Shown here: piece after piece, positions 1-64,000 of the stretch | Numbering within the stretch: position 1 is the first letter of the stretch | Layout of the letters: each line of letters starts with the position of its first letter | Assembly: GCA_030141605.1 (NCBI GenBank) | Contig: JAQGDQ010000013.1 | Coordinates: forward strand, 262,447-326,446 | Direction: 5' to 3' | Source of the DNA: Tubiluchus corallicola | Taxonomy: Eukaryota > Priapulida > Priapulimorpha > Priapulimorphida > Tubiluchidae | Length of the DNA stretch: 64,000 nt | The notes under the pieces: model-generated | Told to the model about the DNA's origin: nothing | Databases searched by the model: none | Seen by the model: the letters and a program-made list of their open reading frames with translations, nothing else | Program-made: the position numbers and the translations under genes

Positions 1-1209
1 GTTTCTTATTCACTGATTTGTCATCTTTCGAAAATAAATATTTTGTTTTGAATTATCATTCAACAGCAGGACCTGCTTAATGTTTGTGTCTGTCACAAGA
101 TTGGAATTTGGCTCGTTAGACAGGTTAACCATCTAAGGTGAGATACTGGATCAGCAGAGGCATTTCATCCACGTTAGGATGAGTAAACATCCTTCTTTAA
201 TGACAATAAGTATTGCAGGTAAAGCCTCTCTCAGTACCAGATGACCATCATCCCAAACGATTTACTGGCCAGATTCGGCAACCTGCAGTACCACAGTGCA
301 CGGCAACCACTGAATACTTCGTTGTGGTGCACTGTGACTACCAAACAGGTCAAAGTGGCCTCGTAGTGTAACGATGGTGTTGTAACGTGACTGTAACAAT
401 GGTGTTATCAGACTTTAGATCCTAGGCTACAAAATTACATCCACTATTGTTATAGTTCCTTTGCTAATATAACTGTTATAGTTACAGTTTAGTTTTGAAA
501 ATGTCACCCTTTACAGTTACTTACTAATACTCAGTGAATTTATAGTTCTAGTTTTGAAAATTATACTCTTTACAGTTACTTAACTGATACTCAGCGAACT
601 TAAATAATTGCATGTAAAGACTGACATTTTTAAAACTAGAACTGTAACAGTTATAGTAGCAAAGGAACTGTCCCAATACTGGACGTAATATTGTTGCTTA
701 GGATCTAAAATTGGCGATAACACCGTTGTTACACTTACAGTCTTGTATGTCGATTATGCAGCCAATTGTTCTACAGCCCACTGAGTAATTTGGAATGAAA
801 CTAACAAAGGCGTTCTAGTCACAGACATTTTCAAATTGGCACCTCATTATTATGAATCTATTTACTGCTGCATAGGAATAATCTTGATAACTGTTTGTAC
901 AAAAAATTCTTATTATACATTTTCACCTACACAAAACACGCGCCCATTTTTGTTTACAAAACCGAATTGTCATAAGTCCAATAATACGGTGGATAATGAA
1001 AGAATTTTAAATTCGGTTGATTTAGCAAGAAATAACCAATATGCATTATACACGAATAATGCATGCGATAAATAAAAAGGAATAAATATTATTACTAGTA
1101 CTTATTAAGTCTCAAAAAATGTTTTAACTTTTTGTTGGTACTGTGTACAATATTTACGGTGGAAATTTTTTATTGTGACACTATTTATGTGCTGACACCT
1201 ATTGACGAA
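1..1209. other. 5' flank of ENTR1, no gene seen
   Basis: No convincing coding exon is visible. The stretch holds a small inverted pair (CACAGTGCAC near 292 and GTGCACTGTG near 335) and the fold-back element at 389-742. An open frame at 836-1075 (79 codons) has no recognisable features and I treat it as chance. The ENTR1 promoter should lie in the last few hundred bases, but I see no clear core promoter motif. Confidence 0.5.
389..742. mobile_element. Fold-back (long inverted repeat) element, MITE-like
   Basis: Bases 389-506 and 622-742 are imperfect reverse complements over their whole length. Both arms start GACTGTAA when read inward and share GTTATC, TTTAGATCCTA, AGTTCCTTTGCTA and AATGTCA in the same order. 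The 115-bp loop contains a second copy of the inner part of the left arm (about 478-541 repeated at 541-601). There is no coding capacity. This is typical of a fold-back MITE. I could not find a clear target-site duplication, so the superfamily is unknown. Confidence 0.75.
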
Positions 1210-4200
1210 ATGGCTGGCAAAGAAGACGACAAAAAGGAAAATCCATTCAGTTTTAAAAGTTTCATGGAAAAGTGCGTTGAGAAGAACGGTGAAAGTAAGC
1301 GTGATGCAGCAGGTACAGTATCAGTTACATATTTTTTAACTGATCAGGTTTATATTTCCACTGATTTTTATGCAAGTATAGTTTAAACTAATGTTCTAAG
1401 TGAACGTACTGAATTCTGATGTATGTAATAGTAATACACTAAATATACGTCTTTTATTGTTTACTTGTCCTCAGTTAAATTTTGTAATTACACAGTCTTT
1501 TTTACAGTGTCTTTTTCTGACATCTTCATACTTGTACTGTTTCTAGATAAGTTTATACGTGTAATTAAAGGAAGACAGGATGATTTTTCTTATTGAACGA
1601 ATATTGAAGTACAGTACTACTCTAAGAGATTTAGTGTGTTGTACTAAAACTCAGCAAGTTTTGAGATAAAAATTCAAATTTCAAATTTACCGCTGGACTC
1701 ACGCATGAAGTGTCAAACGTGAGCAGTCCGTCACAAACTAACATATCTGAACTGAGAGATACAACGCCTGTTTTTGTGCAATGCACATCTAACTAGAGAA
1801 TGGCGAAATGCATGCAACAGAGAAGAGTTTGTGGTGCGAACGTGAAATTTGTATTGCATTTGTGTGGTAATAATCCTTTCACGTAAAGCGCTCTTTAAAA
1901 AATAGTATTTTTCTGTTCAATATTTTACATAATAGGTTGTTTTGACCTGCAGTTTAACATTGGGTCCAGTTTTGCTTTAAGATTCTGCTTACGGGACAAA
2001 ATTATCAGACATGGGACATGTCCTATATATAATAAGGACGTCTGGCAACCCTGCACCAAAGAAAGCCTCAATCTGCGGTAAAATTTTTGCAGCAGTGATA
2101 ACTTACAGCAGAAGCAAGATCATGTGCAGTTGAAAAAATTTGATGTTGAAAAAGACTTGCCATTGCGTACAGTATAGATGTACTACATAGCCGTACATTA
2201 CCTGTTCTGCATTTTTGATTTATGGACAGCTATGACCAAGGCAAAATACCCTCCCAAATCACAAATACTTTTTTCAATACGACTTAGTTTGGCTCATCCA
2301 AAAATTTTTCTACATTTGATCTGGTTTGATTCCATTGTAAAGTTAAAGGTTCAGCTGTGGTTCATTCAGTCAGATGTTCATCCCATCACTAGTTTATATT
2401 TGGTTGGGTTTATTGCTCATGCCAACCATACAGTCTGTGACTGGAAAATGAGAAACAAAACTAAAAATGATTTCAACTTTTTATGTCTGAAATAAAACAA
2501 TTAATTTAATTATTAGTCAAATTATTTTGCCGAACCAGCATTCTGTGAAATGAGTGTAGGTGGTACTGACATTTTGTCTTCTATAAAGACGAAAACTTGG
2601 ACTTGTGTTGTGTTGGACCGACAGCTGAAGTGGAAGAGCATGCAATCTGTAATTGTGAGATTGTGGGTTCAAATCCTGATTTTCAGATACTTCCTCTTCT
2701 TTCAAATCAATAAGCTAATTATTGTTTAGTTAGCATGTACGTAAATCATTAGGCTGATTAACGCTGGTTTAGCACAGTTTAAAAATTAAAACTGTAACTG
2801 ATAAAGATTGAACAAGTACCGACTCTCATTCATTCGAAACTAACTATCGAATAGGAATTAAACTTGTGATATAAATTATTTCATGTAAGTCATTATTGAA
2901 AAAACAGTATCTTCCATTTCAATATTTTCTACTTTAAATCATTTTGAGCTGTGGGCCTGATTTTCCTTTGTAAAGATTCATGTTTCTTTGTATTTAGGTA
3001 CGTCAAATGATTCAGCAGATGAAGCACAGGCCGGAAGTTCTGTTAGTGCCACTGAAGCTAAAAGAGAAGAAAATCCATTTTCATTTAAGCAGTTTTTGAG
3101 ACATTCGGATACATTACAGCAGAGGAGTGCTCCTGAAGTGAGCAACAAGATGGGGTTTGGCGGTGCACGTCCAAAACAGAAAATCAGACAGGATTGCAAT
3201 AGCCGTGAACACTTTGTTGGTTTACCACGACAGACTTATACAACTCCTGATATTGCAAATGATTTGCCAGACTTTGTTCAAGATCATTTCCACAATGAAA
3301 GTGCAAGAACTGAAACAGCACACGAGTTGCTGTTGCCCGATTTGGAATCTTCGCTTCCGAACTTAACTCACGGTTGTAACCAAGAACAGAATAAAACCAA
3401 AGCAGTGCCAAATTTACCAGATTTTACCAACTTGGGGACAATGCACCGTGTAGAAAATGATGCAGTGGAAGGCGGTATTCATGAACCCGACTTGGGTCTT
3501 CCCGATTTTCATTTAGCAGAAAAATCACAGGGATTAGATTTAAATCTTCCTGATTTTGCATTGCAATTGAATCCGCCCGAAGTTGTGTCTAATACTGTAA
3601 AGCAAAACTGTGATTACATAACAGACAATGATGGCGGTGTGGCAGAAGAAAATAGTCTGCCGCCTGTAAAAGATGATCATTCTGGTTGTTTACATACTAC
3701 AAGTGACTCCTCTGGATTGCCGCCAAAGAGTTTGCCAGATTTTCTTTCTGATGGGCCAATGTTGTCCAACAATACAGGTGTTTCAAGTGATTTGCCATCA
3801 CCTGAAAATTTACCAGGTGCAGAGGTGGAGCAGGTATTCCCTTCTTTTGTGTCTCTTTGAGATAAGCTCGTGTTTGTCTTTTTTTGGATAAGCAAAAAGT
3901 GTAACAGTGTAGCAAAGTCTCTCGGGTAATGCTCTGTGAATATCCTCAGCTTTAGGGAGAGCTGAAAGCTTATATAGATAAAAATTTTGCTAAAATTATT
4001 TTCGAAGCCAATGTCAGTATCATCGTGTATTGACTTGTACTTCCTACAGCATAAAAACATTCGACATTTGTATTTGCTGTCATTTGTATTTGAGATACAC
4101 CTTTCTTATACCTGTGCAGTATTTACGTTTTTTGCACCTTTTGTTGACTTAAAGTCAAACTAAGCCTTTATTATAATATAAGCATTTACAGTGTAAAATG

Positions 4201-7200
4201 TTACGGTGAATAAGAATATTGAATTTATTTTACTAGAAGCGTACTGTAAAACTTGCTATGATTCATTTGATTTTTTGTTGCTTCATTACTCGGCTTCAAA
4301 AATTTCAATAACCGCCATTTTTTCGGTGCGTAAGAGAAATGACGTAATCTGTGCACTAAAAAGGGCATATTTTTTACTCATGAATACAGTATGAACCACT
4401 CAAATTGTGGTTCATTTTTGTGAAATACTGTGAACCGAAATTCACCCACGTCTGTGAAAGCATGACATTGAGGTAGTGATACAATACACAAGGCTTTTGT
4501 TGCACTCATTATGGAAGGCAGATTGGTGCTTCTGGTACAGAGTAATTGTTTGGTGATAAATTGATAATTATAATAATCAATTTTCTAATACACTTGAAAT
4601 TTTAGTAAGCCTTATGTTACATTATAAATTATTCATAACTGGCCCACTGAGCAGCGATTCCTCTTCCCGTAATGCAGTATCACATTACTGTATGTGTTGA
4701 GGTAGTATCAATCAGTTAGTATCACCACACAGATTTAATGCCGCACAGATAGAATAATTAGAGTTTGATTGAGCAGGAAGGCGGCACTGAAACGAAAATA
4801 GCGTCATACCACAGGAGTAATAATTTTACTATTTTCCTTTTTTCAGTAAAAAGTAACTGTACATTCTTTGTGTAATCTTAATGTTTTAAAAAAGCTCAAT
4901 GTCTGTTGGGCTGTGTAAGCCTTTAAGAGCTTTGCATTGTGTTAGGAAGTGGAGGTTTCTAAGCAACCCAATTTGCTTACACTAGGTCTTTTCTCTTAAT
5001 GCCGTATAAATGATGAATAGGGGTTCATCAGGCATTTTAATTATTGAATAGCTTTTTATACAAGTACCTATTATAGAATGATGACCAAAATTCTATTCAG
5101 GGTTAAAACAAAACAAGTTTTTGTTAGCAGAACATGTTTCATGCATTAAGTAGAACTAGGTATTATCCTTGTTCTATCCTTGTTTCTTTTTTGTAGGTTG
5201 AGTAATTTTCGAGTTCTTTTTGTTTTTCAGTTGAGGAATGCAAATGAACATTTAAGAAATGAATTAAGAAGAGCGGAGCAGAATAGAAGGTGAGTTTTTT
5301 GAAGATGCCCTTTAAAGGTTGATACATAATGCAGTTTTATGTTTAAAAAAGTCAGAACCTGAATGAGTGTCAGAAAATGTAAATTAAAATATATAGTAAA
5401 TGTGTCAACAAAAGCCAGAAAAAGTTAAATGACTAATTCTCGGGCACTATACATGATGGAGAGTGTGGAATACAAACAGTTTTTGTGCTTGTTAAATGGC
5501 AGCCTATATGATGAAGTTCTTGTCTGAGGTTTCCTAATGATACGTCTTACAATTGCTTAATGGCATGTTACAGTTACAGCGGAAAAAATGTGTTTTCTAC
5601 TATACTCCATCGCTCGTCACTTGTTGGGAATTAATTATAAAAAATGAAAAAACTGATTATTGTTTTGTAGTAAAAATTCATTTGGTTTGTGTAATACATC
5701 TATTAACTTTTTCTAGCCTTATGGCCATCGCTGCTGCTGGTAACCTACTTGATGTATTCAATGCTTTTTATTTATAGAATTCAGGTGGTTGAACTAAAGA
5801 GTCAGTTAGAAGCCCTGAAGAAAAAAGAAGCTGAGGAAACAAGTGCACTCGAAGCCATGGTGCAGAAAGTAGAAGCGAATTTACAACTGACTACAGTATG
5901 TTTGTTTTTTGTTTAACTAGTACTGGCATCTTCAATGATCTGTGTTGTACCATATAGTGAGTGCTGCTTTGGTTTCTACAATCAAAATAGAAACTTAGTA
6001 AAAATTGTAGTACACTTTTTACCTGTGTGGTAGCCATGATAGATGTTTTGAGTAGCACGTCATTAAATACCCTGACACTAACCAGATATTTAGAGGGGCA
6101 TACTGCAGATTTTTTTTTTGCAAAAATGTAAGTATTATCATCAGTTTGTAGCACTAAAAAAAGGGTTTCATAATTTACCATTTAAATAATTTTGGGAAAA
6201 CCAACACAGTTTATTAATAATTATTAGTGCTCAAGATTTCCAAATGTCTAGTGGAGAAATTGGGTTAATCAGTTAGGGAATCCAGCATGGATTGTTATCG
6301 ATACACAGCATTTACAATCGGTGCTTAATTGTGAATAAAATACAACATGTCATAATCATGGTGGAGAGAGGAAAAGGATGGCAAAGAGAAAGACTGGTCA
6401 GAAAAGGTAACATGTTAGAGTGAATGAGCAAGAAGGACAGAGGTAGAGATGAGAAATATAGTGAGAGAGAGGAGGAAAAGAAGAAAAAGAGGGAGAGAGA
6501 TATGGGGAGGGGCAATTACAGCAGGAATAATTGGACAATATTGGATGCCACAACAGTATAAAGTACTGTATTTCCCACATGTTTTTGTTTCAAAGTGATT
6601 TTCGGATCTTAAATCATGACTTGTTAGAGAAAGACTTACTTGTTGCAGGAAAGAGCCATAAAAGCTGAAGAAACAGTAAAAAGATTAAAAGAAGAAGTCA
6701 AGTCATTACACGTAAGTTTTTTGCTAAAAATAAATGTTATTGTATTAGCTTTGGCTACTAAAAATAAATGTTATTGTATTAGTTTTAGCTTTAAAAAGTA
6801 CTTTATGTGACGTGAAGCACGGTATGAAATGTTGGATGTTTGTTGTTCCTTAGCTGATAGTAAGTAATTGCTCATTATTACAAAGCTAGGTTGGCATTGG
6901 GGCTGAGTAAGGAGAATTCAAGATCTTTACCTGCTTCATAATTTCGTGAAGGTATTGAAGTGCCAGCCTGTCCTTAGCCCTGAAATGGGTCTTTTGCATA
7001 GAGATTACTTTACAGTGACTCGATTCTGTTTACCGAAATCTTCAAAATGACCCAAAAAAGTCTTCAAAATATAAGATGCTCGCCATTTTTTGTTTTCTCA
7101 ACAACTTCATACTGTGCTTGTCTAATTAATTTAAATTTATTTGCTTTTTCAGTCCAGCAAAATTCCCTACATGGGTAAAGAATTATAACATTTTAATTCG

Positions 7201-8865
7201 TTTTGAGATGAAACTTTCCAACACATTTACAGAATGTTTATAATCTCACATTTCAGATGCAGGTGTCACACCTCATGGAGGAAAACGAGATGCTCAAGTC
7301 AGGGGAAACGGATGCTGGTTTACGCAACATGCGACAAACAACAAGACTTGCCTCTGAACAACTTGCTGCAGCTGCAAATAGTGCAGAGTCACAACTCAAG
7401 TATGCTTTTATAGGCACTTAAACACTTATTGATGACTGCAGTGACTATTTTCCAAGTTACTCTACTTCATTAAAATTTAGGGTTTTTGAGCCAGAGAAGT
7501 AACCGTAGTGCTAATTATAAAGTTGTTTTATCCACACAAATCGCAATTCGTTAATTCGTACATGATTGACACATGATTCAATTATGATGGAAAGAAACTA
7601 ATGTGAAAAGTTGGAACTGATTCTGGATTTGAACCATTGACCTTTGAATTCTTATTCCATTAGAGCACACAGTTCTTTCTGTTCAAGGCAGGAACTCAAT
7701 CAATCCTAATTGTCCAATTCATCTGCCATTTTGTGCACCTCTAAGTAAATTACTAATTAAAAATGGATTTATTTTTTTATCACGTAGGAGTTTGAAAATG
7801 TTATACATAACCATAAGTGCAAAATTTTTAATTAATGATAGAACAATTCTACAATTTACGGAATTTTAGACACATATTTAGCCAGAAAATTTGAACGAGA
7901 GACCTTTTTTCAAGCTCAGTTTACTGGCTTATTGAGCTGTAGGTTGAATAAATCAACTCTTGTGAGTGCTTGAATGATTTATGAGTTAGGACTGATAAAA
8001 AACTTGTCTTGGTCACAAGGGACTGAGCAGTCATCAGGCATGTAAATCAAAGGTCCGTAGGTCAAGTCCAGGCTTAATTTCAATTTATTTATCCTTCTTT
8101 TGGCCATAAGGTTACAAAGTTGATTTATTTTGCACCAGCATCGCATTATGTTTACAAGCTTGGCTTCTGGAAAATACAGTTGCACAATAAAACATTGTTA
8201 TCCAACAATTTTTCCCTTAGCTTTCTTTTCGGCTAAGATTCTTAGTTTCAGTTTGTTATTTTACACCCCCCCACACCAAAACTGCTAAATTATTTTAAGT
8301 TTGTTTACCAGTGTTTGAGTCAACAATTGTAGGAATTACAGAGTTGCTAAGATTAGAAAAGATTAGAGTTGGTACAAATTGTAAGCTCTAATTTTTAAAA
8401 TAGCATATCAAACTGAAGGGTACTTTGGGACGCTTTATATCTCGACCATCGCTTATGAAGTTATGCTAAGTTGTCATTCGATCACCCGAACCAAGATGCA
8501 TTTGTAAACTCTTTACGTTGCTCTTTAAGGTTGCATGTATGTAATGTTGTTTAGACAAGTTATGTTTAACTCAGAAAGTAAAATCAGTTCCTCGAACACT
8601 AATCGGTATTCTCCGCATTTTATTAATTAAGGTGCTAGCATTATTTCAGTGCTGCTTTGTTATATTTCTATTTACAAATTTTTACGGTTTTGAAAAGAGA
8701 GCTACTATATAACTGAGTTTAAGTTTGCTTGTTTATCACATTATTTTTATTTATTATAGGCAACTGATGGCAGGCGTAGACTCACTACGGTTATTATCAA
8801 ACATGTTAGCAAATGCGGACAAAATATCAGAGCCGCCTCAAAAAGACACTGCAAGTAATTTCTAG
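1210..8865 (+). CDS. ENTR1: Endosome-associated trafficking regulator 1 homologue (ENTR1/SDCCAG3), 7 coding exons, 475 aa
   Basis: Exons: 1210-1312, 2998-3833, 5231-5289, 5778-5895, 6649-6711, 7257-7399, 8760-8865. Phases agree across all GT-AG junctions and give 475 codons plus TAG. The vertebrate protein (435 aa in human) is an endosomal and centrosomal coiled-coil protein that binds retromer VPS35, PTPN13 and GIT1. Visible evidence: the conserved ENPFSF box occurs at residues 10-15 and again at 59-64. Residues 35-313 are low complexity with repeated LPDF motifs (124, 174, 202, 218, 280). Exons 3-7 form the C-terminal coiled coil, ending with the family signature around NSAESQLKQLMAGVDSLRLL. 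The frame is open upstream to 1132, but the M at 1210 is the best start. The 3' end is convergent with MARCHF6. Orthology rests on remembered sequence but is strong in the coiled coil. Confidence 0.88.
2619..2680 (+). repeat. tRNA-derived SINE head
   Basis: A box-like CAGCTGAAGTGGAAGAGC (about 2622-2639) is followed at normal tRNA spacing by a perfect B box GGTTCAAATCC (2666-2676). The segment does not fold into a clean tRNA with an acceptor stem, so a SINE head is more likely than a tRNA gene. It lies in ENTR1 intron 1. Confidence 0.5.
6360..6515. repeat. Purine-rich (GA/GAAA) low-complexity tract
   Basis: One strand is almost all purine, with runs of GAGAGA and GAAAAAG, within ENTR1 intron 4. 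The minus-strand serine/leucine-rich open frames here come from the base bias and are not genes. Confidence 0.7.
6724..6783. repeat. Short direct tandem duplication
   Basis: The 20-mer AAAAATAAATGTTATTGTAT occurs twice about 32 bases apart at the beginning of ENTR1 intron 5, each copy followed by TAG and a T-rich stretch. It is a recent small duplication with no evident function. Confidence 0.7.
7620..7700 (-). repeat. tRNA-derived SINE head, minus strand
   Basis: Read on the minus strand, an A-box-like TGTGCTCTAATGG is followed by a perfect B box GGTTCAAATCC (plus-strand GGATTTGAACC near 7624-7634). The acceptor stem is not paired. It lies in ENTR1 intron 6, antisense to the gene. Confidence 0.45.
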
Positions 8866-10571
8866 TGGGAACATGTACGGTGACTTGATAATTCTTTTGT
8901 GCACCAAGATTGATGCTAGCCACCCAAGATGTTTCTAAATTCTGGCTACGATAATGAGCATTAAATTCTGGCATTGTTGCATTGGTTGCAGAATGTTTAC
9001 AAACATTGTTGATAATGTTTTTTCTGGAGGGTGACATTAATTAGACGAGAAGGATGAGAAGCAACAGCAATGCTTCACAGCTGTTATTCCGTGCAGTTTC
9101 ACTGAGTGTGGTGCTTTTAAAAAGATTTAATGGATTTGATTCTATTGAACTTGGTGTAGAATTTTATTCTCATCTTGTAACATGTGTTAAATTTAATTTA
9201 TTCTAAGTACCAAATACTGTCGTGTCTTAACTCGACTCTTAAGATATACAGTTATAGACTAGTCTCACAGTTTTTTTAGAAGGGTGTATTTTTTGCTGAT
9301 AACTTACCTCAATTTTTTTTTGTTGACTTTTGTCAGTGACTCAACACCCGGTTACTCTACTAAAGTGCATGGCAGTCAGAATAGACTATACAATGTCCAT
9401 TGGGGCATAATCTGCAGCATGGCTGAAACTGTTTTTCACCAATAACCATGATGTGAGATTGGAAGGCAGTCATTTGATGTGTTTTTTTAGAATATACAAG
9501 ACACAATGTCACAATTTCTTTTTAGGAAAAATATTTATTAGCAGTTGACTTGCTTTAACAGTTTTTTGTTGATAGTAATAATTAACATCAGAATATTATA
9601 AAACATAAACAGTCCACAGACTCAGTATTTGTTACAGCTTAATCTACAATGCAGCTGTGCCTATTTTTCATAACGAAATAGATGTGAAGTTAGAAAGAAT
9701 TTAATATTTTTAACTCCATTTTAAATCTTCATTTGCGTGTACAAATTGTACTACTAGTACATCATTATATACTATCAACTTAAAGAAGGTAAGATATACA
9801 GGACGAGTAAATTAGTAAAAAAATTTCACTAAGTTTAACAGTATTAACTTTATCAAGTCTTTCCTGGGTATCTAAATTAAGCTCAGATATTTTATGGCAA
9901 TGATTATAATTATGTAGATGGCCTTAGCAAATTGACTGTACCATGTACTGTATTAACTTCTTTGTTTAACATCCCAATTTTGTAATGTGAAGAGCAAGGC
10001 TGAAAAAGAAAGGTGTTAAACTGAATCTTTTTTCTGCATAATAAATCAAAATTTGCTACATTTGTGTTCATTCTTAAAATTTAAGTGTTTAGCAAGGCAT
10101 GATTATTTCCATAAGAAAATGTAGCTCCGCTTGAAAATGTATTGAATTAACAAGGGATAACTTGGTTTCTGTGGGTTTTGATCTCGGCAGAGCCGTGTTC
10201 GCAGCAGTTGTTGTACAACAAAGTGCATAGTACAGTACATGTAAGTTGATACAGCAGTTCTACTAATGATTAGTGTAATTACTGCATTTTTGCAAAGTAG
10301 AACTTACTGTGATATGCATCTGACTTTGCCGACTTTTCACTATTTTATTCACAGGTTTTCCTTAGTCTGAGATGTATTAACTTCAATATTCAAACTTATT
10401 TATTTATGCGAAATTCAGAAATGTTTACAACTGATAGTATTGTAATTTATGAATGTGTATAGTTATTAATCTTTTGTTGTTGTTAGCATTGTATATACAT
10501 GTGTATAGGACATATGATTAAAACTTTTTGTAAAAAGACAAAACCACAGTGATTGTGGTGAAAGCTCGATA

Positions 10572-10588
10572 TTTATTTACAAAATAAA
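10572..10588. terminator. Back-to-back poly(A) signals on both strands
   Basis: TTTATT (AATAAA on -) at 10572-10577 and AATAAA on + at 10583-10588 are separated by five bases. They could serve as distal cleavage signals for the convergent ENTR1 and MARCHF6 transcripts, but nearer candidate signals exist for both genes. Confidence 0.35.
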
Positions 10589-12060
10589 AGTAATCAAGTA
10601 CAAAGTACACAAAAAATATTGTTACATATGTACATTTATATTTCTTATATTGAATTTATTCCTAACAATTATATATCTTTATAAACACTTAATTACTTAT
10701 CAATGACAATTAATGAACACAACATGAACATACATTTAAAGGTTTGGTAAAGTTCATTTTGTCAGCACCGTTTTTCTTTCATTAGCTTCTCTGAATAAAA
10801 CTGTGTGGTATTTGATGGTGAAGAGCCATTGGCAAAAAACTATAAGAAACGTTCGACGGTCATCCAGATTTTCATATTACTATTGTTAATACAGTACGTT
10901 CAGATTTACTTTTGAAATTGGCCGAGTTTTACATTGGGCTGACTGGTAATTTCCAGAGAGAAACAAGTCCAGTAGTGAGCATTCAGTTGTGGAGAATGCA
11001 TGCAATCAGCCAGATGCTTAAGTGGGCAGACAGAAAATTTTCTGGTGCTTGAGGGTATTTCAGAGGTCCAAAGTGTGAGACACTTTTGCTTTTTTATAGA
11101 AAACGTACACACTGCAACACTTGACTAGTAAGGCCTACGCATCAAGTTGCTGATTATAGCAGAACGTGGCTAAGATAGACGCTGTTACAGACGTGTATTA
11201 GACATCACAATCACGATACATGGATGTACGGCATGAGTTGCCCGTACAGATTTTCATAAAGACCATTTGATTCATCCACGAAGCATTAGACTTAACTACT
11301 GGTCTTGGACTGATCTTCCAAACTAGTAATAGCATAAACATGACAGCTTTTCTTAGCTAATGGTTTCCCTTACTTTAAGGAATAAGCAAATTCTAGTCAT
11401 AAGATAACAAAGAGATACTGATCTAAATACCAGAAATAGTAACATACTGTAATTTAGTCTCGGAAGAACTATTTAAAAACTGACTCTAAACTACATTCAC
11501 ATTTATAAATGAAGTCACATGTTGCCTAATGTTACCCGTTTATTATCTATATTGTTATTACAGACTATGTGAATTTATATTAATAAATGGAACGCACTCG
11601 ACAAGATACATTTGAAAAGACTGATTGTTTTTAAATAAATTTAGTAAGTCACCACATAATGGACTAGGCTTCCGTCTCACTAAAAAACTAAAATTGCAAA
11701 ATTTCACCTTAATGTAGCACAGATACATTCAAAATAGAATTCACCAAAGAATGACTCGCAAGCTGTAGTCTACAAACGCTACACTTAAAAATTAGGAATG
11801 CATTGTTGCATTAGTATTTTTGTCATAAAAAATCCAACTGTGTAGTAGTAGTAATTATGAAAATTTGTTGATATAGCATCAAAAGTGTTAGCAAATCTAC
11901 CCAAAATGACTCGAAATGCACAAACATCAACAAAGTAATGTCTTAGTTATGCTGTCACCTGACAGTCATATTTTCGATAACACTAGAAATTCGTAACTTT
12001 TGTAAAACCTGCTTTTTGCTTTAAGCTGTTCTGTGCTGGTCCTAATGCCCAAAATAAACT

Positions 12061-12193
12061 CTTAATGAGATGGGAAGAAAGCAAATCGTTTGATATATTA
12101 AACTTGTGGTGCTAAAGCGACAAGGAAAATTGCAACGCATGTGTTGTGGAATATATTAGACGATAAGATTTGGTTGCTTTTTGTCTCATTAAG
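12061..12193. mobile_element. Hairpin MITE with terminal inverted repeats, copy 1
   Basis: The ends CTTAATGAGA (12061) and TCTCATTAAG (12184-12193) are perfect inverse complements. The inverted similarity extends inward, with GCAAATC and ATATATTA on the left mirrored by TAATATAT-like and GATTTGG on the right. There is no coding capacity. A diverged relative follows at 12258-12365. Confidence 0.65.
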
Positions 12194-12257
12194 GGTTTTC
12201 TCATTTACTTCGTACATTAATTAGAAAATAATACGTTAAACAATATCACGATAAACT

Positions 12258-12365
12258 GAAGTAAATTATTTGGTATATTAAACTCATGGTGATAATAAGG
12301 TCATTAAATTTTTGCCACACATGGTTTGTACAACATATCAAATGATTTGCTTTGGTTTCTCTAAT
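12258..12365. mobile_element. Hairpin MITE, diverged copy 2
   Basis: The order of blocks resembles the element at 12061-12193: GGTATATTAAAC, GGTGATAA, CACATG, then AAATGATTTGCTTTGG. The two sides are partly reverse complementary. The ends are too decayed to place exactly. Confidence 0.45.
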
Positions 12366-12586
12366 TATATTATTTGATTAATAATTACCAAACAGATACA
12401 GGTGCTAATTCTATTTCAGTAGTAATCTATACATACACATATCAATATCATGGAAAATTAATATATTGATTGCACTCAAATTTCTTTTTCAATAATTACA
12501 AAGCAAAAGCAAAGAAAAATTAAAAATTTCCCTGTCATTTTAGTAAAATGACGAAGGAGAATAACAACAAAGTAGCAATGGTCATG

Positions 12587-15500
12587 CTAACTAGCAGTCT
12601 CGTGTGCTGTTCTTCTTTCCGCTGCCGCTCGCCTTTCATAATTGACCAGTCTTTGACCAACTAAATACCTAAAAGAATGAATAAAATGCTGAGGTGTCAT
12701 CGAAACGAATGTCTGTTTGAAGCCATGTTTCTGTATGATGTCTCCGTTTCAAGTTAACAGAAATGATGCAAAAAAATTTAAATACTCTGTTTTACAAGCC
12801 ACCACTAAATTAACAACATTATTATTACAATTAGCTGTTAACTGATAATAATCAGTCATTAAATTAGAATAATGATAATATAATTACATTATATCATCAT
12901 AATAATAATGATATAAACAATGCAGAACAAACCAAGTGTTAAAAACAATTTAGATGTTTCAGGGTAGACAGGGAAAGCAATCTGAAAAGGCTTTGAAAAG
13001 CATCAGTGTGCTTGCATAGCAAAATCGTCCATAAGTCGGCAATTAGGTCTGTCTAGCTTCTAGCTACACACATCATGAATCTCCATTTAATGTGGATCAT
13101 TTTGATACCAAGCGCATCGCTCTATGTTATTTCTAAGCTGAGATAATCCACGTTGAAGTTGAGGTGCAGGCTATGCAGTGAAAAACATAATCTTGAGAAA
13201 ATCGCTGTTAAAGTCAGCCACTGTTTTTTGTCGCGTCTCTACAAAACTCTTAGCAACTGTACGAAAGTTTGGTTGCTATGGACTTTGCAAGAGCACATAG
13301 AAGTTATGGTTAAATCCAGTAGATGGCTCTTCCTGACGAAGATTTGGGCTTGTCAAGAAAAAAAAACCTGAAGCAAAATGGTTGCTCCCATGAACTACTA
13401 CAAGAGTTTGAAAATACTTTTTTTTTCAATTGACATACTGGTTTCTAGGCAGAGAAATGGACACAGGGTTATAAAACTAATTTTTTAGTATTTTTTGCAC
13501 ATTTTCTTGATAATTTGATGCTAGAATATAAAGGTCCAAAATATTTAGCATTTGTTTTTATAAAAAACAAAAAAATAACATCAGACCAAAATTTTGGGAC
13601 ATTCTAACATCATAACACATAACAATGCCGACTTGTTGACAGTTTTGGTTTGCAAGCACACATATGTAATTTGTTGAAATTCATTTGTCAGGTAATTTGC
13701 AATTTATGTCATACTGATTGTCTTTTAGGTAACTGTTTGTCCAGTCCAGGTTTTTGGTCACTCCAGAATTAAAAATACAAACAGAATGTGTTTTTAATTA
13801 TGAGATGAATTTTCGAGTTAGAACAATGCACAATTTGTAAAATCCCAATACACTCAATCACCTATTTGTAATAATTTTCATATATAACATAAAAGCTAAC
13901 GCTACGTACTTGTCATTTTTAATATGCTCATAAAGCTTTTTAAACTGTTTCGCTTGGAAAATGAAGATGGCTGTAAAGAGTATGGCTAGCAGACAAGACG
14001 GGTATATCCTCCGTTGTACTAGGTGCTGTAGCTCATCACTGCCACCTATAGGCAGTTATAATAAACATTAATGCATATTGCACAAAAAACAAATAAGCAA
14101 AATCTGCATAATAGACAACAACCTCAGTGCTTTTTATAAACGTTTTTTGTATAGAACGTATTTGGTATTAAACAACTAACTAAAAGCAAAATGCTTTAGG
14201 CAAACTTTCAGATTTCTTGCATATGATTATATTTTATGATGTGTAGACCAGGGGCCATCCACATATAAGGATATCAAATAGGGTAGCTAGATGGCAGGAG
14301 ATGTGATAACACCATTATAACGCAAGGTCGGTACATGATTTGGTCAGTAGGATATCGTTATCTGACTTCACGCTTTTTTCACCAAGGCCGACTCAGTTTT
14401 TTCATCAAACCAGGCAGCTGCCTAGGATGCCAAGTTTTGGAAAAAGTTCTTTAAGCTTAACTTTAGCATAAATAATAATGTAATGTATGTGTCATTGCTT
14501 AAGTGCACAAAACTTTAATTTAATGAAAAAAAAACTGCATGAGTTATTCTTCTGACAAAGTTTGTGTCACTCACGCTAAAGGCGAACCTCTCTTCCCACA
14601 GCAAAACACTTTCTACTTTTGCTTCACTTAGCTTCTGAAGATAATGTCATTGAGTGCTGTGTTACTGAGTACTGAGTACTGTGCATTACCTTGCTTTTGC
14701 CCAGTTTACTTTGTATACAGAGAGTGGCACAGAAACTCTTTCATTTAAATAAAGGTTTCTTGCTATAGTGTTTAATTAATTATAGCAGATAAATCTATAA
14801 GAATTTAAGCTTTCAGGAGTGTAATACAAGAAACAAAAGGCAAAAAAGCTGCCGGACACTGAGCAGCAAAAAAATTCGCTAATGAATTATTTCCAGACCA
14901 GAATTATAGCTGTGAAGGTGATGAAACTAGTGAAATGGTATATATGAAAAAGTGAAGCCAGTGTTTCAAAAGTTCTGTGATGAAAAGGCTGAGTGAAAAT
15001 CTAACCAAGAGTATGAACATTGTATACAAAAAGAGCAGAAAATGCAGAAATTCTGATTGTTCCTGAAGACCAGGAACATGCATGGGATCATAATTTCAAT
15101 TTCCAATGAAATTAACATGAGCTGTAGATAGGTAATTAACAGTTAATAAGTACACTATAATACATGATGTAAGCATAGGTAATATTATACTTTATTACAC
15201 ACAACAAGAATTCAATTTTGTGGGTGGGATGCGTGGGGAATGGTTGACAGTTGAGGAGGGGGTGCTAAAAATACTTTTGTCTAGCGCGTCTTACTACTTA
15301 GAGCCGCTACCTGTTTTTCACATGTGCGTGTCAGTAGCGGATAATTGTACCTCCCAATGCCAGCAGAAACCATTGACGGCTTCCCGTTAAATAACACAAG
15401 TGATATTGTGGCCTGTCCTTGGGAGGTGGAAGCGTACAAAGTGTACAAAAAGCTACATCGATTGGGGTATATGACAACGCCACTATAACACAAAGTAGGT

Positions 15501-18500
15501 AGACCTCGAAAACAGCCGAAAACTTGACGTCATTATATGCGGATTGCACCCCATTCCTAAGTGACTTTTCAAAATTAGTCTGTATTGTATCACCAATTTT
15601 TTCATTGTTTGCTTATTCTATTGGGCCACATGGTTTTTTAAGCCCCAGATATCTCAGCTCTGTGTAAAAACAATGTGGTAATCTTTATCATAAGATATGG
15701 TTTTTAAACATAGGCAAAAGGTGATTGGAAATTTGGTGTCTGCTCAATAAGTGAGTATTTTTGTTGACTGTGATAACACTGGTAAGATATCAAGAATAAT
15801 ACTCTAAGCATGTCACGAACTAGCTACAGATGCTTTAGCCACGTTCAAGTGTGCACACGTCTTCTCTCAGTGATTATTCCAATCGTAAAAGACAAAAATA
15901 AGAAAATCACAGTCAGAAGTAATTACAGGCCAATAGCACTCTCCTCAGTGTCTAGCAAACTTCTTGAAATCTTAAACAGGTACAGCCATTTACTTTCGTT
16001 AATGCCAAACCAATTTGGTTACATTGATAAATTAGGAACAGAAATGTGTCTGTACACCATGAAAGAGGTCATTTTAATTCTGAAATGTTTAAGGTCATAA
16101 ATGGAATTCGCCAAGGTGTGAAAATGTCTCCTATTTTATTTAATCAATACTTTCGAGATTTAAGCATAGGTCTTTCATCAACTGGTTTTGGTTGCCAATT
16201 TGGAAATACATACATTAATCACCTGGTTTTTGCCGATGATGGGTGTTTAACAGCATTGACTACAATAGCGGATACATATGTCCACTACGGAGACCTACAG
16301 TGATAAATGTCGAAAAAACGAAATTTCTAACTATTACTCTCACTAGTACGCACCAGTTCAGTTTTCGGTCTGTTAGTGCAGCTGGTAGCATAATTCGTCC
16401 ACGCAAAACTGAGAAATACATAATTTCTGGAGATAATAGGGATGATATTGATATTATTAGGCAATAATTCGTCCACGCAAAACTGAGAAATACATACTTT
16501 CCGGAGATAATAGAGATGATATCGATATTATTAGGCAACAAAGCATTTACTTGGTTATAGCAAATATAATCATGAGAAAATTTTGTCATTGTGCAAATAG
16601 GGTTAAAAGTCGTATGTTCGATTTGTATTATAACTCATGCTATGGAATGCAACATGGCAGCACTTTTACAGTTACAGTTTAACTAAACTTAAAGTAGCCC
16701 ATAACATCTTTAAATGGGAGGTATTCAATATATTCATATGATGACAGTGCTAGAACTATTTCAGTAAATCATTATGTTACTTACCTTGATGTTGTATATA
16801 GAAAAATGACTTACAGTTTGTACATGAGAGTAATTCATAGTTCAAATTCATTAATTAAGAGCATTATCTGAAAGTGAAGTGGCTTTCACGTCTGACATTA
16901 GAAGACAGTGGAGGGAGTTATTATATAGAAATTATAGTGCAAAGCATAGTAGGATCATTTATTTCTGTGTGTATAGTATAAAATGTTGTAAATATTACGT
17001 AATTGTGGTGTACATTTTTTTATTCGTGCGTAACTATAAATTTGGTTCAAAATCAAACGTTAAATCAAATCAATCAATGACATGAACAGTGTGAGAGAAT
17101 ATAAGCTGAGAAATGAAGCTGTCCAAAAGCAGTTTCTTGTGGCTGCTTTTCATCCATTTACTGATCAGACTCAGTGTACCTTAGCTTTGGTCACAAAGTG
17201 CATATCGTGGCCACTCTGCTATTCATCACGTCTCCAACTGGTAAAACATAGGCATGGAAATGAATACGAGAACTTTATGACAGGAAGAAGGTAGGTAATC
17301 AGCTTAGCTTCTGTATATGTGTGGACATACAGCGATGTACTACTATTTTATCTATACTCATTTTCATACTCACCTAATAATGGGACTATAGAATGAGCAG
17401 TGACGTATGGAACAGCTAAAGCGAGGCCAAGGCAAACAGTTACAGGCAGACACAACCGCCTCAATATGTAAGTGAGATTCATGTTTCTGAAGCCATCATT
17501 ATAAACCTGTTACAATAACACAATATTATCAAATCACTGTCATTGTACACCTTTTACAATATAGCATTACCATTATCATACCAGAACATTTACAACAAAA
17601 AAAAATATTAAAATATTAATAGCTATACAGCATGTAATTATATAATGCTATTACATCACTGTCACTATATAACTAGAGCGCTAATGCAGTATAATCACAA
17701 GACCACTGTTTGTAAGTTCTTGCGACACTGCCCTATTCCTATCACTGCATATTTACAGGGTATGTGCAACATCACTCAGGTTCCAAATACCATTATATAC
17801 TAGTACTATATCACAATACTATCACGTCATTGTACATTTTTTTGTAAAAATGTAGAATATTTCTACATCATTTATTATATAGCTAGCTCGACTATGCAAT
17901 TCTATCACATGCCCATTAATTCTATAAATACTGTAAGTTTGCAACAATTCAATATTTTTTACCACTCTTTGTAGTTGTTCATGGGGTACACAAACAAAAA
18001 AAACAATCAAACATCCCTCATTACCTGTTCAATGACCTGTTTCAACCACCAGTTTGGACCCATCATTGTCATTGCACACAAGATCTTCAAATGTAACACC
18101 CCAAGTGCCCAGTCCTAGAAAAGCAAATCATTTATGCACACAACACATTCCGGACATTTTCATACACAATCAATTTTTTTAAATAATAGTGTGAAAAAGG
18201 GTATAATGTATTTCAATAAGATGTTGGTAAACTAATACAGCAGTATCAGTACAAATTATAAATCTTAGTCTTATTATTTATCAATTTATAAATTTCATTT
18301 ATCAATAAAATTATAAATGATAAAACAGCATCAAGCACATTTTGAACATTTAGTGCAAAGATAGCATAAGCACATTCCATTTTTTACTTCTTAATGGGTT
18401 TCCACCCCGCACGCTTTCTATAGTGACAGTTCATTGAATGCAGACTGCAAATTTCTGAATGCATTTCCTGATAAACATATCCTACCTGCCAGGGAAAGTA

Positions 18501-21500
18501 GATCGGAGTCTGATTGAGTGGAACACGAACAGGAGCTACAACTACCTGCTCAAACAGACACCCCAACAGCAATGGGACAAGGCCGATTAGCACTGCAGCT
18601 GCTATTACAGACTTAAAGAGCTGAAATAAAGAATAAGAATTAATTTATTTGCAAACAAACTTATTTTTGTATCATAAATTACACCAGTTTGATGTCAATA
18701 CAGGTGCCACATTTTTATTTAAAATCAAAAATGTTGATGGTGACTAGGGGTGATATGTATCGGAATTTCAAGATTTTAAATTCGAATCACACTTGAATTC
18801 AGCATTAAAGACATTTGAATAAATTTTAAATTAGTAATCTCGAATCAGTAGAAGCAAGTAGTCCGTTTTATTCAGAAGAATCATCAGTGGTAAGATCATG
18901 CATATTGCTTGATTTTATTCTATCATAACAACTATAATAACTTGTTAAAGAAGTTACAGAAATTTTCTGTGTACACAAATAATGCCTAAATTGTGCTGAC
19001 TGCATGATGTTTATAAACTTCAAATCGATGCACAACTTTATATTATAGATAAAACTTACTACATATGAGCTAATGATCCAGTTTTTCTCTTCTTTTTTAG
19101 TTTTGACATTACTGATGTAAAGTAACTGCATTTTGTGTTCTTTTAGTTTTGCAAGAAATTTAACGCTATAAATACTTTTACAAAGTGTAAGCAAGTGAGT
19201 GTGCATGCAAACAAACTGTCGAACAAACAAACAAGAAAGTAAACAAGTAGACACATAAACGAACATGAATGCGATTCATTGTCCCAACTAAGTTGATAGA
19301 GAAAATAAACAAATGAATAAATAGATAAATAAACAATTTACACATTTTAAATTTTTCTTTAAACACAAATTCTTTCTCAGTTAACATGCAGATGACATTT
19401 CCTAGACTCTATAATTGACGATTTTCTGTTTGCTGAGAAGCTGTGAGGAAACCATCAGCTATTAACCTGATTAACACTAGAATCGATACAAATGTTAACA
19501 CAGTTGTCATATTTGCAAAGTGGTGCGTATTTATTCCGCAATCCAATGGCCTCCTTCTATTATGTACAAAAACACCATGTTTAGTTTCTGGGGAGTGTTT
19601 CCATGGCAACCCTGACTGCTTTTGTTTCAGGTAAAACAGTTTTGTGGTGATAAAATACCTGACAACGCATGTTGATCATTTACATGTGTCTCAGCTCAGA
19701 ACTTTGAAGTAAATGTGCAAATGATCATCATTTAAAGCTGTTTCATGCATATATCGGGACATGTGAATTTGCAAAAATGGGTATAAAGGCAATGCTTGCT
19801 ATTCTAATGCTTATTTCATCTAGGCATCAAGTGACAGCAATAAGAATAATTCTGAGCAACAGAAATTCCTCTCCCTTCACGGATCCACTGCTGAAAACGC
19901 TAAGTAGCTTCCTTACGAATGAAATAGGTGAGATAGTTAACATAACCACAACGAATCTTGAAGCAGAGCTGCAAAATGGCTTGTGTAATGAACGAAGTGC
20001 CAGTCCCTCAGCTGTGGTTGACATCAGTCGAAATTCTGACCTTTACAAAATGGCTTCATCCACAGCTAAGGAATTTGAGGTGCCCTTTGTATCATACCAA
20101 CCAGAAGAAGAATGCAGTGAGGAAGCCGAGATTGCAGAGAACTTGGAAGTCATAAGTTCACTTCCAGGTGAACCAGTGGAAGTAAAAATGCAATCACCTC
20201 CTGACACGTCTATAAATGCTATAATGGACATCATCGATAATGAAGGCCTTGACAATGCTGCTATGTTTTTTGATTCTGAAATAGTGAGCACAGATGCCGT
20301 CTACAATGAGCTAGTCGCACAACTTCAGATTCCATATATTTTTCAAGAAATTGTTGACAGTCACAGCATTACTAAAGAGCAATTTGTCATGGTAAAAGAA
20401 AGTGCCATAGAAAACATTTTTGTAGTCAGCAGAATTAAAGAGGCAAACCGCTTAATACACACAGGACAAGAATTCAGAATGCTGTTATCAAATGGCTTCA
20501 GATGGTATGTTATCACTTTTGGTGAAGGAACTCTCACGCCATCTGTTGACCTTGATTACAATTACAACACTACAGTAGTACACATAAAACCCATTAAGGC
20601 ACAGCAGATGCTTCATATGCGTATGGCTAAAGAATTGGAGGCACAAAGAATTTTGGTTACTGATGATCCACAGTACATCTGGTATACTGACCTCCTGACC
20701 CACACGACAAGAGTTGTACGTCAGCTCAACAGAGAGAACAAACTGGCACAAAATCGAAGCAATGAATGTAAAACTAAACACAGCACTTCAGCTGAGTTTG
20801 GCAAACTGCAGACAAGTGATCTAGTCAGGGCATTTGAAGACGTAAATAGTAGAGACCTGGCTTATGGACTGTTCCAGTGCTTACCTAATGCAACTTGTTC
20901 TCAAGATACTCCTTTTGAGCTCTACAGAGTGTCACTGAAATTTGGAAAACAAAAAAGTAGATACAAATCTTTGGGAATCTGGTCAGTTTCAGCAGGACTA
21001 AGAAAAACATCAAACAACTCCTTGCTCACTATCACGGGGAAGCGATTTTACAAGATCACAACCGACATCGATGCGAAACCTTTCATGATGTTAAAACCAA
21101 ATGTAAATGTCAACAGCACAGGCAATGATGCTTATATCGGTTTCTGCAAAGACATGATAGATTTAATGGCTGCTGAAATGAATTTTAATTATTATCTGTA
21201 TGTTCCTGATGATGGTGAAGTGGGACGTCAATATGACAATGGGACATGGACAGGAATGGTACAGGAACTGATAGTTCAGAATGCAGACATGGCAGTTTCC
21301 CCGTTTTCTGTTGTAGCTGAAAGAGAGGCTGTCATCGACTACACAGCCCCATTCTTTGAACAAGTTGGCATACTGATCTCGATGAAGGCCCCTTACTATG
21401 ATAATTCACTGCTGAAGTTTGCTAACGTCCTAGAAGGAAAAGTGTGGATTTGCATAGTGGTTGCACTTTTTGGAACGTCCATCATACTTTGTGTGTTTGA

Positions 21501-24500
21501 CACCTACAGTCCATATAGCTACCAAAATAATAAAGAGAAATATGTCAATGACAACGAGAAACGAATCTTTACTTTAAAGGAAAGTATGTGGTTTTGCATG
21601 ACATCACTTACACCACAGGGAGGTGGAGAGGTGCCAAAAAATCTTTCTGGTAAATTCGTGGCAGGAACATGGTGGATATTTGGATTTGTCATTCTAGCTT
21701 CTTACACAGCAAACTTGGCAGCTTTTCTTACTGTTCAACGCTTTGATGCATCAGTGAAATCTCTTGATGACCTCGTTAAACAACACGATGTTAGCTACTC
21801 TGCTTTGCAAGGGTCAAGTTCAAAACTCTATTTTGAAAGGATGAAGGACATTGAGTACAAATTTTATGAGATTTGGAAAGACATGAGCCTAAACATTAGT
21901 GCAGATCCAGCACAGAAAGCCAAGTTTGCAGTCTGGGAGTATCCACTGAGCGAAAAATACACACGTATATGGAACAACATGGTAAAGACTGGGTTCCAAA
22001 ACACTGACGAAGAAGGTTTTGCACAAGTCCGAGCTAGTGAACAGGGGAAGTTTGCCTACATGGAGGATGCAACTATTGTCAACTATATGGCTGAAACAAA
22101 TTGTGATCTAATTGCTGTAGGAGAACAGTTTAGCAAGAAGCCATATGCCATTGGTGTATCCAAGGGTTCACCTTTAAAAGAGGAGTTATCAAATGCCATT
22201 CTCAAGCTACAGAGCGAGCGTAAACTTGAGGAACTAAAACGCAAATGGTGGAAGGAAAAGAGTACTTATTGTCCCTCAAAGGACAACCAGAACAACGGGG
22301 TTACCTTCTGGAGCATTAGAGGAGTTTTTCTTATTGTGCCTATTGGCATTGTTCTCTCTTTAATTGCATTGTCTTTTGAGCACTGTCGAGAGCGACCAAA
22401 ATTAAAAACTACAGCCATCCAGCCCATCAGCATCAAGGTAAAAGAACCAAGTCAGGATGTTAAAATAATTCGATATTGATCTTTTATGCTGTATTGGCAT
22501 TATGCAGTAGCTGTCTTTTTACGAAAATGTTGGCAGAACGTCTTCTGTAATACTCATGTACGTTGCCACCTCTTGTAAACATGGTCTATTAAGTTTTCTT
22601 ATCAAATGATCAAGGGCCACTCAGAACTGTTCCTTACAGCAATCACAAAAATGACATAGTTAGAAATGAAGTAATATCAATGTAACAGTGCCATGCATTC
22701 AAAAATTCCAATTCTTGAACAGTTTACATTATGACAATCAATTTGTACAATTACGTTACGTAGGTGCTAGGCACATGTAATATTAAAAAGGTAAATTCGT
22801 AACAGCCTACGAGTGATACTAAAGTAACAAAATGTTTCTACATGATGTCACAGGACTTTTGCACTATACATTACGTTACATCAAAGGACATTCAAGTTGT
22901 AGTGCAGTATGCATGTATTTCGTTATGCTGATAGCAATTGTTTTATTTTCAAAAGTGAAATTAAGTTAGGAATGTCTCAGTGACATATTGTCCTGCGAAT
23001 GCAGCAAAGCAAGTTTTTTTTATTTTAATAAAAACAAGAAATACTACAATGGTTACAGTCACAAAAGAACAATTAGAAAAGATTACCAGACACTTGGTAG
23101 CAATAACAGTTAAATCGATCACAGGTTTTTCAGAAATCAAGAATGCATCATTAATTTTTTTAAATCGCTTATACACAGGAACTGACACGAACTCTTTCTC
23201 TGCCCAAGTGGGTCAAATATAATATACATGGTAGCAACAAACGAAACAGTCTCATTAGTACGCAACACACACCTGAAACACAATGCACAATTATACCTAA
23301 CTCAAACAGAAGTTAAGTACACTGGGGTGTAACAATCGTCAAACTTTTAAAACAATATTACTTAAATCTTGAATTTTCATTTTACTTTAGAAAGAAATGT
23401 GTATGTTTCTATAAAGTCACTAGCTAAGGCAAAAAACAAGCAGCAACAATTTTTGTATTCGAGTAACAAACTCGCATAACAACAACTATATAAAAGAAAA
23501 TATAAAGATAAACGAGCATTTCCCACTACTATAGTGAAAGGTCGGAGTTGTGTGTAATATTTGTTCATGCTGGATTGTCATGTAATAGTAGCACTCTTTG
23601 TGCACTTTAGAATTATTCAGAGTTCCAAAATGGCAGGTGTACCCACCAAAACGTTAGTGTTTATATTTTGTTATTTATGTTAATAAACTGTTGATAAAAT
23701 AAAGGCTAAAAATGCTCGTAAGTGAAAAACTACAATCTAATAAAAGTTCTAAAATTGACTCTTAATAGCCTTGCAATGTTAGCAATATTAAATATTTTGG
23801 CTATAATAAGTTACTTTATTGATTGTATTTACTGCAGATACAGCATCTACTGCTAATTAGAAAGTTTCTAATTAGCAGTATCTCACGATATGGAACAGTT
23901 ACTTTTTATCATCTCATAAGGAGATGAGATTAAGATTCTTCTTAATTTAAGAATTTCATCATTTTAGTGTATTTGCTTAACATTTTAGTAATTTTACCTC
24001 TTTTTCTTTTAGTTGTTTTGAAGTTTAAGTGTGTACGTCGAACAAGTGTGGAATAAACAATAAAAAATAAAAAATCCGAGTTTCTGTTTGCACCTTTCAG
24101 GCAAAAGTGCTTAGTTTCTGATATTAGATGATGATAATTTAACTAATAAAAGAAAAAGCATCGACACTAGTGCCATCTCTTGAGAGTAAATGTGATGTAA
24201 TTATGGGTATTGGACAAATTTTTTTTAATGATCAACTTTTGGGTATACAGACATTTTTGTCAAATTTAGGTTGCTGGCTCTGACTCAGTCGGCTGCTTTT
24301 TGCTAGGCAAGAACTTATTAAATAGTGTTACTTCTATTAAAACCTAGCAAACTGACTCGGTAACTGTTTGCAAAAAATTTCTTGACACCAGATAATTTTG
24401 TAAATGATTGTAGAAACAAAGTTTTAACTACATAGGCCACTTTCAAGCTTAGAATAAGTGCATAACATTTTCAAAACAAACAAACCCCTACATAAGTTCA

Positions 24501-27500
24501 AAATGAAAGGTGTTTTTAAGACACACGTACTATACAAAGTGACAGAGTCAATCGGCTTATTTAACACCAACTTCTTCAGAACAAATAATCAGTGCATATA
24601 TGCACTAATATAAAGTGCATAAGAACAATTCTAATTATGGCAAATAATCTTTGCACATAATGACAAATTGTAACTATGACAAATTATTGTACGAACCAGT
24701 AAGAACCATTCTTTTAACTTGTTATAGATGACATCTGCACCACGTGGCAACCAGCTGTAGAGTAAACCGCCAGAGCGTAAAACAATCCAGCAAACATACA
24801 GACCACAAGCTGCAGTGTATAATTCATGTATGCTAGTATCTCCCATCCATATTGCCATCACTTGCCTTCCAGTCCATACTGCAACATTAGTAATTCAAAG
24901 CAGTTAATTATCACAGAGCAAGAAATGTCAACAATTATTTTCCTACAGTATTATCTGATCGAATGTAATTTACAGGTTGAACTATTATACGTAGATGCAC
25001 AAGATATAACTTGTAAAATCACTAAATGACTCGTGTAACACTATAGCATGAATGTAAGTACAGAGATACCTGGTAACATTAAATGAACTGGAAGTAAAAG
25101 GTTGTCTTAAGTGTATGAGAAAAAAGAAACAAAATCAACACAAATCGCAAAACATCCAAGTCCAAATCCAGGCTTAATTCTTTTCTTGCACATTTTTCAG
25201 CTAATTTTGATGTCGAAATCTTACTAATTGTGGGTTTATCGTATAATGACTCTGAAATTTGTCTCTCTACCTGTTTATTGTTGTGTAACTTAATTTTGAA
25301 CTTTGTTTTGCCAAACTGTGGAATTTTCTAGTGTGAAGTTAAAACCTATTTTTTTGTTAAGTATTGTTAGATCAATGACAAGAAATCTCCCAAAACAAAC
25401 TTGAATAAAAAACATGTTCACAAAAATTGGATTTAGCGGCAATGGTAGTATACCTAACTGATACAATGACTTGAATAAAATTTTAAAAAAGTCAAGTCCT
25501 GACAAAACTGCCCATGGAGAGAATGAGAGAGTCAAGGAGACAAAGACGAAGAGCAAGAGAGAGAGAGAGAGAGAGAGACAGGAAGACAGAGAAGAGAAAG
25601 AAAAGTGGACAACAATTTAAAGCATTATCGACTACAGTTTCAAGCTAATTATGATATAAAAAATGTAGCTGTAACCAAAAATTTGTCTACTGGTTACAAC
25701 AATAATCGAGAAAACGCAGTAATATCATTATTAAAAGAATGTACCTGGTATTATAAGACATACTGTACTACAGAAGAATAACGTTGCCAGCAGCAGCAGT
25801 ATGAGTACCAAAACCTGTAGAAAGTAATTCATCAGATAGCAAAACATTCAAAATACTGTTACACAATAACAGTCAAGTCGTAAACATTTATATATTAATT
25901 ATAATGTACAGCTTTGCATTTTTATCTAAGGCATTTTAATTAGATCATTTAATGCATAGTTTATGGAGAGCTTAGCAACAAAAATCTAAACAAACTCACC
26001 CTAACTCCAAAAAAATTTGGCCGGTTGTATGGTTGGAACCCCGTTGGTCCTCCGCCCTGCAAAATTGCTTGATGCTCAGCTCCTAGACCTTGTAGTCCTT
26101 CTATCGGTGGTAATGGCTGTATATGCTGGACTGGCTCATTGCCATTAATTACGTTCTGGTAAAAAAAATTATGTATCAAGTACACTAATATTACGAAACA
26201 ATATATGGGTCTTGAAATGTTGAATATGACATATATTCTGCTCATTAACACTAAAAAACAGATCAAAAGCAGACAAAACAATTTTGTTCTAGACTCGTCT
26301 ATCAATAAGTATTGAAGATTGGCACAATGTCTGAAATATTAACAATTTTCAAACAAAACATCGCCTACTACGTATTCAATGTTTTAAGTTTTCGGATTGC
26401 AAACATATTTGCACCAAAAACGTGCGTCAGTCTTCTACACAGTGCTTGGTGACTATGCACAACTAGAGATTAGAGAAGACAACTCACATCATACTTATAA
26501 ATAATAATTATTAGATAGTAAATAAATGCTGAAAAAATATGTGTAGCATTATAGAGGTTTCGGTATTTTTAATTATGAACTATGATGAGTCTATGACTTA
26601 TCAGATGCAGAATTAGGTTCAACATAACCTATTTGATCTATTTTTCTATGAAATTATAAAAAAATAAAACTGTGATCAGAAAGAAGACATGTAATAAAAT
26701 TCTGGGCTTGTATAAACTAAATTGTACATTGACATCGGTAGTGAATTACTATATAAACGACAATACAAGATAATGAGGATTCTAGTTTCAGCATAAACAT
26801 TTTCTTACTTCTTCAGTGACTGGAATATCCCCCAGTAGGTACGATCGCAGATTCAGCATCCGTGAGACACCCATGCACCACAGCTTCACCAACTTCTTCA
26901 TCCATTGACGCGTGTGGCTCTGCTCCAGAAGAGCTGGTAAGATGACTTGTAGCAAAAGGAGCTCCAGAGACAGCTCACTTACTGGGGCATCGCTGAAATA
27001 TGTATATTTATCTGTCAAAAGTTCTACCAATGTTTGACAATGATGTCTTTTAAGAAATATTATGAGAAGTATCATCAACAGAGGTTATTAGAAAGAAGAA
27101 GCCAGTTGCAATATTAATGCTGTAACTTAATTTGCCATAAGCTAGTATGACAAAACTGATGTTACTATTAGAGATAACCTCCATTACAGAAGGAACCTTA
27201 AAAGTGTAAGTTATACATAGTAGGTGTTGACTCTCACTTAAATCTTTACCAAATCATTCACAATGTCTTTAATCTTGCAGGATGAAACACGATATTTTAA
27301 AATTACTTTATCTATCTATAGCAAACCAACATGTCCGTGAAATTTTGTAACATTGTTATAGTTCTTGTAATGGAAAACATTTTAACGCATACAAGTTATC
27401 AAAAATTATTATAAACAGGTTCCTCACGAAGTCTTAGTGCTAAAGTAGAGTAAAAAACCTTAAGAACATTTTGTAACACCACGGCTAGTTCTCCCTTAAT

Positions 27501-30500
27501 GAGACTTTCAAATATCTTTGTTGCAATTACGAAACTAGACATATTATAAATGTAAGCTGAGGTAAATAATGAAACACTTAAACAAAGCTGTATGGAACAG
27601 TTTTAGAAATGTGAGAGCTCATGACATCAGACAATACATGGCTAACACTTGATTTTGTAAATCTTTTGAAATTCTCATGCTAACTTTTCACATTGCTTTG
27701 GAAAGTTTTTGTATTTGATTTATTTATTTATTTTTCTCTTTCAAGTTTGTTGGAAATTTGAAGTAAGGTAATGCATGAAAAGTTCTTGTGTATATTTTCA
27801 AAATAACAGACAAATTTTCTTTGTAACTCTTTAAGATTACCGAGCCTTTTAAAAGCAAAAGAAAAGAGAAGTACAACCAACCTAGGTAAGGAGACGTGGT
27901 AAGGCAGAAACGAAGTAAACACTGCTTTAATAAATAGCACGGGTAACCAGAGCATTACAAGAACAGTTGACCCAAACAAAACCATTGAAGCTATTATTCG
28001 TCGGCAGTGCCTATGTGTAGGCAAATGTATCATCTACAAAACAAGAAGAACATAATAATTATGTACATTATTCTTTTGTATGCAAATCTAAGTCATAACA
28101 GCTAAAAAGAATACTTAAAAATTTAACAACAATGACTTAATCACAACAATGCATTATCCTTTTAAGCAAATCATCAAAATTAAATTGCAAAACTGCACAA
28201 GTAAAATGTCAACACTTTTTATTGTATAAGACATTTTTTCACGCTCTCTAGAGTCATCCCGTCATTGAAAAGTTATTTTTGTGTTTGACGTACACTTAAA
28301 ATACACAACTGTACACCAGCAATTTGGTACAAATATGGGCAAACTTTTGTACACCCTAAACTATCGGACATTTAAAGAAAATTCTTGAATTTTGGTGCAG
28401 TAAACTAGTTTACTGCAAAACCTCTTGCAGCATAATAGACAAATACGTACTTCTTGTATAGGATTAAAATTTGGATCATTTAGGTTTCGAAGGAACCACA
28501 AAACTCCGGGTCGCAGTACTTCTCTCAGGAGCAGAATGAATGAAGCAAAGTAAAAGACGTAAATCATTCCAACCAACCAGTGAACAAACATGGTGGTGCC
28601 CGGTGCTGCTTTGAAGTTGGTTAAGCGATCATCCAGTGACGCATCAAATAATGGCTGAAGAGAACAAGAAATACATTTTAAACAGTTCAGTGTAAAACAA
28701 AAAAGAGACTATATCACTTTTTTGTAGGCCACTAAAATGTATAATGTAAATGAAATTACCATTACGTAACAGAAACTTTATGAAATATCGGATAGATAAT
28801 TTTGCCATATCACTTAGACGCAGTAGAAAACAAGAGTTCCATGCTGCTGCTTGGTGAACGTTTTTAATAGCACGATTTCTGAAAATTAGGTGATTGTTAC
28901 ATGCCATTTTAATGACAAAGTGCATGAATAACCGACTTTTACATAAGCAGACGTTTTAATCAGGCAGAAATCGAGGCATGTTTAAAAGAGTTTGGCATAT
29001 GAGCGGTACACAAACCTCATAGTTAGATACAATGCAAAAATTAACCTCATTCCATATAACATTAGTCAAAATTTTAAGATACTAACATATGTTTAATTTT
29101 TGAGTTCCATTTCTGAGCCTTAAATGGTTAGTTGGGCCACTATCTGCACAAAAAATAAACTGCAGCTAAAATCAGAACAGGCAATTTTTATCTTTAAAAA
29201 CCTCATCATTTCTTTTATCGATAATCTTGATCTTCCTGAAAGTTATATTATCGTTATGTGCAGAGACCTACATCTTTGATAGTGCTTTCGGTGACAGTCA
29301 CTCATGAAAAACCCAAAATTAACCCACTTTAGCCTGTCATACTGACCATTACTAAATTTGTTAAAAACTGAATTTTGTTTGAAACTGAAAACAGAAATTT
29401 CAGCAACATATCATTTGCTCATAATTATTTACAAAAAATATTTAATATGAAAAATGACGAATGTGCATTCATGAAATGAAAAACAACCAAATTTTTCTTA
29501 ACTGTTGCCCAAATTACAATATGCTAACTAAGACCAACTACCGAGCCTAACACTTTTCTGCTGGTGTATTTTTAAAACCATGGCTCATGTGCTTCAAAGT
29601 TATCACTCACTAACGAACTTGAATTTTTAATGACTGTATGTAAACTTTGTAAAATGTATCTGTAAATAGTATACCTTAAATCATAATTACAATAACTAAC
29701 AGTGCTGACTAATAAGCAACATTAGTTAGAATTACAACTTACGAGAGAGCAAATGTCTAGCCACCATCCACACATTAATGGAAACATTCCAATCTCTATG
29801 ACAACCAGCAGAGACACTTTGACAACAATGTAGCACATTCCTATTATTCCTTTTATCCTGTAAATATAGTGTTTTTATATTAGATGAGCAAATAATACAT
29901 TCCATACAAGTCAGCACCTGAAATGTGTTGCAGAGTTTTCTTCTTGAGTGTCTGTGGCTAATGCTATAATATCTTTGAGCTTCATTAACAACTGAAAAAC
30001 AAATTTCAAAGAGCGTTGGTCTGTGTGCTGCAGCTTCACACAATTTATAACATGACATGGGTTAACTGCAGAATAGGTTAACTGCCATAGGTTAACTGCA
30101 GAGATATCCTTTTCGACTCTGGTAATTGCAGACAAACTTAGGATTTGTTTAACAAAGATGGAAAAACAAAAAAAAAGTGTGGGGAGATTAAAAAAATTGG
30201 ACACATTACTCACTCATGTTGATTTTCAAGCTTAAGAAATGATAGAGCACAGTAAGTTTTCGCTTAATGACGTTAATGCATTCCAGCAAAATATAAAATG
30301 CAGCGAAAAGCTGTTAAATGAAGACATGTCTTCCTTAGAAAATGACGTAAATCTGCAAGGATGTGTTTCAACTGTCATGCTTTGATCATATCAACCAACC
30401 ATTTTATGAATTTATTACTGACATTTACATGTTCCCTTTTCATTAAACATATCCACTTACTATATAATTTGCAGGTAAAATGATAACAATTTCTGGTGGT

Positions 30501-33500
30501 AAAATTTAATGTTATGCTAATTTTCAAATTTTAGACGCAACTGTCCATTCTAGTTTCTAGACAAAAATGGGTATAGATTTTCCTTCAAATTTTAGATGGA
30601 ACTGTTCATTCTAGTTTCTAGACAAATATGGGTATAGATTTTTCTTCCCGTTTTGTCCTAGCTGCCCTTCCATCCAGCAGCTTCAGTGCAAATAAAAATA
30701 ACTGCAACTGCTAACTCTAACATATGGGTGGGCATCTGTCAGCCCAGTCTTTTTCTCAGACCTGGATTGATGCTGAACAATGATCAACTTCCAAGCTACT
30801 AGCTAACTACATATTTGGCCCTACAAGCTAAATTTCAGACCATCCATGCCTTTAGTACATTATTTCATACAGACAGTGGATGCTATAGCAACAAGCTGCA
30901 GAAACAACATGCAGAATGAACACATTAAGTAGCATTCTATTCTATTAGGTAGCTGGGCATGACCTATGCTCAGGCAGAATAACAGCCTGCAAAACAGGCA
31001 GGCATTGGCATCTTGCATCATCTAGTTTTTTAAATTATAGCACACCAGACAACATTTTAGCACTTCAAGAGCATTTTATAACCGCATTATGCAATGATCA
31101 ACTTCTAGTAGGGACAACAACTCAATGTTCAGTAAGTAAATGGGTGGGAAAATTGTAGTCATAGCAAATTGTAGCTAAATACAACACACTCAAGTGCAGC
31201 CACATTGCATTTTTATTGTTTACTATTTATTTTTTCCACAACTTTCTCCAGAGAATAAAGTTTCGTAAACTATCTGTTCTAAATACAATCATAATTGTAT
31301 AATAAGCTTATCGTTATTAGAACCTTAGTTTTTTAAAGCAATAGCATAATATGCTGTTCATTCTCCAATATTTAAAGGAAAGGCCAAAGCTTCTGGGAAG
31401 TCAAGCTTATTCAAGAGTTCTGAAAAAATGTTAGGCTTTAATAATAAAAGTGTGATAAGCACTTTTCATAATTAGTAAAATCACTTTTAAGTAATGATCA
31501 TTTCACACTTGAGAGCTCCCATTTGAATGTCCATTCTTCCACCAATGACATCATTCATCTGCTGAAGAAAAGCAGTGCACTGTCAATTTCCGTCAAAAGC
31601 ATAACAAGTTTTCACAGAAAACTAGATAGCTAATTTTGTGGTACTTCTGCATGTTCATTATGTATGCTGCAGAAGTGTGAATTAGTCGAAGCCGCACACT
31701 CTGTTGGAAAGCCATGATGTGCTTGCGAAAAGTCACGAAGTCTCCCAGTTATGTTATAATTTTAAAGTGAATGGTGGCAGTCACAGCACCTAAAAATTTC
31801 TATACAGCGGTAGTATAAATTCACTGTATGCTACGTAAACAGACTTTTGGCAAATTTCTTTGCCATATTTTCCTAAGTTTAAGTGATTGCAAATAAAATG
31901 AACCCAACATACCAAGTGAACTGTCCTTTCCTTTGCAAGAAATTGCTTTCTTTTGTACATAGGCTAATTATACTTATTACACTTATTATTTGTACTTAGT
32001 AATGTAAAACAGAATGTAATTATTACTGGAATTACATACTTTAAAACATTTGTTATAGATGCTAGTGCATGTATGAGCACAAGAACGAAGGCTATCAGTA
32101 GATATCCGGTAAGAGTTGTCAGTAAACCTTCAAAACTTGACACAACAAGCTGAAAAAAATAAACATATCACAATTTACGTTAATCGAAACGTATCCCAAT
32201 TTTCAAATATTTTACTAAGGTGTAAGTACTATCAGAGACATAAAGATTTCACTGTCAAAACAGTAATTTGTGTAAATGCTAGTTTTAAACTGAAAAAGTA
32301 TCTAGATTCATGTGTACAATTTTAAAGTTTAGTTAAGGTTTTTTAAATACATGTATACAAAGATGATGAACATGTAAATACAGTAAACCCTCATTATAAC
32401 GGACTTCATATATAACAGACTATTTTTGCTTGTCCGAAATAACAGACTACACTTTAATTATGCCAGATAGGTCATTAATAGACCATTTTATCATTCACTA
32501 AACATAATGTTTGTGTCACAGTCATTAGTGTTTAAGAAGGAAAGAAAGTACACAATCTTATTTGTTAAACAAAAATTGAGCTGGCAAGCTGCTACCAGTT
32601 TCAAGCCTGACTTATCACAGCTCTAATGCTCTGCACTTTTCACACGTCTATAAAAGGCATATGTCTTCACTTAAAATAAGCAAGCATTGCAGAATATTGT
32701 GTTCATATGCATGTGCGTGATTTATGATATTTAGGCTAAAATATACAGTACCAGAGTATCTAAGTGTCACAAATTACTTATTGCAACTAGACTAATTAAC
32801 TACTGGCCATAGTAAACAGACCTGGAAAGAGCCCAATTATAAGTAACTGGAATGATTCTTCATTTTTTTACATTAATTAACGTAAAACTGCCAAATTCAT
32901 GTCCAGTTATCATGATCTCACTTGTTATTTGATTCACAAGTTATATAATTTTTTTCAGGAATTTCTCCCAGTCTTGGAGTGACAACTAGCTGCAGTGCTC
33001 TTGCTTATCATTAAATTAGCAGGTTCAAATGCCACTAGCTTAACTCATCAATTCCAGCATTTGTCTGACTTTGACGCCTAAAATATTAGTTGCAGTTATA
33101 CTGCTAAAAGAAAGTATGTAGTGAACACATACTTATCAACTGCTGTTACATCATTTTGCTTTACGAATTTACTAAATATTCTTAATTCCTAACTGAGTTG
33201 TTATTCTTAATTTAATGTTTTTGGAAATTTTTAGAAAAGAGAAAGCAGGAAAGATAAAAAAAAGAAAGAGGAAAGCACAAGAATAAATTTGTGCATGGCT
33301 CAGATTTAAAACATATTATCTGACGTATTTTTTAAACACAGAACAGAAAATGTGTGTCAGTAGCAAATCAAAATCAACATCTTCGTTCCTAAACAATACA
33401 CACAGCTTGCAAACAGTAGAGTCTATCTGTCAATTCAATTTTTTGTAGCAAAGTTAAATTTTTAAATTATCATTCAAGGGAATTCACAGAAATTTAGTAG

Positions 33501-36500
33501 ACCAAGCATTACATTATATAGCTGAAAGATCCCAACTACTTTTTTGATGGTACAATGTAGTGCCCCTAGCCCAGATTATTGAATGACTGCACAGGCAGCA
33601 TGCATATTGCTCAATTTGACTACTACAAAGAGCAGTGGAGAAACAACCTTTTATGATCACTTCTGCAATAGATTTGCACTAGGCATCTTATTAATATTTT
33701 TAAACAGACTCCTGTTACGCTATCTACAGAAAGAAAATACTCACATATTCTTGAAGTTTGAACCCAACTATTGTAAAATGGCCAATATGGTAAGGACAGA
33801 AAGCTGGAAAATAAACAAAAATTATATTATTGCATAGCTAAATATTGTATAAATTTCCAACAAATATGTGATGCAGTACATTTTTACTTTTAGATTGCTA
33901 ATTACATCATCATTTGCTTTTAAGCAGCAAATTATTAAAACAACAATTATATTTTAAAATATGAAAAGAAAAAGTAGTGGAGACTTTTATTATCAGACTT
34001 ACCAAACACCAAGATAAAAAGCGTATTGAGTGATATCACCCAGAACACATGCTCCTAAATTCAAGAAATAAAAGATTTCAATCATGTATTTATAACCAAA
34101 TACCACAATATTAAAATATTAAACATGTTGATGCATACATAGACATGAATAATTCAATTTGAGTACTGGTGCACTAAATTATCTAAAAAAATGACACGGA
34201 AATATTTTAGACTAAAAAATATCAAAAAATAATTTTTGTCATGTCAATTTTATCAATAAAAACTGTTCTTACTGTCTGCTACAAGTAACAATGTAACGAT
34301 GTAACTTTGTAACAAGTTAGAATGCAGCAATTAACTAGAACATAATTATAATTATTCGACTGCTTAATGCGTAAATTTCTATGAAACCACCAATGACTTA
34401 CAAAAATGCACACGCTAATAGATAAGTGCTATATCTTCTTAACTTACCAAAAATACTAAAGATCCATCCAAACCAAGCAAGCGCTCCCAAGTGAGCTCCT
34501 CACCCGCTCTGTCCCATTCAATGGGATTCCAGTTATTATCATCTATTGTGAATAAAAGTCACTAACAGTCAAATAACAGTGGTCAGAAAACTTAAGTAAT
34601 TTTAATGACTGAAGATATAGGAACAGCTGATGCAATACATAACTTGGCCAAGATGAGGCTTAATAATCATAATTTGAAATTTTAAATCGTAACTGAATGC
34701 AAGAAACTTGTCACGTTAAAGAAAGTTTGGAGTGAGATTTCTTGAATCCACAAACACAAGTTACAGCTCTCTAAGTTAGTAGAGCACCTTATTTAGCTAT
34801 CTGCTCTCTAAAGTGCTAAGCTACGCAATATCGCTTATAATGTCCACAAGACATTTCTGCAATACATCTACAACAATACTGGAAGCAGCATTTTAGACAT
34901 GAGGCTGTACACTAACTGACATAAAATCTATATAATAACTGCCAAAAGAAGCAGCACAAAGTTAGAAACATAATGGAATTGCCAAAAGACTTCATGCGCA
35001 GTTTTTGGAACTGGGCTACTTGCTAACACTTTTTTGTCATTTTTTACATGATATAGAAAAATGAGCAAGAATACTCATCTTTTTTAAAGGCATAATGCAA
35101 TGCCAAAAACATACGCAAAACACCTAATAGGACAAGAAACTTGGATCAAATATATTTAAGACGTACTGTAAAAGTGCAGCTTACTGAGTAAAAACTGGAT
35201 AGCTAACAGCTTGACAAGAAGTTAAGTCAGAAGGAAAAATGAAACAAAAAATCCATCCGTTTCCATTACCTTGGTTGTCATCAGCATTGTTTACTACGGC
35301 AGCATTTTGCTGTGCAGCTACAGCTGGAACATTATCGCCTGCTTGTGCTTGACCGTTGCCAGCTTGCGCTGCTACGTTAACGGCAGCTGCCACATTGCCG
35401 TTCTGCAATATATATTACACTAGTGGGTATGGAATTATGTGTGGAAAAAAATTAATGCTGCTTACGGATAATACACTAGTTGCATTGTCCACCTGTTCCT
35501 TTCAGAAACACGGTATTTCAGTTAAAATGTTAATTTAATACACAATCACTTTCTCACAGTGCAAAACAGGTTCTTATTTGTTTATAAGTTCCTCCATTTA
35601 AGCTGAACTCTTTACATTAATTCCTTAAAATTGCACAGCAAGAATTGTATATGACAAATATGAAAATAAAAATGAGCAGTCCTAAATTTTCATAATTACA
35701 CAGTTAACTGCAAAGATTTTATCTTACTAACTACATAAATTGCACCATTTTGTCGAAATTGTGTAAGCTGAATAGAATGACTGCATAGCTAGCATCAATA
35801 TAGATAAGCTGCATGCATGCCTGGGTTACAGGAATTGTACGAAAGTCGCACACAGGTACTAAAATTATGCTTGCAGTTAAGATCTTTGATTATATGTACG
35901 TTGGTTATGATGGGAAAATGAAAAACGCAGGCAAACAGAGAACTAAACAACGTCGTTACCTGATCTTGACCATCAGCATCAAACGGCATTAGCCACTCGG
36001 GTGCACCTCCATGCAAGATCTGTTCTCGAAGCCAGACGAGACTAATAAATGCACATAATGTGCACATAACAATGAAACAACCTTGGATACAGTCTGTTAG
36101 CAGATGATCCCTAAAATGGTAAAACATAACATTATGTGGGCAACTAAACTGAAACATGCTGCATAAAGTAGGTAGTCATAACAAAATAAGTACTGCTAAT
36201 TAATAATGTCAGTTGATAATATCATTGATCTATGTTTTTAATATGATGAGAAGCAAAACAAGGAGTTTGTTGTCATACTCACGTGGAAAGCATATCAAGC
36301 GGCAGCGTCAAAAGAGAACTCACTGAACCTGTGAAAAGACATCGGTATATCCTGCAAGCCATCAGAGGGACAATACCTAACCATGCAAATGCGACTAGTG
36401 TGTAATGCAGCCAGTATCGTACGGCTGTAGCTATACTGGTTAGTAAACCGCTCACTATGTCTTTGATAGGCAAGCGCTTTGGCATATCTGGAGAATAAAC

Positions 36501-39500
36501 TGCAAAAAAATAAGTGTAGTTGTGAAAATTCCTTATCTATATGATTGCTAAAAGTCAAATTTTTGTATTATGCAAAGTAGTCTAATATTAACAGTACTAA
36601 ACTTGTCAAATTCTTGTATTATGCAAAGTATTCTAATGTTAACAATACTAAACTTGTAAAACATGCATAGTATTTATAACCTGTGATTATAGTGTTCTTG
36701 TGATTCTTACATAAAAATGCAGACCTATATTTTTCATTTGTCTGAAAAATTAATTTTCATACTTCTCAGCATTTTAAGTTTAATGCTTATTTAACTAGTT
36801 CACCAAATTCTTTTCACTCTACTTTAATTTCACTAACTTTAAACACTATATGGCAGTTTTACGTTAAGAAAACAATAAACAAAAGTACTCGTGACAAGAA
36901 AAATATTGTTAATTTACCATCTCTAGTGAAAATTTATATACCTAAAACAGTGAAAGTGAAGTGTTAGAACTAAAGTGGCTACTATGATACTTACTAGGTG
37001 TGAAAATAAACCTGTGCTTGCAAAGCTCGCAATATTCTTTCTTGCTGTACTTTAGCCATTGCAACAAACTAAAAGCACAAAAAGCATAAAACCAATTTTA
37101 GAAAAATGGTGATAACTGGTAAAAACTAAGTAAAAGCTATGTTTTAATGAAAAAGTTCCTAATCACTTTTTCAGAAGAGACAATGTGCTTATTTCTGCAC
37201 ACAGTTTTGTACTTAATGATAAATATTCAGCAAATAATAAATTTCATCTCAATAAAATGACAAGCACTTTACACTGCTAGTTTACATTAACCACTGCTAC
37301 ATCATCTCGTCGTCGTCGTCGTCATCATCATGATCATGATCATAATCATTATCGTCACAATTTTCTTTATAGTCATAAAAATAAGATTATCTTCTATTAA
37401 AATTATCAGTAGTGAAATGTAAGCTACTCTACCATTCTTGATGAATGAATTTTATGCTGCCTGTGCAGATGCAAGGATGATACAATGGCCTATCTTGTGT
37501 ACCTTCCGACCGGCAGACTCTGCAAATATCTATAAAATAAAAAAAACAGAATGAAAAGAACCATAACTGCTGAAGTCAAAATTTATATATATATATCTGT
37601 ATGTAAATATATAATTCTACCTTCGGTCTGATGTCGTCAACCAATTACTAAAATTCATTTTTTCGAAATTTTATGCAAAGTGTAAAAAACTCTGAAAAGT
37701 CTGCCAAAAACCCAAAGAAAGCAACTTGATTACTCCTGAAAAGGTAACTATTAACCAGGGGTCACGGGTCATATATTAAGATAAATCCTACCAGGACAGT
37801 GTGCCCTGTGAGTTTCGTGACCCTAGCCTTATGCGTGTGCACATTATTAAAGAAACAAAAATAGGGGGAATAATAATAACAATAATAAATAAAAACAATA
37901 AAAAACCGGGGGTAATTAGTGAATTAATTTTGCCAGTGGAACAAATGAACAACAACAATATCTGAGCCTATGGTAGAAAAGGTAAAAACATTAATTACAT
38001 CAAGTGCACATGATGTACATAATAGCCTTTGAAATGTTATAAAATTCTTTGAGGCACTATACACTAAACTTCTGAATGTACCTAATTTTGGCTCAGCAGA
38101 GAATGCTTTTTAGAGAGAACACTACTGCTTGTGGATCCTGAACATTAGCATATGACGCTGTGATAATCATGTAACATTTTTTATAGATGAAGGTGTGCTT
38201 TGTATGTGCTATTTGGATGACTGGTCAGTGGTTCCATCTGTTATAATTGAAAAGAAGCAAAATAGTCTGTCATATTTTATGCACTGGTGCTTCCAGCACA
38301 TAGTATTTTTATAATACATTATTAATACAGTGTGCAAACAAATTTACATTTACTACTGTCCAAGAATAAAACGTACAGCAAGTCTCTAGCTTAACGACTT
38401 CCTGTTTAGCGATGTTTCATTTTAACAATGCTGAACATTTGACACCCTTTTCACCCAAAGACACATGTTTCATTTTAACAACGATTTTTTTACTTTGCCG
38501 AAAGCCAACTTTCATTTTATCGACAACTTTTTTACTTAAATTGAAGGATTAAAACGGCAAATATTATGTTATTCCGTTTTAAAAGTGCATTAGTAATGTA
38601 GACAATGCAATTATTATACATGTTTTCGCTTCCCGACTGACTAGTATACTAGCTGCCATTTCTATCACGCGAGACCTGTGAACAAACTTTGAGCAAAGGA
38701 ATTCTACCTGCAACCTGTTCCTATAGCAACCAGACTACATAGTAAATTATACAGTGCTGTTGTACGATAAAATTTTCAAGGTCACCTAATGTAGTATTGG
38801 CTTTGACTCTGCAGTGTTTATTGTTTAAGGGCTGCATAGGCTTAAAGTTTAATGAAAGAGAAACTGCTAACTAGGTAAGTATTGGTAAGAAAGATAGGTG
38901 GTTTCAAGCAAGCAGAAAGAAATTAATTAATAGAAACACTAAGGAAACTCATAAAACTTTTAATTTATAGGATTTGTGCACCATTGATTTTTGCCTCTGG
39001 AATGTATCTCAGTTCTATTACTTTTTATGGAAGGTTTGGTTTCGTTTAACGAAGTTTCGCGTTGCATTTTGCTGGAACGCATTAGCGTCGTTAAGCGAGG
39101 ACTTACTGTAATACAAATTCTATACAAGGCAAAGTGTAAACTAAGCAGTTACTTTAGCAGTTAAAATATAAATTAATAAAATTCAAAGTGAAATTTGATA
39201 AAATGCAGCAAGTCACTGTTATAATTATTTAAATTACCCGAATGCCTTAATGGTAGCCAAAATCAAAATCATATAAATACCAACATAGACTACTGATCCA
39301 AAAAAATGAAACTAATGCTGACCAAAGCACAGGTAGGAGGCTAAAATTTCGTTATATTTTGCCAGAATCTAAGCAGAATCCGGCCATGACACGTTATTTT
39401 TCAAAACACAAACTGATAAACAAATAGGCTGGCAGTGGCACCGCTATACAACATGGATATTTTTACGACTTTAGCTTATGGTATACTTAGAAATCGGTTT

Positions 39501-39608
39501 AAGCATTTTATTTCAATTAAATGTCTTTTACGGGCACTGCGAGTTTTCAAAAATATGATCAAAAATTAACGAAAAAAAACATAACAAACCTTGCTGACTG
39601 TCCTCCAT
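12587..39608 (-). CDS. MARCHF6: E3 ubiquitin-protein ligase MARCHF6 (TEB4/Doa10), 22 coding exons, 881 aa
   Basis: Exons in transcript order: 39590-39608, 37433-37529, 36995-37068, 36283-36499, 35960-36110, 35270-35402, 34448-34542, 34003-34054, 33745-33803, 32040-32149, 29743-29857, 28451-28654, 27882-28033, 26809-26992, 26000-26155, 25745-25814, 24697-24878, 18486-18620, 18025-18114, 17374-17506, 13910-14045, 12587-12668. All phases join, giving 882 codons including TAG (human about 910 aa). It is an ER-membrane, multi-pass E3 ligase of ER-associated degradation. The RING-CH domain at residues 7-59 has all C4HC3 ligands: C9, C12, C26, C28, H36, C39, C52, C55. Long conserved blocks include [16 protein letters not shown] and [18 protein letters not shown]. 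The usual acidic linker is replaced by an Ala/Asn/Gln-rich exon 6. Introns are large, and intron 17 carries a nested receptor gene. Confidence 0.95.
15800..17080 (+). pseudogene. Degenerate LINE (non-LTR retrotransposon) reverse transcriptase fragment
   Basis: Three frames together carry LINE reverse-transcriptase signatures: [11 protein letters not shown] and NYRPIALSS (about 15865-15945), [15 protein letters not shown] (about 16008-16055), [15 protein letters not shown] (about 16099-16145) and the catalytic FADD box (about 16228-16240). Continuing in other frames to about 16860 are pieces resembling the post-RT region ([20 protein letters not shown]). The part with the first catalytic aspartate, between the third and fourth blocks, is missing, and there are frameshifts, so it is inactive. 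A 74-bp internal tandem duplication adds another shift. The 3' end appears to finish in short AATC-type repeats near 17060-17075. It lies in MARCHF6 intron 20, antisense. The CR1/jockey-like clade is a guess. Confidence 0.75.
16390..16537. repeat. 74-bp tandem duplication inside the dead LINE
   Basis: Two adjacent copies, 16390-16463 and 16464-16537, both start ATAATTCGTCCACGCAAAAC and differ at only a few positions. The unit length is not a multiple of three, so it breaks the reading frame. Confidence 0.9.
19777..22479 (+). CDS. Ir25a: Ionotropic receptor 25a-like co-receptor (IR25a), intronless, 900 aa
   Basis: A single uninterrupted frame encodes a full ionotropic-glutamate-receptor fold. 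A signal peptide (about 1-21) is followed by an amino-terminal domain to about 430, then ligand-binding half S1, TM1 (about 556-575), and a pore region with [11 protein letters not shown] (610-620). TM3 (about 632-653) carries the gating motif [10 protein letters not shown] (642-651), followed by S2 and TM4 (about 849-868). The pore sequence and [10 protein letters not shown] after TM3 are Ir25a signatures, distinct from AMPA, kainate and NMDA subunits. In the ligand pocket R516 and D764 are kept, and S682 stands where glutamate receptors have threonine. In arthropods IR25a is a broadly expressed chemosensory co-receptor. The gene sits in MARCHF6 intron 17 on the opposite strand. A good 3' splice site ends at 19630, so a 5'-UTR intron is possible. 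AATAAA follows at 23027. Confidence 0.9.
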   Translation: MGIKAMLAILMLISSRHQVTAIRIILSNRNSSPFTDPLLKTLSSFLTNEIGEIVNITTTNLEAELQNGLCNERSASPSAVVDISRNSDLYKMASSTAKEFEVPFVSYQPEEECSEEAEIAENLEVISSLPGEPVEVKMQSPPDTSINAIMDIIDNEGLDNAAMFFDSEIVSTDAVYNELVAQLQIPYIFQEIVDSHSITKEQFVMVKESAIENIFVVSRIKEANRLIHTGQEFRMLLSNGFRWYVITFGEGTLTPSVDLDYNYNTTVVHIKPIKAQQMLHMRMAKELEAQRILVTDDPQYIWYTDLLTHTTRVVRQLNRENKLAQNRSNECKTKHSTSAEFGKLQTSDLVRAFEDVNSRDLAYGLFQCLPNATCSQDTPFELYRVSLKFGKQKSRYKSLGIWSVSAGLRKTSNNSLLTITGKRFYKITTDIDAKPFMMLKPNVNVNSTGNDAYIGFCKDMIDLMAAEMNFNYYLYVPDDGEVGRQYDNGTWTGMVQELIVQNADMAVSPFSVVAEREAVIDYTAPFFEQVGILISMKAPYYDNSLLKFANVLEGKVWICIVVALFGTSIILCVFDTYSPYSYQNNKEKYVNDNEKRIFTLKESMWFCMTSLTPQGGGEVPKNLSGKFVAGTWWIFGFVILASYTANLAAFLTVQRFDASVKSLDDLVKQHDVSYSALQGSSSKLYFERMKDIEYKFYEIWKDMSLNISADPAQKAKFAVWEYPLSEKYTRIWNNMVKTGFQNTDEEGFAQVRASEQGKFAYMEDATIVNYMAETNCDLIAVGEQFSKKPYAIGVSKGSPLKEELSNAILKLQSERKLEELKRKWWKEKSTYCPSKDNQNNGVTFWSIRGVFLIVPIGIVLSLIALSFEHCRERPKLKTTAIQPISIKVKEPSQDVKIIRY
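23027..23032 (+). terminator. Candidate poly(A) signal of the Ir25a-like gene
   Basis: This is the first canonical AATAAA on + that I noticed after the Ir25a stop, about 550 bases downstream. It is inferred from position only. Confidence 0.4.
25555..25578. repeat. (GA)n microsatellite
   Basis: A pure GA dinucleotide run inside a longer purine-rich stretch (about 25515-25605) in MARCHF6 intron 16. Confidence 0.85.
30250..30462. mobile_element. Short pogo/Tigger-like MITE
   Basis: The left end CAGTAAGTTTTCGCTTAATG matches the ends of the larger element at 38376-39108. The next bases, GACGTTAATGCATTCCAGCA, mirror the inner side of that element's right end. The right end here is decayed (CATTAAACATATCCACTTAC then TATA). 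No transposase is present. It lies in MARCHF6 intron 10. Confidence 0.6.
30523..30644. repeat. 61-bp tandem duplication
   Basis: Two copies, 30523-30583 and 30584-30644, both start TTCAAATTTTAGA and contain CTAGTTTCTAGACAAA and ATGGGTATAGATTTT. They differ at a handful of sites. They lie in MARCHF6 intron 10. Confidence 0.9.
31374..31590. repeat. Unclassified dispersed repeat, copy A
   Basis: Colinear with 62139-62350 in the same orientation. Shared blocks in order: TTCTGGGAAGT, AAAAGTGTG, ATGATCATTTCA, GAATG-CCAT-TTCCACCA, TCTGCTGAAGAAAA and ACTGTCAATTT. No coding potential and no tRNA-like head are seen. It sits in MARCHF6 intron 10. Confidence 0.75.
32386..32470. mobile_element. Solo end of a pogo/Tigger-type DNA transposon
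   Basis: CAGTAAACCCTCATTATAAC followed by GGACTT and later CCGAAATAACAGAC resembles the terminal repeat of pogo/Tigger-type elements. I did not find the matching right end within about 1 kb, so only one end is called. It lies in MARCHF6 intron 9. Confidence 0.4.
32985..33040 (+). repeat. tRNA-derived SINE head
   Basis: A-box-like TAGCTGCAGTG (32987-32997) and B-box-like GGTTCAAATGCC (33022-33033) occur at tRNA spacing. The flanks cannot form an acceptor stem. It lies in MARCHF6 intron 9. Confidence 0.4.
36554..36655. repeat. 51-bp tandem duplication
   Basis: Copies at 36554-36604 and 36605-36655 both start GTCAAATT and contain TTGTATTATGCAAAGTA and TACTAAACTTGT, with few differences. They lie in MARCHF6 intron 3, just upstream of exon 4. 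Confidence 0.9.
37303..37348. repeat. (CGT)n/(CAT)n trinucleotide repeat
   Basis: CGTCGTCGTCGTCGTC runs into CATCATCATGATCATGATCA-type sequence in MARCHF6 intron 2. It is a simple repeat with no evident function. Confidence 0.85.
38376..39108. mobile_element. Pogo/Tigger-like non-autonomous DNA transposon, 733 bp
   Basis: The left end CAGCAAGTCTCTAGCTTAAC and the reverse complement of the right end (CAGTAAGTCCTCGCTTAACG) are nearly the same. TA lies directly outside both ends (38374-38375 and 39109-39110), the target duplication of the Tc1/mariner/pogo group. The interior has repeated CATTTTAACAA/CATTTTATCGA blocks and no transposase frame. It sits in MARCHF6 intron 1 close to exon 1. Confidence 0.8.
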
Positions 39609-40627
39609 GATTGAACTACCCTTTAATTTACGAGTGTCTGTGTGAAAAATATAATATTGTTTCATATCACATTTTTAAAATTTATAATAGCTACATTCGC
39701 ATCTACACAGCTTGCACTGGCACTTTCCATAATCTAAATTGGTAACAGTATGTTTTCGTTCCTTGTTTTTATGTTTTGCTTTTTAATGCCTAACCTTTCG
39801 GTAGCGCCATCGCCATGTAGCAGCCGATTTCACAACACAGAAACGTGGGTTAAGGGTGACAAAATTAATGTGGAAGTAATTAATAAGTAGGATAAAAAAT
39901 GCACAAACTAGCTAACTAACTAAATCATAGGTAGTTAGTAAGTTAGTCAGTATATGGTCAGGTGGTCAGTCAGTCAAATAGTTAACCACGCAAAGTAGTA
40001 ATTATAGTTAATTAGATGAGTCTGTGCATAAAATTTTTTCTTCCGCATATATACAAAAAGATTTTATCAAGAAATGTATGCAGACCAAGTTGAAATTTCG
40101 TCTGTGTGTGGCAGTTTCGAGTTCATATTCAATATCTGTATTCGGTATTGGAAAATATTTAATTATGATGCGTTTGCAATTAAAAACAAACAACGTGACT
40201 GATTATATATACGCCTTATAGTAACACTAGTATATAAAACCAAATTCATTTTGTTATTTTCAGCACAATATTAAAATATAATTCTATTTCATGAATTAAG
40301 TTGAGATAATATGTGTGCTTACGATATTTAGTACTATTCCAAGCAAGTTGCAGATGTTCCCATCTCTTCCGAAAAAAATGGAACGTAAATGGCAGTTTTT
40401 TAATAAGATTTCACTATTCTAAAATCAAAATAATGTTCTGGCGTTTGAATAGATACATTATTACATGATAACAATCACTATTGTTTCCCCAACTGTATAG
40501 AAAAAAAGAGTATGTGCCTCTTATCAACAACATATTTAGTATCATCGTTTCTACATCGTAGTTATGATTCTCTAACTGAAGGTTTAGAGGTAACAATGTG
40601 GGTAAAATAACATCTGCCGATATACCA

Positions 40628-41125
40628 TCAATCTGACATAAATATTGAAACTTTCATTGCACTTGATCTATTTTTTACAATTTTTTCTATGTCTAATTTG
40701 TTATAAGTAAAATATTCACAAGACATGTCACTTAACACCGCCTTCCTCGAATTACTTTTCTTAATAAACTTTAGAGAAGATTTTGTAGTAGCTAAGTGTG
40801 ACTTCATAATATGCAGGTTATGGTAGTTTTGCCGAATTGCTTCACAAATACTTATTTTATTTTTAAGTTGGTCTGTCCCTGGTTGACTCATAGCTTTCAT
40901 CGTAAACTTGGTAACAATGTTATCAAAGACTGTATGAAATGGCGAGAACCCACAAATACATTCCATATCCATTTTACATAGATTACACATACACTCTGCG
41001 ACAGATCTTGTGACGTCATACACAGGCCATCGAAATTCGAAATAAATCATCCAGCAAATTGATCCATAAAACATGCTTGGTATTACCACAATCTCATATA
41101 ACCTCAGTGTCGTAGCCATTTTCAT
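40628..41125 (-). CDS. Unassigned open reading frame, 165 aa
   Basis: I do not recognise this protein. It is the longest frame in the gap. It has a hydrophobic start (IVVIPSMFYGSICWMIYF), a cysteine cluster CMCNLCKMDMECICG near residues 46-60, and a lysine/serine-rich tail. The piece LYEIVVIPSMFYGSICW loosely recalls the end of LINE reverse transcriptases (LY..V.P..-YGS..W), and the frame is open upstream, so a transposon remnant is possible. A GA microsatellite lies just upstream. It may equally be a chance frame. Confidence 0.2.
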   Translation of the reverse strand: MKMATTLRLYEIVVIPSMFYGSICWMIYFEFRWPVYDVTRSVAECMCNLCKMDMECICGFSPFHTVFDNIVTKFTMKAMSQPGTDQLKNKISICEAIRQNYHNLHIMKSHLATTKSSLKFIKKSNSRKAVLSDMSCEYFTYNKLDIEKIVKNRSSAMKVSIFMSD

Positions 41126-41180
41126 ACCCTTTTTTGTAAAAACAATTTTCTTTATTTTGTACCGTTTGCTCCTGAATACC

Positions 41181-41270
41181 AGAGAGAGAGAGATAGAGAA
41201 AGAGAGAGAGAGAGAGTGAGAGAGAGAGAGAGAGAGGGGGGAGGGAGGGAGAGAGAGAGAGAGGGAGGAG
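41181..41270. repeat. (GA)n microsatellite with G-rich interruption
   Basis: A long GA run interrupted by GGGGGGAGGGAGGGA. It produces a serine/leucine open frame on - that is not a gene. Confidence 0.9.
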
Positions 41271-43228
41271 ATATGGAAAAAGTGTAGACTGTGGTCATGT
41301 GAGCGCCTGTGATGAGAATTTCGTTCAGCTCACATAATAACGTAAAGTAAATGAGACCCATTTTCAAAACTCATTTTTCTCATTTGTATTGCACTATTAC
41401 TGCTATTTGCATGCCCATCAATTCAAAAATTGTTTTCGCATTTCAAACTTAGCAATCACAAAGCCCCTGAACAAATCTGTATTTATGTGTGCATTATACA
41501 TATGCTTTATACAGACACTTTTTACATAAACGGATTTGCATGTATGCACAAATATGTATGCTATGAGAAAATATAAAATTTTGAACCTATTATCATATAC
41601 CTATTGAGTCAGTGACTCACTTAGTCGCCCACTCGCTCTGTAACCACATTAATAATTAACCTAGAATGAGAAGAGTTGGCGAGCTTGGCAGTTTGGCAGG
41701 ATGGGATGTTATTCAGTGGAGTGTACAAGGATAGTGGAGATGGAGGGGGCAGTTTCAATATGTGTCATTAGGAGGAGAATATCATCAGTGGTTTATGGCG
41801 GTCTATAGAGAGAATTCCAAAATTTTGTGCGGCTCTGCTTGGCAAATCTCCCACTGAGTAAATTTAGTCATAAGATTTAGTGTGCCTTAAAAAGATTTAT
41901 AATAACTTTAACTAATTTATTGTTTAAGAATAATTAAACTGATATTGATGAAGTAGGCCCTGCCAAGTGAGTATGCTGGAATCTTCTAGCTTCTTGCTTA
42001 GTTTTCAGGTGTGTAACTGTGTAAAAAGTGAAAAATTGTAGAGCCATAACAAAATTGCTTCAATCCAGCAGTGGTTTAGGGAGGGTTGCCAGTGTGCGAG
42101 GTTTAGGAAACTCAAAGTTCGTACTTTAGCATTTCATTCCACTACTACTAGATACTTGTACATTGCAGTATTAAGATTAACTCCCAGCATTTGTACTGCA
42201 TTTTAGTAAATTACAGATGTAACTCAGTTTTGTTTGGCTTTTTCATGTTTTACCCAATGGGCACATGGTATTTGTTATAGAAGTCACGCAGACATTATAT
42301 TTAAGTCAGAATATGGCGCCTTCTGATAGATCAGAATACCGTCTGAACACAACTGTGAAATATTTGAAAGATCTTCTTGCTAATTTCAATGCAGTTTGTT
42401 AATGATATTTTCTCTGTCTAAAAAATTAAGCAGGTTAGACAATAATAAGTAGCCTTTCTAAAAGCACAGTGTTTAGTATTGATGAAGGAGACGATTTCTG
42501 AAAACAATATTCAGAATTTGGGCAGCTTGTTAGATATCGAAACTGACATACATTGAAAATCTAATCTCATACGGGTTTTAAAAACAGCTCTTGAAGCTAA
42601 ACCTTGAATCTTATCTAGTTTAGGATAGAACCAGTAACTTTGTGTTATGCAGATTTATGCACTATGAAAATAAAACAAAAGGAAATACATGTCATAATGT
42701 AGGTGTGTGCCAAAGATGACTCTGTACGAAGTGTTATTAAACTATCAAATGACTCCAAAAAATGTTTTGTGCCTTTTAATGACAAACAAAAAGGCTGCAT
42801 TGACTTGATCATGTGTTAAGACTGCATGGCATGGGTACTCTTTGCTTTCTGTAGTTTAACTTAAAGCTCTTAGACTTAAACCCACAGAAAAGAGACAAGA
42901 CTTAGAGGGATTGAACTACTAACATGTATTATAGATTTATTAAAATATATTAAACTTCTGCAGTTCTAGGGTTTAGTTTAGTTAGCTTCGTTAGGCAGAA
43001 TGTTTAGTGTTTTAGGATGATCTCACACAGTAAGGACAGTGATGGGGAACTTGTAAACTCTCAGGTAGTCTTTTAAATTTATGCTATAATAATTGCTGTC
43101 GGTAGATCCATTGGAGTCTCTTTGCACTATGAGTTTAAAAGCTTTGAATTTTTGTAGTGAATAATTACAGTGATATTTGTGTGTATCTAAATAATGTACC
43201 ATTTCAGGTTTTGATTTTCTTTCAAAAG

Positions 43229-46200
43229 ATGGAGTTGTCACATGAATCCCTGGCAGTCAGTTTTAAAAATTTGAGAGTTCACAGACTTGCAGTGAACTCT
43301 GCTCAGTTTTGCTCTCATGACAAGTATGTGCTTAGTGCTTCTACGGATAAGTCATTGATGCTGTCAAAAGTCAATGAAATGCGTCCAATTCACAAGTACA
43401 ATGGACACGAGGGATCAGTCACTTGTTGCCGTGCAAGCAAGGATGCAAAGAAGTATAATGTTATAATGTAGTCTGTGGGTGCATCTAAGAAGCTTTTCAG
43501 AAGTTTCCAGTTGTTACGCCCCTTTTATTTATCCATATTTATGCTACATCTTTTACATTTTTAAGTATCAGTCTTGGCAGTTTTGAGCCAGATTATTTCA
43601 ACTTCAAAAAATGAGTTAGCTGTATGTGTCACATTTTGCAAAAATGAAGTAATTTTTTTGGACAAACTTTTTTTATCTTGGCATGTTAACTAATGAGTTC
43701 TCTAACCTTAGTATATTAACTCTTTCAATCTTTAATGTTATTCTGTGTTTTTCTAAAAAGTGATGACACAAAGTGAGTCAAAGTTTGTAAAGCTATTGTA
43801 ATTGGCTTATAGCCATTTATTAAGTTGATTGTTTAATTTTTACTTGTGTCAAAATAGCCTAATTTTGTTGAATTTTATTGTGTAGAATGATGTAGTCAAG
43901 AAGTTTGAAGTGACATTCTTCTACATCTTTAGAAGACATTTTTTGATTGTTTTTTTAGTTGTTGCACTGGTTTGTTGTTGTACTTTGGCCTTATTATAAC
44001 TTTTTGCAATCAAATTTCATCATTGCCATAACTCTAAATCATTTTTGGTGGCGAGAGGACTTTTTACCAGTGTTGAATGTTGTGGCTTTTAAGAACTTAT
44101 AATTGGAAGTAATTGCTATTTTGCTATTAAACCATGGAAAATATGATTCCTTATTTTATAAAAGTGTGAAAAGTAACCCAGTATACTCAGGGGAAGTTTC
44201 ATGTTTTTTTATAATTGTGTGCATGCGTGTGCAACTGTATGTCTAAGAATAATTATAATTAAATATTTATGCTGTAAATGAGTTTGACACTGTGGAAACT
44301 AATTTTACATGTTTATAGGTTTGTTTCCGGATCACGGGACAAATCTATTTGCATGTGGGATACAGAAACCGGAGAAATACTTGTAAGTGGGCTGTTCATT
44401 TGATTTGCCTTTAGTTTAATATAATAATTATGGTTTAGGCCGACTTAGGTTTTTAAAATTTGTTAAAAGAAAGCAGCTAGCACAGTAATGCTGGCATGAT
44501 AGCATTCACGGGTTACAAAATTGTACTTTCTATGAGTCACCACTGGCTATAAACATATAATTATTATTTTTTCATTATTAATTTATCAGACTTGTTGAGA
44601 AGAAGCAAGATAGTGTGGAAAATATTCTTAAATTGCATGTTTAGTTAAAACTTAAATTTAGTTGTAACTGATATAGTAAAAATGAACATTTATTATATTT
44701 TGTACCAATATTCTCACTGTGGCATAGCCACTCAAGAGTCAAAACGTAGCCTGATTATCTTAAAAGTTTTTATTTAACAGTGGCGCAGTTGTCATAAAAC
44801 CCTTGTGACGTGTTGTGATTTTCACTCTGAGGATGGAATCGTTGTGTCTGGATCAGATCAAGATCACAGCCTTTGCATCTGGGATGCAACTGTTGGAACT
44901 TTAATTAAAAACATCGAAGGTAATACATAGCTGCTATTTTCAGTTATAATGCAATAAACTTTTGAACATGATAGTGTTCAATAAATCTGACTATTAAAAG
45001 TTTTTTTCTGATCTGCTTATACAGTAACAATAATAGTTATTACTAACTGCACATGTCTACTGTTAACTAAATGTGTACCAGTACTCATAATTTTTATTTA
45101 AATGGGTATAATTAGGCACATACAGTACAAAAACAAGTTGAAGAATATTTTATTAAATGTGTAGTTTTAGGCGGACCTGCACAGCACACACTAACACTTT
45201 TGCAAGCCGAAAGAGTTAATTGAGTGCTATTAGTCTTTACACAGATCTGTATGCGAACACTATAACAAGCTATAATTGAGATATTGCATATTAAATGTGT
45301 ACTGTTAGTTTTTACACAGATAGATCTTCATACACGTAATAACAAGTTGTAATACAGATTATTTATTAAGTGTGTACTGTTAGTCTTCACACAGATCTAC
45401 ATACTTGCACAATAACAAACTATAATTAAAAGTAATTAAATATGTTCTCTTGCTCTTTACATGGATCTACACATTCAGTAAGCCCTAATTAAAAGTCCTT
45501 ATTAACTGTGCTGCAAACTGCTGTAATAGAGAGTAGTGGAGTTTTTACTGTTTATTAAATGTGTACTGTTAGTTTTTGCGCAGATCTTCACACTAATTCT
45601 ATAACAAGCTGTAAGATTGCTCCTGGCAAGAAACGGATTTGTACAACTTCGATGGACGGAACTGCTAAGTTTTGGGATTTAGTGTCTAATCAGAATACAA
45701 TCTCTCTTAGGTAACAACATGGTTTTTTTGCAGGACTGTCTGATATTGTAAATTTCAGTCAATTCACAGATGGTACAGCATTAATTTATCATTTTGTTTC
45801 AATTGCATTTTCCTGGGCCACTTATGCTAGCAGAAAAGGTTTAGTTATGAGTGAAAAGAAATAGTTAACAACTCTTGTTTTGTTTTTTCAAGTCTAGAAT
45901 AAATAAATCCAAATGTTTACTTTAAGTATTAGTGAGTTTGTCAAGCTGCTTCCATTTATTGCAATAACTACCTTATTGACAGAGTTAAAATATAGTATTA
46001 TAAGATCACTTTGCACTGTGCCTTATTGCCTTCCTCAGCTCTATCCTTTACAAATTTTCTTACTGGATGGAGTCGAATTGGTTTATTTAAATGGTTGTAT
46101 TTCCCTTTTTCTCTTAATTCAATTCTATACTGTTTTACTACTATTTGTTTAACATTATTTATTTTAGTTATGGTCAGTTTTTTGTTATGTGTTTGGCAAT

Positions 46201-49200
46201 TTGGCACAATAAACTAGCTAACTTTTGTTACTAGTCAGGCCTTTCCAGAAGCTGCTTACTAAAATGCTTTTATATGCTGAGGGACACTTTCAAAAATTTC
46301 AGTTCCATGGACCATGTATGTTTTTATTATACCCTGATATGAAAAGGTCATTTTACAGCCTTGAATACTGAATACCACATGAATAAAAACCAAACATTAA
46401 AAATAATTTCGTAGAGTGACTAGGACGTCATGCATAGGCTATCTATCTATCTGCTATCTATATAGGCTATCTATATATATCTTTTGCAAACTGCAAATGT
46501 TTTGCTCTTAATATGGGAAAGGAAAGTTGCATTATAATTGTAATGAAAACTTGCAGTGAGTCTATGTGTGGGGGCAATCATGTTTGCTGTCTTTCAGGTA
46601 TTATGTAGACAGGCTTACAGGCTGAGATAATAGCATTCCGACAAATATCAGATAGTGGGTACAACTTGGGGTTGGCACATAGATAAATTGAAACTAATAT
46701 ATGGCAGAACAAATTTCACTTTTTACTTAGAAATGACCTTGACCTGGTAGGAGTTTTGTCATGTTGTGACTTTCATCCAGAAGAAAAATGGTTGTCCACA
46801 GCTTCATGGGATCAAACTGTTGCACTCTGGGATGTAGATGGAGGTGGCTACAGGTGACGTATTTATGAGTGGTTGCAAAAGCAACCCGAATATTCTGAAT
46901 TAAAAGCTAGTGAGCCATTATCTACTTACTCAGTAGCATTTCGTAGCCAATTTTAAGATTTGTGTTTTAGGATGGCTTGTGTGGTTGGTATTCTTTATAC
47001 CTTTTTTAATTTGAAGATATGTTATAAGAATAACATTAGTTTTGAACCAAGAAAATTTACGATTGTATCTGTCATTTTTCATAAATTGCATACTAATGAT
47101 AACATAATTAAGTATTCTGATAAAGCTGAGAATCAATAAAATTTCGAGATAGTAAATTGAAATTTGTTTTAATTGTGATTTATTACTAATGTGGTTAGTT
47201 TTTCTTTTATTTATGACAGCTGGCAGGCGGTTTTAGCGAAGGGAAAGTTTTTTAAGTTTTTAGTTTTGAGTTCCTGTTTAAGACTCAGTGTATTCCAAAA
47301 ACCGTTTTCAACACCAATTTGCTGGTGTATGTAGTTTAAGTCTGAAGTTCATCTTAGTATCTTTCTTAAACAGTATTAGTCTTCTATTTTGTATACTTTT
47401 CAGAAATGAGGGTCCAGTAATTTTAAATGCTGGGCATGAAGGTATTGTCAGCACCTGTGCATTTAGCAATGATGGTAAGTTTAGTACCATAGCAAAATAA
47501 TTTAAAAAAATTAAATGAACATCAATGTATAATTTTACAGGTCATCCACACAGCTACTCAGAACACTGTCAGTGTTGAGAATAACATTCAAATTTCACTG
47601 TCAATGTGAATGAGTTTGATGATATCAAGTTGGTTTTCATTTTTGTCAGTGTCAATTGTCATTTTCGGGCAGTACAGCCTGTAATAATGTGAGCTGGCAA
47701 TTCAGAAGCCTTTTTTCAGCAGGTGCCATACACGAACTGTCACTAAAAACGAAGAATTAACAAACAGCATCTGTATTTTGTAAGTGCTTGCACCGATGTA
47801 GAAATATTTGTGTACGATTGTATGAAAATAACGTTAGTAGGTATTTTTATACAGTTGTACACTGTACAGGATATATATGGGTACTTGGTTCATACTCTGG
47901 CAGCTAACATGTAAAGTGAAGTCCAAGACAATCTACTCTTTCTGCATTAGGGGTGAAAATTTGTCCAGCAGGTTGTTGAATATCCGAATATAATTAAAAG
48001 TCGTTTGCATTTAGTCAACCAATTTTTATGCAATAGTTATTTTTCTTTAATTTTGTTTTCCTTGTGCAACACATTCTAAAACAAAACTTGTTTTCATACA
48101 AAACCGTTTTGATGTTTTTTGCAGAACTGAAGCAAACACCAACAAATAGTTTTGTACAAAGCAACCGTCCTTAACAAAACTGTCAAGACAACAATCATAT
48201 TAGGGTTTCATGTGAAAATTTTTTTTAGGAAATAAATTGGTATCAGGTAGCCGTGATCGCACTGTTACAATATGGGAACCGAGATTACAGGCTATTAGAC
48301 GCAATTTTAAGGTAACTGACATTAAACAGTGCACATTTTTATGTGTAATATACATTTCATGGTCTCATTTTTGGATTTATTTTCTAAATTCACGATTAAT
48401 CGAAGCCTACAATTTTTCGAATAGTTGAGTTGGTGGTACAATGATTTGGGATCAGGGCATTCAAGTTCTGAAATAAATTGAACAGCTCGTGGTTATCAGT
48501 CTGAGCTGCACCACCGATTTGCTTTTGTTCCCCAAAGGATGTATGAAGTGAATAGCTGAAAGCTCACTGCTTCACGTGTTTGTGCTTTGTGACTGTAGTT
48601 GAACCATGCTTTGGCTGGTCAGTGGGTTCAATTTTATATGATGGTCTCGTTTGCCATACTGATACCGGCTGTTTGCCTCCCTGAGTCCCCGAGGGAGGAT
48701 GTGCAGTCAAACCTCTTTATATTGCCTATTTTAGTACTACTAGTTAAAAAGTTGGCATTATAACGGGTTGCATTAATACATGCATGTCTAAGCAAATATA
48801 GGAATCTTGCTTTGGCCAAAAATTTGGGAATAAAACGAGGTTGGCATTATAAGGGGGGGGGGGGGTAGCATCATAATGAGGTTTGGCTATAAATCCTGAG
48901 GTTTGTATACAAATCTGAATGTGGCTAATATTTTTTTGCTGGTTCAGTGGGTCTTCTACTTATATTTTACTAGCTTAGATGATTATTCCAACTTGCTGTG
49001 TGCTGAAGTGTAAAAAATTAGTATCTGCAGTTGCGATTGTTATTTGTCTGTCAGCGTAACAATCTAAACTGCTGCATTTCCTACTGAAGCAATGTATTAT
49101 AACTATATAGTTTTTCTGAGAGTGAGAACATATTGTATGAATAACAATAACTAGGAATAACATAGTTAAATCAACTTTGTTTTTATAAGCATCTTTGTGT

Positions 49201-52200
49201 GCCTGCTGCATACATGTGAAATATTTTCCAATAACGGTCTTTACTTTTTTGCTAGTATATGTGTGCATAGGTAGCTTAACCGATGTTTTTATGTCACATA
49301 TACTGATTTAAAAACCCAAGTCACATTCCGTTTTTGTAAAGTCTTGTGTATTTTGTGTGATTTTATGAAGTTTTTCTATGATCATTGTGAAATAATCCAA
49401 AAATGTAAATCTTTATGTAACGTGATGTTACAAGCCCACAGTTATTTAAATTTTAATATGAAACTTGAAAGACAGGAAATGTGAAAAGCTTGGAGTGCAG
49501 TAAAATTTCCAGCAGCCTGTCTGACTGATATCAGTATTCCATAACAGAGTACACACTTTATAAAGTATACTTAATGTACTAATAATAACACTCATGCTAT
49601 GTAGCATCTGATTTGTTTCAGGCTCATTCGGATGCTGTAAATGACTGCAAATTCAGCAGTGATGACAAATTCCTTCTTACTGCATGCCAGGTACATTTTC
49701 ATGTTAGTAAAGTACAGTAAATCCCAATGCATGTATTTGCAAAGACATTTTTATTTTTTGACGTTCTGTGCTGACTTGTAGAATTAGTTTCTTTGCTTGT
49801 AGATAACATATGCTACATGATACAAGGCACTGTAAGCAGCCAAATGAAAATGAGATTGAAGTTAAATTCAGTCTCCCTGAGAATCTAAAGCTGCACTTCA
49901 TCTTCCACAATTTTTTGTCGCTCGTCTATGTAATGGAGAACCTAGTTATTTTTCTGTTAGATAAGTACTCTCGTTTCAGTGGATGGCAGCTAATAGCTAA
50001 TGTAGCGCATAAAACAATTGATTGTGTCACATATGTAATACTAATAATTTCCGAATAAGTGGGTTTTGTGAAAAAATTTTTATGCGAAAAGTACGGTGCC
50101 TGAAAATAAGTCTACCAGAAAATTTACCAAAAAATTTCCCTAAAAATGCTCTGCAGCAGTAAGTTACAAAATTAATTTACTATAGTTGTCACTTGATTAT
50201 CATCTGCTATTAAATAAGCAAGTTCCAATGTTTTTATCACTGTTGCATTGTCTGATGTCTTTTCATGTTCTAAAAAAACTTGTGTTATTTGGTGAAATAT
50301 TTCTTGAGGCAGATTTTCTCAAGGTAACAAATTTTCTAGAAATAACTGTTTTCTAGCAGTTTATTCAGCGAGGACTTTGTGAGAAAGTACTTGTGTTTTA
50401 CTTAAGTGTACAAATATTAACTAGTTGCACGAATTAATCATTTTTGTGTTTGTAGAATGGTCTTATGAGAATATGGGATTTAGAAGGGTGTGAAATGGCT
50501 GACACTGGAAAAACAGCTTTAACTGATATTGGCAAGGTGGGTATAGCACTAGAATTTACACCTTCTTTCTACCATTGCTGCAGAGCTTGACATATTCCAT
50601 TTAATTAGCACTTCTTACAACCAGTGCTTCTTAGGGGCTCAGTTGTCATCAGGTTTGCTATAAGAACTGCCTGACTTATTAGGTTATCTTGTTTAAAAAC
50701 TTCCTTCTGTCATTATGTCATTGCAAAAAAATTATTTGTTATTGCCGTTTTTTGTTCATTTTTTGGTAACTTGTTAACAGCGAACCATACCAATTGACAC
50801 TAACACTAATAATGGCAAATTTGGATGGTGCATCAAGTTGAATGTTGAGTTATCCTTTCTACAGTGGGATTCACAGAACTTTTTATTGCTATTATTGCTT
50901 TCAGTTGCCAGTGTAATAGAAGTCTAATGGCCATTGAATAGAAGTCACGAATTCTGCGCTATTAATCATTTGTATTGTTAGTTTAACATATTCGCAGCTG
51001 ATTATTTACCAAACAAACTAGGTTATTTGCAGTGTAGGCTTAAGGTTCTTTAGATTCATTAGTAAATGTGTAGGATCTACAGCTACTCACTGACTACTCA
51101 ACGTGTAATTAAGTTGATTAAAATTCATGGTTTCAGTTCCTTTCTCTAAGAATATGTCACTTTATCTAGGATGTTTGGATAATCACGCAAATAAAGCACA
51201 AAGTAAATGAAATTTCCTTGAAAAAAAGGCATGTAAAAGTTGATCAGACTTATTTGTGGAAAACCTGCTATTAGCTCCGTCCCACATTAAATATTTATTT
51301 TTGTTCTTATATGAAGATAGTACTACGTAATTTCCACACAGGCATGTATTTTTTGTAACATGGTTGTATTTACCTGTACTGCATATAGAAGTCAAGGTTG
51401 AAAGTCCAGCAAGATTTAAGTTCAGTTATCAGCTGTCACATTGTGTGCAGAGATATTCTGGATATTACTTTGCTGGCAGACACAAGAATTGTCTAGACAC
51501 ACTACAATGTCACAGCTAGATTTTACTGGGAGAGTTGCCGTGGTAACAGGTGCAGGTGGTGGCCTAGGACGTGAATATGCATTGTTGTTTGCTTCTAGAG
51601 GTGCTGCAGTCATTGTGAATGACTTAGGAGGCAGCTTACAGGGAGAAGGAAATGATTCAAGGCCTGCAGATACAGTAGTTTCAGAAATCAAAGCTAAAGG
51701 TGGCAAAGCAGTGGCCAATTATGAATCAGTGGAAGAGGGAGAAAAAATAGTTGAGGCAGCAATACAGCATTTTGGAAGGATTGATATTCTTGTTAATAAT
51801 GCAGGAAACTTGAGAGATAAATCCTTTGGCAAGATGTCTGACCTCGACTGGGATCTGGTACATCGCGTGCATCTTAGAGGAGCTTTTCTGGTAACTCGTG
51901 CCGCTTGGCCATACATGCGTGAACAGAAATACGGTAGAATTATCATGACGTCATCTCCATCTGGTGTGTATGGTAACTTTGGACAAGCAAATTACTCAGC
52001 AGCAAAAAGTGGGTTGATCGGACTTTCACATACTCTTGCTTTAGAAGGAGCAAGGTACGGGATTCAGTGTAACAGTATTCTTCCGTCGGCTGGATCGAGA
52101 ATGACTAGTACCGCATGGCCTGCTGGCATGGTTGAAGCCATGAAAGCGGAGTACGTAGCACCTCTAGTGATTTACTTATGCCATGAGTCATGCAAGGAGA

Positions 52201-55200
52201 CAGGTTGCGTGTTTGAGACTGCAGCTGGCTGGGTGGGCAAGCTGCGATGGCAGAAATCTAGTGGTAAAGTAATTAAGGAAGCAGGAAAACCAATGGTTCC
52301 TGAAAATGTGCGTGACACATGGGCGGACATTGTTGATATGAGTGACGCTAAGTATCCAAAAAGTATCGGAGAAGAAATGGACTTTTTGTTGAATATTGTT
52401 CAAAATGTAAATGATCAGAAACAACTGGCGACAAATGAGACGTCTTCACGTGGTTTGAAATTAGCTCCAGTAAAGACTAATGGTGCTTCATTTGATTTTA
52501 CAAAAGCTCTTGCTGCAACATTTCCTCCGGTCAAGTATGAGTACACGTCTAAAGACGTTATCTGTTACAACCTTGGCGTGGGCATTTCTCTTCAGCAGAA
52601 AGATGGTCTAAGATTCCTCTATGAAGGTCACGAAACCTTCAGCGCTTGGCCGTCCTTTGTTATAATACCAGCTCAGCAAGCTCTTTTGGGGATTTTCTCT
52701 GGAATGAAACAAGACATTGGTGTCAACGTACCTCAGAACCGGATCCTGCATGGTGAACAGTATTTTGAGTTGTATGAAAAGATACCAGCTGAAGGAATTT
52801 TGACGACAAAATTTAAAATTGTTGATGTGCTCGACAAAAAATCTGGTGCAGTTGGAATTACTGATGCCGAAACGTTCGATGAAAGTGGTCGAAGGATAGC
52901 TTATAATCAGTTTGTAAATTTTATGGTTGGAGCAGGTGGATTTGGTGGGAAGAAGAACAGTCCACGTCTAGTTCCTTGCCTACCACCTCCATCAAACAGG
53001 AAACCAGATTTAACAGTCGAGGAGAGAATACCAACAGACCAGGCTGCCCTCTACAGATTGTCCGGTGATACAAACCCGCTGCATATTGACCCAAAGTTTG
53101 CAACTGATGCTGGCTTCTCAGCTCCCATCCTTCATGGTCTCTGTTCATTTGGATATGCTCTCAGACATGTTCTACAACAGTACGCAGACAATGACTTAAC
53201 TCGATTCAAAGCAATGAAAGCAAGATTTTCAAAGCCAGTTTATCCAGGTCAGACGCTGCAGACGGATATGTGGAAGAACGAGCAGAGGATACATTTCCTG
53301 TGCAAGGTCAAGGAGACAGGTGATCAGGTTTTAACTGGCGGATATGTAGATTTACGTGGCAAGAGTTCTGCGTCCAATAAGCAGTTGGCCAAACTGTAAT
53401 TGATGCTTAATTTGACAAGCACTGCACAAGTGCGACATGCATTTGATCAAATAAATTGCTTGTTACACTGTCCAAGACTTGCATTTCAAAAATAAAGTCT
53501 GTTAATTTTCTGGAAAATCAGTTAAACTGAACATTTTTTGTTCATTATACATGTATTCGATAATCTTGTAAATTAATCACACAGCTTTTGTACATTAACA
53601 GTGTTTATCTTGTATCAACAATTGGTCATTGTTATATTAAACTGCAATTTTGTGACTCATATTTGAACTAAGTTTTGAAAGTTACTCTTAATTTCAATAG
53701 CACCATAATCGATGGCCAAATCATTTAATTGGAAATTCAAGTCATTTAATTATGATTTCTAAGGCTGGTAAGGAAGTTTCGTATGTATCATAGTGATAGA
53801 ACAAAACTTTTTTGAAAGAAAGGAAAAGGAAAATGTCAGAAATGAACTCAGATTTGGACTGGTCATTTATTTTGTGCTGGGAGAAACCCATGTCTGTTGA
53901 TTTACAAACCAATTCAAATGAAGATTTGTGAAGGGTTATGGGGATCCAGGTCCTCTAGGAAGAGCTAACTGGATTTTGATGACTAATTATTGGTAATAAA
54001 AAAATCACGAATTATTTATTAAGCACAGGCTTTTACGGGCAAATTCTGTAACATCATAACGCACTGCTGAGGAAAAAAAATCACAAAAAAAGAAACTAGA
54101 GGATATATGATAAATCTGAATGACATAAGAACAATTAATGTTTTATCCCAAGCCAAGAACAAAACTCATGGTGATAATCACACCATTTTGCAAGGACGCT
54201 TGGCACAACTTGTCTGCCCTTCTGGTTTAATATGCAACAGATTTTCACTTTGTTACAGTACATACAAGTCATGATAATGTAAGAAGAGAAGCTGGCTTTA
54301 TAAAACTTTGAATGTATCTTCTGCGTCATAATCATTAGAAAAAAGGCTTTGTTTAAAGTAAAGAAAACCCTTTAGTTACACAAAGTTAAAAAGAATAGTC
54401 TCGAAAATTTTTGTATCACCTTATTGCGCAGAGAGCTTGTATTAGCGACAACACTATACAAAACTTTGGAAATTTAAAGTGCCGAGCGTCCGATAGGCTC
54501 AGTCATTTTGACGGTAGGTCTTTTGAGACAAATTCAGATAACATTGCGACATATTCTTCACTACATGAACAAAAGTATAAATTATGATATGTCAGTAAGA
54601 TTAAAAAATTTTTTTGTGTGGGTTGGTGTGCACACTGGATAGGCAAATTTGACATTTTACCTGTTCGCGCAAACATTTTAAATTAAAAATTTTCTTCCTA
54701 CACAAGTCTTTCAAGCAGGTAAGCGTAATGCTGAGTAATATAACTTTGTGTGGAAAGTTTTTTGTGACATACTTAACTGACTTTTCTTCCCCTTTAAAAG
54801 AGCTGACCTGCGAGCATTTCAGTAAATGATTAGCAGTACCTGATAAGACACTCAGAAACATGGGTCCCATCCCTAGGCATGTCAACAGATTTTTTTTGTC
54901 AGTTTAACAAACTAGCTTGCTGATTGGTCTTGAACATGTACTCAAATAATCAACAAACATTGTTAATAATAGCAGTTTATTTATTTTTATTTATTTAATT
55001 CATTATACTAATCACTTTCACAAAAAAATCCTAGAGGTTAATTACTACTTATGTTTGGAAAGCATAAAACAGCAGATTAATAGAAATTGTGAATTGCTTT
55101 TACAATTCAGTCAAGCTGCAAAATCAGTGGTGCAAAGGCCTTGTTAACGTGAAAGTTTGTGCCTGTAGATGGAGCCGTGTTTTGTTTAGTGTAGCCGGTG

Positions 55201-55445
55201 GCTGGATTAATGACTTTTGCAGAATAGTTAATTTTGTGCAAGTTGTTAGAAAAACAGAGCATTCGAAGTTGCAATATCAACATTAGGCCGCATAAAACAT
55301 TTACAGAACCTTCTTACATGTTTAGACTAATCAATGTTATTTGCAGTGCCGTTCCTGCGGTAAACCATACAAAAAACTTTACGGAAAGGACGACATGTAT
55401 TGCGGCTTCTGCAGACACCATAACGAGATTGAAAAGATGTCCTAA
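43229..55445 (+). CDS. WDR88: WD repeat-containing protein 88-like, 10 coding exons, 359 aa
   Basis: Exons: 43229-43452, 44319-44382, 44781-44919, 45584-45710, 46731-46853, 47404-47474, 48229-48311, 49622-49690, 50456-50536, 55347-55445. All phases join and give 360 codons including TAA. Seven WD40 units are visible, for example HEGSVTCCRAS, HKTLVTCCDFH, HTNSITSCKIA, HEGIVSTCAFS and HSDAVNDCKFS, each closed by a W or F followed by D/E (CMWD, CIWD, KFWD, ALWD, TIWE, RIWD). Together they form one propeller. The last exon adds a C-x2-C ... C-x2-C module (CRSC and CGFC), as in human WDR88. The biochemical role is unknown; WD40 propellers are scaffolds. The start is uncertain, because a 3' splice site at 43207 continues in the same frame. 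Intron 9 contains a whole HSD17B4-like gene. Confidence 0.85.
45205..45620. repeat. Tandem repeats of the exon-4 splice acceptor and exon start
   Basis: A unit of about 75 bp reads TATTAAATGTGTACTGTTAG, then a T-rich stretch, ACACAG, then ATCT..CATAC...ATAACAAGCTATAAT. It recurs with the AG at 45244, 45319 and 45394, and a mutated copy at 45464. The functional copy is the real 3' splice site of WDR88 exon 4 (AG at 45583), whose first 30 or so exon bases belong to the unit. Between 45464 and 45583 one more copy may be too decayed to see. Confidence 0.8.
46439..46482. repeat. (CTAT)n microsatellite
   Basis: Repeated CTATCTATCTAT and CTATATAT sequence in WDR88 intron 4. Confidence 0.85.
48714..48888. 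mobile_element. Short MITE with inverted ends and a G13 run
   Basis: The left end CAGTCAAACCTCTTTATATT and the reverse complement of the right end (AGCCAAACCTCATTATGATG) correspond. Internal blocks TTGGCATTATAA occur twice. A run of 13 G (48853-48865) lies near the right end. Ends of this type fit the Tc1/mariner/pogo group, but the TA duplications are not clear. It lies in WDR88 intron 7. Confidence 0.55.
51507..53399 (+). CDS. HSD17B4: Peroxisomal multifunctional enzyme type 2 (HSD17B4-like), intronless, 630 aa
   Basis: This bifunctional peroxisomal beta-oxidation enzyme hydrates enoyl-CoA to (3R)-hydroxyacyl-CoA and then oxidises it. The short-chain dehydrogenase part (1 to about 300) has the NAD site TGAGGGLG (14-21), NNAG, and catalytic S150, Y163 and K167 in NYSAAK. 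The hydratase-2 part (about 330-610) has GDTNPLHIDP with D521 and H526, and E373 in LYEG. The protein ends in AKL, a type-1 peroxisomal targeting signal. Human MFE-2 is 736 aa and carries a C-terminal SCP2-like domain; that domain is absent here, as it is in the insect enzyme. The frame is open back to 51441, but M at 51507 (A at -3) begins the conserved MSQLDFTGRV. The gene lies wholly in WDR88 intron 9, same strand, without introns. Poly(A) signals are at 53450 and 53491. Confidence 0.93.
   Translation: MSQLDFTGRVAVVTGAGGGLGREYALLFASRGAAVIVNDLGGSLQGEGNDSRPADTVVSEIKAKGGKAVANYESVEEGEKIVEAAIQHFGRIDILVNNAGNLRDKSFGKMSDLDWDLVHRVHLRGAFLVTRAAWPYMREQKYGRIIMTSSPSGVYGNFGQANYSAAKSGLIGLSHTLALEGARYGIQCNSILPSAGSRMTSTAWPAGMVEAMKAEYVAPLVIYLCHESCKETGCVFETAAGWVGKLRWQKSSGKVIKEAGKPMVPENVRDTWADIVDMSDAKYPKSIGEEMDFLLNIVQNVNDQKQLATNETSSRGLKLAPVKTNGASFDFTKALAATFPPVKYEYTSKDVICYNLGVGISLQQKDGLRFLYEGHETFSAWPSFVIIPAQQALLGIFSGMKQDIGVNVPQNRILHGEQYFELYEKIPAEGILTTKFKIVDVLDKKSGAVGITDAETFDESGRRIAYNQFVNFMVGAGGFGGKKNSPRLVPCLPPPSNRKPDLTVEERIPTDQAALYRLSGDTNPLHIDPKFATDAGFSAPILHGLCSFGYALRHVLQQYADNDLTRFKAMKARFSKPVYPGQTLQTDMWKNEQRIHFLCKVKETGDQVLTGGYVDLRGKSSASNKQLAKL
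53450..53496 (+). terminator. Poly(A) signals of the HSD17B4-like gene
   Basis: AATAAA occurs at 53450-53455 and 53491-53496, about 50 and 90 bases after the stop, the expected distance for a short 3' UTR. They also lie in sense orientation within WDR88 intron 9. Confidence 0.65.
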
Positions 55446-55485
55446 AGGAAGTTTTGTTTGATAATTCACTTTTCCTGTTCAGCTA

Positions 55486-55495
55486 TTTATTTATT
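55486..55495 (-). terminator. Poly(A) signals of NGDN
   Basis: Two overlapping AATAAA signals on - (TTTATTTATT on +) lie about 80 bases beyond the NGDN stop. They overlap the 3' UTR of WDR88, which has only a variant AATATA at 55543 on its own strand. Confidence 0.6.
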
Positions 55496-55571
55496 TCTAA
55501 CAATAGTACAATTCTATATTTTCTGTAATTTTTTTGTATACAAATATATTATTATTAGTTTACAATTTAAT

Positions 55572-58500
55572 TCAATGAAATTTACGGTGCTTCTTTTTTG
55601 ACTTTGCTCCCTTGTGAGGCGTTTTTCGCTTTTTTGTTGACCTAAGAAGTTCCTGAAAAAAATGCAGTCATATTAACCGTGTTATATGCCAGCGTTGGTG
55701 ATGGAAGTGTTTTGACCCAATTAACCGATTGCAACCGTTAGCAGATTGGTATAGTATAGAAGTATGAGCTATCACTCTTCAGGTTAGTATATGCACTACA
55801 AAGGCTCCAAAAGCTTTAAATGTTAGGTCTCTGTGCTTATGCTGTATTATTTAAAGTCAACTCTATGCTGTTAGTTGCTGTATGATGTTCATGCTTGTTA
55901 CGTTGCAAAGAACACTGGCAAATTACTGCTGCCGTATCAGTAGCATAACAGCATAATTGATTAAACATTCTGTGAAAAGCAGCAAGAGTTTCAAAAGAAA
56001 ACAGCTAGGAATTTTATTTTAAGTTTAGCTTCCATAAATTCGTGGACAAGGAGGTTAACTGCAGCGGGTGACAGATTTAGAGCAAAAATGCAGTGCCAGC
56101 ATATTAGCGCACGATAAATGCACCTGCTTACAAACAAAGCTGTACTTAACATGATTATTTCTATGTACATTATAGTGCACAAAAGTGAAGTAAAGATGAC
56201 ATAGAAGTAGTAAAAGTTCTTTGGTCATACATAAGTGTCTTACTTTCATCATGTGAAGCAAAAGTATATAGTCAATTACTGACAGTTTTTATATGTATTT
56301 GAATAGGAGCGGCTTTAGGCAACTGATATATTAACCAAACGGCACACACTGTAGTTATAAATCTTAATTAAAATTGAGTAAGCACAAAGTTGATTGAGAT
56401 CTTGATAACAATATTAAAGGGGGAATATCATGAAAATCAAGTTAAAAGTATTTTATAGTTGCCTTCCCAGTGAACAACTTGGTAAAATTTTTTTAGCAGT
56501 ACATTGTCCAATTGATAATGAGTAATTAACTTTTTTGTATTTCGCGGGAAACGCCATGGAGTTGCATTTATGCCTCTCCCGGTGAAAAAACTGAACTAGT
56601 GCAGCTTTGCTGATGACATAGCAGAGTGTACCCGCAGCTTGTTGTGATACTGTCGTACACAACTGGGCTAAAAATATAGCTGCAATATAATCGCAAGTTA
56701 TTCAAGCTCAACTTCATTTTGGCGATATTCCCCCTTTAACTACTGCAGTTCCTCGGATTGTCAACCTGTCTCGCACATTGTGAAATGTTATTGAATATTA
56801 AACAAACCAAACATGCCACGCAATTATAATGTGCTTCAAAAACACCTTAAATTCAGTGAATATGTTTAAGTATTTGACCTTGAAATTTATAAACAAATTA
56901 GTTGAAGCCCGCTGTTTTTTCAAGTTCTAAAAACCATACGATGCAATTACAGCTTTCACATTTCACAATCCATTTTTACCTAAATCCCGATTACTAAAAA
57001 GTGAACTAAACTTTGAAAATTTGTCCTAAGTCATTTTAGAAAATCAGACTTGGCATATGACACTTTACTGGGCCTGTATAATCATGGCAACTATAGCTGT
57101 AATTTACTTAGTACTTTGTCAAAATAGGGCAAATCAGAACTCAATTATTGTGTAGAAACCTGCATTCATTTCTGCACACATGGGCATTTCTGTACACATT
57201 AAGGATCCAAAACAATAAGGAGGACTATCATCATCACCGACTGACTGAATTGCAAAATTGTCCCATGCTAATCTATGGTACTACTCTATAACAAGGAAAT
57301 CTTCGTTTCGTCAAACACAAACATAATTGTCAAAAACCGAAGATTTACATCAGTCACTGGTATAATGTTTTATGTAACGGCAAACTTACTTCATCAAGGC
57401 TGCCGGTGAGTGGGCGTAAATCTCCAAACTCTGTAATTTGACCTAGGTTGGACATCAGATTCATATTTCTTCTTGTGGCTTGCTACAAGACATGGCAAAG
57501 TAAAAATATCAGATGTCAGTGATTTTACACATTTTGCATTTCACATGCTGTACACAATTCTATCACGAATTCAGTCATTGCAAGGAAGGCAAACTTGGTC
57601 AACTAGTACCACATGTATTCTGCATTTATTTTGTATTCTGTTGCTAATATGTTTGCAATAAAATTATTCATCATTGAATACCATAGCTTAGAATACTGAC
57701 AAATGAACATCATGTGTTAATACTAATATCTGTGATCTGTATAAGAAGACAATAGCGTTACAAAACTGTTGATCTTTTGATATGTGGTTTTCAAGTACAA
57801 CTTCCTCAAGATCTGTTACATGCTGGAAATTTTTTTCAGGGATAAGCAAAACAAGTGCAAATAAAACTAAAAACTGTGAAGGATAACATGGCACAACAAA
57901 AATTAACAATTTTATTATTATTCATACCTTGTACAAGGAAGAAATAAATAGGTAGTGCAAAAGTGCAAAGAAACAAGGCTTACTCAAGCTTATTCAAAAG
58001 AAAATAAAAAATAGACAGACATTCTTGAATATTTGCATTCTGCAGCCTCTTGTCAATGACAACAGGATGTATTTACTATCAAAGCTTTTTCAAAAATTGG
58101 TCTCTTCTTGTCATTAAGAATTAAATTTGTGTTATTACAAAGCAAATACCACAGCAGAGTAAGTTTCAGCAGAAAATTCTCATTTGCAATCTACAAAAGT
58201 CGTTTAACATTTGGCACTGCAAATTCAAACCCAGCTTCTATAAATAATGCGCTACATCTTAGTAATAATATAAGAGAATGATTTAGCTAAAAATATGTGG
58301 TACATTTCTTATCACTTAAATTTATAAGAAAACAATAACAAATGTCTTTTGTTTTAACTCGCATTTAAAACTTTCGGTATCAAAGAGAAAATGCACGTTA
58401 CAAAGATGAAGAAAGCAAAAAAATATACACTTTATAGTTTGCAAGGTTAAAAATAGTCTTAATAACCAATTTATAACAGTTACTAACATGAAATCTTTTT

Positions 58501-61500
58501 TTAGATTTTGCTATGAGGTCACTACAATGTGTAAACCTTCATTTTGACACTGAGAATGTTTCATCAAATAACTAAACATGTGTGACTCAAATTTATCATG
58601 ATTATTAAATTTTAATTATTAACGAAGATAATGTGTTCATAGCAGTATCAAGAAAAGTTTTTTTAAACTAATCATAAGTGTGGCAGGTAACACCAACTTA
58701 CTTTTTCTTTCTTTGTAACAGGCAACCGAGTCAAAAACTCTTCCTCATACCTGCAAAATGTAAACCACTTTCTATATTTAAAGAACAATGCAACAATGCA
58801 AGCTGTTGAAATGTGACAATTTAAATCTCAAGCAGAATAAAGAATGAAGAAAATAAAAGCAAATATGAAAGTTTGGTTATCAAAAGCAGGCACTTTGCAC
58901 AAATTGTTTTACATGTCTTGAGCATAGTGTTTATAATAAAAGTGTAACATGAGATGTTCACATAACTATTTGAATTACATTATTATAAGCTCTTACGTTC
59001 ATAAAGAGTGAGTTATATAGGAACTCAAAGAAAAGTCCTAACAAGTTCCTGTGCATGACAAGTAGAAAGTCAAGTAATTAAAAATTACACCATTATGACT
59101 TCAAGTAAATATTAGCCTGTAATACTTCCCCTATCTTGCAAAAAGGCGGTGCACCCCTTGTACACAATATGCTACTACTACTACAAGTTTGAGGTATTGT
59201 TGATTTTCATACACAAATTAAATTCACAATGAGCAACGTATCTTAAACTCAAGGTTGCACATGTGATGAAAAGTGTTTGGAATATCTACCTTTTTCTCAT
59301 CTGCTTTTAATATACATTTATTTTTGCAGCATTCACATTCCCTATCATCAAATTTCTTCAGCATCTACATCTATGTTGCATAACATCTACTTTTATCTTT
59401 TTTGATAAATGAATCTTTCTCGTAATTCACCAATGCCTAAATTAACGTTAGGTTAACCGTATCAGCAAAAGTAGACATCTGATTATATTGGTTTAAGTGG
59501 CTGTTTCTTCAGAGCAATAACAGCCTATATTGCTCATATCTAAAGTAATTTTTTTTACAAATGTCTGTAAAAAGATTATGATGCAATTATTAATTTATTA
59601 CAACGTGATTTACATACAGTAGAATGCAAACCCAACTTTATCAGATCTTTTCCTTGAAAAAATTTCAGTGTCATTTAACACTATTAGTAAGCTTAGTGGC
59701 TATTTAGGCCAAACAATTTTTTACTGATTGAGTTATTGACGTGACAAATGTCTAATAAACAGAAAAAATATGCATGTGAACAGACAGATAGACTGATACC
59801 TTGACGACTTTTTTCTTATAATAATTGTTGCATTAACATTTATTGAAAAGTTAAATATTTTTTTCAAGTACCTTGTTTTAAATATTAAATCCTTTGTGCA
59901 TCAACCTTGTGATCTGTTTGGCCGCTGAATGGCACCATACATTCCCGTTAGTCAAGTTTTTGCATTTACCAACTGATCATGGCGTCTTCCAGTCAGCGAT
60001 TCAGTAAACAATACTCTTATTTTGATTGTCTTTATTGAAAACAGTACTTGGATGAATAATTGTAAGTGATGTCATAGAATGAACCACTACTCAACTATAA
60101 AAATGCAGCTGTAAGCATAACCATTACCTTTCTTTGTGTAGTCTTTCCTTTTCCTCTCTTATTTTTGAGTGCGAGTATTCCTGAAATGAATGTTGAGAAA
60201 ATGTTTAATGAAGAATATAATACACCATTTAATTTTTACAATGAGCGTGCTTTCTGCCTATGAAATGTTGACTTTTCATGCTAAATCAGTACCTAATTTT
60301 TAAAATTCTTTACCCAACATGGTAACATAGCCACTAATGAAGGACATAAAATATCATAAAACTATAAAGCCATGATATTACAATATTATAAAACAGATTT
60401 TCCTAATATACTAACATGTATTTCTTCAGGCCCATCGTAATATTGTTTCTTTAGCTCTTGCATAATACTGGAACTTAATGCTCGCTTTTTGGCTTTCTCT
60501 AGTAAACGTTCTGTCTTGTCTTTGACTGTCATGTCTCCAGCTGAAAAGAAACAAGAAATATGCCTAAGAAAAATAAATCACAACAAATTAAAAATAAAAA
60601 CAACAACAAGCAAATGTCAAGCGCTTATCCTTAACATACATCGCACTTAACAATTTGCTTAGAACGACCAAAATTAATGTTTTTGTACGACAACAAGAAT
60701 GTAGTAATTCACATGTTTAGCAACAAATTTAGTAAAATTCACATAAGATGATGGAGGAAACCTAACAATGTGCTTCAAAGACAGTCATCTATTAAGTCGT
60801 AGCTTAGAGATGCCAATGCCACATTAAATAAAGCCAAATCTTCCAAAGAATGATTAAATGCAGAAGCCTAGAAAGCAGTGCAGAATGACCAACCTGCCGT
60901 GAACAGGATGAAAAATAATTACAACCGTTTACATTACTAGTAGTTTTTAGTAGTCCAAATTAAGAGAATATGTTTTAGTGATTAGGTATAATGTCAAAAT
61001 TTGTCCAAAAAATAAAGCATTTTGTCATTAAGTGAGAAACTCCAGCAAAATATTACCATACTAAGTGGATTCTGCTACAAGGAGTAGCCTTACACGAGGT
61101 CTTGTAGTATGGTAAAATTTAAACATGACGGAACTATATGGAGCTTTTCAAATGAAGAATTATAAAAATCTGGTATAAAACTTGTTAATATACTTTGAAG
61201 ACATACTTTAAAGTTCAAATGAAGTGTGTTACTTTCCATAATCTCTCAGGGCCGGCTTTACGCTGATTAGACAGATTTATTCAAATTGAGCTCCACTATT
61301 TGTTCAAAGAGGTGGCCCGGTTCACACGCCCGAGCGGAGGACACTATGATGAATTAAAGAGTCGTGCACGAAGTTACTTGATACTGTGAAGGCAGTGAAA
61401 CTATTCAGTCTGTCCTCGTATCTATTTTTCAATGTTTTTTTGCTGACAATTTACTAATTTATAAATGATATCCAAACCCTCAACACAGAAGAAGCACTGT

Positions 61501-62993
61501 AATGAATTTATATAACACAAAGCTTGGAATATGCAGTTGTGTTGTTTGTTAGTATTTAATACACTCACCAAAATGTCCAAAGTGTTTATATTGTTCTGCA
61601 GTATTTATGGGGTAGAGGCCACTACTAACAATTTTTTAATTGGGCTCTGCACTTCCTAGCACCGGCCCTATAAGCTTTTTAAATTGTACATAAAATACTT
61701 TTTGCATGTGGACAATGATTTGTACACTTACGCCAGTCATATTTTCTGTACGGCGGAACACCATATTATACATTACCACTACACATAAATTAAGTGGCCT
61801 TAGAATAACACTTATGCAAAAGTGACAGCTCAGTGGGCTATTGGTAAAGCACAGTTTCACTCACCATAATGCATAGGAGCCAATTTCGGTGGCACATATT
61901 TCTTCTCTTTGACTGCCTTCATTTCTTGCTCTTCTTCTCCTTCAGTTGCTGACTCACTTTCATCCAACTGAAAACGCCAAAAAGTGCTGGTATCAAAGTT
62001 AGCAAACTCTTATAATGGTATAAAAAGCATGCAAACTAAAAATGAAAAAGCATATATGTGATTGCCCAGATATTATATTGTGCTTTCACTTTTCAGATTA
62101 AAAAAACACAAACCAAAAAAGAAACAAAAAATAACTTTGAAGGAAAAGCCAAGTTTTCTGGGAAGTTAGGCTTGTTTCAATGTTCACAAAAAACTATTAG
62201 GAGGGTTTAGTAAAAAAAAGTGTGCTAAGGGCTTCGTGCAATTACATTCAAATCATGATCATTTCAAGCTTAGGCGCCTCCATTTTGAATGCCCATTTTT
62301 CCACCATTCAAGTTATTCGTCTGCTGAAGAAAAACAGCATACTGTCAATTTATAGAAACAGAACAGATTACCCAGTACAAGTATTTTTAATGCATCTAAC
62401 AGTGTCTTGATTCACTCAGCTCAATTTGTGAAAACTAGTCTTACTCTGAAACTACAGAATTTCCTCAAAGACCTTGATAATGCATAACACAAATGTTTTT
62501 GGAAAAATTTTGAAAAAAGCCATGTTTCAGGTCGGATACTAACTAGTGCAAAAAGGTGCGAGTCTCATATGAAATTTAACTAGCCGGCCTTGCCACTACG
62601 ATCATGGACCAGATAAAAGAAGTAATAGAGGCATGAAAGTATTTCTGTTATCCAACCTTCCAAAGTACAATGTAACAAGGTTTGATATTAATAACATAAA
62701 AAGCTGCCCACAACGTTTTGCGTTTTTCATCAAAAATGAACCATCAAGAAGAAACCACATTTTGGGACTTTTGATTTGCTGAATAAACAGAATGGTGATA
62801 AAACCACTAGAGTTTAAACTGTGAAAACTATTTGTACATTCACAGATGCTAAATGTCCAATTGTAATATAAAGTGGATACCCGCTGAAACATTTAAACAC
62901 AATAATCTTAAAAAATGAGAAGCATTTTTTAAAACAATACCTTGCTAATCAAATTGTCTGGATTTGGTTTAAAACGTAGTGGATCGTTCTCAT
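55572..62993 (-). CDS. NGDN: Neuroguidin (NGDN), C-terminal 7 exons, partial at window edge
   Basis: Exons in transcript order: 62941-62993, 61865-61967, 60416-60540, 60128-60180, 58702-58750, 57390-57482, 55572-55652. Phases join and give 184 residues plus TGA. The amino-terminal Sas10/C1D part lies beyond 64000. Recognised blocks: ENDPLRFKPNPDNL, KKYVPPKLAPMHY, an AKKRALSSSIMQELKKQYY stretch, YEEEFLTRLPVTKKEK, and a lysine-rich tail likely acting in nuclear or nucleolar localisation. NGDN is a small-subunit processome factor in ribosome biogenesis and has also been described as an eIF4E-binding translational regulator. The segment between the first two blocks is acidic (ESATEGEEEQE). Its stop is 126 bases from the WDR88 stop on the opposite strand. 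Confidence 0.92.
56418..56735. mobile_element. TTAA-flanked MITE, 318 bp
   Basis: The ends AGGGGGAATATC (56418) and GATATTCCCCCT (ending 56735) are perfect inverse complements. TTAA is present directly outside both (56414-56417 and 56736-56739). TTAA is the target site of piggyBac-type elements, though the terminal bases are not the usual piggyBac CCC start. The interior is non-coding. It lies in the NGDN intron before the last exon. Confidence 0.75.
61257..61680. mobile_element. hAT-like MITE with 8-bp target duplication, 424 bp
   Basis: The left end CAGGGCCGGC and the reverse complement of the right end (TAGGGCCGGT) match. The flanking octamers TAATCTCT (61249-61256) and TAAGCTTT (61681-61688) agree at 6 of 8 positions, the target-duplication length of hAT elements. 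There is no transposase frame. It is in an NGDN intron. Confidence 0.75.
62139..62350. repeat. Unclassified dispersed repeat, copy B
   Basis: Colinear with 31374-31590, 30 kb away, in the same orientation, with shared blocks including TTCTGGGAAGT, ATGATCATTTCA, TCTGCTGAAGAAAA and ACTGTCAATTT. The two copies differ by many substitutions and small indels, so insertion is old. It lies in an NGDN intron. Confidence 0.75.
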
Positions 62994-64000
62994 CTGAAAA
63001 GAAAAATGTGGTACTATATGATCGATTTTTGCTATGCACCACCATTCAAAATAATTACGTTAATTCAAATCTAAAACAATGTGAAATAAATGATACATAT
63101 GGACTACACAAATTAAAAAAGGTAATAAAACACATCTGTTCTAAAACTAGGAAACTGAAATTATGCATTGCTATGAGTTAGATATACATATGAATTTAAG
63201 TTTTACCAACATGAGTTTTTTTCTAAATTCTCTCAACAACAGAAGTGATTATCCAGGAATGGCATAAGCCAAAAAAGGAATGAGGCAAGTTAAATATTTG
63301 CTAAATATTCATTAATGCACAATAATTTTTATGCTAAACGAAAGAATGTACCTAGCTTATAACTCTTCTTTCTGACTGATGATGTTCTTGTTTAGCATAA
63401 AGTACATTACCAAAATAGTAAATGTGTCACCATTTACTAATGTATCACCCAATCAATAAAAGCCAGAGCAACTCTCATATTACAAGTGAGTAAAACCATA
63501 AATTTCAAAAAAATAGAAGCTGCTGGGTTTTGTCAGTTTAGTCGACACTAAACTATGACTAGGATAGTGTTTATTAATATGATCTTATTGAATTCCTCAC
63601 AAAAGCCATTTTTTATATGTAGAGTACCCCATAAGTCACTGTTCACTTTTAATTCTAATTTTCCTTTAAACTTTTCTGTAATCTCAGCAAGCTCTTACAA
63701 GAATCAAAAGGAGCCTTTGGCAATTCTTCTTATTTATTTTGTGACTGGAGCCCTGTTGCTGGCGATGATAGTAACATTAGAAATAAGGTGCAAAGACAGT
63801 CTGACATGAAGTTCTTGTAGAAATTCAGAGCACTATATGAAACACACTGTTAACAATGTAGTTTTTTCAATAAAGCACAACCCCTTCTCACCACTCATGA
63901 ACAACGAGAGACTTTTTCAATACATATGACCATTGGATTTGTCTCTATTGCTTTTGAGGTCCCTGAAGAAGGAAGGGAAAATAGCAAAATCTAAAAATGT
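62994..64000. other. NGDN intron running off the window edge
   Basis: This is upstream of the first NGDN exon in the window. I searched the minus strand for the expected Sas10/C1D exons and saw none. On + there is a splice-flanked hydrophobic frame at 63688-63787 (see findings) that I cannot assign. Confidence 0.4.

Follow-up and report, generated by a model that had tools for sequence, protein, structure and literature searches.

The IR25a co-receptor occurs throughout the protostomes (PMC2924276). It carries a co-receptor extra loop (CREL, an insertion in S2 as defined in PMC6472016) with a single NXS/T sequon, and both are described as absent from tuning IRs (PMC6472016). The genes that code for IR25a are described as having multiple introns, variable in number (Croset et al. 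2010, PMC2924276). Retroposition was proposed in 2010 for the single-exon IRs of insects, the parents of which were beyond recognition (PMC2924276).

The gene considered here lies in a stretch of 64,000 nucleotides of Tubiluchus corallicola DNA, which was analysed as a whole and is termed the window. Like IR25a, and within the same clade, it codes for a receptor with the same order of domains, the R/D ligand positions and a CREL with its sequon. Unlike the known IR25a genes, it has no introns, its ATD is strongly diverged, it is nested antisense, and it coexists with a canonical, intron-bearing Ir25a. We consider it probable that the window gene arose long ago as a duplicate of Ir25a by retroposition, was inserted antisense in an intron of MARCHF6, gained its own promoter and was kept as a working receptor subunit.

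The nested receptor gene and its host

The coordinates of the features are collected in Table 1. The open frame extends over positions 19708-22479 of the forward strand; counted from its first ATG at 19777, it comprises 900 codons followed by TGA, and this start codon is paired in the alignment with an ATG of a second intronless copy (C1428, see below). At the local base composition, 900 open codons would be expected by chance with a probability of about 1e-27. Pfam identifies Lig_chan (1.6e-39) and Lig_chan-Glu_bd (3e-29) in the protein, and its nearest PDB structures are GluK3 and GluA1, i.e., kainate and AMPA receptors. The frame scan and the Lig_chan matches thus bear out the uninterrupted 900-codon iGluR frame reported in an earlier note on this DNA. 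The positions that contact glutamate are occupied by R516 and D764. The CREL stays without a partner when the protein is aligned to GluA1, and the sequon N706-I-S shares an alignment column with an NDS in the intron-bearing Ir25a (C623, see below).

Table 1. Features of the window (positions are those of the window unless stated otherwise)
Feature	Position	Strand	Basis
Intronless Ir25a-type receptor gene, 900 aa + stop	19777..22479	+	frame, Pfam, dN/dS 0.11 vs C1428 copy
Putative signal peptide, about aa 1-21	19777..19839	+	sequence judged by eye
ATD-equivalent region, strongly diverged	19840..21000	+	alignment to Ir25a ATD, 17-19% identity
R516, S1 ligand-contact arginine	21322..21324	+	29-receptor alignment
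10-residue motif, aa 642-651, end of M3	21700..21729	+	sequence
Co-receptor extra loop (CREL)	21859..21960	+	about 34 aa without counterpart in GluN1, divergent IRs and GluA1
N-glycosylation sequon N706-I-S inside CREL	21892-21900	+	alignment
D764, S2 acidic ligand-contact position	22066..22068	+	29-receptor alignment
Conserved 5' non-coding block common to window and C1428	19443..19671	+	about 70% identity, gaps not in threes
RFX X-box-like palindrome GTTTCCATGGCAAC	19597..19610	+	167 bp before ATG
MARCHF6 coding span as modelled	12617..37530	-	from RING exon (37433-37530) through final coding exon (12617-12668)
Host intron, 6,076 bp, phase 0, GT..AG	18621..24696	-	spliced alignment
MARCHF6 exon upstream of host intron	24697..24878	-	spliced alignment
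MARCHF6 exon downstream of host intron	18486..18620	-	spliced alignment
C623 Ir25a alternative exons	14907-15039, 17087-17219, 18860-18992 of joined L003+L004		spliced alignment

The host gene, MARCHF6, was rebuilt on the reverse strand by spliced alignment, using as guide a human protein sequence entered by hand; 574 of the 896 aligned positions are identical to this guide. The exons on either side of the host intron are intact, as are their GT/AG sites, and the receptor frame, considered as coding sequence, lies wholly within this one intron of the opposite-strand host. The antisense nesting described earlier is therefore upheld, and the re-derived intron has exactly the same coordinates. 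The earlier count of 22 exons, with the guest in intron 17, was not reproduced: our model comprises 25 exons, about three of which are dubious mini-exons, and the host intron is the 20th.

Relatives in the genome and the loss of introns

The window's own assembly (343.5 Mb) was searched with the window protein. The genome contains three genes of the IR25a clade: the window gene, a second intronless copy and an intron-bearing Ir25a. The intronless copy (C1428:51648-54341) is full length and shows 78% amino-acid identity to the window protein. A second, intron-containing Ir25a, which the earlier note had suggested looking for, is present as an exon series on C623, from about position 607959 onward. 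By spliced alignment, the part of this gene that was modelled has 15 exons separated by 14 introns, although the exons at its beginning and a linker exon ahead of S1 are uncertain; the core exons are each 40-60% identical to the window protein. Two more intron-bearing IR25-like genes occur on C1408 and C2151 (L006, L005), and might be the counterpart of the mollusc IR25b.

In the in-genome tree, the five IR25-type genes are separated from the iGluRs (100/100), and the intronless pair is grouped with C623 (98/96). These groupings, together with the CREL and R516/D764, confirm the earlier assignment of the window gene to the Ir25a type. The C1408 and C2151 genes are sisters (100/97) outside the window gene's clade, and a grouping of the intronless pair with C1408 was rejected (AU p 3e-5). 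The sole outside IR25a in the tree is a Drosophila sequence entered by hand, and the branching order of the pair, C623 and this sequence is weakly supported (69/72; AU p 0.37 for the pair plus C623). Consequently, C623 need not be the direct parent of the window gene, and the retrocopy may predate or postdate the split from arthropods.

Intron positions were compared with those of C1408, C2151 and four conventional iGluR genes. An intron at window aa 501 (phase 0) is present in C623, C1408, C2151 and all four iGluR genes, and another at aa 615 (phase 1) is found in C623, C1408 and C2151; both are missing from the two intronless copies. Since these introns are common to the relatives, they are older than the window gene and were lost in the intronless pair. 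The simplest cause of this loss would be one RNA-mediated copy: we infer that reverse transcription of a spliced Ir25a mRNA yielded a copy that entered the MARCHF6 intron in antisense orientation, and that a later duplication carried the intronless gene and its 5' block to C1428. Of the two origins envisaged in the earlier note, an RNA-mediated duplicate that kept its function is favored by the C623 paralogue, the 98/96 grouping and the purifying selection described below; wholesale loss of introns from Ir25a in this lineage is rejected, since C623 keeps its introns.

A different history, in which an ancient second IR25 paralogue arose by DNA duplication before or around the protostome radiation and was stripped of its introns at its own locus (one after another, or through recombination with its cDNA), would agree with the weak preference of the tree for C623 plus the Drosophila IR25a without the intronless pair (69/72), and with the many other single-exon genes here, including the only GluN1 found. 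We regard it as unlikely, considering that every coding intron is gone at two loci of one clade, which is most simply explained by a single RNA-mediated event before the duplication. A repeat scan of the host intron revealed neither a target-site duplication nor a poly-A tract, and only short, chance-like pairs; with dS at about 1, no such traces of retroposition would be expected to survive. Joint copying of guest and MARCHF6 to C1428 was rejected, as the 24 kb read around that copy contain no MARCHF6 sequence. The neighbor of the C1428 copy, recognised by eye, is presumably an SLC34-like gene.

Of the 150 Lig_chan matches scored in the genome, about 120 fall within frames that run without interruption for 400 aa or more (hand count). 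Tandem arrays of single-exon divergent IRs, about 460-490 aa in length, are found on C1556, C1241, C654, C344, C788 and others. The 14 divergent single-exon IRs that were sampled fall together in a clade of their own (100/100), which branches outside the IR25 group, and the notion that the window gene served as their seed is thus not supported. The sole GluN1 that the genome yielded is encoded by one exon of 924 aa (C2110:677763-680534; L002 2264-5035) and has a calmodulin-binding C0 segment. The window also contains a single-exon HSD17B4 (peroxisomal MFE-2; 51507-53396, forward strand) with dehydrogenase and hydratase domains and without an SCP2 domain. A second single-exon HSD17B4 on C1915 (751-aa frame) is 66% identical to it, and no intron-bearing HSD17B4 was found in the genome.

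In the C623 Ir25a, one segment of S2 is encoded three times over, by alternative exons of 133 bp each (about 614.9-619.0 kb). All three are bounded by AG..GTAAGT and have equal phases and a length of 1 mod 3, for which reason they look mutually exclusive. Pairwise, 20-27 of their 45 amino acids are identical, and one of them is without the acidic ligand residue (D to S). The flip/flop exons of AMPA receptors lie just downstream of that S2 segment, and the alternative exon of C623 is therefore a different one. In our literature search, no paper was found that links IR25a with mutually exclusive exons. C623 also carries a 1.56-kb inverted repeat with 96% identity (L003 1-1564 versus L004 7517-9063), one arm of which is located 5' of the modelled Ir25a exons and the other inside the gene; by this placement, the third alternative exon is present a second time, in antisense, on the 5' arm.

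Selection, candidate promoter and putative product

The window and C1428 genes were compared by the Nei-Gojobori method, which yielded a dN/dS of 0.113 over all codons, 0.187 for the ATD region alone and 0.056 for the LBD plus channel, ratios that are approximate at a dS (1.04) near saturation. Both genes clearly code for proteins that have been kept under purifying selection. A gene without introns might also be a recent processed pseudogene or an assembly artefact; this is scarcely credible, being already contradicted by the selection signal, with a full-length frame at a dN/dS of 0.11 over a dS of about 1, a conserved 5' block and unbroken host exons on either side. Transcriptional interference between guest and host would be plausible by analogy with the sense-nested H13/Mcts2 pair, in which transcription of the guest truncates the host (PMC13309782). 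This precedent and the antisense position within the host could even suggest that the nested gene is chiefly an antisense regulator of MARCHF6, which we deem very improbable in view of the strong selection at the protein level and of the sister copy that has the same 5' block outside MARCHF6.

The 5' block measures roughly 230 bp, and identity drops to about 35-45% farther upstream. GTTTCCATGGCAAC is the sole site in the 64 kb with at most one mismatch to GTTGCCATGGCAAC, the palindromic X-box, and the C1428 copy has GTTGCCATGGCGAT at the matching position. Each of the two sites fits at least one consensus used in PMC2375033, according to which an X-box by itself predicts little and is no proof of RFX control. 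Upstream of the modelled C623 gene (L003), the 5' end of which is uncertain, there is no X-box with fewer than three mismatches. A genome-wide DNA search with the 5' block missed even the known C1428 block and says nothing about its absence elsewhere. Transcription of the window gene would start inside the host intron, from an RFX-site promoter, in ciliated sensory neurons. If the shared block is a non-transcribed promoter, the second copy arose as DNA; if it is 5' UTR, a second retroposition stays possible. A splice-site-like sequence, TTTCAGGTAAA (window 19619-19640), is conserved in C1428 and could be a putative splice site of a small 5' UTR intron.

The first 400 or so residues of the window protein are not recognised by Pfam as an ATD, with no match to ANF_receptor. 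The region is alignable over about 400 aa to both C623 and the fly sequence, at 17-19% identity, and is 66% identical between the two intronless copies. A four-row profile of this region gave a weak match to the GluK2 ATD (E 0.008). AlphaFold models were of little use (pLDDT 29 with two sequences and 46 with 16), and a Foldseek alignment of the latter along full-length AMPA receptors carries little weight. Such strong divergence may reflect a changed function, possibly a new range of partners.

As judged from the sequence, the gene most likely codes for a subunit of the co-receptor type. In the mechanism we infer, the signal peptide, the four membrane segments and the CREL with its sequon would allow assembly with tuning IRs, the pairing being made through the LBD and channel, and glycosylation of the CREL would promote export to the sensory cilia. 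The gene could instead code for a tuning or otherwise specialised receptor that has lost the co-receptor role, leaving that work to the canonical Ir25a of C623. The strongly diverged ATD (17-19% identity) and its dN/dS of 0.19, versus 0.06 in the core, point in this direction, but the window gene has kept the CREL and sequon, which tuning IRs are described as lacking (PMC6472016), and the two intronless copies show 90% identity across the LBD plus channel; we consider such a specialisation possible, if doubtful. Returning to a co-receptor role, we tentatively suggest that retroposition may have founded a second IR co-receptor line, consisting of two intronless genes with a re-invented ATD, parallel to a canonical Ir25a that would vary its ligand-binding lobe by three mutually exclusive exons. 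If true, the co-receptor would have diversified by two routes, alongside the expansion of more than 100 single-exon divergent IRs.

Comparison with known systems

Our surprise at the intronless window gene is moderate, because this genome has no shortage of genes without introns (GluN1, HSD17B4 and about 120 receptor frames). The unusual feature is that a co-receptor retro-line of full length stands next to a recognisable intron-bearing relative. A co-receptor that is usually treated as a single conserved gene can thus undergo duplication, after which its ATD is free to diverge.

As a gene with its own promoter in the intron of a host, Mcts2 in H13 (PMC13309782) resembles the window gene, the promoter of the latter being a proposed one. 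The Mcts2 locus is mammalian and imprinted, with demonstrated interference between guest and host, whereas the guest in the window is antisense and known here from sequence alone. The mollusc IR25b paralogues (PMC12837371) likewise represent an extra IR25-type gene beside IR25a; those of gastropods are reported to have at least six introns (PMC12837371), in contrast to the window gene, which has none. The single-exon divergent IRs of insects, for which retroposition was proposed (PMC2924276), are intronless receptors beside intron-rich ones, as is the case here. In the insect receptors, divergence hid the relation between parent and retrogene, whereas in the present case the paralogue with introns can be identified and the copy has its full length, such that one genome allows a direct comparison of Ir25a with and without introns.
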